Shown piece by piece: positions 1 to 64,000 of a stretch of 64,000 bases of DNA. Position numbers and translations under genes: made by a program. The notes under the pieces were generated by a model, which saw only the letters and a program-made list of their open reading frames with translations, was not told where the DNA came from and did no database searches. Each line of letters opens with the position of its first letter. Position 1 is the stretch's first letter. Source of the stretch: Hymenobacter rubripertinctus (GTDB lineage Bacteria; Bacteroidota; Bacteroidia; Cytophagales; Hymenobacteraceae); NCBI RefSeq assembly GCF_003583925.1, contig NZ_QYCN01000004.1:230752-294751 (forward strand). The letters run 5' to 3'.

Positions 1-56
1 CGGGGCGGGAGCGGAGGGCATTTGCCGGCGGCGTAGGGCGGGGCGGGGCAGACTGT

Positions 57-64
57 TACCTTTG
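57..64 (+). promoter_or_regulatory. Bacteroidota -7 box (TACCTTTG) upstream of the rlmI-like gene
   Basis: TACCTTTG matches the Bacteroidota housekeeping -7 consensus TAnnTTTG and lies 26 bases before the ATG at 91. I do not see a TTTG at the expected -33 distance; the nearest one, at 21-24, is too far upstream. Assignment rests on the -7 box alone. Confidence 0.5.
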
Positions 65-90
65 CAGTCCATTTTGCTACCCCCGCTGCC

Positions 91-1281
91 ATGTCTGCTG
101 CCATCGTTACGCTCAAACCCGGAAAAGACCAATCCTTGCGCCGCCGCCACCCCTGGGTGTTCTCAGGGGCCATTGCCCGCTTGCAGGGCGAGGTAACGGA
201 GGGTGAAGTAGTAACGGTGCAGGCCCCCAACGGGGAGGTGCTGGGCGTGGGCCACTACGCCCCCGGCTCCATTGCGGTGCGTATGCTCGATTTCGGCCCC
301 GACTCCCAATTGCCCGACGCGACTTTCTGGGAAGGTCGTCTGCGCAACGCCTACCAGCTACGCCAGGGCCTGGGCCTCACCGGCACCGGCAACACCAACG
401 TCTACCGCCTCACCCACGCCGAGGGCGACGGCGTGCCCGGCCTCATCATCGACGTGTACGGCGATACGGCCGTGGTGCAGACTCACAGCGCGGGTATGTA
501 CAAGGCCCGCCCGCTTATTGCCGCCGCTTTGCAGGCCGTGATTCCGGGCCTGCGCGCCATCTACGACAAGAGCGCCGAAACCGTGCCCGCCAAGGCCGCG
601 CCGGGCGCTCAGAACGGCTATCTGTTCGGGGAAAGCAGCGGGCAGGAGCACGTGGTGCACGAGAACGGCCACCCTTTTGCCGTGGATTGGGAAACGGGCC
701 AGAAGACCGGCTTTTTCATTGATCAGCGCGACAACCGCAGCCTGCTGGCCCGCTACGCACCCGGCCGCCGGGTGCTCAACACGTTCTGCTACACCGGCGG
801 CTTCAGTTCCTACGCCCTCCAGGCCGGGGCAGCGCTGGTACACTCCGTGGATAGCTCCAAGCGCGCCATTGAGCTGACCGAGCGCAACGCGGTGCTAACG
901 GGCCTCGAAAGCAAGCACGCCGCCTACGCCGAGGACGTGTTCAGCTTCATGAAGAACAGCCAGGAGCAGTACGACCTGATCGTGCTCGACCCGCCGGCCT
1001 TCGCCAAGCACCTCTCGGCCCGCCACAACGCCCTGATGGGTTACAAGCGGCTGAACGCGGCCGGCATCCGCCAGATTGCGCCCGGGGGCCTGCTGTTCAC
1101 CTTCAGCTGCTCCCAGGTAGTATCGGCCGAGCTGTTTGAGGGCGCCGTGCTGGCCGCCGCCATCGAGGCCGGCCGCCCCGCCCGCATCCTGCACCGCCTC
1201 ACCCAGCCCGCCGACCACCCCGTGAGCCTCTTTCATCCCGAAGGGGCCTACCTGAAAGGGCTGGTGCTGGCCGTGGAGTAA
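91..1281 (+). CDS. rlmI: Class I SAM-dependent rRNA methyltransferase, RlmI-like
   Basis: This 396-residue protein is likely a 23S rRNA (cytosine-5) methyltransferase of the RlmI/YccW family, acting in the cytoplasm with S-adenosylmethionine. An N-terminal PUA-like RNA-binding domain (about residues 3-75, with RRRHPWVFSGAI) is followed by an EEHEA-like linker region and a Rossmann methyltransferase fold. The signature FFIDQRDNR lies near residues 209-217, the SAM-binding stretch VLNTFCYTGGFS near 230-241, and the motif LDPPAFAK near 300. A cysteine in FTFSCSQ lies close to the catalytic position used by this family. Length is normal for RlmI. The family assignment is secure; the exact rRNA target base is inferred from the family. 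The gene is apparently monocistronic, with a hairpin at 1401-1435 downstream. Confidence 0.88.
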   Translation: MSAAIVTLKPGKDQSLRRRHPWVFSGAIARLQGEVTEGEVVTVQAPNGEVLGVGHYAPGSIAVRMLDFGPDSQLPDATFWEGRLRNAYQLRQGLGLTGTGNTNVYRLTHAEGDGVPGLIIDVYGDTAVVQTHSAGMYKARPLIAAALQAVIPGLRAIYDKSAETVPAKAAPGAQNGYLFGESSGQEHVVHENGHPFAVDWETGQKTGFFIDQRDNRSLLARYAPGRRVLNTFCYTGGFSSYALQAGAALVHSVDSSKRAIELTERNAVLTGLESKHAAYAEDVFSFMKNSQEQYDLIVLDPPAFAKHLSARHNALMGYKRLNAAGIRQIAPGGLLFTFSCSQVVSAELFEGAVLAAAIEAGRPARILHRLTQPADHPVSLFHPEGAYLKGLVLAVE

Positions 1282-1400
1282 GTCCCCCCAACTTCCGGGC
1301 AGATGTAGTTGTTTCGGGAGCCCCGGCAGCTTTGCTACCAGCGCCTGCGGGCGGCCCCAAACACCTTGCGGGCGGACGAGTACAAGTCTCGAAAAACCAA

Positions 1401-1435
1401 AAGCCGGTCTGCACCCCTAACAGGCAGACCGGCTT
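1401..1435. terminator. Bidirectional hairpin terminator between rlmI and GH16
   Basis: AAGCCGGTCTGC and GCAGACCGGCTT form a perfect 12-bp stem around an 11-base loop. It lies between two convergent genes and has an A-rich left flank, so it best serves transcripts coming from the minus strand and probably both. Confidence 0.7.
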
Positions 1436-1540
1436 CGGTAAAACCCTGCCACGGTACAATGGCGGGGGTAAAGAGCGGGTAGCGAAACGCGCCCCCGGTG
1501 GTTGCAGCCACCTGGGAGGGAAGCGGTTTTCGGCACCGGC

Positions 1541-2491
1541 TTACTCTTTCTTCAGGGCGTAGAAGCGGACGTAGTCAACTTCCAGACGTTGGGGGAAGGC
1601 CGCTTCGTCAATGCCCTTCAGGCCGCCCCACTCGCCGCCCACGGCCACGTTCAGCAGCAGGTGGAAGGGCTTGTTCCAGGGCCAGGCCTCCCAGCCGGTG
1701 CCTTCGTTGCGGGTGGCGAAGTAGAGCTGCCCATCGACCTCGGCGGTAATGGTTTCCGGGGTCCATTCCACGGCGTAGGTGTGGAAGGCGGTGGTGGCAT
1801 CGGGCAGGAGCGTAGTGCCGGTTTTCTGGTTGTTGAGCCGGAAAAAGTACGTTTTGCAGTGGGTGGTGGCATGTACCACGTTGGCGTCGTAGCCCACGTG
1901 CTCCATGATGTCGATTTCCCCGTTGTCGGGCCAGCTTTTGTTGCCGTAGGTGTTCTCGTCGGGCAGCATCCAGATGGCGGGCCAGGTACCCCGGCCAGCC
2001 GGCAGCCGGGCGCGTACCTCGAAGCGGCCGTAGGTCTGGCTGCCGCCCGGTCCCCGCGAAACCAGGCGGGCCGAGGTGTAGGCGTTGCCGGGCATCAGGG
2101 CCTCGCGGCGGGCTTCCACCAGGAGGTAGCCGCCTTCGACGCGGGCATTTTCCGGGCGGTGGTTAGTGTAGTACTGCTGCTCCTTGTTGCCCCACCCGTC
2201 GCCGCCCACCTCGTAGCGCCACTTAGTGGAATCGGGCCGGCCGGTGTAGTTGAATTCGTCGCTCCAGGTGAGCTTGCGGAAGGAGTAGCGCGGCTTGGGG
2301 GCCGGCGCTTCCGCTGTAATTCCGGTTCCGGGCGTGGCAGCGCTCAGCATCCCACTGCCAAGCACCGCCGCCGCCCGGGCCAGCAGGCCGAAGCCCCGAA
2401 AATTCCGGCGGCCGTTGGTTTGTTTCCCACCCCCTGGGGCCGGCCGGAATGCTGGCAAATAACGCTTACTTGTACTGGTAGAACCGAACAT
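1541..2491 (-). CDS. Glycoside hydrolase family 16 (beta-glucanase), possible Tat substrate
   Basis: This GH16 endo-beta-glucanase, probably acting on beta-1,3- or mixed-linked glucan, is about 316 residues long from the ATG at 2491. The family active-site motif E-x-D-x-x-E is intact (GEIDIMEHV), and the fold landmarks WSDEFNYTG, WPAIWMLPD and the C-terminal VDYVRFY are present. The start is uncertain. The ATG at 2491 overlaps the upstream GH16 stop by 26 bases and gives an N-terminus with GRRNFRGFGLLARAAAVLG, an RRxF plus hydrophobic arrangement resembling a twin-arginine signal. Starting at the internal Met (2350) would remove that signal. It is the last gene of the SusCD operon and a likely paralogue of the neighbouring lipoprotein GH16. 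Confidence 0.88.
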   Translation of the reverse strand: MFGSTSTSKRYLPAFRPAPGGGKQTNGRRNFRGFGLLARAAAVLGSGMLSAATPGTGITAEAPAPKPRYSFRKLTWSDEFNYTGRPDSTKWRYEVGGDGWGNKEQQYYTNHRPENARVEGGYLLVEARREALMPGNAYTSARLVSRGPGGSQTYGRFEVRARLPAGRGTWPAIWMLPDENTYGNKSWPDNGEIDIMEHVGYDANVVHATTHCKTYFFRLNNQKTGTTLLPDATTAFHTYAVEWTPETITAEVDGQLYFATRNEGTGWEAWPWNKPFHLLLNVAVGGEWGGLKGIDEAAFPQRLEVDYVRFYALKKE

Positions 2492-3323
2492 AATCAACCT
2501 GCATCTGCTGGGGCAACACCGTGGACGCATCCGGGTCGCCATCAAAGTCGCCCCCGACGGCCACGTTCAGAAGCATAAAGAACGGGTTATTGAAGGGAAA
2601 CGGACTGGCTTCGCTGCCGGTGAAGGTATAGTAGAGGTTGCCATCGAGGAAGAAACGCAACAGATCCTTGCTGCGCACCACCGAGTAGGTGTGGAAATCG
2701 TCGGAGAGTGGCGTGGCAACAGTTTTGGTAGTGCCTTTTGAGCGGCGGTCAGCGTAGCTGTTGCCGAAGTGCATAGTAGAAATCAACTCGGTGGGCCGGC
2801 TGCCGCGCAACTCCATAATATCAATTTCGCCGCACTTGGGCCAGTTATTCTGGTCAATATCGGAGCCCATCATCCAGATAGCGGGCCATACGCCTTTGCC
2901 CTTGGGCACTTTAGCCCGCACATCGATACGCCCATACTGGAAGCTTCTCTTGCCCTTGGTAATGAGGCGGCCGGAGGTATAGGCGTTGTTGCCCGACTGC
3001 TGGCGGCGGGCCTGAATCACGAGGTTGCCCCCAGTCAGGTACACATTGTCGGTGGAGTTGGTGTAGGCCTGCAACTCGTTGTTGCCCCAGCCGCCGCCGC
3101 CCAGCTCGTAAGTCCAGGTGGCTTGGTCGAGAGCGCCGCCATTAAACTCGTCGGCCCAGATCGGCTCCGTGTACTGGGAATAGTCGCGCGGTTCCTCGTT
3201 TACGGCTGCCGTAGGGGGGGGCGTAGGCGTGGGGGCCGGCACGTTCTTGGTTTTGGTTTCGGTGCAGCTTAGCAGGCCCAGCGTGCAGGCCAGGCCCAGC
3301 GAGTAGCGGCGGATAATCGTCAT
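2466..3323 (-). CDS. Glycoside hydrolase family 16 lipoprotein (beta-glucanase)
   Basis: This 285-residue GH16 enzyme is predicted to sit on the membrane as a lipoprotein. The start at 3323 (MTIIRRYSL) places a short signal peptide ending in the lipobox LLSC before a Thr/Pro/Lys linker; an upstream in-frame ATG at 3350 is less likely. The catalytic motif GEIDIMELRG has all three acidic residues, and WADEFNGG, WPAIWMMG and VDYVRFYQYK frame the domain. It probably cuts beta-1,3-glucan chains at the cell surface for import by the SusC/D pair encoded upstream in the same operon. It overlaps the next GH16 by about 26 bases, which suggests translational coupling. Confidence 0.9.
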   Translation of the reverse strand: MTIIRRYSLGLACTLGLLSCTETKTKNVPAPTPTPPPTAAVNEEPRDYSQYTEPIWADEFNGGALDQATWTYELGGGGWGNNELQAYTNSTDNVYLTGGNLVIQARRQQSGNNAYTSGRLITKGKRSFQYGRIDVRAKVPKGKGVWPAIWMMGSDIDQNNWPKCGEIDIMELRGSRPTELISTMHFGNSYADRRSKGTTKTVATPLSDDFHTYSVVRSKDLLRFFLDGNLYYTFTGSEASPFPFNNPFFMLLNVAVGGDFDGDPDASTVLPQQMQVDYVRFYQYK

Positions 3324-3456
3324 TGGGAAAGCGTAATTCACGTAATTCATACGAGTGAGTTAAGGGGAAAAAAATCGGAAGGTGAGACAGTACCGATTAC
3401 CCCAATACACCGGGCCGGAGCAGATGCCCCAGCCCGGTGCGGTGAGCTGGCGGCCG

Positions 3457-4719
3457 TTACTTAACAACCAGCTTTATAGTGAAAACCGTTCCTCCGTTCT
3501 GGCCGCTGCCGGCCCGCAGGGTCATTTTCTTGTCGTCGATGGTCAGGATGCGGTACACCTGTTCGGTGGGCGAGGCGTCGGTGGCGGCGATGAACGCGCC
3601 GGGCCGCGTGAGCCGGAACTGGGCCAGCCCCGCGCCCGAAGCCGGCCCGAACACGAACGGTGTGGTACCGGTGAGGCCGGGCTGACAGCTATAATTCTTT
3701 TTATCAGCGAAGAATGTTTCGCCTTTGGCGTCGTAACTCATCACGTTGGCCGTCGAGAACGTGTACTCGTCGTCCGACTGGCAGGCGGGCAGCTCGCCGG
3801 CCTTCACGCCGCCGAAGTACTCCGTCGGGTTGAGTTCGGTGCCCACCACGATGGGGGCGTCCACGGTGTTATCGAGCTTCCAGGTGCGCGACGAATTGCC
3901 GGTGAGCAGCTGCTTGAAGGGGGCCGTGGCATCGTAGGGGGCCAGCGTCAGCACGGTGCGGGTGCCGTCGGGGTTGGTGCCGCGCAGCCGCAGCCGGGTA
4001 TCGGTGGCCTCCAGCACATCGTAGGTTTTGTTGGCCACCGAGTCGGCCGTGCCGATGAAGTTGCCCTTGCCCCTGAGCACAATTTGCGGGTTGCCGCTGG
4101 GGTTGGGCCGGAACACGAAGTTGCCCCCATTGGCGATGGAGTTCACGCAGGCCCCGTTCTTAAACGACTGGCCGCCGCTGGTGTAGCCCAGCGTGTAGTT
4201 GCTGCTGAAGGCGAACTGGTCGTCGAGCTGGCAGGGGTCGAGGGTGGTGGAGCTGGACAGGACCGTGCCGCTGGCCGACTCGCGCACAATAGAGCCCGGG
4301 GCGTTCAGAAACGACCAGACCCGGGTGCCACTGCCGGCGCAGTCCACAATTTTGCTGAACACGGCATTGGAGCAGCCATCGGGCACGGTTACGGTTTGCT
4401 TGGCCGAAATGCCGGTGCCGCCCCGCCCGGCCGTGAGCAGCTCTACCTGGTAGGAGCCGCCCCGGGTGTAGGTGTGCTGCACCGGACTGCCGGTGCCCAG
4501 GCTGTTGTCGCCGAAGTTCCACTCGTACACGAACCCGTCCTGGCTGGTGCTGGTGAAGGTAACCACCGTCGGGAATTCGGTGGTATTGACCTGGAAGGTG
4601 AAGGTAGAGGTTGGAATGGGGCCTTCCAGCTGGCTCTCGTCGCCGTCTTTCTTGCAGGAGGTCAGCAGGAGCGGGCCGGCCAACAGGCCCAGCAGGGCCA
4701 TACGTGCTATAGTTTTCAT
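3457..4719 (-). CDS. PKD-domain surface lipoprotein, probable glycan-binding protein of the SusCD operon
   Basis: This 420-residue lipoprotein (lipobox LTSC at residues 19-22) has a PKD/Ig-like domain at about 40-115, marked by YEWNFGDNS and the closing HTYTRGGSYQVEL. Two related beta-rich repeats follow, each opening with a Trp motif (TRVWSFLNAP; SRTWKLDNT) and carrying a Cys followed by DDQF or DDEY. It sits directly after SusD, where Bacteroidota loci usually encode surface glycan-binding proteins. That role is inferred from position and domains; there is no catalytic motif. Its ATG lies 11 bases after a C11 run (minus strand) that disturbs the end of susD. Confidence 0.8.
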   Translation of the reverse strand: MKTIARMALLGLLAGPLLLTSCKKDGDESQLEGPIPTSTFTFQVNTTEFPTVVTFTSTSQDGFVYEWNFGDNSLGTGSPVQHTYTRGGSYQVELLTAGRGGTGISAKQTVTVPDGCSNAVFSKIVDCAGSGTRVWSFLNAPGSIVRESASGTVLSSSTTLDPCQLDDQFAFSSNYTLGYTSGGQSFKNGACVNSIANGGNFVFRPNPSGNPQIVLRGKGNFIGTADSVANKTYDVLEATDTRLRLRGTNPDGTRTVLTLAPYDATAPFKQLLTGNSSRTWKLDNTVDAPIVVGTELNPTEYFGGVKAGELPACQSDDEYTFSTANVMSYDAKGETFFADKKNYSCQPGLTGTTPFVFGPASGAGLAQFRLTRPGAFIAATDASPTEQVYRILTIDDKKMTLRAGSGQNGGTVFTIKLVVK

Positions 4720-6238
4720 GGGAATTTTTAGGGGGGGGGGGTGGATGCGGTAACCCGGGCGGCCGGGGCTGCACCAGGCCCGAATTCACATCGATTTCAG
4801 ACTGCGGAATCGGCAGCACGATGTTGAACGGCTTCACGCCCTTGCGGATATAGTGCGGGCTGGTGAGCAGCTCGCCCGTGCGCTTGGAGTCGAACCACCG
4901 GTCGTTTTCGAAGGCCAGCTCGTACTTCCGCTCCCGCCACACGGCCCGCTTGAAGTCGTCGGGGCTCATGGCTTTCAGGTCGTGGACGCCGGGCGTGTTG
5001 ATGTCGGTTCCGAAGGCGCGGCGGCGCACTTTGTTGATGGCCTCCAGGCCCGAGGGAGTGGGGCCTTCGGCTTCGGCCTGCATCAGGTACACTTCCGCCA
5101 GGCGCATCACCGGAATGTTGAGCTCCGAATCCCAGACGTTGGTATTGACCTTGCCGATAAACCACTTTTTGCAGCCGTAGCCGTTGGGCGAACCGGGCAG
5201 CGAAGCGGGTTGGGTGCGGCCGTCGGGGTATTTGTCGCCGGGCTTCCAGATGGTCACGTCGCGGCGCAGGTCGCCGGCTTCGTAGCCGGCCACAAAGTCG
5301 TCCTCGGGAATATTGAAGCCATAGCCCCCCTGGGGCGTGATGCCCTGGCCGCGCGGCCCGAAGAACTCGTTGCCCACGAAGCCCAACCCGTTAAAGGTGT
5401 ACTCGTTGCGGCCCGCGATGTAGCCAACCTCAAACAGCGCTTCCTTGCCGTACTCGTTGGCTACCTTGAAGTTGTCGCCGTAGTTGGCCCACAGGCTTTT
5501 GCCGCTGCCGGCAATAACCTCCTTGGCGCGCTGGGCGGCCCCGCTCATGTTGCCCTGGGTGAGGTACACTTTGGCCAGCAGGCCCGTAGCGGCCCACTTG
5601 GTGGCCCGGCCCAGGTCGTCGCCGCTGTAGGAGGGCGGCAGGTTGCCGATGGCCTCCGTCAGGTCCTTCACAATCTGGGCGTACACGTCGGCGGCGGGGC
5701 TGCGCTTCACGTTCACTTCGGCCAGGGTGGTGGGGGGCACGGTGAGCAGGGGCACGTCGCCGAAGGCCCGTACCAGGTCGAAGTAGTACTTGGCCCGCAG
5801 GAACTGGGCTTCCCCGATGCTGCGCTTCTGAATGGCGGGGTCGATGCTCATGGCCGGCACCTTCTGGAGCACAATGTTGGCCCGCCCGATGCCCACGTAG
5901 CAGCCGCCCCACAGGTTGGAAGTGAGCGGGTTGGTAGCCGGGATGTTGAAGAAATCGAGCTGCTGCTGCTCGATGCCGTCGCCGCCGCCGCCGCCGCCGG
6001 TGGTCGAGATATCGGAACCGATGTCGCCGATACCCCACAAGGAGTAGTTGTACTGGCCCTGCTTGCCCAGCTCGCTGTAGATGGCGGTGGTAGCCTGAAT
6101 GGCGTCGGTGGCGGTTTTGTAGAAGTTCGCGTCGGTTACCTGGTCGGTAGGAGCCTCCGACAGGAAGTCGCGGCCACAACCCGTGAGCAGGCCCAGGGTC
6201 AGGAGCGTGGCGGTGGTATATTTTGTGATGGGATTCAT
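4160..6238 (-). CDS. susD: SusD/RagB family nutrient-binding lipoprotein, 3' end extended by a C-tract frame problem
   Basis: The authentic SusD part spans 6238 to about 4770. It has lipobox LTGC, the N-terminal FLSEAPTDQVTD, TPR-like helices (EAQFLRAKYYFDLVRAFGDVP) and the C-terminal family signature RERKYELAFENDRWFDSKRTGE ... LPIPQSEIDVNSGLVQ. SusD normally ends a few residues after that motif. Here the frame continues through an 11-C run (plus-strand G at 4731-4741) and about 190 codons of nonsense in a different frame over the PKD gene, giving 692 residues in total. With 12 C the protein would stop at once at TAA. The protein captures oligosaccharide for SusC at the outer membrane. The function is secure; the C-terminus as written is not. 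Confidence 0.85.
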   Translation of the reverse strand: MNPITKYTTATLLTLGLLTGCGRDFLSEAPTDQVTDANFYKTATDAIQATTAIYSELGKQGQYNYSLWGIGDIGSDISTTGGGGGGDGIEQQQLDFFNIPATNPLTSNLWGGCYVGIGRANIVLQKVPAMSIDPAIQKRSIGEAQFLRAKYYFDLVRAFGDVPLLTVPPTTLAEVNVKRSPAADVYAQIVKDLTEAIGNLPPSYSGDDLGRATKWAATGLLAKVYLTQGNMSGAAQRAKEVIAGSGKSLWANYGDNFKVANEYGKEALFEVGYIAGRNEYTFNGLGFVGNEFFGPRGQGITPQGGYGFNIPEDDFVAGYEAGDLRRDVTIWKPGDKYPDGRTQPASLPGSPNGYGCKKWFIGKVNTNVWDSELNIPVMRLAEVYLMQAEAEGPTPSGLEAINKVRRRAFGTDINTPGVHDLKAMSPDDFKRAVWRERKYELAFENDRWFDSKRTGELLTSPHYIRKGVKPFNIVLPIPQSEIDVNSGLVQPRPPGLPHPPPPPKNSHENYSTYGPAGPVGRPAPADLLQERRRREPAGRPHSNLYLHLPGQYHRIPDGGYLHQHQPGRVRVRVELRRQQPGHRQSGAAHLHPGRLLPGRAAHGRAGRHRHFGQANRNRARWLLQCRVQQNCGLRRQWHPGLVVSERPGLYCARVGQRHGPVQLHHPRPLPARRPVRLQQQLHAGLHQRRPVV
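4731..4741. repeat. Mononucleotide run G11 (C11 on the coding strand) at the susD/PKD junction
   Basis: Eleven consecutive G on the plus strand sit at the very end of susD, 11 bases before the PKD lipoprotein ATG. Length 12 puts a stop codon immediately after the run; 11 reads into an unrelated frame; 10 would fuse susD in frame to the PKD gene. It is either a slippage-prone contingency tract or a sequencing-length error. Confidence 0.85.
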
Positions 6239-6281
6239 CCGAAAAGCTGGTTAAGGGAAGGGGTAGGACAGAGCGTCGGGC

Positions 6282-9200
6282 CTAGAAGCCGATGTTGACG
6301 CCGGCCAGGAACACGCGCGGCTGCGGGTACACGCCCAGATCGACGCCGCTGGCCCCCACCTCCGGGTCGAAACCCGAGTACTTGGTGAAGGTGGCCAGGT
6401 TCTGGGCCGTTACGTAGAGGCGCAGCTGCTTGGCGGCCACCCGGTCGCGGACCATCTGGGGCAGGTTGTAGCCCAGAGTGAGCGTTTTGATGCGCAGGTA
6501 AGAGCCGTCTTCGAGGAAGTAGCTGCTCACGCGCAGGTTCTGGTTGGGGTCGTTGGCCACGGCGCGGGGCACCTCGTTGCTGGTGCCCGGGCCGGTCCAG
6601 CGGTCCAGCACCCGGGCGCTGCCGCTGCTGTTGCCATACAGCGGGCTTTCCAGGATGAAGCGGTTCTGGTTGTAGATCTGGTTGCCCTGGGAGCCTTGCA
6701 GAAACACGTTCAGGTCGAAGCCCATCCAGGTGAATGTGTTGTTCAGGCCGTAGGTGAAATCGGGGTTCGGATTGCCGATAAAGGTGCGGTCCGAGGCATT
6801 GATGATGCCGTCGCCGTTGAGGTCCTTGAAGCGGATGTCGCCGGGGGCCGTGTTCTTGGTGGGGTCGTTGCCCCGGTTCTGGGAAGCGTGGGCATTCACC
6901 TCCTCCTGGGTCTGGAAGATGCCGTCGGCCACGTAGCCGTAGAACGAGCCGAAGGGCTGGCCCTTGTCGTAGCGCACAATCACGCCGCTCAGCGCGCTCA
7001 GCCCGTTATAGGGCTGGCCCACCCCGAGGGCATCAAGCTGGGTTTTGTAGGCCGACATGTTCAGGGTCGTCGTCCAGCTCAGGCCCCGGCCCGTGCCCTC
7101 CACGTTGCGCGAAGTCAGCGAGAAGTCGATGCCCCGGTTGTAGGCGGAGGCCGCGTTGCGGTTCACGCTCTCGTAGGTGCCCGACACCAGCGACACCGGC
7201 ACCGGCGCAATCAGGTTGGGAGAGTTCCGGTTGTAGAGGTCGATGGTGGCCTCGAAGCGGTTTTCGAGCAGCCCGATATCGAAGCCCAGGTTGGTTTGGT
7301 TGTTGTTTTCCCAGCGCAGGTCGGGGTTGGCCAGGCGGGTAGGAGCCGCCCCCGTGAGGATGGTGCCGCTGGGGCCGAAGGGATAGTTGATCTGCGAGTT
7401 GATGGCGTAGAGGTAGGCGAAGCGGCCGGCGTTGTTGGGGTTGCCCACTTTGCCGTAGCCCGCGCGCACCTTCAGGTTGCTGATGACGCGGTTGCCCTTC
7501 AAAAAGTCCTCCTCCGAAATGCGCCAGCCGGCCGACACGCCGGGGAAGAAGCCGAACTGGTTGCCGGGCTGGAAGTTGCTGGAGCCATCGTAGCGGGCAA
7601 TGGCCTGAAACAGGTATTTACCGCCAAACTCGTAGTTGAGGCGGGCAAAATAGCTGGCCAGGTGGGCCGCCGGGTTGATGCTACCCGCGTTGGCCAGCCG
7701 GGTATTAATGGGTCCCGAGTTGATAACCTGCAAGTCGTTGCGCAGGTAGCCGCTGCGGTAGGCCTCCACGTTGCTGAAATTGAACTCCTGGGCCGACTGG
7801 CCCAGCAGCACCGTTACCTGGTGCTTGTCGGCAAACAGGTGGTCGTAGGTGGCCGTGTTCTCAATCAGGTAGCTCGGCGCGTACGAGGCCGTGGCAGTGG
7901 CCCCGGCCAGGTTGTAGCGGGTCGAATACGTTTCCTGGCCGCCTCCGGGCAAATCCACCCGCAGCTCCGGCACCGTGGGCCGGAAGGAGTTGAAGTTGTC
8001 GAAGATGAAATCGGCCCCCACGTTGGTGCGGAAGCGCAGGCCCTTGACCGGCTCCAACTCGGCGAACAGGGTCGTCAGGGCCCGGTTGCGGGTGAAACCC
8101 TGGTTGTTGAGCGTCGCCGCCACGATGGGGTTCTCCTCGATGAAGTTGTCCTGCTGGCCCCGGGGCTCGTAGTAGTAGCCATCGGGGCGGTACACGGGCA
8201 GCGTGGCCGGAATGCGCAGCGTCTGCTGCACGGTGCCGTACTCGCCGCTGTTGGAGGTAATCTGCCGGTCGTTGAGGTGGGTGAGCGAGATGCTGTTGCC
8301 GAACTTGAGGATGTTGTTCACCTTCACGTCGCCGTTGGCGCGCAGCGTAAACCGCTCGAAGTTGGAACCCACGATGGTGCCGTCCTGCTGGAAGTAGCTG
8401 CCCGAAATAGCAAAGCGGGCCTTTTCGCTGCCCCCGGTGGCCGAAAGGGCGTAGTTCTGGATGGCGGCCCGGCGGAACACCTCGTCCTGCCAGTCGGTGC
8501 CTTCGCCCAGGGCCTGGGGGTCGCGCAACTTGTCGACCACAATGGGCAGGCCGGCGGCAATGCGGCTTTCGTTGTTGATGACGGCGTATTCCTGGGCATT
8601 GAGCAGCGGCAGCTTGCGCCACACCTGCTGCACGCCCCGGTACACATCCAGGTTGATGGTCGAAACGCCCGCCTTGCCGCGTTTGGTGGTGATGATAACC
8701 ACGCCGTTGGCGGCCCGCACCCCGTAAATAGCGGTGGCCGAAGCGTCCTTCAGAATGTCAATCGATTCAATATCGTTGGGGCTGATGGCGTTCAGCTGAT
8801 TTTCCTGAACGTTGCCGTTGGCATCCTTCGATTCGGGCAGGGGAAAGCCGTCCACGACGTACAGCGGACTGTTGTTGCCCGCCGACGTGATGCCCCGCAC
8901 CCGCACCGACGTGCCGGCCGCACCACCCGGCGCGCCCCCGTTGGAGGTTACCGTGACGCCCGCCGCCCGACCCTGTAGGGCCTGGGTGGCATCGGCCACC
9001 GGCTGGGAGGCAATTTCCTTCGCCGACACCGACGACACGGCCCCCGTTACGCTGCCGCGCTCCTGGGTACCGTAGCCCACGACCACCACCTCGCTCAGGG
9101 CCCGCAGATCCTCGGCCATCGTCACAACGATGCCGGCCGAAGCGCCCGTAATAGCCACCTCCTTGCGCACGAAGCCCACGTAGCTGAAAATCAGCGTGGA

Positions 9201-9470
9201 ATTCTCGGGCACGTTCAGGGCGAAAGTGCCGTCGGAGTTGGTGGTGGCCCCGATGGTGGTGCCCTTCACGATGACGGTTACGCCCGGCAGTGGGTCGCCA
9301 TTTTCCTGGGTTACGCGGCCCGCTACGGGTACGTCGGCCAGGCGGGTGGCACGGGTTGCCGGGGCCGCCGCCGGGGCGGGCGCAGCTCCCAAAGCGGGTA
9401 GGGTTGGCAAACCGCAGGCCGCCAGCCACAAAGTCCGGCGCAACGCCTGAGTGTAGAGGTGTTGGTTCAT
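6282..9470 (-). CDS. susC: SusC/RagA family TonB-dependent outer-membrane transporter
   Basis: This 1062-residue outer-membrane receptor imports oligosaccharides released from glucan, powered by TonB-ExbBD, with SusD as its lid. The chosen ATG (9470) gives a normal signal peptide (MNQHLYTQALRRTLWLAACG); the longer frame to 9674 runs through non-coding upstream DNA. After an Ala-rich stretch comes a carboxypeptidase-regulatory-like beta-sandwich (about 45-130), the SusC signature LSEVVVVGYGTQERGSVTGAV, a plug domain (about 150-260, with DASATAIYGVRAANGVVIITTK) and a 22-strand-type barrel. It ends in the aromatic-terminated VFLAGVNIGF. It is the first gene of an operon with susD, a PKD lipoprotein and two GH16 genes. 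The promoter is at 9760-9791. Confidence 0.94.
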   Translation of the reverse strand: MNQHLYTQALRRTLWLAACGLPTLPALGAAPAPAAAPATRATRLADVPVAGRVTQENGDPLPGVTVIVKGTTIGATTNSDGTFALNVPENSTLIFSYVGFVRKEVAITGASAGIVVTMAEDLRALSEVVVVGYGTQERGSVTGAVSSVSAKEIASQPVADATQALQGRAAGVTVTSNGGAPGGAAGTSVRVRGITSAGNNSPLYVVDGFPLPESKDANGNVQENQLNAISPNDIESIDILKDASATAIYGVRAANGVVIITTKRGKAGVSTINLDVYRGVQQVWRKLPLLNAQEYAVINNESRIAAGLPIVVDKLRDPQALGEGTDWQDEVFRRAAIQNYALSATGGSEKARFAISGSYFQQDGTIVGSNFERFTLRANGDVKVNNILKFGNSISLTHLNDRQITSNSGEYGTVQQTLRIPATLPVYRPDGYYYEPRGQQDNFIEENPIVAATLNNQGFTRNRALTTLFAELEPVKGLRFRTNVGADFIFDNFNSFRPTVPELRVDLPGGGQETYSTRYNLAGATATASYAPSYLIENTATYDHLFADKHQVTVLLGQSAQEFNFSNVEAYRSGYLRNDLQVINSGPINTRLANAGSINPAAHLASYFARLNYEFGGKYLFQAIARYDGSSNFQPGNQFGFFPGVSAGWRISEEDFLKGNRVISNLKVRAGYGKVGNPNNAGRFAYLYAINSQINYPFGPSGTILTGAAPTRLANPDLRWENNNQTNLGFDIGLLENRFEATIDLYNRNSPNLIAPVPVSLVSGTYESVNRNAASAYNRGIDFSLTSRNVEGTGRGLSWTTTLNMSAYKTQLDALGVGQPYNGLSALSGVIVRYDKGQPFGSFYGYVADGIFQTQEEVNAHASQNRGNDPTKNTAPGDIRFKDLNGDGIINASDRTFIGNPNPDFTYGLNNTFTWMGFDLNVFLQGSQGNQIYNQNRFILESPLYGNSSGSARVLDRWTGPGTSNEVPRAVANDPNQNLRVSSYFLEDGSYLRIKTLTLGYNLPQMVRDRVAAKQLRLYVTAQNLATFTKYSGFDPEVGASGVDLGVYPQPRVFLAGVNIGF

Positions 9471-9759
9471 TGATGTGTGGGAATTGAGGGAAGGAAAAAC
9501 AGCTGAAAATGCCGGTGGGCAAAACGGGGCCAGACCGTGGGAAAATCTGGCTACCGGAAAAAATGAAAGGTCAAGCGCGCCATCATTAAGGGAGCAGGAG
9601 GAGGCTGGCGGCACGAGCAGAACTCCGACGAGCCTGACGGGAAGAGGGCCGCCCCCGGTGCGGGCACGCAGCAAGGCGGGAGGGCGGGCGAGGGTCCGGT
9701 TGCGCTGACTGGGAAGTGGTTCAGCCGGAACAGGTTGCCGTTCGGTATCGGCGGATAGT

Positions 9760-9791
9760 CAAATATACCCTCCCTTGTTCGGGAAAAGCAA
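9760..9791 (-). promoter_or_regulatory. susC operon promoter (TTG - 21 bp - TATATTTG)
   Basis: Read on the minus strand, TTG at 9789-9791 is followed after 21 bases by TATATTTG at 9760-9767, a perfect TAnnTTTG box. The same -7 octamer with the same 21-base spacer occurs before the large GH16 gene at 18652-18684. The mRNA leader would be about 280 bases. Confidence 0.75.
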
Positions 9792-9850
9792 TGTTAAAAA
9801 TGCTTCTAGGGTAGTTTAATAGCGGTTTTTAGCTTTAGAGCACAACTAGG

Positions 9851-9875
9851 TTATACACTTACCGCACACGCGAAA
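9851..9875 (-). promoter_or_regulatory. Shared 25-bp operator-like element upstream of the susC operon
   Basis: TTATACACTTA, then CCG, then CACACGCGAAA (plus-strand reading). The same element with GGA in the middle is at 18743-18767. In both places its first base lies exactly 91 bp from the first base of the plus-strand CAAATATA (-7 box). On the minus strand it contains two GTGT units 11 bp apart, about one helical turn, as expected for a binding site contacted on one face. It is the likely site for a common activator of the locus; the protein is unproven. Confidence 0.75.
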
Positions 9876-10262
9876 GAGCCCTTGAAAGCCCCTGATGCTT
9901 TGCTTGTAGGGTTCCGCCAGAGAGGTAACAACACGTAAAAAACAATCAAAAAAATAGCTGTACCAGATACTTTTTTTACCCGGATTACCGGCCAAGTGTC
10001 CACTTTCCTATCCAAATAAGCCTATCGGCCAGAACCCAGTGCCGGCTTGGCCCCGGCCGCCTACTTGGCCGGCAGCTGCGGATAGCCGCTTGAGCCCGGG
10101 CCGCAACGCCCCGGCCAGTAGCCCCGCTACTTAGTGCCGGAACGGTTGGTACCGTCGGTTGGGCCGGCCGGCCGCTACGGATGCAGCGCGCGGGCGGCCG
10201 GCGTATCAGCTAACCGCTTCGGGGTCAGGCGCCTGTCGGTGTCCTGAGCGGGTTGACGGGGG
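9876..10262. other. Gene-free stretch between the sensor gene and the susC operon
   Basis: I see no convincing ORF here. An A-rich box (AACAATCAAAAAAA, 9941-9954) is shared with 18822-18835, where it is AACAATCCAAAAAAA, and lies about 90 bp beyond the operator-like element. The remainder, from about 10020, is very GC-rich without a clear terminator for the sensor gene. Confidence 0.5.
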
Positions 10263-12266
10263 TTACGCCCGGTCAGCAGCTTCCTCTGCTACCACTGCCT
10301 CCTCCGTATCCGGGGCGTTGGCATCGAGCAGCACATGGGTCCAGCCTTCGTTCTCGTCAAAGTCGGGGGCCTGGCGGCGGCGGCGCATGGCTTCCAGCAC
10401 TTTCTGGCTGAAGCTCCAGCAGGTACCTTGGCGCAGGTCCAGCACGCGCGAGAGCTCCTGCGACGAGTAGTTGCCCTGGTGGGTATAAATCAGGAATACA
10501 GCGTAAAAAGCCTTGATAATGGAGAATTTACATTTCTGCAAGAGCGTATAGGCCGTGGCCGATTCCACGTAGCGGCACTTGGTGCAGCGCCGGGAGTGGG
10601 GCTCCCGGCCGTCGCAGAACTTCTCGTGGCCGCATTTGCGGCATTGGTAACCGTCGGCCCACTTCAGGTTGGCCAGGTAGGCCAGGCAGGCATCCTTGTC
10701 GGGGTATATCTGGCTGAATTCCCCAAAATTGACCTCCTTCGACAGCACCCGCGCCGTTTTCACTTCCTGTAAATCGTGTTGCAGGTCCTGGTTGAGTTTT
10801 TCGATGGCGGCCGACTGCAGGGCCAGCAGACCATTGGCCTGGAGCAGCTCGCGGTTCTGGCCGGCAATAGTTTCGCTCTGGCGGCTGAGTTCCGCCGTAC
10901 GCTCGGCCACCAGCCCTTCCAGCTCAGTATTCAGCTGATCCTTCAGAATCTGGTTGTGATGCAACTGCTCCACCAGCTGGTTCTGCACCGCGTGCTTCTT
11001 GCGCAGCTGCTTCACCAGTTTGCCCTGCGTGCGGATGGTAGCCTCCTTGATGGCCTTGATTTTCTCCCCCAGCGCGTAGGACAGCACCACTACTTCGACC
11101 ACGAAGGCCACGTTCATGCTGTAGACCGTGGCCGTATTGGTAAACGTATCGATGCCCAGGCGGCGCAGAATCAGGAATCCTACGCTGAGAGCCACCAAAG
11201 CGTGGGCCAGCAGAAAGTAGCGGGCCGTGCGCTGGCCCCGCTGCCACACGCGGTAGGCGGCATAGTAGATGAGGCCATAGGGCAGCAGATACAGCCAGAA
11301 TCCCCAGCCTGAACGCACCCACACGGTATCCAGCACCAGCCCGGCCAAGCTCACTACTACCACGGCCCGCACCCAGCGGTCGAGGCGGGGCAGGCGCTGG
11401 GCAATGTCGAGGAACTGGCGGGCGTAGTAGCTGAAGGTGAGCAGCAGCAGAATGGGGGCGCCCGCAATGATGAGCTCATTCAGGGCCGGATGCGCGGGCC
11501 ACAGGTACTGAAACCCCAGCCCGTCTTCCGACAGAAATACAAGGCTGCAACTGAGCACGTATAGCACGTAGCGCAGGTAGGTTTGCTCCCCGATGAAGAG
11601 GTAGAGACACAGGTTGTACACCACCATAATCAGCAGAATACCATAAAAGCCGCCCAGCAGGCCGTATTCCGTCTGAAAATGTACGGCTAGGGGCTGCTCG
11701 GTGCGCAGGCGGCTCAGGAAAGTGGTTTTAGAGCTCGATACCAGCCGCAGGTAGTAGGTCTGGGTCTGCTCGGGGTGCAGGGGAAGGCGGAAGAGGAAGT
11801 TTTTGTAGGGAAACTTGCGGGTGCTCAGGGGCAGGCCGGCTCCGGTAATGACGGGGGGCGCACCATCGGGCGGAAAGAACTCTACGTTGTTGAGGTGGGA
11901 GTCGAATAATTCCAGATACCAGTGCTGTTGGAGCGCCCCCCGGGCCTGCACCCGCAGGCGCAGCCAGTAGGCCGCGCCGGGGTGGTCCATGGTAGTGGTG
12001 GGCAGGGTGCTGGCCCGCTGAAACTGGCTGGCCCACCGGGGCTCCCGGATCTGGGCCAGCGTGAGGGTGCCCGAGGGGTCCTCCAGGACGCTGTAGTAGG
12101 TGGGCTCAACGAATACTTCTTCCAGGGCGGCAGTTACGCGCAGCGTATCGGCGGGCTGGGCCCGGACTGAGGGGGAACCGCACAGAATCAGCAGCAGGCT
12201 GCTTAGCGTCAGGAGCGAAAACCAGGTAGCCCGACGCGGAGGGAGGAGGGAGGTTACGCGCTTCAT
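10263..12266 (-). CDS. 7TMR-DISM membrane sensor fused to an IS1595-type transposase zinc-ribbon DNA-binding domain
   Basis: This 667-residue protein starts at the ATG at 12266, where a signal peptide ends near residue 36; the frame continues upstream through unrelated DNA. Residues about 40-190 form a 7TMR-DISMED2-like periplasmic carbohydrate-binding-type domain (YWLRLRV ... WYLELF ... FPYKNFLFRLPL). Residues about 200-400 hold seven membrane helices of the 7TMR-DISM type. About 400-505 is a Gln/Leu/Glu-rich coiled coil. Residues 515-630 match the N-terminal part of IS1595-type transposases: zinc ribbon C542-x2-C545 ... C561-x2-C564, then YSSQELSRVLDL and QKVLEAM, corresponding to their helical segment. 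No DDE catalytic domain follows. I infer a membrane-tethered one-component transcription regulator for the surrounding glucan genes; DNA binding is not shown. It follows the GH5 gene by 173 bp on the same strand. Confidence 0.8.
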   Translation of the reverse strand: MKRVTSLLPPRRATWFSLLTLSSLLLILCGSPSVRAQPADTLRVTAALEEVFVEPTYYSVLEDPSGTLTLAQIREPRWASQFQRASTLPTTTMDHPGAAYWLRLRVQARGALQQHWYLELFDSHLNNVEFFPPDGAPPVITGAGLPLSTRKFPYKNFLFRLPLHPEQTQTYYLRLVSSSKTTFLSRLRTEQPLAVHFQTEYGLLGGFYGILLIMVVYNLCLYLFIGEQTYLRYVLYVLSCSLVFLSEDGLGFQYLWPAHPALNELIIAGAPILLLLTFSYYARQFLDIAQRLPRLDRWVRAVVVVSLAGLVLDTVWVRSGWGFWLYLLPYGLIYYAAYRVWQRGQRTARYFLLAHALVALSVGFLILRRLGIDTFTNTATVYSMNVAFVVEVVVLSYALGEKIKAIKEATIRTQGKLVKQLRKKHAVQNQLVEQLHHNQILKDQLNTELEGLVAERTAELSRQSETIAGQNRELLQANGLLALQSAAIEKLNQDLQHDLQEVKTARVLSKEVNFGEFSQIYPDKDACLAYLANLKWADGYQCRKCGHEKFCDGREPHSRRCTKCRYVESATAYTLLQKCKFSIIKAFYAVFLIYTHQGNYSSQELSRVLDLRQGTCWSFSQKVLEAMRRRRQAPDFDENEGWTHVLLDANAPDTEEAVVAEEAADRA

Positions 12267-12302
12267 GGTACGTTCAAGATACAAAAAGCCGCCCGACTTC
12301 AC

Positions 12303-12335
12303 CAGGCACTTCTGACCAGGTACTCCTGACCAGGC
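12303..12335. repeat. Tandem 14-bp repeats upstream of the sensor gene
   Basis: Two 14-base units, CAGGCACTTCTGAC and CAGGTACTCCTGAC, are directly adjacent and followed by a partial third (CAGGC). They lie 37-69 bases upstream of the sensor start codon. They could be a regulatory site or a simple duplication. Confidence 0.5.
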
Positions 12336-12439
12336 AACGACAACCGGGGCCAGGGCTGACCCGCGTGAACTGCTCAACAGCCAGGGCCGGCAAACGTTGG
12401 CCGGGCGGCCCGCACGGCTGCTTGCAGGGCCTAATATTC

Positions 12440-14323
12440 TCAGGGCCTGCCTACCTCGCCGGCGGACGGTAAGGCAATGAACCGCAGCCAACCCAGCTGC
12501 TGCACGGGCTGCTCTATCCGCAGACGCAGCGTGTGGGTGCCAGCGGGCAGGGCGGGCAGCGTCAGCGAAACAGTGGTCCAGGCGGAGCCGGCGGGCACGG
12601 GCACCGAGCCCAGGGATTGGGCACCAAGCGCCAGGGACAGGTGGCCGGGGGCGGGGCCGGGTTGCAGGTGCAGTTCGGCCAAGTAAGGGCCGGCGGTGGT
12701 TACGTTCACGGTGTAGTGGAGCCATTCGCCGGCCGCCAGGTGCTGCACGACGAAGCCGCCGGGCAGGTCGGGGGCCGGCGCAATGTCCACGCCATCGTTG
12801 CGGTAGGCCTCGCCCTGATTGGTGGGCGTTGGGTCGCGGTAGTCGGTGCGGGCGGCGTAGGTATCGTGGTACGACACCCCGTCGCGGCCCAGGTCGTAGT
12901 CGGGAGCGGCAATGGTGCCGGGCAACGTGAGGGTCCGGAAGGGGGCGTGGTAGTCGGCGGGCTTGGTGAGGGCCGTTACCACGTCCGGGTTCACCTGGCA
13001 GTTGCCAAAGCGGGCGTTGCGCAGCAGCGCGGCGCGCCCCTCGGGCGTGAGCAGACTGCCGTAGGGCGCAATGCGCAACAGGCCGGCCCCGGAGGCTACC
13101 CGCTTGATGTTCCAGTGGCACCAGCCGATGCTGGCCGCGTGGAGGCCCGCCACGGCGGTAGCAAACCAGTCGTTGGAATTTTCGCCCGTTTCGCCCACCC
13201 ACACCGGCACCTGCCAGCGCTGCCGGAAGGCCGCCAGATTGGCAATCAGGTTGAGCTGGTTGGGGTTGGGGTCGAGCAGGGCCGGGTCGTTGGAGCACCA
13301 GTAGCGGTGGCCATTGTACACGAGGTTGGTTTTGTCGCGGGCCGTGAGCTTGTCGGGGGTCAGGTTGGTGTACTCGTTGCCGTAGCCATTGCCTTCCAGC
13401 AGCAGCAGGTGCGGGTCCTGCTGGTCGCGCACGGCATCAATGAGGCGGGAATAGAGCCCATTCAGCTCCCGGTTGTCGGCCGAGAGCCCGTGCGCCGGAT
13501 TCAGGTTGTGGGGCTCGTTGATAAAGTCGTAGAGGGCAATGGTGGGCTCCCGGCGGTAGCGGAGGGCCAGCTGCTCCCAGAGGCGCACCGTCAGGTCTTG
13601 GTAAATCAGGCGGCCATGGGCGTCGCGGCGTTTCCACAGGTCCAGGGGTCGGAAGTTGTCGTTGATGTTGGCATCGGTGCCCTGGCCGCCGGGGGCCGCG
13701 TGCAAGTCCAGTACCACGTACATCTGGTTGGCCGCGCACCACTTCACCACATCATCGATGTAGCGGAAGCCGTCCAGCTTTCGGGACTGGTTGAAGAGTT
13801 GGCCGGCATCGTACCACTGGCTGAGTTGCCGCACGTAGGCATCCAGCCGGGCCTCATTCTGCGGGTCGCGGATGACTTCAGTGCGGGCGTGGCGCTGCTC
13901 AGGCGTCAGAAACAGGTCGTAGTGCAGGGGCAGCCGCACGCAGTTGAACCCCTGGCGGGCCAGAAAGTCGATGTCGGCCTTCGTGATGAACTGCTGGCGG
14001 TACTGGCGGTAGAACGCTTCCATCTCCGCTTCGGGCATGGTCCGCAACATGCCCTGCCTGATGCGCCACTGGCTGTTGAGCGTGTCGGTGCCCAGCATAT
14101 AGCTTTCCTGGAGCAGCCAGCCGCCCACATTGTAGCCGCGCAGCACCACCTCGCGGCCGGTGGCGTCCACTATGCGCGGGCCCTCGGCGTGGAGCGGACT
14201 CATCTTCTGGGCCTGGGTGGGGCCGGCGGCCATCAGCAGCAGGCCGGCCAGGGCCAGCCCGAGGGTGCCAGTGCGTGCGGATGCCTTGCGAAGGCCTGAA
14301 ACCGGCCGGATGCGGCTCATCAT
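12440..14323 (-). CDS. Glycoside hydrolase family 5 (EXG1/BglC-like) with C-terminal CBM6-like domain
   Basis: This secreted 627-residue enzyme was given the start at 14323 (or 14320), which yields a signal peptide ending near GPTQAQ; an in-frame ATG at 14386 would add an odd extra hydrophobic stretch. The catalytic domain (about 45-420) opens with VLRGYNVGGWLL, typical of EXG1-type exo-beta-1,3-glucanases. It carries the GH5 acid/base Glu in YDFINEPHN (near 270) and the nucleophile Glu in VWVGETGEN (near 378). A C-terminal beta-sandwich (about 490-620: YRNDGVDIAPAPD, EWLHYTVNV, LRFIAL) resembles CBM6. It probably trims glucan oligosaccharides. It is second in the operon after the large GH16 gene; substrate is inferred from neighbours and the EXG1-like motif. 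Confidence 0.87.
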   Translation of the reverse strand: MMSRIRPVSGLRKASARTGTLGLALAGLLLMAAGPTQAQKMSPLHAEGPRIVDATGREVVLRGYNVGGWLLQESYMLGTDTLNSQWRIRQGMLRTMPEAEMEAFYRQYRQQFITKADIDFLARQGFNCVRLPLHYDLFLTPEQRHARTEVIRDPQNEARLDAYVRQLSQWYDAGQLFNQSRKLDGFRYIDDVVKWCAANQMYVVLDLHAAPGGQGTDANINDNFRPLDLWKRRDAHGRLIYQDLTVRLWEQLALRYRREPTIALYDFINEPHNLNPAHGLSADNRELNGLYSRLIDAVRDQQDPHLLLLEGNGYGNEYTNLTPDKLTARDKTNLVYNGHRYWCSNDPALLDPNPNQLNLIANLAAFRQRWQVPVWVGETGENSNDWFATAVAGLHAASIGWCHWNIKRVASGAGLLRIAPYGSLLTPEGRAALLRNARFGNCQVNPDVVTALTKPADYHAPFRTLTLPGTIAAPDYDLGRDGVSYHDTYAARTDYRDPTPTNQGEAYRNDGVDIAPAPDLPGGFVVQHLAAGEWLHYTVNVTTAGPYLAELHLQPGPAPGHLSLALGAQSLGSVPVPAGSAWTTVSLTLPALPAGTHTLRLRIEQPVQQLGWLRFIALPSAGEVGRP

Positions 14324-14358
14324 ATGCAGTAGAATTAAGAGAAAGAGAAAAGCGGGAA

Positions 14359-14396
14359 AGGAAAAAAAGGGACGGAGAGGCTCCATCCCTTTTCCG
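14359..14396 (-). terminator. Weak hairpin between the two upstream glucanase genes
   Basis: Plus-strand GGAAAAAAAGGGA pairs imperfectly with TCCCTTTTCC around a 13-base loop. It may attenuate read-through from the large GH16 gene into the GH5 gene or be an mRNA-stability hairpin. The gap of 167 bases holds no ORF. Confidence 0.35.
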
Positions 14397-14490
14397 GCTT
14401 TCTCACTCGTATGTTTTTAACGTTGGGCGGCCGGGTAGGCCACCGGGAAGGCGGGTTGAACCAGTGATGCTCAACCTGCACCCGCCGGGG

Positions 14491-17400
14491 TTACTCCTTG
14501 GTGAACCGCTGGACCGTAGCCGGACCCTGGGTCCCGCGCAGTGTCAGGAAGTAGAGGCCCGGGCGCAGGGCCTGCACGTCTACTTCGGTGGCGGGGCGGC
14601 CGGTGGTGCTGGGCTGGGCGTGCACTACCCGGCCCAGGGCGTCGGTGATGGTGAGCGTGGCCGGGCCGTTGGTGGGTACCGTGAGCCAGGTGCGGGCGGG
14701 GTTGGGGTAGAGCCGGGCCTCGGGCGCAACGGCCGCGGTGGTGGCCAGGGCCGTCCGGCTGGCGGTGCAGGTGGTGCCCGCTGTGTAGCTGTGCGGCGTG
14801 GCGCTGGAGTTGCGCTCGGGGCCATTGGTGCCCACCCGGTACGTGAAGTAGAACGACAGCGCCGCGCCGCCGGCCTGGGCCTGGGCGAAGGTGAAGTTGC
14901 TGCCCGCCGCCGTCATGGTATACCCGGCATATCCGCCCGAACCTACCTTCACATAAAGGAGGGCCAGGTTGCTGCCGGCAATGGGCGTAAGCGGAATGAA
15001 CTTCCAGCTCACGGTGCCGTTGGTGGTCGATACCTCGTAGGAATAGTCGCCGTTGGCCAGGGTGCCGGTGCAGGCCGTGGGGCCGGTTCCGCCGCCGCCG
15101 CCGCTGGCCGCCGTGCCGTACACTTCCAGCTCGTAGAGCGAGTAGCCGTAGGGCGTGCCGCGCAGGGTGCCCAGGATGCGCACGTAGCGCCCGGTGCCGC
15201 TCAGGCCGGTGTGGTCGTTCACGAGGGCCGTGTTGCCGGCTACCGTTTTGAGGGCGGTCCAGGCCAGGTGGTCGTTGGATATTTCCACGCGGTAGTTCTT
15301 GCCGTAAGCGCCTTCCCAGGTCAGCTTCACGCGGTTCACGCTGTAGCTCGCGCCCAGGTCCACGTACAGCCACTCGGAGTCAGAAAAGGCGCTGCTCCAG
15401 CGGGTGGTGCCGTTGCCATCCACGGCGGCCGAGCCGGCCGTGCCCGCATTTTCAACCGACGAAACCGTGACCGGCCTGTTCAGGGCCAGATTGGTGGCGG
15501 CGGGGGGCGGCGTGGCCGAAATCGTCACGCTCACGGGCGCCGAGGTGGTAACGGCCCCGGCGTTGTCGGTGGCCCGGGCGGTAAGGCTGTAAGTGCCCGC
15601 TGCTACCCCGGTCCAGCTGTAGGCGTAGGGGCTGCTGGTGTCGGTATTGAGCAAGGTGGTGCCGTTGTAGAACTCCACTTTGCTGATGGTGCCATCCGCA
15701 TCGGCGGCGCTGGCCGTGAGGCTCAGCGTGGCCGGGGCCGTGAAACTGGCGTTGTTGGCCGGCGAGGTCAGGCTGACGGTGGGGGCCACGTTGGCCGGGG
15801 CCGAGCTGCCGGTGAGGCTGCGCAGGTTATCGAGGTAGAACACGGCTCCGCTGGTCGAGTTCGGCCCGAAGAGCAGCACCACGTTGTCCACGTCGGCATC
15901 GGCCGTGCCGGGGTCGGGCGCGCTGGTGTAGCTGAAAGTGAGCGTATGCCAGGCGTTGGTCTGCTTCACCACGGCCTGGTACACGCTGTGCCGGCCCGTG
16001 GGGTAGTTGCCGGAGTTGGAAACCGCGCTGCTTTCCAGCTGCCACGATACAATGGTGCCCACCGGGGCCGAGGTGTACACGTCCAGGGCAAACCGCTTCT
16101 GGCCGGCCGCGTAGGCGCTGCCGTCCTTCACCTGGGTGGTGGTCAGCATGAGGGCATCGTACTGGGCGGTGGCGTTGCGGGTGTAGCGGGCCACGTTGGC
16201 GGAGGTGTTAATGCCCGAGGCCGAAGGGTTGGCGCTGGGGGCCACATAGGTGCCATCGGCCTTGCGGAAGGGCAGGTTCCGGATGTTGTCGTAGTTCTCG
16301 AAGGTGGTGCCGGCCACGTAGGTCGGGGTGGCTTTCCTGGCTACCCGGATGTTGTCGAGGTAGTAGGTGTCGCCGGAGGCCACGCCGCTGTTGAACAGGA
16401 AGGCCAGCTGGTCGATGGCCACGTTGGCCGTGCCGCCGTCGGGGGCGTTATTGAAGGCGAAGGTGAGGGTTTCCCACTGGTTCTGCCGGGTGGTGGCCGC
16501 CAGGTAAGTGCTGTTGCGGCCGGCCGGGAACGAGCCCTGGGGCGAGGCCAGCGCCTTGTTTTGCAGCGTCAGGTTGATGGGCGTGCCCACCGGAGCCGTT
16601 GAGTACACATCGACCTGGAACTGGTAGGTCTGGTTCTTGAACAGGGCCGCGTCCTCCACCACGGTGCCGGCGGGGGCCGCGTCAAAAAACAGCACGTCGT
16701 ACTGCTCGGAGGCGTTGCGCACGTACCGGGCCACGGTATTGGAGGTGTTGGGGGCCGTTTTGCTGGGGTTGGCCAGCACCGAGTAGGCCCCGTTGGTGCC
16801 GGCCGCGTCGAAGCTGAGGCGGGCCGTGCCGTCGTAGTTGAGCAGCACGTCGGTGGCCACCACGGGGGCTTCGGGCTGCTTCTTGATGAGCAGGTTATCG
16901 AAGTAGAAGGTAGCCCCGGAGCTGGTGGCCGGCTGCATCAGGAAGGCCACGTTGTTGATGGAGTAGATGCTGGTGCCCGCGTCGAGGCCCTTCTCAAACT
17001 CGAATTCCAGGGTTTCCCAAGCGTTTTGGCGGGTGGTGTAGGCCCGGTAGGCGCTGTGCCGGCCGTAGGGGAAGTTAATGGCCGTGGTCACGGTGCTGTT
17101 CTCAAACTGCATCGTGATTTTGCTGCCCGCCGGGGCCGTCGAATACACGTCCACAAACACCCGCCGGCGGCCCTGCACGAAGTCGTTGGCGTTGCTGATG
17201 CCCAGGTTGCGCACGTTCAGCACGTCGTACTGCTCGGAGGGGTTGCGCACGTATTTGCCCACCTTGGCGGAGGTATTGAGGACGGCCGAGGGGTTAGCCA
17301 CGGCCTGGGTGAGCGTGCCGGTGGTGGCTCCGTAGGTCAGCACCCGGTTGCTCTCAAAATCCTCGTACACCCGGTCGAGTTGCAGGGCAGGCGTTACGCT

Positions 17401-18495
17401 CAGGGCCTTGGTGTAGGTGGCCGTCGGGCAGCCGCTCACGGCCACGCTGGCCGTTATGTTGCCGCTCACCGCCCCGCTGCCAAAGTTCACCAGCACGGCG
17501 TTGGTACCCTGGCCACTCACGATGGTAGCCCCCGCGGGCACCGACCACGCGTAGGTGCCGCCGGTAATGGCATCAAGGCGGAAGGTTTTATTCTGGTCGC
17601 CCTGGTGGACTTCATTTGCACCCGCAACAGTGTAGTTGTAGGTGCCCTGGTACACCCGCACGTAATCCACTTGGGTGGTGGTGGGAAAATCGGAGGAAGT
17701 GGGGTTCTGGTAGCCAGTGAAGCCGGTGCCAGGCCCGCCCACGGCCGAGTTCAGGATGAGGTAGAAGTTACCGTCGTTGAAGGGCCAGGAGCCGCCGGTC
17801 GTGGTTTTGGGCGAGACCGTGTGGAAGAGCGTGTTGTCCACGAACCACTTGATCTGGTCGGGGCTCCACTCCACGGCGTACACGTGGAAATCCTGGGATA
17901 AATCAACAGTGGAGCCGTATTCGCGGCCCGTGAAGTGCCAGCCGCCGGCGTCGTAGTGAATGGTGCCGGCCGTGGATTTGGGGTTTTTGTGCTTGGCCTC
18001 CATGATGTCAATCTCGCCCGTGTAGGGCCAGTTGCCGGGGTCGGCCAGCATCCAGAACGCGGGCCACACGCCCTGGGCCGAGGGCAGCTTCATGCGGGCC
18101 TCAATGCGGCCGTACCGGAACGTTTGCAGCGCGCCGGTAGCGGGTATTTTCGACTGGAGCTTGGCGGAGGTGTAGTTGTAGGTGCGCCCGCCTTCCACGG
18201 AGTTCTCAAAGCGCGTGGTAATGTTGAGGTAGCCGCCCGCCACGGTGGCGTTGCCGGGGCGGTACACCTGGAGCTCGGCGTTGCCGAAGTTACAGTTGCC
18301 CACGTTGCAGCCGTCGCCGTTGTAGACCTGCCACTTATCGAAGTTGCCGGGGGTGTTGAACTCATCGGCCCAGACGAGCTGGTTGCACTGGGCCTGCGCC
18401 GGCGTGGGTTGAAGGAGCCAGCCTAAACCGGCCGCCAGGGCCAGCCGGGTCCAGCGCCCGAGCCGATGGCCCGGGATTGGTACAGTTGTTTTCAT
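14491..18495 (-). CDS. Large secreted GH16 beta-glucanase with three repeated modules, CBM32-like and CBM56-like domains and T9SS tail
   Basis: This 1334-residue protein starts at 18495 with a signal peptide ending near QAQ (residue 36). The GH16 domain spans about 38-285, with catalytic E161, D163 and E166 in GEIDIMEAKH. A PKD-like segment (about 300-370) follows. Three homologous modules of about 165 residues (near 375-538, 547-717 and 732-892) are each marked by YVRNPSEQYDVL-type and VDVYSTAPAG-type motifs and end in YFDNL. Next come an Ig-like domain (905-993, VEFYNGTTLLNTD), a discoidin/CBM32-like domain (1001-1127), a CBM56-like beta-1,3-glucan-binding domain (1138-1243, FTYRVGTNGPE) and a type IX secretion sorting domain (1260-1334, LYPNPARTWLTV). 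It likely attacks insoluble beta-1,3-glucan outside the cell. It heads the upstream operon. Confidence 0.9.
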   Translation of the reverse strand: MKTTVPIPGHRLGRWTRLALAAGLGWLLQPTPAQAQCNQLVWADEFNTPGNFDKWQVYNGDGCNVGNCNFGNAELQVYRPGNATVAGGYLNITTRFENSVEGGRTYNYTSAKLQSKIPATGALQTFRYGRIEARMKLPSAQGVWPAFWMLADPGNWPYTGEIDIMEAKHKNPKSTAGTIHYDAGGWHFTGREYGSTVDLSQDFHVYAVEWSPDQIKWFVDNTLFHTVSPKTTTGGSWPFNDGNFYLILNSAVGGPGTGFTGYQNPTSSDFPTTTQVDYVRVYQGTYNYTVAGANEVHQGDQNKTFRLDAITGGTYAWSVPAGATIVSGQGTNAVLVNFGSGAVSGNITASVAVSGCPTATYTKALSVTPALQLDRVYEDFESNRVLTYGATTGTLTQAVANPSAVLNTSAKVGKYVRNPSEQYDVLNVRNLGISNANDFVQGRRRVFVDVYSTAPAGSKITMQFENSTVTTAINFPYGRHSAYRAYTTRQNAWETLEFEFEKGLDAGTSIYSINNVAFLMQPATSSGATFYFDNLLIKKQPEAPVVATDVLLNYDGTARLSFDAAGTNGAYSVLANPSKTAPNTSNTVARYVRNASEQYDVLFFDAAPAGTVVEDAALFKNQTYQFQVDVYSTAPVGTPINLTLQNKALASPQGSFPAGRNSTYLAATTRQNQWETLTFAFNNAPDGGTANVAIDQLAFLFNSGVASGDTYYLDNIRVARKATPTYVAGTTFENYDNIRNLPFRKADGTYVAPSANPSASGINTSANVARYTRNATAQYDALMLTTTQVKDGSAYAAGQKRFALDVYTSAPVGTIVSWQLESSAVSNSGNYPTGRHSVYQAVVKQTNAWHTLTFSYTSAPDPGTADADVDNVVLLFGPNSTSGAVFYLDNLRSLTGSSAPANVAPTVSLTSPANNASFTAPATLSLTASAADADGTISKVEFYNGTTLLNTDTSSPYAYSWTGVAAGTYSLTARATDNAGAVTTSAPVSVTISATPPPAATNLALNRPVTVSSVENAGTAGSAAVDGNGTTRWSSAFSDSEWLYVDLGASYSVNRVKLTWEGAYGKNYRVEISNDHLAWTALKTVAGNTALVNDHTGLSGTGRYVRILGTLRGTPYGYSLYELEVYGTAASGGGGGTGPTACTGTLANGDYSYEVSTTNGTVSWKFIPLTPIAGSNLALLYVKVGSGGYAGYTMTAAGSNFTFAQAQAGGAALSFYFTYRVGTNGPERNSSATPHSYTAGTTCTASRTALATTAAVAPEARLYPNPARTWLTVPTNGPATLTITDALGRVVHAQPSTTGRPATEVDVQALRPGLYFLTLRGTQGPATVQRFTKE

Positions 18496-18651
18496 GGTTG
18501 TGTGGAAATTGGGTAGGAAGCGTAAGCCCAACCACGGCCTGGGGAGCCATAATCGGGTAAGGAAACGCAGAGGGAGCAGCGCGCCGCGGAAGGGAAACCG
18601 AGTCCTGGCCTTCCGTGGCGGAAGCCAGCCGGCATGCACCGGGCTGGTTAC

Positions 18652-18684
18652 CAAATATATCAGCCTTTGGGGGGTAAAATCAAA
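18652..18684 (-). promoter_or_regulatory. Promoter of the large GH16 operon (TTTG - 21 bp - TATATTTG)
   Basis: On the minus strand TTTG (18681-18684) is followed after exactly 21 bases by TATATTTG (18652-18659). This is the Bacteroidota promoter form, identical in -7 box and spacer length to the susC promoter. The start codon is 157 bases downstream of the -7 box. Confidence 0.78.
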
Positions 18685-18742
18685 TAGCAAAACGCTGATT
18701 CTGTTGTGAAAACAACGTTTTTGTGGTTCGGGGGCCCATGGC

Positions 18743-18767
18743 TTATACACTTAGGACACACGCGAAA
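18743..18767 (-). promoter_or_regulatory. Shared 25-bp operator-like element upstream of the large GH16 operon
   Basis: TTATACACTTA, GGA, CACACGCGAAA (plus reading) matches 9851-9875 at 22 of 25 positions, the differences being confined to the central triplet. Its offset from the -7 box is 91 bp, identical to the susC copy. An A-rich box follows at 18822-18835. The region 18768-18988 otherwise holds no gene and must also contain the crtD promoter, for which I see no clear -7 box. Confidence 0.75.
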
Positions 18768-18988
18768 AACGTCCGTGCCGGCCCGGGTTGCCCTGCGTCC
18801 TCCGCCCGGCCGCGGCTAAGAAACAATCCAAAAAAAGGCCGGCCGGCGCATTTATTTTCCGTCAGCCACCGGGTTTCCGGGCGGGGTAAACATTTACCGG
18901 GTGCCGGTTGTGTAAAACCGCGCCACTGCCCGTTCTTCGCGGTGGCGGACCGGGTTGGCCGGTTGCCTTCGTCTTTGTTCCTTTTCGC

Positions 18989-20491
18989 GTGTCTCACCCT
19001 TCCGCTTCGCCTGCTGCTACTTCCTCCACGGCCATTATCGGGGCCGGTATCGGGGGCATTGCCACGGCCGTGCGCCTGGCCGTGGCGGGGCACCGGGTGG
19101 TGGTGTTCGAGGCCCAGGAGAGCTTCGGGGGCAAGATGCACCAGCTGGAGCTGCCCGGCGGCTACCGCTTCGACGGCGGCCCTTCGCTCTTCACCCTGCC
19201 CCACCTCGTGGATGAGTTGTTCCGGCTGGCCGGCCGCGAGCCCCGCGACTACTTCCGCTACCAGCGCCTCGACCCAATTACGGAGTACTTCTTCGCCGAC
19301 GGTACCCGCCTCACGGCCTGGGCCGACGAGGAAAAGTTTGCCCAGGAAGTGGAAGCCAGGCTGGGCACCCCGGCCGCCGACGTGCGGGCCTTCCTGGCCC
19401 GCAGCGGCCGGGCCTACGATGCCACGGCGGGCACGTTCCTGCACAAGTCCCTGCACAAGGCCGGCACCTACCTCAGCCCCGAAGTGCTCAAGGCCCTGGC
19501 CGCCCTGCCCCGGCTGGGCCTCACCAACACCATGCACCAGCGCCACCAGGCCGCGTTTGCCGATCCGCGCCTGGTTCAGCTCTTCGACCGGTTTGCCACC
19601 TACAACGGCTCCGACCCCTACCAGGCGCCGGCCACGCTGAGCATGATTCCGCACCTGGAGCACGGCATCGGGGCGTTTTACCCCGAGGGGGGCATCTATG
19701 CCATTGCCCAAAGCCTCGTGCGCTTGGCCCGGGAATTGGGCGTAGAGTTCCGCTACCGCGAGCCGGTGCAGGAAATTTTGGTGCAGGGGAGCCGCGTAAC
19801 CGGCCTGCGCACCGACCAGGGCTCCTACACTTTCGATCAGGTGGTGAGCAACATGGACGTGGTGCCCACCTACCGCCACCTGCTGGCCGGGCAGCCGGCC
19901 CCCGAACGCACCCTGGCCCAGCCCCGCTCCTCGTCGGCCCTGATTTTTTACTGGGGCATCGGGCGGCGCTTTCCCGAGCTGGGCGTGCACAACATCTTCT
20001 TCTCCGGGGATTACAAGCGCGAATTCGAGGCCATTTTCCAGGAGCAGACCGTGGCTACCGACCCGACGGTGTACGTGAACATCACCAGCGGCCACACCCC
20101 CACCGACGCGCCCGTGGGCCACGAAAACTGGTTTGTAATGATAAATGTGCCCCACGACCAGGGCCAGGACTGGCCGGCGCTGGTGGCGCGCACCCGCACC
20201 GCCGTGCTGGCCCGCCTGAGCCAGGCGCTGGGCACCGAGCTGGCCCCCCTCATCCGGGCCGAACACGTCTGGGACCCGCCGGGCATTGCCGCCCGAACCT
20301 CCTCGTTCGGGGGCGCACTGTACGGCAGCTCCAGCAACAACGCCCTGGCCGCCTTTCTGCGCCACCCCAATTTTTCGGGCCGACTGAAAGGACTGTACTT
20401 TTGCGGGGGCTCGGTACACCCCGGCGGCGGTATTCCGCTCTGCCTGCTCTCGGCCCACATCGTTTCAGACCTGATGAAAAGCGAAACATGA
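18989..20491 (+). CDS. crtD: Carotenoid desaturase, CrtD-like (1-hydroxycarotenoid 3,4-desaturase)
   Basis: This 500-residue FAD-dependent enzyme of the CrtI/CrtD family introduces double bonds into a carotenoid. The dinucleotide-binding motif AIIGAGIGGIATAVRLAVAG lies near residues 15-34, followed by VVVFEAQESFGGKMH and GGYRFDGGPSLFTLP. The C-terminal FAD-binding signature LYFCGGSVHPGGGIPLCLLS is complete. I chose the GTG at 18989 because the frame upstream to 18908 does not resemble the family and the GxGxxG motif should be near the N-terminus. The next gene is a CruF-like hydratase, so the pair fits the CruF-CrtD step making flexixanthin- or myxol-like end groups. CrtI-type phytoene desaturase is the alternative. 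Confidence 0.85.
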   Translation: MSHPSASPAATSSTAIIGAGIGGIATAVRLAVAGHRVVVFEAQESFGGKMHQLELPGGYRFDGGPSLFTLPHLVDELFRLAGREPRDYFRYQRLDPITEYFFADGTRLTAWADEEKFAQEVEARLGTPAADVRAFLARSGRAYDATAGTFLHKSLHKAGTYLSPEVLKALAALPRLGLTNTMHQRHQAAFADPRLVQLFDRFATYNGSDPYQAPATLSMIPHLEHGIGAFYPEGGIYAIAQSLVRLARELGVEFRYREPVQEILVQGSRVTGLRTDQGSYTFDQVVSNMDVVPTYRHLLAGQPAPERTLAQPRSSSALIFYWGIGRRFPELGVHNIFFSGDYKREFEAIFQEQTVATDPTVYVNITSGHTPTDAPVGHENWFVMINVPHDQGQDWPALVARTRTAVLARLSQALGTELAPLIRAEHVWDPPGIAARTSSFGGALYGSSSNNALAAFLRHPNFSGRLKGLYFCGGSVHPGGGIPLCLLSAHIVSDLMKSET

Positions 20492-20537
20492 ACGGTCCTT
20501 CTGAGCGGAGAAGGATGACCGTTCATGTTTCATTTTT
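20483..20537 (+). terminator. Hairpin with U-tract overlapping the crtD stop codon
   Basis: GAAACATGAACGGTC (20483-20497) pairs perfectly with GACCGTTCATGTTTC (20517-20531), with an inner CTTCT/AGAAG stem. T-rich sequence follows directly (ATTTTTACTTTTT). The TGA of crtD lies inside the left arm. It can reduce transcription of cruF relative to crtD. Confidence 0.65.
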
Positions 20538-20555
20538 ACTTTTTAATTCCCCTCT

Positions 20556-21245
20556 ATGCCCGACCCCACGTACCAACTACCCGCCGCTGCCCCGGCCGAT
20601 TACCGCGCCGCCACCCAACAGCGGCGGTTGCGCTGGGCCCAGGGCGTGCTGCTGCTGTTCCACGTTACGGGCTTCGCGGGGCTGGCCTTCTCGAAGGATC
20701 CGTCGTTCTTTTTGCGGTTCATGCCCGTCACGATGCTGCTCACGCTGGGCCTGCTGCTGGCATTTCAGCCCCAGCGCACCGCAGCCTTCTGGAGCTTCTG
20801 TGTAGTGACGATGCTGGCGGGTTTTTTCGTGGAGGTAGTGGGCATCCGCACCAACCTGCTGTTTGGCCAATATGCCTACGGTAGCGCGCTGGGAGTAAAG
20901 TGGTTGGGCGTACCGCTGCTCATCGGCGTCAACTGGCTCATCGTCACCTACACCACCGGTATTCTGGCCCGCTACCTGCCCCTGCCCAATTTCGTGCGGG
21001 CCCTGGTGGCGGCCGTGCTGATGGTTGGGCTTGATATTTGTATCGAGCCCGTGGCTATCCGCTACGACTTCTGGCACTGGCAGTACGATGTAATTCCGCT
21101 GCTGAATTTCAAGGGGTGGTTTGCGGTCAGCCTCATTTTGCAGGTGTACTTCAACCGGGTGGAGTTCAGTAAGCGCAACCCCCTGGCCCCCTTCGTATAC
21201 TTAGTGCAGTTGCTGTTCTTTTTCGGGCTGGGTATGCTCCTCTGA
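20556..21245 (+). CDS. cruF: Carotenoid 1,2-hydratase, CruF-like membrane protein
   Basis: This 229-residue integral membrane protein has about seven hydrophobic helices. Family landmarks are GFFVEVVGIRTNLLFGQYAYG, VNWLIVTY and LDICIEPVAIRYDFWHWQ, characteristic of CruF and the haloarchaeal bisanhydrobacterioruberin hydratase family. It adds water to a terminal psi-end double bond of the carotenoid, providing the 1-hydroxy substrate for CrtD, whose gene is 65 bases upstream. Together they predict a pink-to-red monocyclic hydroxylated carotenoid, as in related Cytophagales; the exact pigment is inference. Confidence 0.83.
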   Translation: MPDPTYQLPAAAPADYRAATQQRRLRWAQGVLLLFHVTGFAGLAFSKDPSFFLRFMPVTMLLTLGLLLAFQPQRTAAFWSFCVVTMLAGFFVEVVGIRTNLLFGQYAYGSALGVKWLGVPLLIGVNWLIVTYTTGILARYLPLPNFVRALVAAVLMVGLDICIEPVAIRYDFWHWQYDVIPLLNFKGWFAVSLILQVYFNRVEFSKRNPLAPFVYLVQLLFFFGLGMLL

Positions 21246-21315
21246 GCCCGGGCGGCACTGGGGCGGCAGCGGCGGCCAGCGGGGGAAAATCAGGTCATAT
21301 TCTTATCCCGCTTGT

Positions 21316-21927
21316 ATGGAGGAAACGATACTTCACCAGCTCCTCGACCGCGCCAACACGTTGTTCCGCCAACTGGGCGTCGGGCTTATTCATGAGGAGC
21401 AACTGGCCGCCGCCCTCGACTGCACCCCGGCGGCCTTCCGGGAGCAGTTCGGCTCCAAGGCCGAGCTGCTGCTCAGCGTTACGCAGCGCAACCTTCAGCG
21501 TCAGCGCCAGGAGCACGCACAACTTTTTGCCAACCTGGCCACGCCGGCTGAGTGCCTGGTAGCCCTGCTGCGCCACAGCCTGCACGAGCTACGCACCTCC
21601 CCCCACCACGACTACCACATTATGCGCGACCGGTACCCGGGATCCTGGAACCTGATTCAGGATCACCTGCATACCTACTCGCGCCCCCAACTCACGCGGC
21701 TGCTGGCCGATGGCATTCAGCAGGGCCAGTTCCGGGCCACCCTGAACCCCAGCTTCATTGCCCACATCGTGCTGGCCCAGTTCAGCCTGGTGTTCAACGA
21801 GCAGCTCTTCCCCCCAGACCAGATCAGTCAGGCCGATACCTACCGCAACATCTTCGCCCCTTACGTTCGCGGTCTGTGCACCACCGACGGGCTGCGCTTG
21901 GTGGCCAGCCATTTCGAACGGCTGTAG
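21316..21927 (+). CDS. TetR/AcrR-like transcriptional regulator
   Basis: This 203-residue protein has an N-terminal helix-turn-helix of TetR type: helices covering ILHQLLDRANTLFRQLG, HEEQLAAALDCTPAAFREQFGSKAELL (about 5-48), with the usual FGSK in the recognition region. The C-terminal ligand-binding part is all-helical and divergent. It is 70 bases after cruF on the same strand, so it might be co-transcribed with or regulate the carotenoid genes, but nothing in the sequence proves that. The ligand is unknown. Confidence 0.72.
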   Translation: MEETILHQLLDRANTLFRQLGVGLIHEEQLAAALDCTPAAFREQFGSKAELLLSVTQRNLQRQRQEHAQLFANLATPAECLVALLRHSLHELRTSPHHDYHIMRDRYPGSWNLIQDHLHTYSRPQLTRLLADGIQQGQFRATLNPSFIAHIVLAQFSLVFNEQLFPPDQISQADTYRNIFAPYVRGLCTTDGLRLVASHFERL

Positions 21928-21939
21928 GACGCGCTAAAA

Positions 21940-22025
21940 AAACCATCATTCCGACGAAAGAGGAATCCGGGTGAAAGCCATTCAGCGGCCCAGCCCCGAT
22001 TCCTCCTTCGCCGGAATGATGGTTT
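21940..22025. repeat. REP-like inverted repeat, family copy 1
   Basis: Arms 21940-21967 and 21998-22025, 28 bp each with few mismatches; the core is CATCATTCCGACGAA / CCTTCGCCGGAATGATG. It lies between convergent tetR-like and rpiB genes and probably also acts as a terminator. Confidence 0.8.
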
Positions 22026-22040
22026 ACTCAATCACGACGT

Positions 22041-22469
22041 CTAGCAGCTCATTTTGGCTACCCGGGTCTGGTGGCGGCCGCCTTCGAAGGCAGTGTTCAG
22101 GAACTGGCTGGCAATGGCGCGGGCCGTTTCTTCGCTCACGAAGCGGGCCGGGATGCAGATAACGTTGGCGTTGTTGTGCTGGCGGGCCAGCGTGGCCAGT
22201 TCCGGCTCCCAGGCAATAGCCGCCCGGATGCCCTGGTGCTTGTTGGCCGTAATGCACACCCCGTTGGCCGAGCCGCACAGGAGCAGGCCCAGCGCAAACT
22301 CGCCGCGCTCCACGGCCAGAGCCAACGGGTGCACATAGTCGGGGTAGTCTACCGAATCGGGCGAGTGGGTGCCGAAGTCCTGGACCTCGTAGCCGTTGTC
22401 GCGCAGCCATTCCAGCAGCATTTGCTTGTAGTCGAAGCCCGCGTGGTCGGAGCCGATAGCCAGTTTCAT
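22041..22469 (-). CDS. rpiB: Ribose 5-phosphate isomerase B
   Basis: This 142-residue cytosolic enzyme interconverts ribose 5-phosphate and ribulose 5-phosphate in the pentose phosphate pathway. It belongs to the RpiB/LacAB family: N-terminal IGSDHAGFDYK, the active-site Cys in LLCGSANGVCITANK (near residue 65), and GIRAAIAW. Length is typical. It is the last gene of a glyA-tatC-rpiB run with 36 bases from tatC. A possible alternative is an allose-6-phosphate isomerase activity, which this family can share. Confidence 0.93.
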   Translation of the reverse strand: MKLAIGSDHAGFDYKQMLLEWLRDNGYEVQDFGTHSPDSVDYPDYVHPLALAVERGEFALGLLLCGSANGVCITANKHQGIRAAIAWEPELATLARQHNNANVICIPARFVSEETARAIASQFLNTAFEGGRHQTRVAKMSC

Positions 22470-22505
22470 ACGTTGGTTTTTTAGGAGCTGAAAGCGTGCG
22501 GCTGG

Positions 22506-23366
22506 TTATTCCGCTACGCCCTGGTTTTCGGCGAGCTGGGCGTTGAGGGCGGCGGTGCGTTTGCGGGCCACCACCCGGGCAATGTTGATGCTCAACTCGT
22601 AGAGCAGGATGATGGGGATGGTCACGATGATCTGGGACGTGACTTCGGGGGGCGTGATGATGGCCGCGATGATGAGCACTACTACAATCGCGTGCTTGCG
22701 GTAGGCGCGCATGATTTCCGGCGTAATCAGGCCGGCCTTGGCCAGAAAAAACACAATCATGGGCAGCTCGAACACGAAGGCGCAGGAGAGGCTCATGGTC
22801 GTGAGCGTGCTCAGGTAGCTCTGCATGTCGATCTGGTTCTCGATGCTGGCATCGACCACGTAGCCGGCCAGGAACTGGATGCTCATGGGCGCGGCAATGT
22901 AGTAGCCGAACAGTAGGCCCAGAATAAAGAGCACCGATACGAAGAACACCGCCCCGCGCGAGTTCTGCCGCTCGTGCGGATACAGGCCGGGCTCAATAAA
23001 GCGCCACAGCTCCCAGAACAGGTAAGGAAAGCCCAGCACGATGCCCACAATGAAGCTCGTGCTGATGTGCATGGTCAGCTGCCCGCTCATTTCGCGGTTC
23101 TGAATCACGAAGCCGATTTTATCGATGCACAACCCCGGCGCCCCCAGCCAGGCGGCCAGCTTGCACGACATCTGATAGGTCCAGAAATCGGACCGTGAGG
23201 GGCCCAGCATCAGGTCGTGGAACAGGAAATCCTTGGCAAAGAACGCCCCGGTGGCAAACACCACCACGGCAATGGCCGCCCGGATAACGTGCCAGCGCAG
23301 CGCCTCCAGGTGGTCGATAAACGACATTTCCTGCTGTTCGCCCAGCAAGGGTTGAGTTGAAGACAC
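22506..23366 (-). CDS. tatC: Sec-independent (twin-arginine) protein translocase subunit TatC
   Basis: This TatC protein of about 286 residues is the receptor subunit that binds RR signal peptides for folded-protein export. It has six hydrophobic helices and the family's conserved N-terminal FIDHLEALRWHVIRA, FPYLFWELWRFIEPGLYPHER in the middle and ITPPEVTSQIIVTIPIILLYELSI near the end. I prefer the GTG at 23366, because related proteins begin about ten residues before MSFLDHL; the ATG at 23327 is the alternative. The open frame further upstream translates an inverted repeat and is not coding. No tatA is visible in this window. Confidence 0.92.
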   Translation of the reverse strand: MSSTQPLLGEQQEMSFIDHLEALRWHVIRAAIAVVVFATGAFFAKDFLFHDLMLGPSRSDFWTYQMSCKLAAWLGAPGLCIDKIGFVIQNREMSGQLTMHISTSFIVGIVLGFPYLFWELWRFIEPGLYPHERQNSRGAVFFVSVLFILGLLFGYYIAAPMSIQFLAGYVVDASIENQIDMQSYLSTLTTMSLSCAFVFELPMIVFFLAKAGLITPEIMRAYRKHAIVVVLIIAAIITPPEVTSQIIVTIPIILLYELSINIARVVARKRTAALNAQLAENQGVAE

Positions 23367-23373
23367 TTTGGGG

Positions 23374-23488
23374 GAATGAGTGAATGAAAGACTCGGTGAA
23401 TGAGTGAAAATAAACGGAAATGAGCGCCGTCGGGATGTTGCCCGACTTAATTTCGTTGAGCCACTCATTCACCGAGTCACTCATTCAC
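23374..23488. repeat. Inverted repeat between glyA and tatC
   Basis: Left arm 23374-23406 and right arm from 23462 share CACTCATTCACCGAGTC and a second CACTCATTC unit. The right arm reaches the glyA stop codon. The arms are built from repeated GAATGAGTG words. Confidence 0.75.
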
Positions 23489-24781
23489 CTACGCAAAGAG
23501 CGGGTACTGCTGCATCCACTCGTTGATCTCGCCGCGCACCTTGGCCAGGCGGGTATCATCGGCGTTGTGAGTCAGCACCTCGTCGATGAACTCCACGATG
23601 CGCACCATGTCGGGCTCCTTGAGGCCGCGGGTGGTTACGGCGGCCGAGCCGATGCGCATGCCACTGGTCACGAAGGGCGACTTGTCGTCGAAGGGCACCA
23701 TGTTTTTGTTGATGGTGATGTCGGCCTTGATGAGGGTATTCTCAGCCAGCTTGCCGGTCAGGCCCTTGCTGCGCAGATCGATCAGCATCAGGTGGTTGTC
23801 GGTACCGCCCGAAATCAGCTCGTAGCCCCGCTCCACGAATGCCCCGGCCAGGGCCTGGGCGTTGCGCACGACCTGCTGGGTGTAGTCGGCGTAAGTGTCG
23901 GTGAGGGCTTCGCCGAAGGCCACGGCCTTGGCCCCGATGACGTGCTCCAGCGGCCCGCCCTGGGTGCCGGGGAACACGCCCGAGTCGAGCAAGGCCGACA
24001 TCATCCGGGTTTCACCTTTAGGTGTTTTCAGCCCGAAGGGATTCTCGAAATCCTGACCCATCATAATCAGGCCGCCCCGGGGGCCGCGCAGAGTTTTGTG
24101 GGTGGTGGTGGTTACAATGTGGCAGTGCTGGAAGGGGTTGTTGAGCAAGCCCTTGGCAATCAGTCCCGAAGGGTGCGAAATGTCGGCCAGCAACAGGGCG
24201 CCCACTTCGTCGGCGGCTTCGCGCAGAGCCTGGTAGTCCCAGTCGCGGGAGTAGGCCGAGGCCCCGCAGATGATGAGCTTGGGCTTTTCGCGGCGGGCCG
24301 TTTCCTTTACTTTCTGGAAGTCGATGAGGCCGGTTTCTTTTTCGACCCCATAAAAGGAGGGCTGGTAGAGCTTGCCCGAAAAGTTGACGGGCGAGCCGTG
24401 GGTGAGGTGGCCGCCGTGGCTCAGGTCGAAGCCCAGGATTTTGTCGCCGGGGTTGAGAATGGCCAGCATAACAGCCGCGTTGGCCTGGGCGCCGGAGTGG
24501 GGCTGCACGTTCACCCACGCCACCCCAAACAGTTCCTTGGCCCGGTCAATGGCCAGTTGCTCAATCTGGTCCACAATTTCGCAGCCCCCGTAGTAGCGTT
24601 TGCCGGGCAGGCCCTCGGCGTACTTGTTGGTCAGGATGGAGCCCTGGGCCCGCATGATCTGCTCCGACACGTAATTCTCGGAGGCAATGAGTTCAATACC
24701 GTGGGTCTGCCGCGCTTTCTCCTTCTGAATCAGATCGAAGATGGCAGTATCGGGGGCGAGAGTGGTGGCGTACGTTTCCAT
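23489..24781 (-). CDS. glyA: Serine hydroxymethyltransferase
   Basis: This 430-residue PLP enzyme converts serine and tetrahydrofolate to glycine and methylene-tetrahydrofolate, feeding one-carbon metabolism. The start at 24781 ([15 protein letters not shown]) removes an upstream frame that lies in a repeat. It has [11 protein letters not shown] near the N-terminus, the GSPVNFSG and DLSHGGHL stretches, and the PLP-lysine motif [15 protein letters not shown] (Lys near 230). Length matches bacterial GlyA. It is the first gene of the glyA-tatC-rpiB run and divergent from an ECF sigma gene. Confidence 0.96.
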
Positions 24782-24808
24782 GAGTTCAAAGGTAGCGCAT
24801 CGGCGGGG

Positions 24809-24919
24809 AAATGGTGAGGTAGGGAAATGGTGAGTTTGACGTTCAATGATCCTCATTTTGCCATTTGCGCATTCAGGTCCGCTGGACGTCAAACTCACCA
24901 TTTCCTCACCTCAGCATTT
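24809..24919. repeat. Inverted repeat in the divergent glyA / sigma-factor interval
   Basis: Arms 24809-24842 and 24886-24919 (34 bp, few mismatches), containing GGAAATGGTGAGTTTGACGT and its complement. It fills most of the divergent promoter interval, so it may affect both genes. Confidence 0.8.
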
Positions 24920-24937
24920 CACCTTATCTTGCCCGCT

Positions 24938-25453
24938 ATGAACACACCCCAGCAGCTTGCCGAAGTTTTGACCAGCCTTCGGATGGGCAATCAATCCTTT
25001 CTGATCACGTTTTATGAGCAGAACCGGAGCTTGTTTGCCCGCTGGGCCCGCCGCCAGCACCAACTGGCGCCGCCGGCCGCCCATGGGCTGCTGCGGGCGG
25101 TGCTGGTGGAGTTCTACGACCAGGCCGCCGATGGCCGCCTGACCAAGCTGCCGCCCGATGTGCGGGCCTACGTGTACGGCATGGCCGATGAGCAGACCCG
25201 GGCCGCCCGCACCACCGCCGTGCTGCCCCAGGCCGAAGCCGGCCGCCGCCAGCGCCTGCTGGGCCTGTTCCGCGAGTTGGGCCTCGACTGCCAGAAGATG
25301 CTCATGTACTTCTACTTCCGGGGTTACAATTTCGAGAAGATGGCCGGCAAGATGGGGTTCGCCAACGCCAATGTGGCCCGGAAGCAGAAAGCGGCTTGCC
25401 TGCGCAAACTCTACGAGCTGCAATTGCGGGCCGCCCCCACGGCTGCCGGATAG
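24938..25453 (+). CDS. ECF-type RNA polymerase sigma factor
   Basis: This 171-residue protein resembles a divergent group IV (ECF) sigma factor. A sigma-2-like N-terminal helical part (about 1-80, with SFLITFYEQNRSLFARWA) is followed by a sigma-4-like helix-turn-helix at about 110-160 (LGLDCQKMLMYFYFRGYNFEKMAGKMGFANANVARKQKAACLRKL reads as that motif). It is followed after 118 bases by a membrane protein with anti-sigma layout. The start at 24938 is the Met directly before this homologous region; upstream sequence is an inverted repeat. Target promoters are unknown. Confidence 0.75.
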   Translation: MNTPQQLAEVLTSLRMGNQSFLITFYEQNRSLFARWARRQHQLAPPAAHGLLRAVLVEFYDQAADGRLTKLPPDVRAYVYGMADEQTRAARTTAVLPQAEAGRRQRLLGLFRELGLDCQKMLMYFYFRGYNFEKMAGKMGFANANVARKQKAACLRKLYELQLRAAPTAAG

Positions 25454-25571
25454 CGCCTGTGCCCGCTTCTGCGTAGCTTAGCCCCGGTTCCTGCCGTATT
25501 CCTGCCTGCATCGGGCCGGCGCGTCCCTTCAGTTTACACCAGCCGTGGCCCGCCGGCGCTTATTTTTTTCC

Positions 25572-26372
25572 ATGACTCCGCCCACCGTCGATATACGTCC
25601 TTACCTGGAGGAGCTGGAACGCTTCGCCGATGGCCAGCTGAATGCGGCAGAGCAGGAAGCCTTCGAGGTTCGGTTGGAGCAGGACGCCGGACTCTACCAG
25701 GCATACCAGGCCTACGAGCAACTGACGGCCGATTTGCGTTGGGTGGCCGGCCACGAAACCCTCTTCCAGCGCCTGCTGGCCCTGGATCTGCGCCTCGATC
25801 AGCGGCAGGAGGCGCTCCAACGCATCCGGCGGCGGGTGCGGCGGGTGCAGCGGCAATGGGCCGGGGCTGCGCTGGTCGGGGCACTGCTGCTGCTGGCCGT
25901 CTGGTGGTTCTGGCCAGCCGCCCCCGCCACCGAGGCAACCTGGACGCGCTACTACGTGCCCGAAGCCGGCCTCACCGACGCGGTGGTGCGCGAAAACCAG
26001 CGCCCCCTGCTGGCCGAAGCCATGCGCCAGTACCGCGATGGCCACTACACGCCGGCCCTGTACGCGCTGCGCCGGATGCCCTCCAATACCATCGGTCAGG
26101 ACACGCTCACGTACTACAACGGTATTTTTCTGCTCAGCCAGCAGGAGCCCGCGCAAATTCTGGCCTCTCAACCGTTTTTGCGGCGGGTAGCCATGCAGTC
26201 GGGCTCGGCGCTGGCGGGTCGCGCCCGGTATCACTTGGGCATGGCCTACTGGCGTAATCAGCAAATTACGGCTGCCCGCAATACGCTGCGCGCCGTGGCC
26301 AACGATACCCGCAACCCGTACCAGGATGCCGCCCGCCAGGTGCTGCGCTCCGGCGTAATCAAGGATAAGTAG
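25572..26372 (+). CDS. Membrane-anchored anti-sigma-like protein with TPR-like tail
   Basis: This 266-residue protein has a cytoplasmic acidic N-terminus (about 1-95, PYLEELERFADGQLNAAEQEAFEVRL), typical of Bacteroidota anti-sigma-like proteins. One transmembrane helix follows (about 98-118, GAALVGALLLLAVWWFW), then an extracytoplasmic helical part with TPR-like features (LAGRARYHLGMAYWRNQQITAARNTLRAV). It follows the ECF sigma gene on the same strand. I infer that it restrains that sigma factor; no classic zinc motif is seen. An alternative Met at 25545 would add nine residues. Confidence 0.65.
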   Translation: MTPPTVDIRPYLEELERFADGQLNAAEQEAFEVRLEQDAGLYQAYQAYEQLTADLRWVAGHETLFQRLLALDLRLDQRQEALQRIRRRVRRVQRQWAGAALVGALLLLAVWWFWPAAPATEATWTRYYVPEAGLTDAVVRENQRPLLAEAMRQYRDGHYTPALYALRRMPSNTIGQDTLTYYNGIFLLSQQEPAQILASQPFLRRVAMQSGSALAGRARYHLGMAYWRNQQITAARNTLRAVANDTRNPYQDAARQVLRSGVIKDK

Positions 26373-26464
26373 CTGAAATTTAAGTTGTTGAACAGCAGGT
26401 CTTCTGGTGGTCCGCTTCGCGCATCCTTCCTTCTTATCAGCGCAAAACCCGGGTAAATGCGGAG

Positions 26465-26498
26465 CCCCTGACGTTCAGAACGGCAGGGGCTCTTGCAA
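26465..26498 (+). terminator. Hairpin terminator after the anti-sigma gene
   Basis: GAGCCCCTG and CAGGGGCTC form a 9-bp GC-rich stem with an inner loop containing CGTTC/GAACG, followed by TTGC. It lies between convergent genes. The T-tract is poor, so efficiency is uncertain. Confidence 0.55.
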
Positions 26499-26544
26499 AG
26501 CAGTCAGCGTTTCGGCCTTGGCAAAAGTCCGCTTCTTCATCCGT

Positions 26545-27243
26545 TTACCGTTTCGCAATAGCATACTCCGGCTCGATGTTGGGTTGAAGAATCAGCTCCT
26601 GAGTATCCAGATTGAGGGCGGCCAGGTGGCTTAGCTCCGGGTTATGGCGATATACGCAGCCCGTATCGAGGACGATGGCACCAGCCCGGGCAGCTACTCG
26701 CCGCCGCACCTCGGCGGTGGGCGTCGGCACGTGGCCATGCACTAGCCGCCGGCCCTGCAAGCGGCTGGCATCGAAGGTAAAATCTTTGGTATTGAGCATT
26801 GTGGGCCAGTCGCGGCGCATGTCGGCGGGAGGCCGCCGGAAGTCGAATCCCGCGTGTACCAGCGTCCAGCCGGGCACGTCGAGCTGGTGAGGCAGCTCGT
26901 GGAGCCAGCGCCGGTAGGGCAGCGGAATATCGCCGGGCTGCTCCACCCCGAAGCTGCGGAGCGTGAGCTGGCGGTCGGCGTCAGAAGCCCAGGTGAGCTG
27001 CTGTAAGCCCTGCGCCGCATCGAGCAGCTCCTGGTCGTGGTTGCCGCGCAGGCAGACGACGCGGTAGCCGCGCTCCGTGAGCTGCATCAGGTAATCGAGC
27101 ACGCCCCGGCTGTCGGGACCCTTGTTCACGTAGTCGCCCAGCAGGTAGAGCTCATCGGCGGGGCGCAGGTGGAGCTGGTGCTCCACCAACCGTTGCAGGG
27201 TTAGACGGCAGCCGTGCACGTCGGTAGTTGCGTAGCGGGCCAT
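26545..27243 (-). CDS. PPP-family metallophosphoesterase (protein phosphatase-like)
   Basis: This 232-residue calcineurin-like phosphoesterase has the metal-binding series TDVHGC, LGDYVNKGPDSRGVLDYL, LRGNHDQEL, LVHAGFDF and VHGHVPT in order, as in bacterial PrpA/PrpB-type Ser/Thr phosphatases. The start at 27243 (MARYATTDVHGC) places the first motif at the N-terminus as expected; the longer frame is unsupported. Predicted cytosolic. Whether it acts on phosphoproteins, bis(nucleosyl) tetraphosphate or another phosphate ester cannot be decided from sequence. Confidence 0.85.
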   Translation of the reverse strand: MARYATTDVHGCRLTLQRLVEHQLHLRPADELYLLGDYVNKGPDSRGVLDYLMQLTERGYRVVCLRGNHDQELLDAAQGLQQLTWASDADRQLTLRSFGVEQPGDIPLPYRRWLHELPHQLDVPGWTLVHAGFDFRRPPADMRRDWPTMLNTKDFTFDASRLQGRRLVHGHVPTPTAEVRRRVAARAGAIVLDTGCVYRHNPELSHLAALNLDTQELILQPNIEPEYAIAKR

Positions 27244-27349
27244 AAGCCAAGAAATCAGGGTAAATAATTTGTGAAGCCAGGTAGCCGAACGCAGCACGAG
27301 CACCCACCGGAGTGCGTGCTCGTCCTGTTTTCAAAGCCGAAACCAGCGC

Positions 27350-27577
27350 TTAGCTGTAAGGCGGCTTATCGATGTCGGGCTTGTCGTAGTTGCGGTTGGG
27401 GTTGTTCACCAAGTGGGGCGGAATCTTATCGAGGCCGTCCTCCGTGTACTCATCGGCCAGCTCCTGCTGGTTGTCGTCGGTGGCCAGGGGCTTGCTGTTG
27501 GGGTCCGATTGGCGCTGACCGGTGCCGGCGGGGTCGCCGTGGTTTTCCTGCGAGGATTGGGTGCTGTTATCAGACAT
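27350..27577 (-). CDS. Small hydrophilic, probably disordered protein
   Basis: 75 residues, rich in Asp, Asn, Gln, Pro and Ser, with no hydrophobic core; it ends in NYDKPDIDKPPYS. I do not recognise a named family. Coding is supported by an ATG after a normal gap and by amino-acid composition unlike a random GC-rich frame. A similar acidic, low-complexity protein is encoded just upstream (27656-28153), and another at 54451-54738. Confidence 0.6.
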   Translation of the reverse strand: MSDNSTQSSQENHGDPAGTGQRQSDPNSKPLATDDNQQELADEYTEDGLDKIPPHLVNNPNRNYDKPDIDKPPYS

Positions 27578-27655
27578 GGGGTAGAGAGTTTAAGTATGAA
27601 AATAAAGCCTGCCAAGCGGCCCGGGGCTGGTGGCAGGCGTAAAAAAACAGTGCTA

Positions 27656-28153
27656 TTACTGCACAATGGCCGTATCAGTGGCGTCGGGGTCGGTGAGGTC
27701 AGCGTTGGTGCCCTGGCTGGCGAGCTTAACGTTGGAGGGCGGGTTGGCCTCCATCTGGCCCATGCCCACGCGCGAATCGGGGTCTTCCATCTCGTCGCGG
27801 CCGGCGCGGGCATCGTCGCCATCCAGCTCATCTACCGGGCGGCGGGGCTGTTGGGTCAGGTCGCGGTCGGGCAAATCCTGGTTGGGGCGGTTAGGCCGGC
27901 CTTCCTCGGAAGTGCGCATGTTGTCGTCGGGCGGGGCCACTTTGTCCTCGTTCTGGTTCATCGAAACGGCCGTGACGCCGTTGCTGCTATCGGTGCCGAA
28001 ACCCTGCTTGCCGTCGCGGTTGCCGAAGCCGCCGCGGGCATCCTCATTCTTGGGTGGGTCGGCCCCGGGTACCAGGTGGCCGGCATTCATTTCCTGGTCG
28101 GTGGTATCGTCGTTGATAACGCGCACGGGGCGGTCGTTGGGGTCAATGGCCAT
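27656..28153 (-). CDS. Hydrophilic Asp/Asn/Pro-rich protein, probably disordered
   Basis: 165 residues, strongly hydrophilic, with many Asp, Asn, Arg and Gly and no membrane or signal sequence. It starts MAIDPNDRPVRVINDDTTD. I do not recognise a domain. It is 78 bases upstream of the 75-residue hydrophilic protein on the same strand, suggesting one transcript. The function is unknown; a stress-related or hydration role is only a guess from composition. Confidence 0.6.
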   Translation of the reverse strand: MAIDPNDRPVRVINDDTTDQEMNAGHLVPGADPPKNEDARGGFGNRDGKQGFGTDSSNGVTAVSMNQNEDKVAPPDDNMRTSEEGRPNRPNQDLPDRDLTQQPRRPVDELDGDDARAGRDEMEDPDSRVGMGQMEANPPSNVKLASQGTNADLTDPDATDTAIVQ

Positions 28154-28346
28154 AGGATTTTGGGTGTTGGGGTGGGTAGTAGGTCGTTTGCTAAAGTTGT
28201 ACTCCCGTTTGATGCTTTGGGTTTAGCTTTGGGCAGCCGCCCCCGGCGCTTTTTCACTGCTCTGCCCCCGGCCCCCGGCTTTGCCGGATTTCTGGCGGGC
28301 CTGGTATCATTGGATGTATTTGACGACGAATAACCCCTTCTGCCTT

Positions 28347-28601
28347 ATGTGGACCGAACAAGACAACGCCCTCTGCCGCACCTTCCGCTTCACGGACTTC
28401 AAAATTGCCTTCAGCTTCATGAGCGACGTGGCGGAGGAGGCCGAATTTCAGGACCATCACCCCTGGTGGAGCAACGAGTACAACACCGTGAGCTTCCGCC
28501 TGCGCACCCACTCGGCCGGCAACGTCATCAGCGACAAAGACCGTAAGCTGGCCGCTTCCATCGACATCCTGGCCGCCGAGTACGGCGGCCAGGAAGGGTA
28601 G
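28347..28601 (+). CDS. Pterin-4a-carbinolamine dehydratase-like protein
   Basis: 84 residues from the ATG at 28347, the usual size for PCD/DCoH proteins. The active-site pattern with His-His-Pro is present (AEFQDHHPWWSNEYNTVSF), followed by the downstream His in LRTHSAGNVISDKD. The enzyme dehydrates 4a-hydroxytetrahydropterin during pterin recycling, usually with an aromatic amino-acid hydroxylase. None is seen nearby, so the physiological role is open. The stop codon abuts an inverted repeat. Confidence 0.8.
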   Translation: MWTEQDNALCRTFRFTDFKIAFSFMSDVAEEAEFQDHHPWWSNEYNTVSFRLRTHSAGNVISDKDRKLAASIDILAAEYGGQEG

Positions 28602-28602
28602 T

Positions 28603-28686
28603 TTGCCAGTGGTCAGTTGCCAGTTGCCAGTGTGCTCCGCTCTGCATGACGTAGCACACTGGCAACTGACAACTGACCACTGGCAA
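28603..28686. repeat. Inverted repeat of CAGTTGCCAGT words
   Basis: Arms 28603-28636 and 28653-28686 are 34 bp with about one mismatch, composed of repeated heptamer-like words (GGTCAGTTGCCAGTT). It starts right after the PCD stop codon and ends just before the rsmI promoter box. Confidence 0.85.
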
Positions 28687-28702
28687 CTGGACACTGATAA
28701 AC

Positions 28703-28710
28703 TACCTTTG
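28703..28710 (+). promoter_or_regulatory. -7 box TACCTTTG immediately before rsmI
   Basis: A perfect TAnnTTTG box ends only four bases before the rsmI ATG (28715). The transcription start would fall at or near the start codon, so the mRNA is probably leaderless or nearly so. Confidence 0.55.
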
Positions 28711-28714
28711 TGGC

Positions 28715-29455
28715 ATGTCAGAACCTACACCTACGCTGCTCTACCTCGTGCCCACGCCCATCGGCAACCTGGAGGATATTACCCTGCGGGCCATTCGGAT
28801 CCTGGGCGAGGTGGATACGGTGCTGGCCGAGGATACCCGCACCAGCGGCCGGCTGTTGCAGCATCTGGGCCTGAAGAAGCCCCTGCTCAGCTACCACCTG
28901 CACAACGAGCATCAGCAGGTGCAGCGCCTGCTGGAGCGGCTGGGCAAGGGCGAAACCATGGCCCTGGTTTCTGATGCGGGCACGCCCGGCATCTCCGACC
29001 CCGGGTTTCTGCTGGTGCGCGAGTGCCTGGCCCGCGGCATTAAGGTGGAGTGCCTGCCCGGAGCTACGGCCCTGGTACCGGCCTTGCTCAAATCGGGCTT
29101 CGGGGCCGAGCGGTTCACGTTCGAGGGGTTTCTGCCGGTGAAAAAGGGCCGCCAGACCCGCCTCAAGGAGCTGGCCCAGGAAACCCGCACCATGATTTTC
29201 TACGAGTCGCCGCACCGGATTGTGAAGACCCTGGAGCAGCTGGCTGAGGTGCTGGGTCCCGAACGGCCCGCCTCCGTGAGCCGAGAGCTGACCAAGCTGT
29301 TCGAGGAAACCGTGACGGCCCCGCTGGCCGAGTTGGCTGCCAACTTCGCCGCCCGCGCCGCCATCAAGGGCGAAATTGTGCTGGTGGTGCAGGGTCGCGA
29401 GAAGGAAGAGCGTATCAAGGAAGACCGGTACAAAAAATCCGACCGTGACGAATAA
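28715..29455 (+). CDS. rsmI: 16S rRNA (cytidine-1402 2'-O)-methyltransferase
   Basis: This 246-residue tetrapyrrole-methylase-fold enzyme methylates the ribose of C1402 in 16S rRNA using SAM. Motifs: LYLVPTPIGNLEDITLRA at the N-terminus, AEDTRTSGRLL, VSDAGTPGISDPG (residues about 85-97), FEGFLPVKKGRQTRL and FYESPHRIVKTL. The C-terminus is highly charged. The stop overlaps the GTG start of lnt, so the two genes are translationally linked. Confidence 0.94.
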   Translation: MSEPTPTLLYLVPTPIGNLEDITLRAIRILGEVDTVLAEDTRTSGRLLQHLGLKKPLLSYHLHNEHQQVQRLLERLGKGETMALVSDAGTPGISDPGFLLVRECLARGIKVECLPGATALVPALLKSGFGAERFTFEGFLPVKKGRQTRLKELAQETRTMIFYESPHRIVKTLEQLAEVLGPERPASVSRELTKLFEETVTAPLAELAANFAARAAIKGEIVLVVQGREKEERIKEDRYKKSDRDE

Positions 29456-31154
29456 CCCTACCCTGGCCCCCGTAACTGCCCCGGCCGCTACCGGCTGGGC
29501 CTACTGGCTGCCGAGCCTGCTGGCGCTGCTGAGCGCGGGGCTGCTCTGGGCCGGCTGGCCGGTGCACCCGGCCCCGCTGGCCCTGCTGCTGCTCGTGGCC
29601 TGGGTGCCCTACCTGCTCATGGAGCAGCGCCTGACCCAGAGCGGGGCCAGCGGCTGGAAAGTCTGGCGCTATGGCTACCTCACGCTGGTACTCTGGAATC
29701 TGCTGACCACCTACTGGGTGAGCTTCAGCACGTTGGGCGGTGGCATTGCGGCCGTTGTCTGCAACGCCCTGATGATGAGCGCGGCGCTAGCGGCTTTCTA
29801 CCACACCAAAAAGCGCTTCGGCCCATTGCTGGGCTACCTCTCACTGCCCATCTACTGGATTGCCTTCGAGCAACTGCATTTGCACTGGTTCCTCACCTGG
29901 CCCTGGCTCACGCTCGGCAACGGTTTTGCCTCGGCCAACCAGCTGGTGCAGTGGTACGAGTACACCGGCTTCCTGGGCGGCTCGGTGTGGCTGTGGGCGG
30001 TGAATCTGCTGGTGTTCCTTTCAATTAAAAATTCAACATTAAAAGTTGAAAATGAAGGTGCTACCGGCTTGCCGGACGGGCAATTTTTAACTTTTAATTC
30101 TTCATTTTTAATTGCCGCGCTAGCGGCCACCCTTCTGCCCATCGGCCTCTCGCTGCTGATTGCCATCCGGCACGAGGAGAAGGGCACCACGGCCGAGGTG
30201 CTGGTGATTCAGCCGAACGTGGACCCGTTTCTGGAGAAGTTTGAGGGCACGCCCCGCTTTATCCCCCACGACCAGCAGCTGACCCGCCTGCTCAGCCTCA
30301 CCGAGCAGAACATCACGCCCCAGACCCGCCTCGTACTCTGGCCCGAAACCAGCCTCGACGAAACCTACTTCGAGAGCACCATTGAAACCTACCCCAAAAT
30401 TCAGCGCATCCGCAGCTTCCTGGGCCAGCACCCCGGCCTGGAGCTGGTTACGGGCCTGACCACCGTGGGCCAGTACGGCCCCGATAAAGACAACGCCAGC
30501 CCCACCGCCCGTTTCCGCGACGACCTGGGCTACTACGACCTGTTCAACGCGGCCCTGCACCTGGGCAGCGCCACCGGCCCGGCCGGGTTTTACCATAAAA
30601 GCCGCCTGGTGCCGGGCGTGGAAGGCGTGCCGCCCTGGCTCTCGATGTTCGTCATTGACCTCGGCGGCTCGGCCGGCGGCCTGGGCTCCCAGCCCGAGCG
30701 CAGCGTCTATCAAACCGCCCAGCCGGCTTTGCGCGTAGCCCCGGTTATCTGCTACGAATCGGTGTACGGCGACTTTGTGGCCGACTACGTGGCGAAGGGG
30801 GCCACCCTCATCGGCATCATCACCAACGACGGCTGGTGGTCCGATTCGCCGGGCCACGCCCAGCACCTGCAATACGCCACGCTCCGCGCCATCGAAACCC
30901 GCCGCGACGTGGCCCGCTCGGCCAACACCGGCATTTCGGCTTTCATCAACCAGAAGGGCGAAATAGTGCAGCAAACCGGCTGGTGGGTGCAAACCACCAG
31001 CCGCGCCACCGTCCACCTCAATACCGAACTCACGTTCTACGTCCGCCACGGCGAGCTAATCGGCCCCGCTTGCCAGGCGCTGGCGGTGCTGCTGCTGCTG
31101 GGCACGGCCACGGCGGCGGTTGTGGGGCGGAAGCGGATTGCGGACATGGCGTAA
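29445..31154 (+). CDS. lnt: Apolipoprotein N-acyltransferase with an in-frame repeat insertion
   Basis: This 569-residue inner-membrane enzyme adds the third acyl chain to outer-membrane lipoproteins. N-terminal membrane helices are followed by a nitrilase-like domain with the catalytic triad in WPETSLDE (Glu), YHKSRLVPGVEGVP (Lys) and VICYESVYGDF (Cys). I chose the GTG at 29445, overlapping the rsmI stop by 11 bases; the frame upstream lies inside rsmI. Codons from about 30021 to 30115 are AT-rich and encode SIKNSTLKVENEG...FLTFNSSFLI. This matches a palindromic element inserted between membrane helices without breaking the frame. Confidence 0.92.
   Translation: MTNNPTLAPVTAPAATGWAYWLPSLLALLSAGLLWAGWPVHPAPLALLLLVAWVPYLLMEQRLTQSGASGWKVWRYGYLTLVLWNLLTTYWVSFSTLGGGIAAVVCNALMMSAALAAFYHTKKRFGPLLGYLSLPIYWIAFEQLHLHWFLTWPWLTLGNGFASANQLVQWYEYTGFLGGSVWLWAVNLLVFLSIKNSTLKVENEGATGLPDGQFLTFNSSFLIAALAATLLPIGLSLLIAIRHEEKGTTAEVLVIQPNVDPFLEKFEGTPRFIPHDQQLTRLLSLTEQNITPQTRLVLWPETSLDETYFESTIETYPKIQRIRSFLGQHPGLELVTGLTTVGQYGPDKDNASPTARFRDDLGYYDLFNAALHLGSATGPAGFYHKSRLVPGVEGVPPWLSMFVIDLGGSAGGLGSQPERSVYQTAQPALRVAPVICYESVYGDFVADYVAKGATLIGIITNDGWWSDSPGHAQHLQYATLRAIETRRDVARSANTGISAFINQKGEIVQQTGWWVQTTSRATVHLNTELTFYVRHGELIGPACQALAVLLLLGTATAAVVGRKRIADMA
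30023..30113. repeat. AT-rich palindromic element inside lnt
   Basis: Arms 30023-30053 and 30083-30113, 31 bp with 26 matches (ATTTTTAACTTTTAAT versus its complement). The composition is far richer in A/T than the surrounding gene. The reading frame of lnt stays open through it. Confidence 0.8.
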
Positions 31155-31157
31155 AAA

Positions 31158-31262
31158 CGTTTGTCATCCTGAGCTTGCGAAGGATCTTATCACGCATGAA
31201 CTGCCGTATCAACGACTCGTACTGACGGGAGAAGATCCTTCGCAGGCTCAGGATGACAGACG
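31158..31262. repeat. REP-like inverted repeat, family copy 2
   Basis: Arms 31158-31188 and 31232-31262 carry GTCATCCTGAGC..GCGAAGGATCTT and its complement, with one or two mismatches. It lies between lnt and the inositol monophosphatase gene. Confidence 0.85.
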
Positions 31263-31304
31263 CTTACCCACCCACCAACAACGAAACCCGAAGCACTAAA
31301 CCGA

Positions 31305-32102
31305 ATGGATTACAACCAAATCAGCTTTCAACTGGCGGCTGTAACGCGCCACGCGGGCCAGTTCATCCGCCAAGAGGCCGCTACATTTGACCGCAGCCAC
31401 ATCGAGAATAAAGGCACCCACGATCTGGTTTCCTACGTGGACAAGGAAACCGAGAAGCTGCTGGTGGCCGGGCTGCGCGAGGTGCTGCCCGAGGCTGGCT
31501 TCATCACCGAAGAAGGCACCGAGGGCGCCGAGCGGGCCGAGGAATACAACTGGATCATCGACCCTTTGGATGGCACCACCAACTTCGTGCACGGCCTGCC
31601 GGTGTACTGCGTGAGCGTGGGCCTGATCCGGGGCCAGGAACTGGTGGCCGGCGTGGTGTACGAGGTGGTGCGCGACGAGTGTTTCCGGGCCGCCAAAGGC
31701 GCTGGCGCCTTCTGCAACGAGCAGCGCATCCACGTTTCCGACGTGCCCGACCTCAACTCCTCGCTCATCGCCACGGGTTTTCCCTACACCGATTTCGGCC
31801 TCATGGACGACTACCTGAAGGTGCTGGGCGCCTTCATGCGCGGCTCCCACGGCGTGCGCCGCGTGGGCTCCGCGGCCGCCGACCTGGCCTACGTGGCCGC
31901 CGGCCGCTTCGAGGGCTTCTTCGAGTTCAACCTGAATTCCTACGACGTGTCGGCCGGCATCCTGCTGGTGCGCGAAGCCGGCGGCCGCGTCACGGAGTTC
32001 CTGGAAGATGGCGACCCGCTCTTCGGCCGCGAAGTAGTGGCCAGCAACGGACTGGTGCACCAGGAAATGCAGGACCTGATCGGGCAAGTCTGGCGGAAGT
32101 AA
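31305..32102 (+). CDS. Inositol monophosphatase family protein
   Basis: This 265-residue Mg-dependent phosphatase of the IMPase/SuhB superfamily has the motif-A IIDPLDGTTNFVHGLP (near 85-100), an upstream Glu in ITEEGTEG (near 68), and the C-terminal ESYDVSAG-equivalent NSYDVSAGILLVREAGG. It probably hydrolyses inositol 1-phosphate or a related sugar phosphate such as NADP or PAP in some relatives; the substrate is not fixed by sequence. Single gene between two REP-like repeats. Confidence 0.9.
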   Translation: MDYNQISFQLAAVTRHAGQFIRQEAATFDRSHIENKGTHDLVSYVDKETEKLLVAGLREVLPEAGFITEEGTEGAERAEEYNWIIDPLDGTTNFVHGLPVYCVSVGLIRGQELVAGVVYEVVRDECFRAAKGAGAFCNEQRIHVSDVPDLNSSLIATGFPYTDFGLMDDYLKVLGAFMRGSHGVRRVGSAAADLAYVAAGRFEGFFEFNLNSYDVSAGILLVREAGGRVTEFLEDGDPLFGREVVASNGLVHQEMQDLIGQVWRK

Positions 32103-32103
32103 G

Positions 32104-32206
32104 GAACGTCATTCCGAGCGAAGCCGAGGAATCACGTTTTTTTTTACACCGATTGCCACCTGCTGCCTGCCCGACCTTATTACGCGCTTCGCTCGGAATG
32201 ACGTTC
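32104..32206. repeat. REP-like inverted repeat, family copy 3
   Basis: Perfect 21-bp arms 32104-32124 (GAACGTCATTCCGAGCGAAGC) and 32186-32206. A T-rich run after the left arm may help terminate the phosphatase transcript. Confidence 0.88.
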
Positions 32207-32250
32207 TTCTTACACCCCTGATTCCCGAACCTCAAACCCCTTTGCCCTGT

Positions 32251-32258
32251 TACCTTTG
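32251..32258 (+). promoter_or_regulatory. -7 box TACCTTTG before the Cys-rich membrane protein
   Basis: Perfect TAnnTTTG, four bases before the ATG at 32263. As with rsmI, this predicts a leaderless or very short 5' leader. Confidence 0.5.
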
Positions 32259-32262
32259 CATC

Positions 32263-32460
32263 ATGTGGATTCAATACCTCATCATCGCACTGTTGTTCGC
32301 CGGGGCGGCCTTTTACGTGGGCCGGATCTTCTGGCGGGCTTTTGATAAGCGCCAGAGTGGCTGCGCTAAAGGCTGCGGCGGGGCCTGCTCGGTTATCGAT
32401 GTGGACCGCTTGCAGCGCACCATTGAACTGGCCGTTGCGGAGGCCGAAACTAGACGGTAG
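32263..32460 (+). CDS. Small Cys-rich membrane protein (FeoB-associated type)
   Basis: 65 residues: one N-terminal transmembrane helix (IQYLIIALLFAGAAFYVGRIFW), a basic patch and a Cys/Gly motif (SGCAKGCGGACS). This arrangement is that of the FeoB-associated Cys-rich membrane protein family, thought to accompany ferrous iron or metal handling. No feoA or feoB is in the window, so the role is uncertain. The ATG at 32263 is preferred over 32242 because it follows a promoter box. Confidence 0.65.
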   Translation: MWIQYLIIALLFAGAAFYVGRIFWRAFDKRQSGCAKGCGGACSVIDVDRLQRTIELAVAEAETRR

Positions 32461-32492
32461 CGCCGGGCTTTCTTTCCGGTAAGGCATAACCT

Positions 32493-32529
32493 GCCCCCGT
32501 GCTGGCTACGTATAGCCCGGCACGGGGGC
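32493..32529 (+). terminator. Hairpin after the Cys-rich membrane protein gene
   Basis: GCCCCCGTGC pairs with GCACGGGGGC, with an inner GGCTA/TAGCC stem, then GTTGTTATT. It is 32 bases after the stop codon. Confidence 0.65.
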
Positions 32530-32589
32530 GTTGTTATTGTGGCCCCTGGTTCTCCGCATTCCTTCCATTCCCTAAAAATACCTTTCGCC

Positions 32590-32934
32590 ATGCAGGACAA
32601 AGAAGAAGAACGCAGCCTCGTTAATGTGGAACGCAAACTGAACGCGGACGGCTTCACGGCCGATTTCCGGGTTGCCGATGGTAAGCTCTATCCCCTGAGC
32701 GACGATAACAAGGCCCGCGGGTACGCCCCGGAAGAAGTAACCATCGTGGATTTTTACCGCTTCGAGGGCGAAAGCAACCCCGACGATATGTCCATCCTCT
32801 ACGCTATCCAGACGGCCGACGGCGTGAAGGGCACCATTTCCACCGCCTATGGTACCTACGGGGACACCGACGTGGACAGCTTCCTCAAAACGGTGGAAGA
32901 CCTGGGCAAAGACCTCGACAAAAGCCACAAGTAA
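32590..32934 (+). CDS. Small conserved Bacteroidota protein of unknown function
   Basis: 114 residues, soluble, with the conserved-looking segments NADGFTADFRV, IVDFYRFEGESNPDDMSILYAIQ and GVKGTISTAYGTYGD. Proteins of this pattern are often labelled phosphoribosylpyrophosphate synthetase in Bacteroidota genomes, but there is no PRPP-synthetase motif here, so I do not accept that name. The start at 32590 begins directly before the conserved part. It is followed by a strong bidirectional terminator. Confidence 0.72.
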   Translation: MQDKEEERSLVNVERKLNADGFTADFRVADGKLYPLSDDNKARGYAPEEVTIVDFYRFEGESNPDDMSILYAIQTADGVKGTISTAYGTYGDTDVDSFLKTVEDLGKDLDKSHK

Positions 32935-32937
32935 GCC

Positions 32938-33004
32938 AGGCAGCAACCGCACAAAAAGAGCCCCGCCGGACGAATCCGGCGGGGCTCTTTTTGTGCGGTT
33001 GCTG
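32938..33004. terminator. Long bidirectional intrinsic terminator
   Basis: A near-perfect stem of about 31 bp per arm includes AAAAAGAGCCCCGCCGGA and TCCGGCGGGGCTCTTTTT with the loop CGAA, so both strands see a U-tract. It separates convergent genes and overlaps neither stop codon on the plus side; it ends close to the mscS stop. Confidence 0.9.
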
Positions 33005-33007
33005 CCT

Positions 33008-33946
33008 CTATTCGGCCTGCTGGGACCGGGTCGCGGGCTCCGGGAATGTCTGGGGGCGGGTGAGCTTCTGCGTGACCTGCTCCAGCAGCTCGGGCGAGAT
33101 GTCGAGGGTCCGGATGGGGAACGGAATCACGATGCCCACCTTATCGAAGGCCCGCTTGATGCGCATGATGGCCTCGCTCTTGGCCCCCACATAATCGACC
33201 TGCCGGCGGTAGGGAATCCAGAACCGGAGGGTGAAGTTGATGGAACTGTCGCCGAAGCCAGTGAACATCACCTCCAGGGGGCGGTTGGTGAGCATGTCGG
33301 GGAAGTCCTGCATGCACTCCATCACCACGTCGCGCACCCGCTCCAGGTCCGAGTCGTAGGTGACGCCGCACTCCACATCCACGCGGCGCTGGGTGGTTAC
33401 GGTGAAGTTGATGACCGAACTCTCGAACACCTTGCGGTTGGGCACCCGCACCAGCTCGCCCGTTACCTGCCGCAAATCCAGAGTGCGCAGGTTGATGCTT
33501 TCGATGGTGCCGAAGTAAGTTTCGGTCTGAATAACGTCGCCCACGGTAAAGGGCCGCTGGATGGCGATGATGATGCCGCTGATGAAGTTGGCCGCAATGT
33601 CCTGAAAGGCAAAACCCAGCGCCAGCCCGATAATCCCGACACCGGCCAGCAGCGAAGTCACGGTCTTGTCGAGGCTCAGCACTTCCAGCGTGAAGAAAAT
33701 ACCAATCAGCAGCACGCCCACGTGGGCAATGGTGGCCACCAGGTTGTTGAGCGTGACACTGTGCGACACCCGGGGCAGAAACCGCACGATAAACCGCCGC
33801 GCCAGCCGGGCCACGAAGTAGGTAACGGTAAGGATAACGAGGGCGATGAGCAGGTTGGGCAGCATCAGAATCAGCTGCTGCATCCAGCGAATCAGCTTGC
33901 CCGAGAGGAGGTTGAACGCGCGTTGAAAATCAGTTAATCCGAACAT
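33008..33946 (-). CDS. mscS: Mechanosensitive ion channel, MscS family
   Basis: This 312-residue inner-membrane channel protects against hypo-osmotic shock. Three membrane helices precede the pore segment GVGIIGLALGFAFQDIAANFISGIIIAI (TM3 and adjacent). A beta domain (PFTVGDVIQTETYFGTIESINLRTLDL, RVPNRKVFESSVINFT) and a C-terminal alpha/beta domain follow, as in MscS. Length fits the minimal family. Transcribed toward the terminator at 32938-33004. Confidence 0.92.
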   Translation of the reverse strand: MFGLTDFQRAFNLLSGKLIRWMQQLILMLPNLLIALVILTVTYFVARLARRFIVRFLPRVSHSVTLNNLVATIAHVGVLLIGIFFTLEVLSLDKTVTSLLAGVGIIGLALGFAFQDIAANFISGIIIAIQRPFTVGDVIQTETYFGTIESINLRTLDLRQVTGELVRVPNRKVFESSVINFTVTTQRRVDVECGVTYDSDLERVRDVVMECMQDFPDMLTNRPLEVMFTGFGDSSINFTLRFWIPYRRQVDYVGAKSEAIMRIKRAFDKVGIVIPFPIRTLDISPELLEQVTQKLTRPQTFPEPATRSQQAE

Positions 33947-34145
33947 GAATGGGGCACTGGTGAAGACAGGAAAGATAAGCAGATACCGCGCCGCTTACCG
34001 GGAGCCGGCACGAAACTATCCGAAAAGCATAAGGAAAAATCAAGTTTATATATCTTATTGTCAATCAATTGCATGACTATTAAGATATCTGCGACCATAC
34101 TCCACAAGCCCGTCGGAATTTTCGCTGCTGCTTAATTTGTAATTG

Positions 34146-34198
34146 AATAGGACTTACACACTGGGCTGACTGCGAAGCCCCAGTGCGTAAGTCCTATT
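34146..34198. repeat. Inverted repeat AATAGGACTTAC..CACTGGG upstream of mscS
   Basis: Arms 34146-34167 and 34176-34198 (AATAGGACTTACACACTGGG versus CCCAGTGCGTAAGTCCTATT). It lies just after the radical SAM stop, so it may terminate that gene. It could be a remnant of a small mobile element. The AT-rich stretch 34030-34130 next to it probably holds the mscS promoter, but I see no perfect box. Confidence 0.7.
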
Positions 34199-34202
34199 GA
34201 AA

Positions 34203-35225
34203 TCAGCCCCACACCTTGGTGCCCTCCGAGCAGTTGCGGCACATGTCAATCTGGTCGCGGCCCTTGAGCAGGGAGGCGCGGAACTGGCGGTATTTGGGGC
34301 CGTGCCAAAGCTGGCGGAAGGTTTCGGTTTTGAGGTCGCCCTGGCGGTACTCGGCGTCTTTGTCGAAGCAGCAGGGCACCACCAGGCCGTCCCAGGTAAT
34401 CACGCAGCTGTGCCACATCTTCCAGCAGTGGTTGAGCAGCTTGTTTTTGAGGTTCCAGGTGCCGTCGCCCTGGTTTTCGTAGCGCGAGTAGTAGTCGATG
34501 GTCGGGATGAGGGGCGAGCCGTTGTGGTAGTCGTAGATCTGGGCCGTTTTAAACCACACATCGTCTACGCCCAGCTCCCGGGCCATGGCCTTGGCGTCGG
34601 CAATCTGATGCTCGTTGGGCCGCACTACCAGAAACTGAAATACGATGCGCGGGGTGCTCGATTTCAGCTCCTTGCGCCACTTTACCACGTTGCGGGTGCC
34701 TTCCAGCACCTTGTCGAGCTTGCCCCCCACCCGGTACTGCTGGTACACCTCCTGGGTGGTGCCGTCGAGGGAAATGATGAGCCGGTCGAGGCCCGATTCG
34801 ACGGTGCGGCGGGCGTTGTCGTCGGAGAGGTAGTGGGCGTTGGTGCTGGTGGCGGTATAGATGCCCTTGTCGGCAGCATACTTCACCAAATCCAGGAAGT
34901 TGGGGTGCAAATACGGCTCGCCCTGGAAGTAGAAAATCAGGTACCAGAGCCGGGAAGCCACCTCATCGATGGTTTTGCGGAACAGCGCGTCGGGGAGCAT
35001 GCCGGTGGGCCGCGTGAAGGAGCGCAGGCCGCTGGGGCACTCGGGGCAGCGCAGGTTGCAGCTGGTAGTGGGCTCGAAGCTGAGCGCCACGGGCAGGCCC
35101 CAGTGCCGGGCCTTGCCCGTGGCCTTGCTCAGCAGGTAGCCGCCTACTATCTGGGCCCCGTTCCAGAGGCGGCGCGGCGTGGCTTTCGAGAGGAAGTTAA
35201 GCGAATCGGTGAGCAGTGAGGGCAT
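34203..35225 (-). CDS. Radical SAM protein with SPASM domain
   Basis: 340 residues from the ATG at 35225. The radical SAM [4Fe-4S] motif C-x3-C-x2-C is present as SCNLRCPEC (near residue 57), followed by the typical FYFQGEPYLHPNF. The C-terminal SPASM-like region has Cys residues in NHCWKMWHSCVITWDGLVVPCCFDKDA and CRNCSEGTKVWG for auxiliary Fe-S clusters. Such proteins often modify peptides or cofactors, but no precursor peptide gene is apparent beside it. The substrate is unknown. The longer frame to 35339 runs through an inverted repeat. Confidence 0.87.
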   Translation of the reverse strand: MPSLLTDSLNFLSKATPRRLWNGAQIVGGYLLSKATGKARHWGLPVALSFEPTTSCNLRCPECPSGLRSFTRPTGMLPDALFRKTIDEVASRLWYLIFYFQGEPYLHPNFLDLVKYAADKGIYTATSTNAHYLSDDNARRTVESGLDRLIISLDGTTQEVYQQYRVGGKLDKVLEGTRNVVKWRKELKSSTPRIVFQFLVVRPNEHQIADAKAMARELGVDDVWFKTAQIYDYHNGSPLIPTIDYYSRYENQGDGTWNLKNKLLNHCWKMWHSCVITWDGLVVPCCFDKDAEYRQGDLKTETFRQLWHGPKYRQFRASLLKGRDQIDMCRNCSEGTKVWG

Positions 35226-35247
35226 AAGTGGGCTAAAGGTACGGACG

Positions 35248-35366
35248 TTCACCCCACCCCCGGCCCCTCCTCTCCGGGAGAGGGGTGCCAGACGCGAGTT
35301 CCGCCAGAACGCACCCCGCTCCCGGAGGAGGTCGCGCATCAGGCGAGGTGGGCCGGGGGTGGGGCG
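35248..35366. repeat. Compound inverted repeat in the divergent interval before the VWA gene
   Basis: Outer arms ACCCCACCCCCGGCCC (35251-35266) and GGGCCGGGGGTGGGGC (35350-35365) enclose inner arms around TCCGGGAGAGGGGTGC and GCACCCCGCTCCCGGA. It occupies the divergent promoter region of the radical SAM and VWA genes. Confidence 0.75.
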
Positions 35367-35481
35367 TATGGCAGAAAATAAATTTATTTCCCCGGCCGGT
35401 GTGGAATCCTGGTGGCCGGGGCATCAGCTAAGCAGAACCCGGCCGGTTCGCTTTGGTTCCACCGCTATTCCTTCTTCGCTG

Positions 35482-37404
35482 ATGATAAATTTCCGCTACC
35501 TGCTGCTGGCAGCCGGGCTGCTGCCCGCCTGCTCGGCCCTGGCCCAAACCGTTCCGGCCGCTACTACCGCCGTGGCCCCGGCCACTTACACCGTTACCGG
35601 CCGCGTAACCGACCGGAGCACCGGCCAGGGCCTGCCCGGCGTGACGGTGCTCGTGAAGGGCACCAACATCGGCGTCAGCACCCAGGCTGATGGCACCTAT
35701 CAAATCAAAGTGCCGGATACTGGTAAAATGCTGGTGTTTAGCTCGATTGGTTTCATTGTCAGAGAGGTGAAGCTGACTGGGCAGCAGGTAGTAAATATTG
35801 GGTTGGCCACTGATTCGAAAGCCCTTGGCGAAGTTGTGGTTAGCGCTTATGGAGTGGAGAAGCGCGCCGCCGGAATACGGATTCGCGGGTCGGGGGCTAA
35901 AGGGCAAATTGCCAATGACAACGCCAGTTACGGCCGCCCGTTTTACCCCGCGCCGCGGCCCGAGCCCGGCGCGGGCGAAACCTACGCCAGCGTGACCGAA
36001 AATGGCTTCCACGTTGCCCAGAAAGAGCCGCTGAGCACCTTCAGTATTGATGTGGACGCGGCCAGCTACAGCAACGTGCGCCGTTTCCTGCAACAGGGCC
36101 AGCTGCCCCCGCCCGATGCCGTGCGGGTGGAAGAAATGCTCAACTATTTCCAGTACGACTACCCCCAGCCCGCCGCCTCGGCCGCCGAGCCGTTCCGCGT
36201 GCTTACCGAGCAGGCCCAGTGCCCCTGGAACCCCGCCCACCAGCTCGTGCAGGTGGCGTTGCAGGCCCGTAAAGTGCCTAACGCCCAGCTGGCGCCCGCC
36301 AACCTCGTATTCCTCATCGATGTGTCGGGCTCGATGCAGGGCGCCGACCGGCTGGGGCTGGTGCAGCAGGGCCTGAAGCTGCTCGTGAAGGAGTTGCGCC
36401 CCCAGGACAAGGTGGCGCTGGTGGTGTACGCCGGGGCGGCCGGCACCGTGCTGCCGCCCACCGCCGGCACCGAGCGGGCCACCATTCTGCGGGCCATCGA
36501 AAACCTGACGGCCGGCGGCTCTACGGCCGGGGGCGCGGGCCTGCGCCTGGCTTACGACGTGGCCCGCCAGCACTTCGACCAGCAAGGCAACAACCGCGTG
36601 ATTCTCTGCACCGACGGCGACTTTAACGTGGGCGAGCAGAGCGACGCGGCCATGGAGCGCCTGGTGGTGCAGGAGCGCGAATCGGGCGTGTTCCTGACGG
36701 TGCTGGGCGTGGGCCAAGGCAATTATCAGGACCAGAAAATGGAGCTGCTGGCCGACAAGGGCAACGGCAACTACGCCTACCTCGACAACCTCGACGAGGC
36801 CCGGCGGGTGCTGGTGCAGCAGTTTGGCGGCACCCTATTCACCCTGGCCCAGGACGTGAAGCTGCAAGTGGAGTTCAACCCGGCCCGGGTGCGTGAATAC
36901 CGCCTCGTGGGCTACGAAAACCGCCTGCTGGCCGCCCAGGACTTCAACAACGACCGCAAAGACGCCGGCGAGCTGGGCTCGGGCCACACCGTTACGGCCC
37001 TCTACGAAATAGTGCCGGTGGGCGCGCCCGCCACCGTCGATGCGCTCAAGTACCAGCCCACCCCGGCCACCCCGGCAGCCCTGGCTTCGGCCGAGCTGCT
37101 CACGGTGAAGGTGCGCTACAAGGAGCCCCGGGGCCAGACGAGCCGCCTGCTGACGCTGCCCCTCACCGGCCTGGCCCGCCCGTTGGCCGAAGCCAGCGAA
37201 AACCTGCGCTTTGCGGCCGCCGTGGCCCAGTTCGGGATGCTGCTGCGCCAGAGCGACTACCGGGGCACCGCCACCTACTGGGCCACGGCCCAACTCGCCG
37301 ACGGTGCCCGCCGCTTCGACCCCGACGGCTACCGCGCCGAACTGGTCCGCCTCGTGAAGCTGGCCGAAGGCCTGCACCCCGACCCGGCCTACGGTGCCCG
37401 GTAG
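35482..37404 (+). CDS. VWA-domain protein with N-terminal carboxypeptidase-regulatory-like domain (YfbK-like)
   Basis: 640 residues from the ATG at 35482, which starts a signal peptide (MINFRYLLLAAGLLPACSALAQ). About 35-125 is a CarboxypepD_reg-like beta-sandwich (YTVTGRVTDRSTGQGLPGVTVLVKGTNIG) ending in the SusC-like LGEVVVSAYGVEKR. About 175-260 matches the N-terminal part of YfbK-type proteins (PLSTFSIDVDAASYSNVRRFL). The von Willebrand A domain has an intact metal site starting VFLIDVSGSMQ (near 275), and a DUF3520-like C-terminus follows. Exported; the binding partner is unknown. Chimeras of this type are common in Bacteroidota. Confidence 0.87.
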   Translation: MINFRYLLLAAGLLPACSALAQTVPAATTAVAPATYTVTGRVTDRSTGQGLPGVTVLVKGTNIGVSTQADGTYQIKVPDTGKMLVFSSIGFIVREVKLTGQQVVNIGLATDSKALGEVVVSAYGVEKRAAGIRIRGSGAKGQIANDNASYGRPFYPAPRPEPGAGETYASVTENGFHVAQKEPLSTFSIDVDAASYSNVRRFLQQGQLPPPDAVRVEEMLNYFQYDYPQPAASAAEPFRVLTEQAQCPWNPAHQLVQVALQARKVPNAQLAPANLVFLIDVSGSMQGADRLGLVQQGLKLLVKELRPQDKVALVVYAGAAGTVLPPTAGTERATILRAIENLTAGGSTAGGAGLRLAYDVARQHFDQQGNNRVILCTDGDFNVGEQSDAAMERLVVQERESGVFLTVLGVGQGNYQDQKMELLADKGNGNYAYLDNLDEARRVLVQQFGGTLFTLAQDVKLQVEFNPARVREYRLVGYENRLLAAQDFNNDRKDAGELGSGHTVTALYEIVPVGAPATVDALKYQPTPATPAALASAELLTVKVRYKEPRGQTSRLLTLPLTGLARPLAEASENLRFAAAVAQFGMLLRQSDYRGTATYWATAQLADGARRFDPDGYRAELVRLVKLAEGLHPDPAYGAR

Positions 37405-37595
37405 GCCCGGGCCGGAACCGTACCGCTGGCGAGGCGTCCACAAAATAAATTCGCCTGCCTGTAAAATAATCAACCGCAAGATTACCAAGGCCATGCAACC
37501 ATACGACTCTGCTGTGGGCTCCTGCTCGCAGCTACCCTGCACACTATCTGCCTGGTCCCGGCGTTTTGCCCTAACCAGAACCCGACCAGGCATTC
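37405..37595. other. Gene-free stretch after the VWA gene
   Basis: No convincing ORF: the available frames have skewed composition and overlap structured repeats. It leads into a folded element at 37596-37689 and a perfect palindrome at 37728-37774. Confidence 0.45.
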
Positions 37596-37689
37596 CCGAA
37601 GGCGGGCCACTTCACTCACAAACGGCGGGCGGAGCTGGTTGCAGCCACTCCGCCACCCCACGCCGCCGGACCGCCTTCGGTTTTATTTT
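37596..37689 (+). ncRNA. Multi-stem structured element ending in a U-tract (terminator or small RNA 3' end)
   Basis: Outer stem CCGAAGGCGG (37596-37605) with CCGCCTTCGG (37671-37680). Nested inside are GGCGG/CCGCC (37624-37628, 37663-37667) and GCGGAG/CTCCGC (37629-37634, 37648-37653). TTTTATTTT follows directly. The four-layer nested fold is more elaborate than a simple terminator. Transcription is not shown. Confidence 0.4.
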
Positions 37690-37727
37690 GATGGGAGTAT
37701 ATATTGCTATTGATGAATACGTTATCC

Positions 37728-37774
37728 AAACGCCAAACGGCCCCGCAGATCATCTGCGGGGCCGTTTGGCGTTT
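37728..37774. terminator. Perfect 47-nt palindrome
   Basis: AAACGCCAAACGGCCCCGCA and its exact complement flank a one-base centre: 23 bp per arm with no mismatch. It is probably a bidirectional terminator, with short A3/T3 flanks. Confidence 0.75.
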
Positions 37775-37787
37775 AGGAAGTAAGTAA

Positions 37788-37911
37788 AGCAACGTCGTTC
37801 CGAGCGGAGCGAAACATCTTGCGTGCTGAGGATCCCAATAGCTAAAGGCAAGGAATTACCAGCACAACGTCAGCACGCGAGATTCCTCGGCAAGCTCGGA
37901 ATGACGTTGCT
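37788..37911. repeat. REP-like inverted repeat, family copy 4
   Basis: 42-bp imperfect arms 37788-37829 and 37870-37911, containing GTCGTTCCGAGCGGAGCGAA and GCTCGGAATGACGTTGCT. It is adjacent to the stop of the minus-strand outer-membrane protein gene. Confidence 0.82.
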
Positions 37912-37929
37912 TTTCTCACTTCTCACTTC

Positions 37930-38709
37930 TTAAAAAGAGTAGTTGAGTGAGGCTTTGATGACGCGGTTCTGGGCATCGAAACGGTTGTTTTTGTCGAGTG
38001 AGGAAAGGCCGTAGTCGTAGCCGGCACTCAGGCCGAAGCCACTCTGGAACTGGTAGCCCAGGCCGCCCACGACCGCAAAATCGACGGCACGAAACTGGTC
38101 TTTAACGTCGAAATTATGCTTAAAGGCCGAGAAACCGAGGGCACTGGCCTGCACGCGGGCCTTGCCCGAGAGCAGCACCGAGGCCTGAGGGCCGGCGTAC
38201 ACGTAGAGCCCATCGGTGAGGTAAGCCTTGGCCAGCAGCGGAATATCGAGGTAGGCCAGGCGGCCGGTAGCCGTTACTTTGGCGTTCAGGAAATCGAACT
38301 GCTGGAGCGGAATGCGGCCGGTGAGTTCAGTGCCTTTCTCCGAGTAGCCAATGCCCGGCTCGAAGGCAAAGCGCGGCCCCAGGGGTAACGTGGCATACAG
38401 GCCGGCATAAAAGCCGGGCTTCGCAGACTTCGTTATGGCCCCGTTGGTATAATCGGTCAGGTCGGTGAACGTGTTGACGGCGTCGCCCGAAATATCCGCC
38501 ACGTTCAGGCCGGCCCGGACGCCGAACTGCACGCCACCGGTAGCCGAAGAGGCAGAGGAGGCGGAATAGGAGGGCACCGGGCGGGCCTGGGCCTTGCCGG
38601 TATATGCCGGTACGCGGTGGGGGCGCACCTGAGCCTGGGAAGCCGTGGCAAAAGCCGAAATCAAGAGGGTAGCCGCAGCCAGGCGGCCGAAAAGTCGCTT
38701 CGTATTCAT
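37930..38709 (-). CDS. Outer-membrane beta-barrel protein, PorT-like
   Basis: 259 residues with a signal peptide ending at ASQA (about residue 26), a low-complexity Ser/Ala linker and an eight-strand type barrel: FGVRAGLNVADISGD, GFYAGLYATLPLG, FAFEPGIGYSEKG, YLDIPLLAKAYL, YVYAGPQASVLLSG, ending RVIKASLNYSF with a terminal Phe. This is the common PorT-like family of Bacteroidota outer-membrane proteins; a direct role in type IX secretion cannot be assumed from it. Confidence 0.83.
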   Translation of the reverse strand: MNTKRLFGRLAAATLLISAFATASQAQVRPHRVPAYTGKAQARPVPSYSASSASSATGGVQFGVRAGLNVADISGDAVNTFTDLTDYTNGAITKSAKPGFYAGLYATLPLGPRFAFEPGIGYSEKGTELTGRIPLQQFDFLNAKVTATGRLAYLDIPLLAKAYLTDGLYVYAGPQASVLLSGKARVQASALGFSAFKHNFDVKDQFRAVDFAVVGGLGYQFQSGFGLSAGYDYGLSSLDKNNRFDAQNRVIKASLNYSF

Positions 38710-39036
38710 CTGTCAGGAAGTTTTGGGAGGAAGGCCGGCCGCCGCGTTGCGCAGGGTGGGTAGCCGATTATGGAGAGGGCATATTGCAAAACCGTGCCAG
38801 TTTCCGGGAGATGATTGGCCCGCAGGCAGCTTTCACGGATTTCAAAAAAGATAAGATCCTGTTATTCAGTCAAAACAAGGCGGGCGCGAAAAGCTCTTGC
38901 AGCAGCTCCTCATGCCGCCCGCCGGATGGGTTGCCCGCGGGCGGTCAAGCGTTGGTCAGACAGTTTTCTTCTGCTTCGGATTTGGAATTATCAACTGCCC
39001 GCCCCACCTTGCCCCCAGCAAAGCCCCCTATCACAC
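38710..39036. other. Gene-free divergent interval upstream of the aromatic operon leader
   Basis: No supported gene. It must hold the promoters of the PorT-like gene and of the aromatic operon. TTTG near 38983 lies at a -33-like distance from a poor CACCTTG box, so the operon promoter remains unassigned. Confidence 0.4.
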
Positions 39037-39114
39037 ATGCTTCAGCCCACGGCCCGCTTCTTTTTTAGCTATTACTTCTACTACCTCTCCGGTAGTCGAG
39101 CGGCCGTCCTGTAG
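39037..39114 (+). CDS. Phe/Tyr-rich leader peptide of the aromatic amino acid operon
   Basis: A 25-codon ORF begins with ATG and contains FFFSYYFYY: four Phe and four Tyr codons within nine positions (codons 8-16). It ends at TAG, 20 bases before an intrinsic terminator and 132 bases before pheA. This is the layout of a translated attenuator leader: scarcity of charged tRNA-Phe or tRNA-Tyr would stall the ribosome on these codons and favour read-through. The downstream genes are exactly those of Phe/Tyr synthesis. Function is inferred from layout; the sequence evidence is direct. Confidence 0.88.
   Translation: MLQPTARFFFSYYFYYLSGSRAAVL
39050..39106 (+). promoter_or_regulatory. Putative 1:2 hairpin of the attenuator
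   Basis: CGGCCCGCT (39050-39058) can pair with AGCGGCCG (39099-39106) with one bulged C. Segment 1 covers the first Phe codons, so a stalled ribosome would prevent this hairpin. The freed segment CGGTAGTCG (39090-39098) is complementary at 7 of 9 positions to the terminator left arm (39137-39145), a weak candidate antiterminator. Confidence 0.5.
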
Positions 39115-39134
39115 CATTTCTAACCGAAATTTTC

Positions 39135-39169
39135 AGCGCCTCCCGACACTTGCGGGAGGCGCTTTTTTT
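39135..39169 (+). terminator. Intrinsic terminator upstream of pheA (attenuator)
   Basis: AGCGCCTCCCG (39135-39145) and CGGGAGGCGCT (39153-39163) form a perfect 11-bp stem with a 7-base loop and T7. It lies between the leader stop and the pheA start with no other gene to terminate on that strand, so its natural role is attenuation of the downstream operon. Confidence 0.88.
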
Positions 39170-39246
39170 GTGCCCGCTCCCACTGCATCTCACTCCCACC
39201 GACCCGAACAGCCACTCACCGTCTCACTAGTTCTCTGCCTCATTAC

Positions 39247-40134
39247 ATGGTTGCCATTCAGGGTTTCGAAGGATGTTTCCACCAGATTGCCGCCCGCCAG
39301 CACTTCGGCGCGCACGTGGCCGTGCTGCCCTGCGGCTCGTTCGGGCAGCTAACGGCGGCCGTGAGCAGCGGGGCCGCCACAGCGGCCGTAATGGCTATCG
39401 AGAATTCCATTGCGGGTAGTATTCTGCCCAATTACACGCTGCTGCGCCGGACCGGGCTGCGGGTGGCGGGCGAGGTGTACCTGCACATCCGCCAGCACCT
39501 GCTGGCCTTACCGGGCCAGACGCTGGCCGACATCCGGGAGGTGCATTCTCACCCGATGGCATTACTCCAGTGTGCCGATTTTCTGGCCGGCTACCCGCAC
39601 TGGCAGCTGGTGGAAACCGCGGATACGGCCCTGAGCGCCCGCCATATCCGGGAGCAGCAGCGGCCGGGCGTGGCGGCCGTGGCCGGGCAGCTGGCCGCCG
39701 ACTTATTCGACCTGGAGTTGCTGGCCCCCGATATCCACGCCGAGCCCCACAACTACACCCGGTTTCTGGTGCTCATGCGCCCCGCAGATGTGGCTCAGGA
39801 AACGGGCCCCAACAAAGCGTCCCTGTATTTCGAGGCGCCCCACACCCCCGGCAGTCTGGCCCGGGTGCTCGCGGCGGTAGCGGCCGAGGGCGTGAATTTG
39901 TCCAAGCTGCAATCGTGCCCCCAACCGGGCCGCGTCTGGCACTACTACTTCCACGCCGACCTCGAATTCGACGACCCCGCCCAGCTGGCCGCTACGCTGG
40001 CCGCGCTGGCCCCCCTCACCGAGGGCCTGCAAGTGCTGGGGGCCTACCGCCGGGGCGCGTCGCCCCACCCCTTGGCTTCCTCCCCGGCGGCAGATAAGGC
40101 GTCAGCTCAGATTTATTTGCCGGCGGAGCAATAG
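39247..40134 (+). CDS. pheA: Prephenate dehydratase with ACT domain
   Basis: 295 residues. It converts prephenate to phenylpyruvate in Phe synthesis. The catalytic domain (about 1-180) has MAIENSIAGSILPNYTLL and the TRF motif in HNYTRFLVL; an ACT regulatory domain (about 195-280: KASLYFEAPHTPGSLARVLAAVAAEGVNLSKLQSCP) probably binds Phe for feedback inhibition. There is no chorismate mutase domain here, because that activity is fused to DAHP synthase at the end of the operon. First structural gene after the attenuator. Confidence 0.93.
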   Translation: MVAIQGFEGCFHQIAARQHFGAHVAVLPCGSFGQLTAAVSSGAATAAVMAIENSIAGSILPNYTLLRRTGLRVAGEVYLHIRQHLLALPGQTLADIREVHSHPMALLQCADFLAGYPHWQLVETADTALSARHIREQQRPGVAAVAGQLAADLFDLELLAPDIHAEPHNYTRFLVLMRPADVAQETGPNKASLYFEAPHTPGSLARVLAAVAAEGVNLSKLQSCPQPGRVWHYYFHADLEFDDPAQLAATLAALAPLTEGLQVLGAYRRGASPHPLASSPAADKASAQIYLPAEQ

Positions 40135-40211
40135 AGCGGTTCTGCCCGCTTTTCAGACACTTTCAGCAGCTCCCGTCACCCCATCAGCGCACCCCATCAG
40201 CGCACCCCACC

Positions 40212-41372
40212 ATGCAAGTTGCCAGCCGCCTTCAGCACACCCAGGAGTATTATTTCTCGCAGAAGCTGCGCGAAATTGCCGCCCTCAACCAGACCGGCGA
40301 GCCGGTCATCAACCTGGGCATCGGCAGCCCCGATTTGCCGCCCCACCCGCGGGTGGTGGCCGCCCTGAGCGCCGCCGCCGCCCGGCCCGACACCCACGCC
40401 TACCAGAGCTACCAGGGCGTGCCCGCCCTGCGCCAGGCCATGGCTGGCTGGTACCGGCGCCAGTACGGCGTAACGCTCGATCCGGGCACCGAAATCCTGC
40501 CCCTACTGGGGTCTAAGGAAGGCATTATGCACGTGAGCATGACTCTGCTCGAAGCTGGCGACGAGGTGCTGATTCCGAACCCCGGCTACCCCGCCTACCG
40601 CGCCGCCGCCCACCTGAGCGGGGCCACGCCCGTGCCCTACGACCTGACGGCCGCCAGCAACTGGCTGCCCGACCTGGAGGCGCTGGCCACCCGGGACCTG
40701 CGCCGGGTGAAGCTCATGTGGGTGAACTATCCGCACATGCCCACCGGCACGCCGCCGCCGGCCGGCTTTTTCGAGCGGCTGGTGGCCTTCGCCGCCGCCC
40801 ACGATATGCTGCTGGTCCACGACAACCCGTACAGCTTCATTCTCAACGAGCAGCCTGCCCAGAGCCTGCTGGCCACGCCCGGGGCGCGGGCGGTGGTGCT
40901 GGAGCTGAACTCGCTGAGCAAGTCGCACAACATGGCCGGCTGGCGGGTGGGGCTGCTGGCCGGCCGCGCCGATGTGCTCCAGGAGGTGCTGCGCTTCAAG
41001 AGCAACCTCGATTCGGGCATGTTTCTGCCGGTGCAGCTGGCGGCCGTAGAGGCCCTGAACCTCGACGAAAGCTGGTACCAGGAGCTCAACGCTCACTACC
41101 GCGCCCGCCGCGAGCTGGTGCTGGAACTGTTAGCGCTGCTGGGCTGCCAGCCCGCGCCCGGGCAAGTGGGCCTGTTTGTGTGGGCCGCCGTGCCGCCCGC
41201 CTACGCCGACGGTTATGCTCTGAGCGACGAAATTCTGCGCGACGCCCGCGTATTCCTCACGCCCGGCGGCATTTTCGGCAGCAACGGCAGCGGCTTCATC
41301 CGCGTGAGCCTGTGCCAGACGCCGGAAGTGTTACAGCAGGCGTTGCAGCGGGTGCGGGAGGCGCGGGAGTAG
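40212..41372 (+). CDS. Class I/II pyridoxal-phosphate aminotransferase (aromatic or aspartate type)
   Basis: 386 residues, PLP fold type I. INLGIGSPDLPPHP is N-terminal, LMWVNYPHMPTGTPP and HDNPYSFI form the PLP pocket and the Schiff-base lysine lies in LNSLSKSHNMAGWRVG (near 238). The operon context (pheA before, tyrA after) indicates transamination of phenylpyruvate and hydroxyphenylpyruvate, though relatives include LL-diaminopimelate aminotransferases. A 13-base tandem duplication (CCCCATCAGCGCA) lies just before the start codon. Confidence 0.88.
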   Translation: MQVASRLQHTQEYYFSQKLREIAALNQTGEPVINLGIGSPDLPPHPRVVAALSAAAARPDTHAYQSYQGVPALRQAMAGWYRRQYGVTLDPGTEILPLLGSKEGIMHVSMTLLEAGDEVLIPNPGYPAYRAAAHLSGATPVPYDLTAASNWLPDLEALATRDLRRVKLMWVNYPHMPTGTPPPAGFFERLVAFAAAHDMLLVHDNPYSFILNEQPAQSLLATPGARAVVLELNSLSKSHNMAGWRVGLLAGRADVLQEVLRFKSNLDSGMFLPVQLAAVEALNLDESWYQELNAHYRARRELVLELLALLGCQPAPGQVGLFVWAAVPPAYADGYALSDEILRDARVFLTPGGIFGSNGSGFIRVSLCQTPEVLQQALQRVREARE

Positions 41373-41386
41373 TGCGTAAAGGCCCT

Positions 41387-41608
41387 GTCGTCCTGAGTGG
41401 AGCGAAGGACCTTATCATCAATAAACGGTCATGGAACACATTTTTCATTGATGTAGCGTCATAGTTCTGTCGTTTTACCTCACATCCCGGCTCCCTCCCC
41501 TCAACAGGAAGGGGAAGTCCGCTGCCCAAGGTTATACACCAACGTGAAGTATACCTTAACAACGATGCTTTCCCACGTAATAAGGTCCTTCGCTCCGCTC
41601 AGGATGAC
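41387..41608. repeat. REP-like inverted repeat, family copy 5, with 164-bp spacer
   Basis: 29-bp arms 41387-41415 and 41580-41608 (GTCGTCCTGAGTGGAGCGAAG and its near-complement). It separates the aminotransferase and tyrA genes. No gene is visible in the interior. Confidence 0.82.
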
Positions 41609-41641
41609 CCTATCTTTCCCTTCATTTCCCCATCTCACGTA

Positions 41642-42487
41642 ATGGTTGTTACCATCATCGGCATTGGCCTTATCGGCGGCTCGCTGGCCTTGAGCCTCAA
41701 GGAAACCGGGCTGGCCCACCACATCATCGGGGTGGATCAGAGCCCGGAAAATCTGCGGCAGGCGGTGGCGCTGGGCCTGCTTGATGAGCCTAGCTCCGAC
41801 CTGGCCGAAGCCGTGGGCCGGGCCGACCTGGTGGTGGTGGCGGTGCCGATGGATGCCATGCTCACGGTGCTGCCCCAGGTGCTCGACGCGGCCACCGACC
41901 GGCAGGTGGTGTTCGACGTGGGCTCAACCAAGGCCCTGCTGCTGGCCCGGGTGGCCGATCACCCCAACCGCCGTCGCTTCGTGGCCGTGCACCCGATGGC
42001 GGGCACCGAATACTCGGGCCCTGAGGCGGCCGTGCCGGGCCTGTTCCGGGGTAAAACGCTGGTCGTGTGCGATGCGCAGGCCAGCGCCCCCGATGCCGTG
42101 GCCCGGGTGGAGGCCGTGTTCGGGCGGCTGGCCATGCGGCTGGTGTACATGGATGCCCAGGCCCACGACCTGCACACGGCCTACGTGTCGCACATTTCGC
42201 ACATCACCTCCTTCGCCCTGGCCCTCACCGTACTGAAAAAGGAGCAGAGCGACCAGCAGATTTTTGCTTTGGCCAGCGGCGGCTTCGAGTCGACGGTGCG
42301 CCTGGCCAAAAGCTCGCCCGATATGTGGGTGCCCATCTTCCGCCAGAACCGCGACAACGTGCTCGATGTACTCGATGAGCACCTGCGCCAACTCCGGCAC
42401 CTGCGCGAGCTGCTGGCTACCGGCGACGACGCGGGGATGTACGAACAGATTCAGCAGGCCAATCTGATCAAGAAGATTTTGAAGTGA
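41642..42487 (+). CDS. tyrA: Prephenate dehydrogenase
   Basis: 281 residues. It converts prephenate to 4-hydroxyphenylpyruvate with NAD(P) in Tyr synthesis. The Rossmann motif VTIIGIGLIGGSLALSLKETG opens the protein. Further motifs are VFDVGSTKALLL, HPMAGTEYSGPEAA and HDLHTAYVSHISHITSFAL, as in TyrA. No ACT domain, so feedback control probably falls on other steps. In the operon after the aminotransferase gene. Confidence 0.94.
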   Translation: MVVTIIGIGLIGGSLALSLKETGLAHHIIGVDQSPENLRQAVALGLLDEPSSDLAEAVGRADLVVVAVPMDAMLTVLPQVLDAATDRQVVFDVGSTKALLLARVADHPNRRRFVAVHPMAGTEYSGPEAAVPGLFRGKTLVVCDAQASAPDAVARVEAVFGRLAMRLVYMDAQAHDLHTAYVSHISHITSFALALTVLKKEQSDQQIFALASGGFESTVRLAKSSPDMWVPIFRQNRDNVLDVLDEHLRQLRHLRELLATGDDAGMYEQIQQANLIKKILK

Positions 42488-42628
42488 GACCGACGTAGGG
42501 GCGGGGCTTGCCCCCGTCCGCCGCCTGAAGAGCACGCACGCACGAATGAATGAACGACGACAGCATCACTCTTTCAACGATTTCGTTTTGGCGGCGGGCG
42601 GGGGCAAGCCCCGCCCCTACGTCGGTCT
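42487..42628. repeat. 39-bp inverted repeat between tyrA and aroF-like gene
   Basis: Arms 42487-42525 and 42590-42628 contain GACGTAGGGGCGGGGCTTGC and its complement and are nearly perfect. The left arm starts within the tyrA stop codon region. The interior (42526-42589) is unrelated sequence. Confidence 0.88.
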
Positions 42629-42666
42629 TTTAATCCAACCAACCGCAATCTTCAACCAACTACCCC

Positions 42667-43758
42667 ATGAGCCAACCGCAAACCGCTGCCGAAATGGCCG
42701 TCAAGAACGATTTCCCCGGTAAGAAACCGCTGATTATTTCCGGGCCCTGCTCGGCCGAAACCGAGGAGCAGCTCATTGAAACCTGCACCCGGCTGGCCGC
42801 TACCGGCAAAGTCGATATGCTGCGGGCCGGCATCTGGAAGCCGCGCACCAAGCCGGGCATGTTCGAGGGTATCGGGACTAAGGGGCTGCCCTGGTTGCAG
42901 AAGGCCAAGGAGCTGACGGGCCTGCCTACCACCGTGGAAGTGGCCACTCCCAAGCACGTGGAAGACGCGCTGGCGTTTGAAGTGGACGTGCTCTGGATTG
43001 GCGCCCGCACCACCGTCAACCCGTTTTCGGTGCAGGCCATTGCCGATGCCCTGCGCGGGACAGACGTGCCGGTGTTCATCAAAAACCCCGTGCACCCCGA
43101 CCTGGAGCTGTGGCTGGGCGCGGTGGAGCGCCTGGCCAAGGCCGGCGTGCAGAACATCGGCCTGATTCACCGGGGCTTTGCCAGCTACGGCAACACCGAG
43201 TACCGCAACGCGCCCATGTGGCATTTGCCCATCGAGATGAAGCGCCGCCTGCCCGGCATGCCGCTGATCTGCGACCCGAGCCACATCTGCGGCAACCGCG
43301 CCGGCCTGGCTGCCGTGGCCCAGAAGTCCATCAACCTCGATTTTGACGGGCTGATGCTCGAATCGCACATCGACCCCGACAACGCCTGGAGCGACGCCAA
43401 GCAGCAAGTGACGCCCCAGCGCCTGGCCGAGTTGCTCGATGGCCTGGTGTGGCGCCACGAAACCAGCGACCAGCAGGAGTTTCTGACGGTGCTGGCCACG
43501 CTGCGCGAGCAAATCAACCAGCTCGACGACGAAATTCTGCACCTGTTGGGCCGCCGCATGCAGGTGGCCGAAAGCATCGGCACCTACAAAAAGGAAAACG
43601 ACATCACGATTCTGCAAACCAGCCGCTGGAACGAGATTCTGGAGCGCGGCATGCAGAAGGGCGACCAGCTGGGCCTCACCCACGACTTCATTCGCAAGTA
43701 TTTCGATGCCGTCCACCTCGAATCCATCAACCGCCAGAACCGCGTGATGAGCCGGTAG
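42667..43758 (+). CDS. aroF: Bifunctional DAHP synthase / chorismate mutase type II
   Basis: 363 residues. The N-terminal part (about 10-255) is a DAHP synthase of the AroA-beta type (IISGPCSAETEEQLIE, KPRTKPGMFEGIG, PVFIKNPVHPDLELW, ICDPSHICGNR), the entry step of the shikimate pathway. The C-terminal part (about 265-363) is an AroQ chorismate mutase (LREQINQLDDEILHLLGRRMQVAESIGTYKK), which makes prephenate for the two enzymes encoded upstream. The gene symbol is a convenience, as aroF/aroG/aroA names vary. Last gene of the attenuated operon. Confidence 0.93.
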   Translation: MSQPQTAAEMAVKNDFPGKKPLIISGPCSAETEEQLIETCTRLAATGKVDMLRAGIWKPRTKPGMFEGIGTKGLPWLQKAKELTGLPTTVEVATPKHVEDALAFEVDVLWIGARTTVNPFSVQAIADALRGTDVPVFIKNPVHPDLELWLGAVERLAKAGVQNIGLIHRGFASYGNTEYRNAPMWHLPIEMKRRLPGMPLICDPSHICGNRAGLAAVAQKSINLDFDGLMLESHIDPDNAWSDAKQQVTPQRLAELLDGLVWRHETSDQQEFLTVLATLREQINQLDDEILHLLGRRMQVAESIGTYKKENDITILQTSRWNEILERGMQKGDQLGLTHDFIRKYFDAVHLESINRQNRVMSR

Positions 43759-43865
43759 CGAAGCCAAGCAGGCGCTGCCAGGATGAGCGGCGCGAAGCCC
43801 GGGCAGAACCCGAAGAGCAGCGGAGTAAATCTATCTTTCCCGCGTGCCCAAGCCCGGATAAGTCT

Positions 43866-43897
43866 GAAGCCCCTGGCGTACTCCCGTCGGGGGCTTT
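43866..43897 (+). terminator. Hairpin after the aromatic operon
   Basis: AAGCCCC and GGGGCTT form the stem of a hairpin with a long loop, followed by TGGATTTGG. It ends the operon about 110 bases after the stop; it is not a strong U-tract terminator. Confidence 0.5.
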
Positions 43898-43982
43898 GGA
43901 TTTGGGCCGGATTCTGATGCGCAGAAAAGCCGAAGCTGCGGCGCGGTCCTGCGGGTGGCCCGGCTTTATTTCCCTGACAGCG

Positions 43983-45149
43983 CTACTCCGTTTTTTGCGG
44001 AGTAGCAGTCTTTTTCACGCTGGATGGGGTGGGTTCGCTCGTTTTTGGGATCAGGGGCTTTTTGGCGGCGGGCTTCTTCGGAGCGGTAGTGGTGGAAGTT
44101 TCGGCCGGTTTTTTAGCCGCTGCCGGCGTTTTCGCAGCAACGGGCTTTATTGGTCCGGGCTTTACTGTTGCGGGTTTTACTGTTGCGGGTTTTGCGGGAG
44201 TAGCAGCCGGTTTTTCGGGCACTTCGGCCACCGCTTCCTCGGTGGGCGGGGCCGCTTGCGGAGTGCTCAGCTGCTGAATCCGCTCCTCAATTTCCTTCAT
44301 CAGGAAACCCGCGTCTTCTTTATGATGAGCATCGGGAAAAAGGAACTGAGCACTGCGGGCGTGGTAGCGGGCTTTTTCCAGGTCGCGGAGCTCCAGCAGC
44401 ACAAAGGCCAGGTTGAGGTGAACGGTGGGGTTGTTGGGGCGCAGCTCCAGGGAGCGTTCAAAGGGGCCGAGGCTTTCCGGAAACCGGCCCAGGCGCTGGT
44501 AGGCGTAGCCCAGGGCAAAGTAGGAAACGTAGTCGCCCTGGCCGTGGGCGTGGGCCTCCTGGTAGGCCGCGATGGTGCGCCGGAACACCTCGTCCTCGCC
44601 CAGGCGCTGCTCGGCGCAGTCGCACTGCTGCACGGCGTAGAAATAGTCGCCCAGGGCACGGGCCAGGCGGTAATTGTCGGGATACTGCCGGTAGAGGCGT
44701 TCCAGCACCCGGCGCACCGCGAAATTGTGGCGCACCGTATCCTGACTCAGCACCCGCAGGCTGTCGGGGGCCGGGTCGGTGAGCCGGAGGTTGCGGAAGG
44801 CGAAACGGGTGAGGCCCTCAGTGGCAGTGTAGTAGGTCAGGGCCAGATTGGCTTTCTGCAACACCACAGCCGGTACGGTATTGGCCGAATCGAGCTCCTG
44901 GAGCAGCTGCCAGGCACTTTCGTAGCGGCGGTCCAGCTCCAGCTGCCGGGCCTGGCGCAGGGCCCGGGTCTGGGTGGCCAAGGCAGCGGTGCGGGCGTTG
45001 GCGGCGGCCGTGGCCGCCGCCTTCAGGGCCAGCGAATCGGGGGCCGGAGCCGTTGGCCGACTCGTTGCGGCCTGGGCACAGGCGGGCCGGCGGGCCAGCA
45101 GGCTGCCCGAGAGCAGCAGAAAAAGCAGCAGCAGCAGCGAACGATTCAT
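43983..45149 (-). CDS. Secreted TPR protein with Lys/Pro/Ala-rich tail
   Basis: 388 residues from the ATG at 45149 (signal peptide MNRSLLLLLFLLLSGSLLA). An Ala-rich linker is followed by TPR-type helices (about 65-285: ALGDYFYAVQQCDCAEQRLGE, YFALGYAYQRLGRFPESLGPFERSLEL, PTVHLNLAFVLLELRDLEKARYHA). The last 90 residues are a basic Lys/Pro/Ala/Thr-rich low-complexity tail with repeats of TVKPATVKPGPIKP. Probably periplasmic; partner unknown. It is divergent from plsC. Confidence 0.75.
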   Translation of the reverse strand: MNRSLLLLLFLLLSGSLLARRPACAQAATSRPTAPAPDSLALKAAATAAANARTAALATQTRALRQARQLELDRRYESAWQLLQELDSANTVPAVVLQKANLALTYYTATEGLTRFAFRNLRLTDPAPDSLRVLSQDTVRHNFAVRRVLERLYRQYPDNYRLARALGDYFYAVQQCDCAEQRLGEDEVFRRTIAAYQEAHAHGQGDYVSYFALGYAYQRLGRFPESLGPFERSLELRPNNPTVHLNLAFVLLELRDLEKARYHARSAQFLFPDAHHKEDAGFLMKEIEERIQQLSTPQAAPPTEEAVAEVPEKPAATPAKPATVKPATVKPGPIKPVAAKTPAAAKKPAETSTTTAPKKPAAKKPLIPKTSEPTPSSVKKTATPQKTE

Positions 45150-45338
45150 GGAAGGCAAAGATGCGGGAATTTGGCTGGGTGGGCCAGCGGGGGACGGCTC
45201 CCGCAAAGTCTGAAGCGGGAGCCGATTGGGTTGGCGGGGCGCGCGAAAAACGCGAAGTATGCGGGGCGGCGGCGGCCGGGGCAACTCCGGCGGCCGGGCG
45301 CAGTACAATTCCCACCAAAATCTGCTTTTCTTGCGCTT

Positions 45339-46715
45339 ATGCTTTTCTACACGGTCATGAAGCCCCTGGTGCAGGTGGCGCTACGCGTTTTCTTTCGCCA
45401 GCTCGAAGTCCGCCACCGCGAGCGGCTCCAGGGGCCGGGGCCACTGCTCATTGCCAGCAACCACCCCAACACGCTCATGGACCCGCTGGTGGCCGCCGTG
45501 AACCGCCGCCAGCCCATCGCCTTCCTGGCCAAAAGCACGTTTTTTCAGAACCCGATTCTACGGGCCATCATGGAATCGGGCAACTCCATTCCCATCTACC
45601 GCCGCCAGGACCTGGCCACCGGGGCCGAAACCCTCTCGCCCGCCCAGCTCGAAGCCCAGAACGAAAAGGCCTTCGGGCGCTGCTACGACTACTTCGATAA
45701 AGGCGGCACCATCATGATTTTTCCGGAGGGCACCAGCGTGTCGGAGCGGCGGCTGCGGCCCCTCAAAACCGGGGCTGCCCGCATTGCCCTCGGGGCCGAA
45801 GCCCGCCGCGACTTCCAGCTCAATCTGCACATCCTGCCCATGGGCATCAACTACTTCGACCCGCAACGGTTTCGGTCCGATGTGTTCGTGAACTTGGCCG
45901 AGCCCATCCGGGTGGCCGACTACGCCGACCAGTACCGCCAGGACCCCGAAGCCGCCGCCGAGGCCCTGACCGGGGAAATCCGCCGCCGCCTGGAGCAGCG
46001 CCTCGTCATCACCCGCACCGATGAGGAGGACGAGCTGGTGACGCAGGTGGAGCGCACGTTCGGCCAGCACCTGATCCAGGACGATGAGGAAACGCTCTAC
46101 GACAACTTCCAGCTCAGCCGCACCCTGCTGCGGGCCGTGCGCTACTTCGAGCACCACGATGCCCCCCGCGTGACGCAGGTGCAGCAAAAGCTCCACGACT
46201 ACCACCAGCGCCTGGCCGCCCTGGGCCTCACCGATGATGCCCTGGAAGCCCGCGGCCCCGCCAGCACCCGCCCGCGCCGCGCCCTGGAGGCGGCCGTGCG
46301 GCTCACGCTCGGCACCCCGCTTTACCTCTACGGCCTGCTCAACAACTACCTGCCCTACCGCATTCCGTCCCTGGTAGCCCGCCGGGCCACCAAGGACGTG
46401 GAATTTGTGGCGCCTATTATGCTGGTCGTGGGTATGCTCACCTTCAGCCTGTTCTACCTGGGCCAAACGGCCCTGGTGCACCACGTCACTCAAAGCTGGG
46501 CCTGGACGCTGCTGTATCTGCTGAGCTTGCCGCTATCGGGGTTTTACGCGCTCAGCTACGCCAGCAACCTCACCGAGCGGCGGCGGCGGCTGCGGGCTCT
46601 GCGCTTGTTCAGCCGCCAGCGCCCCATGATGGAAGAGCTGCTGCGCCAGCGCGCCGCCCTGCTGCGGCTGCTGCGCGAGGCCCGGCTAGTGTATGAGGAG
46701 CGAAGTGCGCGGTAG
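45339..46715 (+). CDS. 1-acylglycerol-3-phosphate acyltransferase (PlsC-like) with C-terminal membrane helices
   Basis: 458 residues from the ATG at 45339; the 1088-codon open frame upstream is accidental in GC-rich DNA. PlsC motifs: NHPNTLMDPLVA (NHx4D, near 43-54), an RRQDL block, and FPEGTSVSERR (near 128-138). A central region of about 150 residues and two C-terminal membrane helices (VEFVAPIMLVVGMLTFSLFYLG; AWTLLYLLSLPLSGFYALSY) extend it beyond the usual 240 residues. It likely acylates lysophosphatidic acid at the inner membrane. Confidence 0.88.
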   Translation: MLFYTVMKPLVQVALRVFFRQLEVRHRERLQGPGPLLIASNHPNTLMDPLVAAVNRRQPIAFLAKSTFFQNPILRAIMESGNSIPIYRRQDLATGAETLSPAQLEAQNEKAFGRCYDYFDKGGTIMIFPEGTSVSERRLRPLKTGAARIALGAEARRDFQLNLHILPMGINYFDPQRFRSDVFVNLAEPIRVADYADQYRQDPEAAAEALTGEIRRRLEQRLVITRTDEEDELVTQVERTFGQHLIQDDEETLYDNFQLSRTLLRAVRYFEHHDAPRVTQVQQKLHDYHQRLAALGLTDDALEARGPASTRPRRALEAAVRLTLGTPLYLYGLLNNYLPYRIPSLVARRATKDVEFVAPIMLVVGMLTFSLFYLGQTALVHHVTQSWAWTLLYLLSLPLSGFYALSYASNLTERRRRLRALRLFSRQRPMMEELLRQRAALLRLLREARLVYEERSAR

Positions 46716-46763
46716 GGCACGGCGCAAACAACCGACGCTGAAGTGACCGGCGTAGACTACGCC

Positions 46764-46808
46764 GCGCTACCGGGGCCGCTGGCGCGGCGCAAGCGGCCCC
46801 GGTAGCGG
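46764..46808. terminator. Strong hairpin between convergent plsC and outer-membrane protein genes
   Basis: GCTACCGGGGCCGCT and AGCGGCCCCGGTAGC form a perfect 15-bp GC-rich stem with an 11-base loop; no T-run. A convergent-gene terminator by position. Confidence 0.65.
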
Positions 46809-46815
46809 CCGGTTG

Positions 46816-47451
46816 TTACAGATCCAGCTTCAAACCCAGCGTCAGCACGGCAATATCTGCCAGTGAGAGGGCCCGGCGGTTCTGGGCGTAGCTCAGCAGG
46901 TACAGGTCGTTGGTGCCCAGCTCGTAGTAGCCCGAAAGGTTGCGGCGGTGGCCGGTGGCCCGGGCCGGCAGTGCGTAGCTCACCTGGCTGCCCACCAGCG
47001 GGCCGGTACGCACCCGGTTCGAAAACCAGTAATAATCGTCGGAATACTGGCCGGGCTGGCCGGGGTTGCGCAGGCCGCTGGTGAAGCTGATGTAGCCCCC
47101 CACCGATAATGGCTTCACCCATACTTTCGGGCTCAGAGGCAGCGTCCAGGGCGAATACCGGATTTTTAACGAGAGAATGGTTAGAGCTTTGTCGGTGTAT
47201 TTCTGGGGCACGTAGCCCACCAGCACGTCCGCGTCCAGGCGGTCGCGCAGGCTGTAGCCGGCTCCGGCAGTAATCATGCCCAGGCCGCCGCCGGTTTGCA
47301 GCACCAGATGGCGGGGCTGGTACCAGCGCGGCCGGGCCGGGGGGCGGGGGACTTCGGAAGCCGCGGCGGCCAGCGAATCGGGCGCGGCCGCACGGGCGGC
47401 CAGCGTGAGCGGGGCGGCCAGTAAAAGGGCGCAGAGCAGGGGCTTCAGCAT
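46816..47451 (-). CDS. Outer-membrane beta-barrel-like protein of unknown function
   Basis: 211 residues with a signal peptide ending near AARAAAPD and beta-strand-rich repeats of aromatic/Gly pattern (LGMITAGAGYSLRDRLDADVLVGYVP, VGGYISFTSGL, LSGYYELGTNDLYLLSYAQ), ending VLTLGLKLDL. I do not recognise the family. Its start codon overlaps the stop of the upstream phosphoesterase lipoprotein by one base (TAATG), so the two are translationally coupled and may act together. Confidence 0.7.
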   Translation of the reverse strand: MLKPLLCALLLAAPLTLAARAAAPDSLAAAASEVPRPPARPRWYQPRHLVLQTGGGLGMITAGAGYSLRDRLDADVLVGYVPQKYTDKALTILSLKIRYSPWTLPLSPKVWVKPLSVGGYISFTSGLRNPGQPGQYSDDYYWFSNRVRTGPLVGSQVSYALPARATGHRRNLSGYYELGTNDLYLLSYAQNRRALSLADIAVLTLGLKLDL

Positions 47452-48278
47452 TAGAAATTCACTTGTTTAAGCCGAAATTCCTTGTCGCCCCACACGGTTA
47501 CCACCACGTAGCGCCGCTTCTGAAAGGAGTAAGAGTTAACGTAGGTCACGCCGTCGTTGAAGGGCTGGTTGATGCCGTAGTCGTGGCGGTGGCCGTTCAT
47601 CTCAAACACCAAGCGCGGGTCTTCGCGCAGGGCCTGGGCGTAGGCGTCGCGCACGGCCGGGTCGAAGTCCTCGTCCTGGGGCGGCACGTGCGACAGGATA
47701 ACGTGGCGGCGGGTATCGGTGGCGCGGAGCTGCTGGTTCACCCAGGGCATGTCCGGAATCCGGCCGTTGAAGTTATACTCGCGGCCGTTGGTGTCGGTCA
47801 TGATGAACTTCGTATCGCCGTAAACGAACGAGTAATTCAGGGGGCCGAAAATTTCCTGGTACGCGTCGCGGCCGTTGGCTACGTGGTCGTGGTTGCCGAT
47901 GACGGTGAGGTAAGGCACGCGCAGCTTGCCCAGCTGGTCGTCCACCCAGCGCATCTCGCGGCCCAGGCCGAAGTCGGAAATATCGCCCGACACAACCAGG
48001 AACTGAATGCCGGGCTGCTGATTAACGCTCTGAACGAGGTCTTGAACGTCGTCGTAGAAGCGTTGCGAGTCGCCGGTGAAAACGAAGCGCAGGGTGTCGG
48101 AGGCGGGCAGGGGCGTGGCCGCCAGCCGGGCCATATTCTGGGCGGTCAGGTCGCGCTGCTCTTGGGGGGCGCGGTGGTCATTGGGACTGAATTCCAGCAT
48201 TTCGCAGGCGCTCAGCAGCAGGGCGGCCGCCACGGGCAGCACCGCCCGGGCAGGTAGGGTTCGGAAAAAGGGCAACAT
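47451..48278 (-). CDS. Calcineurin-like metallophosphoesterase lipoprotein
   Basis: 275 residues with lipobox LSAC (near residue 25), so it is probably anchored in the envelope facing out of the cytoplasm. Metallophosphoesterase motifs are in order: FTGDSQRFYDD, VSGDISDFG, IGNHDHV, ILSHVPPQDE and NGHRHDYG. Substrate unknown. Coupled by a one-base overlap to the outer-membrane protein gene downstream. Confidence 0.85.
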   Translation of the reverse strand: MLPFFRTLPARAVLPVAAALLLSACEMLEFSPNDHRAPQEQRDLTAQNMARLAATPLPASDTLRFVFTGDSQRFYDDVQDLVQSVNQQPGIQFLVVSGDISDFGLGREMRWVDDQLGKLRVPYLTVIGNHDHVANGRDAYQEIFGPLNYSFVYGDTKFIMTDTNGREYNFNGRIPDMPWVNQQLRATDTRRHVILSHVPPQDEDFDPAVRDAYAQALREDPRLVFEMNGHRHDYGINQPFNDGVTYVNSYSFQKRRYVVVTVWGDKEFRLKQVNF

Positions 48279-48941
48279 ACTTTTGGCAAGGGCACACTAC
48301 AACGGTCCCGCCGGCGGGCAGGGACCAGGCCTGTATACCGGCTAGCTGGTCGGAAGTTTGCCTCCGAAACCGGCTGCCGGCCTTCCGGAAGGCGTTCTAA
48401 GCGCCCGGGTTTCCGCTGTCGTACTGCCAGGCGGCTGTTCAGTCGGGAAAACCAATTCTGAAGACAATCTGGATAAACCTTGAGTTTCCACCATAAAAAG
48501 TGTTCGTCCCCTGCTTGCCTGGCCGGCTCCGGGAACCGGATGTCCTGCGGGCAGCGGCGGAATAGGTAGGTTATTTTTTCCGGCGAAAAAAATAACCTAC
48601 CTATTCCGCGTTAAGCCGACGAAGGGCCTCACGGCGCACGGTTGTCAGCTGCTGGGGTGTTGGGGTACGCGCCCGATGACCATGCGGCCCTTGCTCCCTG
48701 CCTGGGCGGGCAAATCGGCCAGCAGGACTGGCCTGGGTCAGGGCCCGAGTGAATGCCGGGGCGATACGAAAAAGCTGAACGGAGCGCGTTAGAGGGTACT
48801 TCGGCAGGGGCAACCGCGCTGGCAGAAAATACTTCCGCTCCCGCCGACATCACCAGACAATTAAAGCTGTTTCTTGCCAAACTTTTTGGCTTTGTGCCGC
48901 ATTTCTTAGCTTTCCTCTCTCCTCTAAATCGGTTGCCCGGC
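48279..48941. other. 663-bp gene-free divergent interval before radA
   Basis: I find no convincing gene. The only notable structure is the hairpin at 48558-48608. The short ORFs present are GC-driven and lack start context. The radA promoter should be near 48860-48930, but no perfect TAnnTTTG box is visible there. Confidence 0.45.
48558..48608. repeat. Perfect 22-bp stem-loop in a divergent promoter interval
   Basis: CGGAATAGGTAGGTTATTTTTT and its exact complement are separated by seven bases. It has a terminator-like A/T run inside the stem rather than after it. It lies between divergent genes, where a terminator is not expected. Confidence 0.8.
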
Positions 48942-50327
48942 ATGGCCAAAGTTAAAACGCTGTATTTCTGCCAGAACTGCGGTGCGCAGTCGGCCAAGTG
49001 GATCGGGCGCTGCCCCAGCTGCGGCGAGTGGAACACCTACGTGGAGGAAGTGGTGGAAAAAACCGACCCCAATACGGCCGCCAACGCCTGGAAAGCCTCC
49101 TCCACGGTGGGCACTACCAAAGCCGCCAAGCCCAAGGCCCTGGGCGAAATTCTGTTCGAGGAAGAATCCCGCCTCAACACCCACGACGACGAACTGAACC
49201 GGGTGCTGGGCGGCGGGCTGGTGCCAGGCTCCCTGGTGCTGATCGGGGGCGAGCCGGGCATTGGCAAAAGCACACTCATGCTCCAGATTGCCATGCAGCT
49301 CAGCGGGTTGCGCATTCTCTACGTGAGTGGCGAGGAGAGCGAGCAGCAGATCAAGATGCGGGCCGAGCGCCTGGGCCGCCAGCATGAGGGCCTCTACATC
49401 CTCACCGAAACCAACACCCAGAACATCTTCCGCCAGATCGACCAGCTCCAGCCCAACGTGGTCGTGGTCGATTCCATCCAGACCCTGCACAGCACCCTGG
49501 TCGAGTCGGGGGCGGGCTCCGTGAGCCAGGTGCGCGAGTGCACCACCGAGCTGCTCAAGTACGCCAAGGAAACCGGCGTGCCGGTGCTGCTCATCGGCCA
49601 CATCACCAAGGACGGCTCCATTGCCGGCCCCAAAATTCTGGAACACATGGTCGACACAGTGCTCCAGTTCGAGGGCGACCGGCACCTGACCTACCGCATC
49701 CTGCGCACCATCAAAAACCGCTTCGGCTCTACTTCTGAGCTGGGCATTTACGAAATGCAGGGCGCGGGTCTGCGCCAGGTGAGTAACCCCAGCGAAATTC
49801 TGCTGAGCCAGCGCACCGAAATCCTGAGCGGGCTGGCCATCGGGGCCACGCTGGAAGGTAACCGGCCCCTGCTGGTGGAAGTGCAGGCCCTCGTGACGCC
49901 GGCCACCTACGGCACGCCCCAGCGCTCGGCCACCGGCTTCGACGGCAAGCGGCTCCAGATGCTGCTGGCCGTACTCGAGAAGCGCAGCGGCCTGCGCCTG
50001 GGCCAGCACGACGTGTTTCTCAACATTGCCGGCGGCCTGCGCCTGGAAGACCCCGCCTTGGACTTAGCGGTGTGCGCGGCCGTAGTCAGCTCCCTCAACG
50101 ACATCCCTATCCGGGGCGAAATCTGCCTGGCGGCGGAAGTCGGGCTGAGCGGGGAAATCCGGGCCGTGAGCCGGCTGGACCAGCGGTTGAGCGAGGCGGA
50201 AAAGCTGGGCTTTGCGGAAATGTACATTTCGCAGTTCAACGCCAAGGGCCTTGACTTAGCCCGCTACGGCATCCGGGTGCATCCGGCAGGCCGGCTCGAT
50301 GAGGTGCTGACGGGCTTATTTGGCTAG
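48942..50327 (+). CDS. radA: DNA repair protein RadA
   Basis: 461 residues from the ATG at 48942. The N-terminal zinc finger (CQNCGAQSAKWIGRCPSCGEW), RecA-like ATPase with Walker A GGEPGIGKSTLML (near 100), the RadA-specific KNRFGSTSELGIYEM, and a LonC-like C-terminal domain are all present. It promotes branch migration in recombination repair. Length is typical. Apparently a single-gene unit. Confidence 0.96.
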   Translation: MAKVKTLYFCQNCGAQSAKWIGRCPSCGEWNTYVEEVVEKTDPNTAANAWKASSTVGTTKAAKPKALGEILFEEESRLNTHDDELNRVLGGGLVPGSLVLIGGEPGIGKSTLMLQIAMQLSGLRILYVSGEESEQQIKMRAERLGRQHEGLYILTETNTQNIFRQIDQLQPNVVVVDSIQTLHSTLVESGAGSVSQVRECTTELLKYAKETGVPVLLIGHITKDGSIAGPKILEHMVDTVLQFEGDRHLTYRILRTIKNRFGSTSELGIYEMQGAGLRQVSNPSEILLSQRTEILSGLAIGATLEGNRPLLVEVQALVTPATYGTPQRSATGFDGKRLQMLLAVLEKRSGLRLGQHDVFLNIAGGLRLEDPALDLAVCAAVVSSLNDIPIRGEICLAAEVGLSGEIRAVSRLDQRLSEAEKLGFAEMYISQFNAKGLDLARYGIRVHPAGRLDEVLTGLFG

Positions 50328-50613
50328 ACAAAGCCGGTGGCCGGTGGTACGCACCGGCCACCCGTCCGCGTCGGCTCAATTGGTAAAGTTTAATTTTTTG
50401 CCACCGTTGTACCGAAAAAATACTGGAAGTGTTCAAAACTTTGGCCTTGCTGGAGTTGCCTCCTAAAAGTGGGTTGCCGGATTGGGCATTCTATAGGATT
50501 CCAACGTATCTTCGGACAAGGAATTGACTTTTACCGCGAAACCTCCCGCGTGTAAAACAAGGCTCTCCAACGTACGGGAGGGCACTTTTTAGACATTGCT
50601 ACTGCTCCTTTCA

Positions 50614-52071
50614 ATGGCCCATAGATCTACATTCGTTACTGCCCTGATGTGGGCCGGGCTGCTGGTTGCCCCCTTGGTGGGGTGGGCCCAGGGCACGGTA
50701 GTGCTCACGGGCAAGGTAACCGGCCGCCTGTCCAACGACACCGTAGCCGTTTCAGTGCGGGAAAACCCCCTGGATGCCCGCGAGCAGATAACCTACGCCC
50801 GCCTCGATAGTAAGGGCGAGTTTCGGATGGCTCTCTCCGTGAGCGGACCCACCCGGGCCGAGCTGGTGTATGGCGACGATGTGACGGATATGTTCCTGGA
50901 ACCCGGCAACCAGCTGGAGCTGCGCTTCAAGGATTCCGACCTGGCCGGCTCCATCCGCTACAAGGGCCGCGGGGCCGAGGCCAATAGCTTCCTGGCCGAA
51001 CTGGGGGATAAATTTGTGGAAAACGATGGGTTTCAGGTCCTGCCCGATAACATCATGTTCTACGAGGCCCCCTTCCTGTCCTTCCTCGACTACCGCCGCA
51101 AGGAGGAGCAGAAGTTTATGGAAAGCGGCACGGAGGGGCTCAGCAAAGCCTTCCGGGACTTTGTACAGGCAGAAATCGTCTATAGCTACGCCAACGACCG
51201 GCTGACCTTCCAGGATTTGCGCGAGCAGGTCGTAGCTACCGAGGGCCGCCTGAAAATGTCGCCCACCTACTACGACTTCCTCAACGACAAGGCCCTGACC
51301 GAGAACCCCTCGGCTATCCGCAGCGGGATGTACCAGGAGTTTCTGCTCAACTACATCCACCACCTGGCCACCAGCAGCGGCAAGCAGCGCACCGACCCCG
51401 ATTTTTACCAGGTGTGCTACGATTTAGCCAAAACCAACCTTAGCGGAGCCATTCAGCCCATTATTATGGGGCGGGTGCTGAAAGAGTCGTTCCGGTTCGG
51501 GCACATCAAGCAGTCGGCCGCCATGCTGGAGAATTTCCGCTCCGTAGATGATCAGAACCAGTATTATCCGGTTCTAAAGCAGGATTTTGAAACCCACAAA
51601 GCGTTTGCTATCGGCTCGCCGGCTCCCGATTTCCGGCTCGTTTCCTCCACCGGCGACACCGTGAGCCTCCGGCAATTCGCCGGTAAGTTGGTTTACCTTA
51701 ACTTCTGGCGCACCACCAGCGGCCTGGCCCTGCGCGACCTGCCCTACGCGGCCGACCTGGCCAAGAAATTTGAAGGAAAGAACATTGTCTTCCTCAATAT
51801 TGCCCTTGATGAAAACGACGGGGCCTGGCGGCAGCTGGTTATCAGCAAGAAGCTGCCGGGCGTGCATGTGCGCTCCTCCGGCGGGTTGCGCTCGGCCGTA
51901 GCTCACGCCTATGCCGTGCAGGATGTGCCCAGCTATTTCCTGCTGGCCGAGGACGGCACCTTCCTCAACACCCGCCCCAAACGCCTGAGCAGCCGCGCCG
52001 CCGTGGATGAAATCAAGGAGTCGTTCGGCAAAGCCAACACCTACAGCAGCACGCTGCCAGTGAAGAAGTGA
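50614..52071 (+). CDS. Thioredoxin-fold (TlpA-like) exported protein lacking the CxxC motif
   Basis: 485 residues with a signal peptide (MAHRSTFVTALMWAGLLVAPLVGWAQ) and an N-terminal beta domain of the DUF4369-like type (VVLTGKVTGRLSNDTVAVSV). A C-terminal TlpA/AhpC-type thioredoxin fold covers about 335-475 (IGSPAPDFRLVSSTGDTVSLRQFAGKLVYLNFW). Where redox-active members have WCxxC, this protein has FWRTTSGLALRDLP with no Cys, so thiol-disulphide exchange is unlikely and a binding or structural role is more probable. A hairpin with a T5 run lies at 50542-50590 upstream. Confidence 0.8.
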   Translation: MAHRSTFVTALMWAGLLVAPLVGWAQGTVVLTGKVTGRLSNDTVAVSVRENPLDAREQITYARLDSKGEFRMALSVSGPTRAELVYGDDVTDMFLEPGNQLELRFKDSDLAGSIRYKGRGAEANSFLAELGDKFVENDGFQVLPDNIMFYEAPFLSFLDYRRKEEQKFMESGTEGLSKAFRDFVQAEIVYSYANDRLTFQDLREQVVATEGRLKMSPTYYDFLNDKALTENPSAIRSGMYQEFLLNYIHHLATSSGKQRTDPDFYQVCYDLAKTNLSGAIQPIIMGRVLKESFRFGHIKQSAAMLENFRSVDDQNQYYPVLKQDFETHKAFAIGSPAPDFRLVSSTGDTVSLRQFAGKLVYLNFWRTTSGLALRDLPYAADLAKKFEGKNIVFLNIALDENDGAWRQLVISKKLPGVHVRSSGGLRSAVAHAYAVQDVPSYFLLAEDGTFLNTRPKRLSSRAAVDEIKESFGKANTYSSTLPVKK

Positions 52072-52101
52072 AGAGTTGAGAGGGAAGGAATGCAGGAATT
52101 C

Positions 52102-52209
52102 GCAGAACTGTCATTCCGGACGAGGCGGGGAGTCGGGCTGGATTCGTTGGACCTAATCGTTCAACGGTTTGTCCTGGATTTCCCGCTTCGCCCGGAATGA
52201 CAGTTCTGC
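52102..52209. repeat. REP-like inverted repeat, family copy 6
   Basis: Arms 52102-52131 and 52181-52209: GCAGAACTGTCATTCCGGAC and CCCGGAATGACAGTTCTGC. It lies between the thioredoxin-fold gene and the sigma factor gene. Confidence 0.82.
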
Positions 52210-52279
52210 TTTCCCCGCCCTCCCAACTCTTTTCTCCTGCTTCTGGCTTCCAGCTCCTGACTCCTGCTTATCTTTCCCC

Positions 52280-52903
52280 ATGTTCTTCCGTCGTCCTGCG
52301 CCCGCCGCCGAGCTGTCCGACGCGGAACTGCTCCGCCGCTACCACGCCCGGGGCGACGTGCACGATCTGGGTACGCTTTATGAGCGGCACATGCCCCTGG
52401 TGCTGGCCGTGAGCCGCCGCTACCTGCGCGACGAAGCCGACGCCCAGGACGCCGTGATGCAGGTATTTGAGCAGTTGGTGGACAAGCTGCGCCGGCACGA
52501 GGTGGAAAATTTTCCGCCCTGGCTCCAGGTGACGGCCCGCAACCACTGCCTGATGGTGCTGCGCGCCCGGCAACGGGCGGGGCCGGCAGCGGGTGGGGCC
52601 TTGGTGGTGCACTTTCCCGACGCCGCCGGTATGGAATCGGCCGCCGCCCGGCATCAGGCAGACGACGACCCCGCCGAAGCTGAGCAGCACGAACACCAGT
52701 TGCAGCAGCTGGAGCGCAGCCTCGCCGAATTGCCCCCCGGTCAGCGCCAGTGCCTGGAGCTGTTCTACCTCGAAAAGAAAAGTTACCGCGAAGTGGCCGC
52801 CCTCACTGGCCTCGACCTGAACGCGGTGAAAAGCCACCTTCAGAACGGCAAGCGCACCCTGCGCCGCCAGCTTCAGCCCGCCCCACCTCATGCTTCGCCC
52901 TGA
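52280..52903 (+). CDS. ECF RNA polymerase sigma factor (sigma-70 family)
   Basis: 207 residues from the ATG at 52280. Sigma-2 (about 30-100: LYERHMPLVLAVSRRYLRDEADAQDAVMQVFEQLVDKL ... FPPWLQVTARNHCL) and sigma-4 with helix-turn-helix (LPPGQRQCLELFYLEKKSYREVAALTGLDLNAVKSHLQNGKRTLRR) are clear. It overlaps the following anti-sigma/TonB-type gene by 14 bases, so the two form a coupled regulator pair. Target genes unknown. Confidence 0.9.
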   Translation: MFFRRPAPAAELSDAELLRRYHARGDVHDLGTLYERHMPLVLAVSRRYLRDEADAQDAVMQVFEQLVDKLRRHEVENFPPWLQVTARNHCLMVLRARQRAGPAAGGALVVHFPDAAGMESAAARHQADDDPAEAEQHEHQLQQLERSLAELPPGQRQCLELFYLEKKSYREVAALTGLDLNAVKSHLQNGKRTLRRQLQPAPPHASP

Positions 52904-54278
52904 TTCCGCCTCTGCGCCTACGCCCGCCCGGCACCTGCCGCCGGAGCTGCTGCGCCGGTACGTGGCCGGGGAGCTGCCGCCAGCCGAGCAACACGCTGTG
53001 GAAGCCCACACCCTAGTGTGTGACCAGTGCGCCGACGTGCTGGAGGGCCTGGAAATACAGCCCGCCGCCGTGCAGCAGGCCAGCCTGAGCGAGCTGCGCC
53101 ACCGCCTCCATGCCCGGGTAGCCGAGCTGGCCGCCGAAACTGCCCCCGCGCCGGCGGCCCTACCGATGTGGAACTGGCGGCCCCTGGCCGCCGCTGCCGT
53201 GTTGTTGCTCTCATTGGGCGTGGTGGCCTGGCTGCTATTGCGGGGTAGCCCAAAAACCCCAGAAACAGCTTCCCGCCCGGCTTATTCCCTTCCAGCCGCG
53301 CCGGTGCCCGATGGAACCGGGGCGACGGCCGCCGCGCCGCAATTGGATATGGCGGTTGTAACGCCAGCGGCCGAGCCAGTGGTACCGCCGGCCGCTTTGC
53401 CGCCCCGGCCACCCCGCGTCCGGGGGCTGGCTAGGCCTCAGCGGGAAGTGGCCCGGGCAATAGGAACGCAGGAGCCGCCCCTGGAAAGTGCTGCGGCTGA
53501 CAGGATGATGGGGGAGGGGCAGGCCGCTGATCTGGCACTGGGAGAGCCCCGGGAGCTGCCCACGCAGGAAGCTGCCGGAACCGTGGACCAGGCCCGTAAC
53601 GTGGCCGCCGAGGCTCCGAAGGCAAAGGCTAAAATGGCCCGGGCCGCCGTAGCCAGTGCGCCCGTGACCGGGGCTGCCTCTGCGGAAGCTACGCGCACGG
53701 TGCAGGGCCGCGTGACCGATACGGCGGGCCAGCCCGTGCCGGGTGCTACGGTGCTGGTGCCCGGTACCAGCACCGGCACCAGCACCGCTGCCGATGGCTC
53801 CTTCGCGCTTACCGTGCCCGCCGCCACGCTCCGGCTGAGCGTCAGCTCCATCGGCTACACCTCCCAGACCCGCGCCCTGCGCTCTACCGACTCCGTGCTG
53901 GCCCTGGCAATGGTGCCCGACGCGAAGCAGCTGAGCGAGGTAGTGGTGCGGCGCGAGGCTCCGCCCATGCTGCCCAGCATTGGGGCCATGCCGGCCGGCG
54001 GCTTCCCGGCCCTCCGCCAATACCTGCGCGACAGTCTCGACTACCCGGAAAAAGCCCTCAACGACCACCAGGAAGGAACGGTGCGCGTTCAGTTCGTGGT
54101 GGATACCGATGGCCGCCTGCGGGACTTTAAGGTTGTCAGCCGGCTTTCGCCCGAGTGCGATGCGGAAGCGTTGCGGCTGCTCAAAGCAGGTCCCACCTGG
54201 TTTCCGGCCGTGCAGAACAACCGCCGTACGGCTCGCAAAGTCGAAATCAACGTGCCGTTTTCCTTGGAGAAAAGGTGA
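52890..54278 (+). CDS. Anti-sigma-like membrane protein fused to carboxypeptidase-regulatory and TonB C-terminal domains
   Basis: 462 residues. A cytosolic zinc-type anti-sigma motif (HAVEAHTLVCDQCADVLEGL, H-x3-H...C-x2-C) is followed by one membrane helix (about 97-115, AAAAVLLLSLGVVAWLLL) and a long Pro/Ala-rich periplasmic spacer. A CarboxypepD_reg-like domain (about 270-355: VQGRVTDTAGQPVPGATVLVPG) and a TonB-type C-terminal domain (about 370-460: DYPEKALNDHQEGTVRVQFVVDTDGRLRDFKVVS) follow. It probably restrains the ECF sigma encoded just upstream and senses an envelope partner through its TonB-like domain. This coupling is inferred. Confidence 0.82.
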   Translation: MLRPDSASAPTPARHLPPELLRRYVAGELPPAEQHAVEAHTLVCDQCADVLEGLEIQPAAVQQASLSELRHRLHARVAELAAETAPAPAALPMWNWRPLAAAAVLLLSLGVVAWLLLRGSPKTPETASRPAYSLPAAPVPDGTGATAAAPQLDMAVVTPAAEPVVPPAALPPRPPRVRGLARPQREVARAIGTQEPPLESAAADRMMGEGQAADLALGEPRELPTQEAAGTVDQARNVAAEAPKAKAKMARAAVASAPVTGAASAEATRTVQGRVTDTAGQPVPGATVLVPGTSTGTSTAADGSFALTVPAATLRLSVSSIGYTSQTRALRSTDSVLALAMVPDAKQLSEVVVRREAPPMLPSIGAMPAGGFPALRQYLRDSLDYPEKALNDHQEGTVRVQFVVDTDGRLRDFKVVSRLSPECDAEALRLLKAGPTWFPAVQNNRRTARKVEINVPFSLEKR

Positions 54279-54377
54279 GAAGACACGGGTCGTGCTAAAG
54301 AAGCTGTTCAGAAAGTATTCGGAATCAATCGGAATGTCATGCCTGATCTGGCATTGTGTTGACTTTGCCAACAGCTT

Positions 54378-54440
54378 CCAAAGAAGCGGAGTCGTTGATC
54401 ATCAGCTAATTACTGATAATCAACGACTCCGCTTCTTTGG
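54378..54440. terminator. Perfect 22-bp bidirectional hairpin
   Basis: CCAAAGAAGCGGAGTCGTTGAT and its exact complement, with a smaller TCAG/CTGA stem in the loop, separate convergent genes. It lies about 100 bases after the anti-sigma gene and 11 bases from the stop of the minus-strand small protein. Confidence 0.85.
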
Positions 54441-54450
54441 CTCAAGGAAT

Positions 54451-54738
54451 CTACCCGCTGTAGCCGCCGCCGCTTTCAGGAGCGGTGGCACTGCCACCGG
54501 CCTTATCAGGCGTGGGCAGTTCAGGTTCGGTTTTCACCGCTACGCCGCTGTAATCCGGCGTGCCGTTGCCCTCGGTCGGAACGGGCGTGCCCTCGGCGGT
54601 TGGGCTTTTGCTTTTATCAGGCGCGGGAGCCTCTTTATTTTCTTCGTGGGGCGGCGTAATGGCAGCCTCCTGGGCCGTGGTGGGCTTGGTGGGCGAAGTG
54701 GAAAGAGCGTCGGACTCGTCTTCGAAGGTCTTTTTCAT
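54451..54738 (-). CDS. Small acidic, Pro/Thr-rich, probably disordered protein
   Basis: 95 residues, hydrophilic and low in hydrophobic content, starting MKKTFEDESDALSTSPTKP and ending GGGYSG. I do not recognise a family. It resembles in composition the proteins at 27350-27577 and 27656-28153. It lies 90 bases after the dodecin gene on the same strand. Confidence 0.6.
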   Translation of the reverse strand: MKKTFEDESDALSTSPTKPTTAQEAAITPPHEENKEAPAPDKSKSPTAEGTPVPTEGNGTPDYSGVAVKTEPELPTPDKAGGSATAPESGGGYSG

Positions 54739-54828
54739 GGGATGGGAAGTTGGGGTTGAAAACCAACCGCCCGAATACGCCGCACAACTGCTCGGGGTAC
54801 TCGGGCGACTGTTGAACAGGCAGCTTAC

Positions 54829-55053
54829 TTAGCCGATAGACTTACCGGAGCGCTCTACAGCAAAGCTGATTTTGGCCGTAATACGGTACTCGGTAATCTT
54901 GTTGTCGCGCACGCGGCAACTCTGGTCCTTGATATAAATGGAGCTGATACCCTTGATGGTGGCACCGGCTTCGTTGAGGGCATTCTGCATGGCGTCTTCG
55001 AAGCTTTTTTCGGACGAGGCCAGCACTTCAATCACTTTTTTGATAGAACTCAT
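54829..55053 (-). CDS. Dodecin family flavin-binding protein
   Basis: 74 residues starting MSSIKKVIEVLASSEKSFEDAMQNALNEAGATIKGISSIYIKDQSCRVRDNKITEYRITAKISFAVE is recognisably dodecin by its short beta-alpha-beta-beta layout and size; the ATG at 55053 gives it. Dodecins assemble into hollow dodecamers that store or buffer flavins. The aromatic residue that usually stacks on flavin (a Trp in archaeal and bacterial members) is not obvious here, so the ligand is uncertain. Confidence 0.85.
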   Translation of the reverse strand: MSSIKKVIEVLASSEKSFEDAMQNALNEAGATIKGISSIYIKDQSCRVRDNKITEYRITAKISFAVERSGKSIG

Positions 55054-55204
55054 AAGGCAGGAAAAGTAGAAGGATGGAAAATCAGTTGAGCTCAGGTGTA
55101 CGCAGGTTGGGCCGCAAGGGTCGCGGAAGGCCCATAAAATGAGCAATCGGGCGGGCCGGGCGGGCTTTTGCCGCAACCGGTAAGCCGGCTGCCGCGTCGT
55201 TATG

Positions 55205-55212
55205 TACTTTTG
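55205..55212 (+). promoter_or_regulatory. -7 box TACTTTTG before fumC
   Basis: TAnnTTTG is matched 46 bases upstream of the fumC ATG. No clear TTTG lies at -33. Confidence 0.45.
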
Positions 55213-55258
55213 CCCAACCTTCGATTCGTCTTCTACTTACTTCCTACCCTCTACCCGC

Positions 55259-56665
55259 ATGACGCAGTTTCGCACTGAGAAAGACACGATGGGCACCGTA
55301 CAGGTGCCGGCCGACGCCTATTACGGCGCCCAGACCCAACGCAGCATCGACAACTTCCAGATTGCCCAGGACATCAACCGGATGCCCCAGGAAATCATCC
55401 GCGCCTTCGCCTACCTCAAGAAAGCCGCTGCCCTCACCAACCGCGACGCCGGCGTGCTGGAGGCTGATAAAGCCGCGCTGATTGGCCGCGTGGCCGATGA
55501 AATTCTGGAAGGCAAGCTCGACGACCAGTTTCCGCTGGTGGTGTGGCAGACCGGCTCGGGCACCCAGAGCAACATGAACGTGAACGAGGTAATTGCCTAC
55601 CGCGGCCACGTGTTGCAGGGCGGTAGCCTCCAGGACGAGAAGAAGGTGCTGGCCCCCAACGACGACGTGAACAAGAGCCAGAGCTCCAACGACACGTTCC
55701 CGACGGCCATGCACATTGCGGCCTACAAAATTCTGGTCGAAAACACCATCCCCGGCCTCGAAAAGCTCCGCGACACGCTCCGCAGCAAGAGCGACCAGTT
55801 CATGCACGTCGTCAAAATCGGGCGCACCCACCTCATGGACGCCACCCCGCTCACGGTGGGCCAGGAGTTTTCGGGCTACGTGTCGCAGCTCGACCACGGC
55901 CTGCGCGCCATCCGCAACACGCTGGCTCACCTGAGCGAGCTGGCCCTGGGCGGCACGGCCGTGGGCACGGGCATCAACACACCCAAGGGCTACTCCGAGA
56001 ACGTAGCCAAGCATATTGCCGACCTCACCGGCCTGCCCTTCATTACGGCCGAAAATAAGTTTGAGGCCCTGGCCGCCCACGACGCCATTGTGGAAGCCCA
56101 CGGCGCGCTGAAAACCGTGGCGGCTTCGCTGATGAAAATCGGCAACGATATCCGCCTGCTGGCTTCGGGTCCGCGCGCCGGCATCGGCGAGCTGCACATC
56201 CCCGACAACGAGCCCGGCTCCAGCATTATGCCCGGCAAGGTGAACCCCACCCAGTGCGAGGCCCTGACGATGGTAGCCGCCCAGGTGATGGGCAACGACG
56301 TGGCCATCAATATTGGCGGCATGAGCGGGCACTTCGAGCTGAACGTGTTCAAGCCCGTCATGATTTACAACTTCCTGCACTCGGCCCGCCTGATTGGCGA
56401 CGTGTGCGTGAGCTTCAACGACAAGTGTGCCGTGGGCATCGAGCCCCTGGAAGCCAACATCAAGAAGCACGTAGACAGCAGCCTGATGCTGGTAACGGCC
56501 CTCAACCCCCACATCGGCTACTACAAGGCCGCCGAAATTGCCCAGACGGCCCACAAAAACGGCTCAACCCTCAAGGAAACCGCCCTCCAGTTGGGCTACC
56601 TCACCGAGGCACAGTTCGATGAGTGGCTCCGGCCCGAAGACATGGTGGGCGAAATCAAGAAGTAA
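55259..56665 (+). CDS. fumC: Fumarate hydratase class II
   Basis: 468 residues, TCA-cycle enzyme converting fumarate to L-malate. Motifs: [25 protein letters not shown]-terminal, [15 protein letters not shown] (near 98), [21 protein letters not shown], and the superfamily signature [13 protein letters not shown] (near 320). The ATG at 55259 begins exactly at the family N-terminus. Upstream TACTTTTG (55205-55212) is a good -7 box. The aspartase alternative is less likely, since the length and N-terminus fit FumC. Confidence 0.94.
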
Positions 56666-56793
56666 GCGCACAAGCATTCCGCTGCCAGCGGGGCGGCTGC
56701 GGCTAACCAGCCGTATCCGCCCCGCTTTGCTTTGGGCGGTAGTCAGGGGTGACTTCTCGGTGCTTCCCGCATTAAGGGGCAAAGCCCGATGCT

Positions 56794-57555
56794 ATGACCA
56801 CTAGCTGGAAAACCCTGGGCAAGCTGGCCGGGGTCGTGCTGGGCCTGTACGTGGCCGGTAAGCTGCTCCTTGTCTTTATTGTGCTGGCATTCGTGCTGGT
56901 TTTCTGCACGCCCGGGTGGAAAAACGACCAGCAGGTATATCTGCGCAACTACACGGGCCAGCCGATGCAGGTGGAACTAACGGTGCCCCGCTCGGCCGTG
57001 ACCGTAGACACCGTATGGTGGGGGCTGGCTGAATCCGGCTCGGCCATTGGCCGGGCCATTGTGGTGAAGCAGCTGGTTATTCGGGGCCGCCCTTATCCGC
57101 TAAAAACCCCACTGCTGCTACCCGGCACTGCCGATACACTGCTGGTCGAGGAAGCTCCCGGTATTGTAAAGCTGCTGGGCTATACGTACTTCAATCCCTG
57201 GGCCGACCTGCCCCTGTGGACGGAGCGGATGAGCCAGCCCATTCCTGCTTTTGGTCGGGGCGGCAGTATAATGGCAGTGCGTACCCCCGCCGACTCGTTG
57301 CGGCTGCAACTGCTCCTCGCACCGGATAGCACGTTCTGGGTGGCCACACTGGGGGCCGGGCTGCGCCACAGTGACCCTGACGAGAGCTGGGTAACGCAGG
57401 ACTTTCTCAAACCAGTAGTGAGCTGGCGTGACCACACCGGCCGCCAACACCGGGAGCCATTTCCTGCCGGTGAGTGGCTGTTGAAAATGGAAAGCGTACA
57501 ACGCCAGCGCGGCAACGTTGACTTTCATCTTGCCCACTACGTGGATTATAAGTGA
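56794..57555 (+). CDS. Membrane-anchored protein of unknown function
   Basis: 253 residues with one N-terminal hydrophobic helix (about 8-38, GVVLGLYVAGKLLLVFIVLAFVLVF), then a soluble domain of about 210 residues with beta-rich pattern. I do not recognise a family. The ORF has normal composition and lies between fumC and a GNAT gene on the same strand, 128 bases after fumC. Likely an envelope protein facing the periplasm or cytoplasm; topology undecided. Confidence 0.62.
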   Translation: MTTSWKTLGKLAGVVLGLYVAGKLLLVFIVLAFVLVFCTPGWKNDQQVYLRNYTGQPMQVELTVPRSAVTVDTVWWGLAESGSAIGRAIVVKQLVIRGRPYPLKTPLLLPGTADTLLVEEAPGIVKLLGYTYFNPWADLPLWTERMSQPIPAFGRGGSIMAVRTPADSLRLQLLLAPDSTFWVATLGAGLRHSDPDESWVTQDFLKPVVSWRDHTGRQHREPFPAGEWLLKMESVQRQRGNVDFHLAHYVDYK

Positions 57556-57681
57556 GGAAAACGGTGAGGCGGCTGACACGCCACGTGAGTTTAGCATTCG
57601 GCAAGCCGTAAGTGGCGAAGAAACCGGTTTCTCTTTTTTACCGGCATCTTTACGGCCCACTCCCCCAACTCCCTTGCCCGC

Positions 57682-58275
57682 ATGGACTTCGCTCAGGATA
57701 TTCTGCTTGAAAACAACTGCGTCCGGCTGCGGCCGCTACAAACCACCGACTTTGAAGCCCTGCGTGCCGTAGCCGCTGCGCCGGACCTGTGGGCCTACAC
57801 CCTCACCCGCGCCGACGACCCCATCAGCTTGGCCGCTTACCTGGCTGAGGCCGTGCAGGGCCGCCAGCAGCAGCGCCGCTATCCGTTCCTGCTTATCGAC
57901 AAGGAAACGGGCCGGCCGGCCGGTAGCACCAGCTACTACAACCTCGATGTGGCCGATGCCCGCCTCAGTATCGGGTACACCTGGGTGGGAGAGGAGTTCC
58001 AGCGCAGCGGCCTGAACCGGGCCGCCAAGCACGCCTTGCTGCGCCATGCTTTCGATGTGCTGGGCTGCGAGCGGGTGGAGCTGGAAACCGACGCGCGTAA
58101 CCACAAGTCGCAGAACGCGATGCGCCGCATGGGAGCTACCCAGGAAGGCACCCTGCGCAGCCACCGCCTCACGCAGGGTGGTATCCGGCGCGACACCATT
58201 ATCTTCAGCATCCTGCGCCCCGAGTGGGAGCAGCTGCGCCACACCGTTTTCCAGCAGTTTGATGCCCGTGGCTGA
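57682..58275 (+). CDS. GNAT-family N-acetyltransferase, RimJ/RimL-like
   Basis: 197 residues with an acetyl-CoA N-acyltransferase fold. The RimJ/L-like opening VRLRPLQTTDFEALRAVAA is followed by the acetyl-CoA motif region IGYTWVGEEFQRSGLNRAAKHALLRHAFDVLGCERVELETDARNHKSQNAMRRMGATQEG. The substrate (ribosomal protein or small amine) is unknown. The stop overlaps the start of the DgkA gene by 14 bases. Confidence 0.85.
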   Translation: MDFAQDILLENNCVRLRPLQTTDFEALRAVAAAPDLWAYTLTRADDPISLAAYLAEAVQGRQQQRRYPFLLIDKETGRPAGSTSYYNLDVADARLSIGYTWVGEEFQRSGLNRAAKHALLRHAFDVLGCERVELETDARNHKSQNAMRRMGATQEGTLRSHRLTQGGIRRDTIIFSILRPEWEQLRHTVFQQFDARG

Positions 58276-58666
58276 GTCCGGCCCACCCACCCCGCGCCGG
58301 TTTCCGGCCCTGTTGCGGCAGCGGGCCGCCAGTTTCGGCCACGCCCTGCGGGGGGTGGGAGCAGCCTTGCGCACCGAGGTGCACCTCTGGTTTCACGCGG
58401 CGGCTACGGTGGCAGTGGTGGCGCTGGGCCTGTACTGCGGGCTGGCGCGGTGGGAGTGGGTGGCGGTGGTGCTGAGCGTGGGAGCCGTGTGGTGCGCCGA
58501 GCTGGTGAATACCGCCGTGGAGGCCGTCGTCGACCTCGTTTCGCCCCAGTACCACCCGCTGGCCGGCCGGGCCAAAGACGTGGCCGCCGGGGCCGTGCTG
58601 GTGATGGCCCTGGCGGCGGCGGTGGTGGGCGTGGTGGTGTTCGGGCCGCGGCTATGGGGCCAGTGA
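58262..58666 (+). CDS. dgkA: Diacylglycerol kinase family protein (DgkA-like)
   Basis: 134 residues from the ATG at 58262: a basic N-terminus (RFPALLRQRAASFGHALRGVG) and three membrane helices. The family motifs are HLWFHAAATVAV and the active-site-type WCAELVNTAVEAVVDLVSPQYHPLAGRAKDVAAGAV, with ENTAxE-like AELVNTAVE. The enzyme phosphorylates diacylglycerol or undecaprenol in the inner membrane; the exact lipid is not decided. Translationally coupled to the GNAT gene by a 14-base overlap. Confidence 0.9.
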   Translation: MPVAESGPPTPRRFPALLRQRAASFGHALRGVGAALRTEVHLWFHAAATVAVVALGLYCGLARWEWVAVVLSVGAVWCAELVNTAVEAVVDLVSPQYHPLAGRAKDVAAGAVLVMALAAAVVGVVVFGPRLWGQ

Positions 58667-58783
58667 ACGAAGCGGCCTATTCGTCAACGAAGTAGGGCTG
58701 GGCTGCGTACCGGAGGTTTATGTGCATCTTTGTTGCCCCGGTGGTTACGGTAGGCGCACACCACTGCTAACGCCCTGCTCCGT

Positions 58784-59254
58784 ATGCGACTCCCTTTGTT
58801 TTTCGCGGCTCCCCTGGTGGGACTGCTACTCAACGCCACTGCCTGCCAGCGCGGTGTGACCGTAAACACGCCCACCGACCCGCCCCAGACGGGCATGGCC
58901 GGCGGCGTATCGACACCTGCCCCCACTAGCACCAATACCATCGAACCAACCCCCAACTCAGCGCCTGCCTTCGATAGTGCGAAGCGCCCGGCCTGGCTGG
59001 AGACCAAAATCCGCCAGCACTACAAGGCGGAGAAGGCCAACCCGCCCATCCACATCTACAGCTACCAGTACAACGGGGCCACGGTCTATTACGAAACCAC
59101 GCCCTGCTGCGACCAGTTTACCAACCTCTACAACGCCGAGGGCAAGCTCATCTGCCACCCCGATGGCGGCCTGACCGGCCGCGGCGACGGCAAGTGCCCC
59201 GAGTTTGCCGACAACCGGACGGAGGAAAAACTCGTTTGGCAAGACCCGCGATAA
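58784..59254 (+). CDS. Small lipoprotein of unknown function
   Basis: 156 residues with a signal peptide and the lipobox-like LNATAC near residue 21, a Pro/Thr-rich linker (about 25-65) and a compact C-terminal part with several Cys (ETTPCCDQFTNLYNAEGKLICHPDGGLTGRGDGKCPEF). The Cys pattern suggests disulphides outside the cytoplasm. I do not assign a function. Confidence 0.72.
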   Translation: MRLPLFFAAPLVGLLLNATACQRGVTVNTPTDPPQTGMAGGVSTPAPTSTNTIEPTPNSAPAFDSAKRPAWLETKIRQHYKAEKANPPIHIYSYQYNGATVYYETTPCCDQFTNLYNAEGKLICHPDGGLTGRGDGKCPEFADNRTEEKLVWQDPR

Positions 59255-59261
59255 GTTTTTT

Positions 59262-59425
59262 GAGTTAGAAAGTTTGGGAGTTAGAAAGTGAGCCTTGCAG
59301 AAAGGCGTTGCTGCTGGCATTGAATAAGGGCAACGTCTTTTCTTTCGTCGCGCTGCAACTCACCAGCCGCCCCGCTTCCCCCCGCGAACTTTCTAACTTT
59401 GCAACTTCTCAACTCTCTAATGGAA
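59262..59425. repeat. Imperfect inverted repeat of GTTAGAAAGT words before the DinB gene
   Basis: Left arm 59262-59289 (two copies of GAGTTAGAAAGT) and right arm about 59388-59422 (AACTTTCTAACTTTG). The right arm creates a TAACTTTG promoter box (59394-59401) 26 bases before the DinB-family ATG. Confidence 0.65.
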
Positions 59426-59427
59426 TA

Positions 59428-59931
59428 ATGATTAACACCAACGAAAAGCTGGGAGCCTACAGCGTGTGGGCCAATGCAACCCTGCTCCGGCACCTTGACG
59501 GCCTGGTGGCCCAGGGGGCTACCCTCCCCGCTGGTGCCTTGCGCATCTTCAGTCACGTTCTCAATGCCCAGGCCATCTGGCTGGGACGCCTTACCCAAAC
59601 GCCCAGCCCCGTAAAAGTGTGGCAGGAGCATGATCTGGCCGGTTTGCACCACTGGCACGGGCAAACGTCGGAGCGGTTCTACCAGTATGGCCAGCAGGCC
59701 GACGACGCGGAGCTGCACCGCCTCATCACCTACACCAACTCGGTGGGCGAAGGCTACACCAGCCAGGTATCGGACGTGCTGACCCACGTGCCCATGCACG
59801 GCAACTACCACCGCGCCCAGGTGGCCAAGGAGTTGCGCGCCGCCGGCCTGGAGCCCATCAACACCGACTTTATTACCTACTGCCGCGAGTTGTCGGCCCA
59901 GGCTATCCTGGCCGACGTGCCCAGCCTGTAA
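59428..59931 (+). CDS. DinB/YfiT-like metal-dependent protein
   Basis: 167 residues, a four-helix bundle of the DinB superfamily. The metal-ligand His pattern is visible as RIFSHVLNAQAIWLGRL (His near 43), then SDVLTHVPMHGNYHRAQVAKELRAAG with HxxxH near 124-131. Substrate unknown; relatives include thiol-dependent transferases and damage-induced proteins. The ATG at 59428 is preferred because the upstream frame lies in a repeat. Confidence 0.82.
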   Translation: MINTNEKLGAYSVWANATLLRHLDGLVAQGATLPAGALRIFSHVLNAQAIWLGRLTQTPSPVKVWQEHDLAGLHHWHGQTSERFYQYGQQADDAELHRLITYTNSVGEGYTSQVSDVLTHVPMHGNYHRAQVAKELRAAGLEPINTDFITYCRELSAQAILADVPSL

Positions 59932-59954
59932 GCCGCCGGGTTCGCGCGGTCAGC

Positions 59955-59995
59955 AAAACCCTTTCGGTGGCTTCGGCCAGCCGAAAGGGTTTTTC
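59955..59995 (+). terminator. Intrinsic terminator after the DinB-family gene
   Basis: AAAACCCTTTCGG(C) pairs with (G)CCGAAAGGGTTTT around a GGCTTCGGCC-like loop, followed by TTTTTCGTTTG. Strong stem with a U-tract, 24 bases after the stop. Confidence 0.88.
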
Positions 59996-60066
59996 GTTTG
60001 TTAGGGTGTTTCCGGCGGCCGGCTCCGGCCAACGGTGGTTTATTTCTCTGACAACCCGTTTTTCTT

Positions 60067-60693
60067 ATGACGACTCCCATTGCTGCCCAGTCTCCCGTGC
60101 TGAGTCCCGAGCGCCTTGCCGGGGCGTATTCCTACGCCGCCTACCGCCAGCTGATTGATGAGCTGATGACGCAGGGCAAGACGACGGGCGAAACCCAATC
60201 GGAAGACCTGACGGCCTATGCCCGCCTCAACATCCAGCGCATGGAGCGCCTCGACAAAAAGGCCGAGCTCCTGCCCGAAATGACGGCCGCCCTGGCGGCT
60301 CTCACCCAGTCCTACGAGTGGGTCATCATCACGGAAGGCTGGTGCGGCGACGCGGCCCAGATTGTGCCGGTACTCGAAAAAATAGCCCAGGCCAGCCAGG
60401 GCCGCATCCGCACCCACTACCTGCTGCGCGATGAAAACCTGGACCTCATGGACCATTACCTCACCAACGGCGGCCGCTCCATTCCCAAGCTGCTCATCCT
60501 GCGCGCCGCTACCCTGACGGAAGTTGCCAACTGGGGGCCGCGCCCGGCCCTGGCCCAGGACCTGTTCCTGGAAATGAAAGCCGCCGGTGCCACCCACGAG
60601 GAATTCGCCGAACAGCTCCACGGCTGGTACGCCAAAAACAAAACCCAGGCCACCCAGCACGAGCTGCTGGGCGTGGTGGAGCAGATGGCGTAA
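60067..60693 (+). CDS. Thioredoxin-family protein
   Basis: 208 residues with no signal peptide, so probably cytosolic. A thioredoxin-like fold is seen at about 85-185: WVIITEGWCGDAAQIVPVLEKIA (a single Cys, WCGD), YLLRDENLDLMDHYLTNGGRSIPKLLIL (cis-Pro). The second Cys of the CxxC is replaced (CGDA), typical of a Bacteroidota family annotated as thioredoxin-like. The reaction is unknown. Confidence 0.8.
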   Translation: MTTPIAAQSPVLSPERLAGAYSYAAYRQLIDELMTQGKTTGETQSEDLTAYARLNIQRMERLDKKAELLPEMTAALAALTQSYEWVIITEGWCGDAAQIVPVLEKIAQASQGRIRTHYLLRDENLDLMDHYLTNGGRSIPKLLILRAATLTEVANWGPRPALAQDLFLEMKAAGATHEEFAEQLHGWYAKNKTQATQHELLGVVEQMA

Positions 60694-60694
60694 A

Positions 60695-60741
60695 GCAAAA
60701 AAAGACCAACGGACCCTGACGGCCCGTTGGTCTTTTTTTGC
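60695..60741. terminator. Bidirectional intrinsic terminator
   Basis: GCAAAAAAAGACCAACGG and CCGTTGGTCTTTTTTTGC form an 18-bp stem with A7/T7 tracts, which serves both the plus-strand thioredoxin gene and the minus-strand DUF4382 gene. Confidence 0.92.
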
Positions 60742-60769
60742 GCCTTAACAGGCCGGGAGCTACCCGAGC

Positions 60770-61342
60770 CTAGCTGGGCGTAGCAGGGGGAATTATGATA
60801 ACGACGACCTGCGCCTCCTTAAGCGTCCCGCGCAATACCGGCTTGAGGCCGTACGTGCCATTGCCACGGCTGACAATGTCCCGCTCCACGGAAAAATCAA
60901 CAGTCAGCAGGTACGTGGTGCCGGCCACCAGGGGCGTATCGTCTAATTTGATTTTCAGGCCCGAAGTAGTTCCGCTGGGCGTGTCCAGCGGTAAAATGGT
61001 GCCATCGGCCAGCTTGATGGTACTACCGGTGCCCAGCACCAGGCGCATACTTTCCAAAGTGCCGCTGAAGGCCGGAGTCAGGCTGATCTGGCCGGTGGTG
61101 GCGCTCATCAGGTCGTAGTGGCGCACGGCAACGCCGGGCAATACCACTTTGTTGCCCTGGCTGAACTGGCCTTCGGCCTGCTCCAGATCGATGAGCACGG
61201 CCCCGATGGCGCTGGACTTGGTCTTGCTGTCGGCCTGCTGACTGACTGCGGCGGGCTGAATTTCCGAAAGCGTATCACTACAGCCGGAAAGTAGAGCAGC
61301 TCCCAGAACCAAAGCGGGAAATAAAGGAGTAAGAAGTTTCAT
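60770..61342 (-). CDS. DUF4382-domain lipoprotein
   Basis: 190 residues with lipobox LSGC at about 18-21 and a DUF4382-like beta domain (about 45-185: AIGAVLIDLEQAEGQ, HYDLMSATTGQISL, LVLGTGSTIKLADGTILPLDTPSGTTSGLKI, LTVDFSVERDIVSRGNGTYGLKPVLRG). Family members are exported and of unknown function. AT-rich DNA with a possible promoter lies upstream (61343-61450). Confidence 0.85.
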   Translation of the reverse strand: MKLLTPLFPALVLGAALLSGCSDTLSEIQPAAVSQQADSKTKSSAIGAVLIDLEQAEGQFSQGNKVVLPGVAVRHYDLMSATTGQISLTPAFSGTLESMRLVLGTGSTIKLADGTILPLDTPSGTTSGLKIKLDDTPLVAGTTYLLTVDFSVERDIVSRGNGTYGLKPVLRGTLKEAQVVVIIIPPATPS

Positions 61343-61609
61343 GTGCGATAGGAGTAAAAGATGGACAGAGTGGACTACGGGGTGAAATATATAACATTAT
61401 GAATAGAAATAAAAATAGTTGATGGTATACCAGCCATGACTAACGAGTTGTCGGTGAGGGGAGAGAAGCCCGCTGACGTCCGGTAGCCATGCCCGGACGG
61501 TAGCCTTCTGAAGCTGCAAGGCACTAGGAGCAACAGAGAAATCCAGCCACATCCGCTGAGTCCAAATCGGGAATCAGGCTGTTTCATTCCCGAAAAAAAG
61601 GTAAAAAAA

Positions 61610-61635
61610 AGCTCCGGTTAAGAATAACCGGAGCT
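61610..61635 (-). terminator. Intrinsic terminator for the DUF4293 gene
   Basis: AGCTCCGGTTA and TAACCGGAGCT with the loop AGAA; an A-run at 61602-61609 reads as a U-tract on the minus strand. It lies 25 bases after the stop codon. Confidence 0.9.
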
Positions 61636-61660
61636 GGCAATAGGGTTACCGTGCCGGCGG

Positions 61661-62140
61661 CTACCGCAAACGGTCCATGCTGCGCACCAGCCGCTCGTCG
61701 CGGCGGATGAGGCGGCTGGCCAGCAGGTTGAGCAGCAGGGCCAGGGTGGGCAGGTAGAAGCCCGCCTGGAAAACGCCGGGCATTTTGATGTTGAGCATCT
61801 GCTCGCCCACGCCGGAGTAGTAAAAGCCCGCCCCGATGGTGCCCACAATCAGCAGGAAGTTGACCATGCCCAGCTTGAGCTGGTTGAAACGGTTGCGGAA
61901 CTGGAAGATTTCCAGCAGCGCCACGGCCGCTGAGGCCGCCGCCAGGGCCGCAATCGGCCAGCTGCTGACGGGGGGAGCCGGTGGGCCGGCAGCGGGTTTC
62001 TCAAAAGCCAGTTGCGTGGCCGTGAGCACTACCGTTTGCTGGCTGGCAGGATCAAACTTGCTCCAGATGGGCAGAAACAGGACGCTCAGCATGGCCAAGG
62101 CCAGCAGCAGCAGGAAAACGCTTTGGATTCTTTGTATCAT
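61661..62140 (-). CDS. DUF4293 family membrane protein
   Basis: 159 residues with four hydrophobic helices (FLLLLALAMLSVLFLPIW; WPIAALAAASAAVALLEIF; GMVNFLLIVGTIGAGFYY; GFYLPTLALLLNLLASR) and the conserved family start MIQRIQSVFLLL and end RRDERLVRSMDRLR. The family is almost confined to Bacteroidota and of unknown function. Divergent from the thiolase gene. Confidence 0.9.
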   Translation of the reverse strand: MIQRIQSVFLLLLALAMLSVLFLPIWSKFDPASQQTVVLTATQLAFEKPAAGPPAPPVSSWPIAALAAASAAVALLEIFQFRNRFNQLKLGMVNFLLIVGTIGAGFYYSGVGEQMLNIKMPGVFQAGFYLPTLALLLNLLASRLIRRDERLVRSMDRLR

Positions 62141-62230
62141 CTTTGTGTTTTGACAGTTCGGCTTACAAAATACGACCCCGCGGGGCCGGCAAAAGTAGCC
62201 AACTACGACCGAAAAAACGCACTCTATCTA

Positions 62231-63430
62231 ATGTCTACCGCTTACATCGTGGACGCTGTCCGCACTCCCATCGGAAAATTCGGCGGCGCGCTCAGCAGCG
62301 TCCGCCCCGACGATATGGCTGCGCACGTGCTGCGCGAGCTGCTGCGCCGCAACCCTACCCTCGACCCGGCCGCCATTGAAGATGTGGTGCTGGGGGCCGC
62401 CAACCAGGCCGGCGAAGACAACCGCAACGTGGCCCGCATGGCCGGTTTGCTGGCCGGATTGCCCGTTACGGTGCCCGGCACCACCGTCAACCGCCTCTGC
62501 GCTTCGGGCCTGCAAAGCATCATGGACGCCTCGCGGGCCATCAGGGCCGGCGAGGGCGACGTGTACCTGGCCGGCGGTACCGAAAGCATGACCCGCGCCC
62601 CCTTCGTGATGGCAAAATCGGCTACGGCCTTCGACCGCGACTTCACGGCCCACGACACCACCCTGGGTTGGCGCTTTGTCAACCCCAAGCTCTCCAAGCA
62701 GCACCACCCCTACGCCATGGGCGAAACGGCCGAGAACGTGGCCCGCCAGTACCAAGTGAGCCGCGAAGACCAGGATGCTTTTGCCTTTGAGTCGCAGCGC
62801 AAATACCAGCGGGCCTTCGAGAAGGGCCGCTTCCGCCGCGAAATCGTGCCCGTGTTCATTCCCAAGCCCAAAGGCGCTTCCGCCCTCTTCGACCAGGACG
62901 AGCACCCGCGCCTGTCCAGCCTCGAAAAGCTGGCCACCCTGCGCCCCGCCTTCCAGGTCGATGGCAGCGTGACGGCCGGCAACTCGGCCGGTATCAACGA
63001 CGGGGCCGCCGCCTTGCTGATCGTGAGCGAAACGGCGCTGGAAAAATACAGCCTCACGCCCATGGCCCGGGTAGTGGCCTCGGCCGTGGTGGGCGTCGAC
63101 CCCGCCTACATGGGCATCGGCCCGATTACGGCCGTGCGCAAGGTGCTGGAGCGCGCCGGCCTGACCATCGACGACATCGACCTGTTCGAGGTCAACGAGG
63201 CCTTCGCCGCCCAGGCCCTGGCCTGCCTGCGGGAGTTGCACATCGACCCGGCCAAAGTGAACGTGAACGGGGGCTCCATTGCCATCGGCCACCCGCTGGG
63301 GGCCAGCGGAGCCCGCATCACCACCACCCTGCTCCACGAAATGCAGCGCCGCGAAAACGTGCGCTACGGCCTGGCGACCATGTGCGTGGGCGTGGGCCAG
63401 GGCGCGGCCGTGATTTACGAGAAGGTGTGA
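62231..63430 (+). CDS. Acetyl-CoA acyltransferase (thiolase), 3-oxoadipyl-CoA thiolase or FadA type
   Basis: 399 residues from the ATG at 62231 (MSTAYIVDAVRTPIGKFGG). The catalytic Cys lies in NRLCASGLQSIM (near 90), with the C-terminal GGSIAIGHPLGASGARI (His) and CVGVGQGAAVIYE (Cys near 390). The sequence resembles PcaF/PaaJ-type thiolases, but FadA-type beta-oxidation thiolase or acetoacetyl-CoA thiolase cannot be excluded; no neighbouring pathway genes decide it. A hairpin (GCAACATCGGCG/CGCCGATGTTGC, 63438-63473) follows. Confidence 0.9.
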   Translation: MSTAYIVDAVRTPIGKFGGALSSVRPDDMAAHVLRELLRRNPTLDPAAIEDVVLGAANQAGEDNRNVARMAGLLAGLPVTVPGTTVNRLCASGLQSIMDASRAIRAGEGDVYLAGGTESMTRAPFVMAKSATAFDRDFTAHDTTLGWRFVNPKLSKQHHPYAMGETAENVARQYQVSREDQDAFAFESQRKYQRAFEKGRFRREIVPVFIPKPKGASALFDQDEHPRLSSLEKLATLRPAFQVDGSVTAGNSAGINDGAAALLIVSETALEKYSLTPMARVVASAVVGVDPAYMGIGPITAVRKVLERAGLTIDDIDLFEVNEAFAAQALACLRELHIDPAKVNVNGGSIAIGHPLGASGARITTTLLHEMQRRENVRYGLATMCVGVGQGAAVIYEKV

Positions 63431-63437
63431 GTGGCCG

Positions 63438-63473
63438 CAACATCGGCGTAGCTTCCGCTCCGCCGATGTTGCT
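63438..63473 (+). terminator. Hairpin between the thiolase and GNAT genes
   Basis: GCAACATCGGCG and CGCCGATGTTGC form a 12-bp perfect stem around a 12-base loop; there is no T-run. Confidence 0.5.
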
Positions 63474-63551
63474 GACTGCTGAACGAACCCGTCCGGCGAC
63501 ACGCGAGGCGGAAGCTTCGTGCCGCCTCCTGCCCCCCAAGCCCCTGCCCCC

Positions 63552-64000
63552 ATGCCCGAGCCGCTGCTGACCCCGACGCTGGAACTGCCCGTGGCCGGGG
63601 CGCGGCTGCGGCCCTGGCGCTTTTCGGATGCCGCTGCCCTGGCCCGCCACGCCAACGACGAGCGGATTGCCCGGAATCTGCGCGACTCCTTCCCCTATCC
63701 CTACTCGGCCGCCGACGCGGAATTTTTCCTGTGCCTGGTCGCCGACAGCACCCGCGACCTGTTTCTGGCCCTGGAGGTAGACGGGCAGGCCGTGGGCAGC
63801 GTGGGCGTCCATTTCAAAACCGATGTGCGCCGCCGCTCGGCCGAAATCGGGTACTGGCTCGCGCCCGCCTGCTGGGGCCGGGGGCTGGCCACGGCCGCCG
63901 TGCAATCGGTATCGGCCTACGTGCTGGCCCACTTCGACGTCTGCCGCCTCTATGCTGTGGTATTTGCCACCAACCCCGCCTCGGCCCGGGTGCTCGAAAA
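63552..64000 (+). CDS. GNAT-family N-acetyltransferase, truncated by the window edge
   Basis: The frame from the ATG at 63552 (MPEPLLTPTLELPVAGARLRPWRF) stays open to the edge, giving 149 residues so far. RimJ/L-like features: RLRPWRFSDAAALARHANDERIARNLRDSFPYPY, VGVHFKTDVRRRSAEIGYWLAPACWGRGLATAAVQSVSAYVL and FATNPASARVLE, the acetyl-CoA binding region. The C-terminal 20-40 residues lie outside. Substrate unknown. Confidence 0.85.
   Translation, partial: MPEPLLTPTLELPVAGARLRPWRFSDAAALARHANDERIARNLRDSFPYPYSAADAEFFLCLVADSTRDLFLALEVDGQAVGSVGVHFKTDVRRRSAEIGYWLAPACWGRGLATAAVQSVSAYVLAHFDVCRLYAVVFATNPASARVLE

Follow-up and report, generated by a model that had tools for sequence, protein, structure and literature searches.

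Regulators determine the polysaccharide diet of Bacteroidota. The receptors of the 7TMR-DISM type, which were reportedly the subject of a paper in 2003, usually end in a histidine kinase, a GGDEF domain or a LytTR domain, a list that is possibly not defining. CadC and ToxR are membrane-tethered one-component regulators, in which a sensor and a DNA-binding domain share one transmembrane chain. A 7TMR-DISM protein with a GGDEF output is a described example, as far as the accessible part of its source goes (PMC5342196). For hemicellulase genes, the available part of a 2024 review gives HTCS, ECF sigma/anti-sigma pairs and catabolite repression as the canonical modes of regulation, and its text nowhere uses the terms 7TM, zinc ribbon or transposase (PMC10766802). 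No publication on a 7TMR-DISM receptor joined to the zinc ribbon and helix–turn–helix (HTH) of an IS1595 transposase was found in the open-licence literature.

Here, we describe a gene for such a fusion in a 64 kb stretch of DNA from Hymenobacter rubripertinctus (the window). We observe the architecture of the protein, the loss of the DDE domain, an invariant zinc site, an association with PULs and a conserved element at both promoters of the locus. The position of the fusion beside polysaccharide-degradation genes, together with the conserved promoter element nearby, suggests an undescribed mode of gene control. We hold it probable, at roughly three chances in four, that the protein regulates transcription of its own beta-glucan utilization locus as a membrane-tethered one-component regulator and works by the full mechanism proposed below, in which binding, ligand and activation are inferred.

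The regulator gene, with its DISMED2, 7TM, coiled-coil and IS1595-type zinc-ribbon/HTH parts, lies at 10263–12266 on the minus strand and encodes 667 residues (Pfam, NCBIfam). Its start codon is the ATG at 12266 and its stop codon lies at 10265–10263; the reading frame is open up to 13298 at the longest, and for most of the 12 Hymenobacter relatives the alignment begins at the ATG at 12266. The periplasmic 7TMR-DISMED2 sensor (11718–12098, minus; residues 57–183; Pfam E 2.6e-25, 89.4 bits against a cut-off of 22) is followed by the 7TMR-DISM_7TM region (11064–11666, minus; residues 201–401; Pfam E 4.5e-41, 141.5 bits against 29). Among solved folds, the best match to the sensor is the periplasmic domain of RetS (3jyb; Foldseek E 1.7e-7). 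A coiled-coil-like linker comes next (10743–11063, minus; residues 402–508), where long helices are predicted at 378–460 and 468–508. The whole-protein model in which they appear, comprising a beta-rich sensor, seven helices, helices over 378–508, the zinc ribbon and C-terminal helices, is weak (pLDDT 64, pTM 0.43).

The output domain begins with an IS1595-type zinc ribbon (10569–10700, minus; residues 523–566), matched by Zn_ribbon_IS1595 (PF12760) at E 1.6e-6 with 28.4 bits against a cut-off of 25.4. The pre-catalytic HTH that follows (10356–10532, minus; residues 579–637) is assigned from the output-domain model and from a partial match to the NCBIfam model of IS1595 transposases, NF033547, which covers profile positions 2–61 of 215 at E 5.5e-7. 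This match scores 29.7 bits, under the model's cut-off of 75, and the region matched is the HTH immediately ahead of the catalytic core, the first quarter of the profile. As a positive control we used a true IS1595 transposase (locus L017), which matches NF033547 in full and has both PF12762 and PF12760; regulator residues 508–634 are 46% identical to it. The preliminary description had proposed a 7TMR-DISM receptor fused to an IS1595-type zinc ribbon and helical segment, and these Pfam, NCBIfam and alignment results confirm it, with a significant C-terminal similarity to IS1595 proteins. The four cysteines that it placed at C542, C545, C561 and C564 are where it placed them. Its claim that the DDE domain is missing also held: neither PF12762 nor a full NF033547 match occurs among the regulator's Pfam and NCBIfam hits at E up to 1. 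The same Pfam and NCBIfam hits, at E up to 1, hold no kinase, GGDEF or LytTR output, and by Pfam the regulator is without a histidine kinase, a receiver and an AraC domain. Modelled alone, the output domain is better predicted (pLDDT 82.8, pTM 0.76). It has no Foldseek match at E 0.001 or better; VIA-align returns homeodomain/HTH structures with a best Z of 5.8, a range that possibly means merely a common arrangement, and PDB sequence searches gave no match below E 0.1.

We compared 150 different fusions from Hymenobacter, many other Cytophagales and a few other Bacteroidia. None of the 150 lacks any of the four zinc cysteines, and no more than 47 residues remain beyond residue 640; since close relatives are included, these counts are not independent. 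Among the Hymenobacter orthologs the output domain is the best-conserved region, with 94–98% identity in 11 of 12 and 78% in the remaining one (L013), and the 7TM region is 74–93% identical. An IS1595 insertion or fusion could also have left the C-terminal domain behind as a mere passive remnant, in a protein that signals by some other route; the clear derivation of the domain from a transposase fits with this. The conservation of just this part of the protein, its invariant ligands and the presence of the same module on another type of sensor (see below) speak against a relic, which we regard as very improbable. A chance or broken match was ruled out by the orthologs in 12 named species, the invariant cysteines and the conserved gene order.

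A tree was built from 93 fusion domains (ten from Hymenobacteraceae, the remainder from outside the family) and 16 transposases, and one branch splits the two sets with support 100/99. Because the tree is unrooted, a single origin is consistent with it but not demonstrated; judged from these sequences, the regulator family probably goes back to a single ancient domestication of a transposase. The fixed gene order in 12 of 12 named Hymenobacter loci argues against mobility of the regulator gene and, together with the zinc site, the missing DDE domain and the separate branch, it supports the word 'domesticated' used in the preliminary description. The genome that holds the window has a single copy of the gene, and its only other PF12760 match is partial and below the cut-off. 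Two scans of viral contigs for further transposases found none. In another genome, G720, about twenty copies of an ORF of 154–190 residues match the zinc/HTH part only, many of them at contig ends, and are probably a multi-copy IS1595-type element.

The spread of the fusion was followed with a profile built from an alignment of 14 relatives, with at most eight candidates scored per genome in Hymenobacteraceae and at most three in the searches of the order, class and phylum. Full-span fusions occur in 64 of 150 Hymenobacteraceae genomes, 58 of them Hymenobacter; at least eight Hymenobacter genomes have no match. At E 1e-60 or better, 141 of 390 Cytophagales genomes match, and all the Cytophagales rows among the matches listed (to about 372 bits) extend into the output domain. 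The class Bacteroidia gave matches at that threshold in 18 of 395 genomes, 16 full-span, seven of these outside Cytophagales; for the phylum Bacteroidota, 395 genomes yielded 11 full-span matches, none outside Bacteroidia. Some genomes hold several fusions, with ten full-span matches in G639, five in G672 and three in G604. The carriers known by name are Hymenobacter species and, with the gene on plasmids, Persicobacter psychrovividus, Flammeovirga kamogawensis and Aureibacter tunicatorum. Among the plasmid proteins, PF12760 scores over its cut-off in pPP7 and Flammeovirga and below it in Aureibacter, with no match listed for pPP2. PF12760 likewise does not reach the distant members L016 and L177 and stays below its cut-off in L178; their membership rests on our own profile. 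The gene tables of the four named plasmid records speak only of a '7TM diverse intracellular signaling domain-containing protein', an annotation that leaves the inferred regulatory role hidden. Three local arrangements were seen in passing. At L113 (8938–12945) the fusion gene stands head-to-head with the gene of a 656-residue 7TMR-DISM histidine kinase, and L114 has the same layout by gene lengths; in one Hymenobacter subgroup the gene of a DUF5686 protein directly precedes the fusion (L030, 6344–8917).

The PUL around the regulator is encoded on the minus strand throughout. It starts with a secreted multidomain GH16 enzyme (14491–18495, ATG near 18495) and a GH5 enzyme with CBM6 (12440–14386; Pfam), and continues after the regulator with a SusC-type TonB-dependent receptor (6282–9473, ATG near 9473; Pfam), a SusD protein (conserved part 4769–6238; PF14322 and PF07980 over cut-off), a PKD-domain protein that is probably a lipoprotein (3457–4719; Pfam) and two further GH16 enzymes (2466–3350 and 1541–2545; Pfam). 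From the presence of GH16 and GH5 we infer a beta-glucan locus, and these neighbours bear out the earlier placement of the regulator inside a glucan-type PUL. The further statement that no other regulator is present stands only for the 14 window ORFs scanned with Pfam, the regulator included, which hold no second one; small ORFs and most ORFs beyond about 30 kb were outside the scan. The SusD ORF as a whole (4160–6238, minus) overruns the end of its relatives by about 200 residues and overlaps the next gene, possibly through a frameshift or sequence error near its end. Two genes on the plus strand, at 18908–21245 of the window, are oriented divergently to the glucan locus; one is amine-oxidase/desaturase-like and the other Caroten_synth.

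All 12 of the named Hymenobacter loci show the order regulator–SusC–SusD–PKD–GH16, and 11 of them have GH5 directly upstream. After eight of the 150 fusions were left out for too short a flank, a susC-type gene lies within 1.5 kb downstream on the same strand in 78 of 142, within about 6.5 kb in another 32 and nowhere within that reach in the last 32. By group, a susC-type gene within about 6.5 kb accompanies 64 of 65 fusions in Hymenobacteraceae and 46 of 77 outside the family. Detection relied on iterative profiles seeded with the SusC of the window, which also catch some other outer-membrane proteins. About 30 chosen neighbours at the SusC-less loci, not every one, were surveyed: GH18, GH9, GH43, GH10, GH81 and polysaccharide deacetylase are among them, and some of these fusions adjoin genes without a clear role in glycan use (PriA, aconitase, a GH3-type acyl-amido synthetase, an S8 peptidase, outer-membrane efflux, MFS, MatE, sulphite/nitrite reductase-like and DUF2339 proteins). 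On the named plasmids, the fusion is adjoined by SusD, GH3, GH16, cellulase-family, GH2, GH43, GH97 and BglX genes. With these susC, glycoside hydrolase and plasmid neighbours, the association of the architecture with glycan loci is found across many genera. For comparison, 26 non-fusion 7TMR-DISM ORFs were taken from 22 genomes, and no SusD hit (E 1e-8) came within 10 kb of any of them. This control, compared by eye, used the Pfam SusD model, a different detector from that of the fusion survey, and SusD was present in 11 of the 22 genomes, which hold 15 of the 26 ORFs. At least one non-fusion 7TMR-DISM gene (G695:C36) is found among the matches listed at 8.8 kb from SusD, at a locus that also bears a fusion.

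In the window, a conserved element, GTGNNSTAAGYGTAYA, followed 100 bp on by a Bacteroidota-type promoter, occurs in exactly two copies, one before susC and one before the first PUL gene. Three blocks, K1, K2 and the promoter, were found conserved between the regulator and susC in an alignment of 13 species, at nearly fixed spacing. The candidate operator K2 (GTGTGCGGTAAGTGTATA; 9852–9869, minus) lies upstream of susC, with the candidate operator K1 (TTGTTTTTTACGTG; 9932–9945, minus) upstream of it; both are predictions without binding data. The susC promoter itself (9760–9791, minus) reads TTG-N21-TATATTTG, which we take to be the Bacteroidota promoter consensus. Before the first PUL gene, a second K2 copy, also without binding data (GTGTGTCCTAAGTGTATA; 18744–18761, minus), precedes a second TTG-N21-TATATTTG promoter (18652–18683, minus) at the same spacing as at susC; the K1-like block there is degenerate and at a different distance. 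Two K2 matches in 64 kb compare with 0.02 expected; the motif was defined on the first, before the second was detected. The composite of K2 and promoter is present twice in the window, and its reversed control gives 0.

The composite was sought in 65 Hymenobacteraceae loci, each about 20 kb long. It has 58 hits in the gap that follows the regulator and 16 upstream of the regulator, without exception on the regulator's strand, and none elsewhere (reversed control 0). Six of the 65 loci do not have it, and the paralog L043 has neither the composite nor SusC. In its exact form it occurs 44 times against 0 in 20 shuffles. Genome-wide, the K2 pattern has 71 sites in 37 of 71 Hymenobacter genomes, and the reversed pattern has eight. 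Exact K2 sites are present in 22 and missing from 14 of the 36 genomes with a known fusion; one genome listed without a fusion (G110) has a site. The 22 hold 42 sites, 27 of them within 8 kb of a fusion, and 11 of these 27 lie on the upstream side, which was not used to derive the motif (0.04 expected). The source genome has three K2 sites, two in the glucan locus; the third lies outside it (G000:C136:141779-141794).

Outside Hymenobacteraceae, de novo search of 35 fusion–susC intergenic regions returned TGTTtTT.AAGCGt.A with a score of 118, against 50–53 in three shuffles. This motif is close to K1 and has the AAGYG core in common with K2; leave-one-out p was at most 0.05 for 23 of 31 regions. 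For untrained fusions outside the family, the best hit of the 16 bp motif in the locus lay near the gene in 8 of 45 against 4.4 expected, which is not significant; in the group scored as Hymenobacteraceae (of which L016 is not a member) the figures were 20 of 66 against 5.4. Upstream regions of susC/TonB-receptor genes that do not adjoin a fusion score below 10 in 43 of 46 cases (13 of 14 outside the family), compared with 6 of 31 of the fusion-adjacent ones; a general feature of susC promoters is thereby disfavoured. The exceptions among the controls are L028 (14.7, the same locus with a GH3 gene between), L042 (12.2) and L052 (11.3). The comparison is partly confounded, as the adjacent set served to train the motif and GC-rich Hymenobacteraceae loci supply 32 of the 46 controls (median GC 0.61 versus 0.40). 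Besides genuine SusC, the controls include other proteins that the profile picked up, among them a DUF5686 protein (L030), and many controls sit in the same PUL as a fusion. The 14 fusion genomes without an exact K2 and this confounding by GC slightly lower our confidence in the regulator reading.

These data also bear on whether the protein regulates the PUL while another factor, such as a sigma factor or a catabolite regulator, binds K1 and K2, the zinc ribbon and HTH making some other contact with DNA or protein. The fixed promoter layout, with 98–101 bp from K2 to TAnnTTTG, could come from a general activator; there is no direct tie between the protein and the DNA, and the motif weakens in distant fusions. 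Such a factor fits poorly with the rarity of K2 genome-wide and with the mostly motif-free receptor genes away from fusions, partly confounded as that count is, and we consider it unlikely without setting it aside.

Our preferred reading, direct control by the fusion protein, can be set out as a mechanism. DISMED2 would sense a glucan oligosaccharide in the periplasm, and a cytoplasmic dimer would receive the change through the seven helices and the coiled coil. Formerly, the zinc ribbon and HTH would have recognized transposon ends; now they may bind K2 and K1 at susC, which precede the −7 box of its promoter by about 100 and 180 bp, as well as the K2 before the first GH16 gene, and both promoters would be activated; the binding and the activation are inferred from conservation. 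The GH16 promoter lies before the regulator gene and the susC promoter after it, so positive feedback is possible. Whether the DNA-binding part would act while attached to the membrane or after proteolytic release is undecided, as neither has been shown. Sequence is unable to separate an activator from a repressor that leaves K2 upon glycan sensing. Sites well upstream and outside the promoter core, as K2 and K1 are here, are more usual for activators, and a repressor seems to us improbable, slightly more so than binding by another factor. The membrane-tethered one-component architecture, a transmembrane sensor and a DNA-binding domain in one chain, is predicted from the sequence and the model. 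When first proposed for this gene, it was offered as a regulator; the conserved promoter element, found only around the gene in the loci read, now supports that role, which remains an inference.

The terminal repeats of IS1595 elements were compared with the operators. The two nearest IS1595 loci whose repeats were read first (L017 and L083) share G-N7-CACTT, and the complement of CACTT, AAGTG, matches the operator core. In L179, a third near relative, CTAAGTG stands next to just one of the two ends and is oriented the opposite way; the other elements among 17 IS1595 loci have different repeats or none that could be found, L192 having CGCTT. A five-letter core recurs by chance fairly easily, so the resemblance is only a lead. 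The output module itself is not confined to 7TMR-DISM receptors. By coordinates, four ORFs of 1001–1068 residues in two genomes (G621:C73, C362 and C33, and G695:C23) carry a Y_Y_Y domain upstream of, and in frame with, a coiled-coil/zinc/HTH output of the regulator type; one of the two genomes has 7% contamination. Y_Y_Y domains are typical of HTCS sensors. A joint reading is not excluded and remains tentative, with the balance of our judgement somewhat against it: the DNA-binding half of an IS1595 transposase, domesticated once in the distant past, would have founded a class of glycan-locus regulators in Bacteroidota, the module would have spread to two or more unrelated types of membrane sensor (7TMR-DISM and Y_Y_Y), and the operators would keep the AAGTG core of the terminal repeats, so that recognition of transposon ends became recognition of promoters.

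If the regulator reading is true, PULs have a further kind of regulator, a receptor equipped with a DNA-binding domain captured from a transposase. The family could aid the assignment of substrates to PULs, and it allows the conversion of transposon-end recognition into gene regulation to be tested, on a binding site that is already predicted and can be assayed. Compared with known 7TMR-DISM receptors (PF07695/PF07696), the regulator matches both Pfam models of the sensor and membrane parts well over cut-off but has a transposase zinc ribbon and HTH in place of the usual outputs. With the IS1595-family (ISXO2-like) transposases it has the zinc ribbon and pre-catalytic HTH in common; it differs in having no DDE domain, in its conserved gene order and in its branch apart from the 16 transposases. 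Like the HTCS of Bacteroidota PULs, it is a membrane sensor encoded within the PUL and presumed to control susCD and glycoside hydrolase genes, and its type of output stands behind Y_Y_Y in the four ORFs above, whereas the regulator itself lacks the histidine kinase, receiver and AraC domains. As in CadC and ToxR, sensor and DNA-binding domain are placed in a single transmembrane chain; those proteins have one helix, whereas the regulator has seven and a C-terminal DNA-binding domain of transposase origin.
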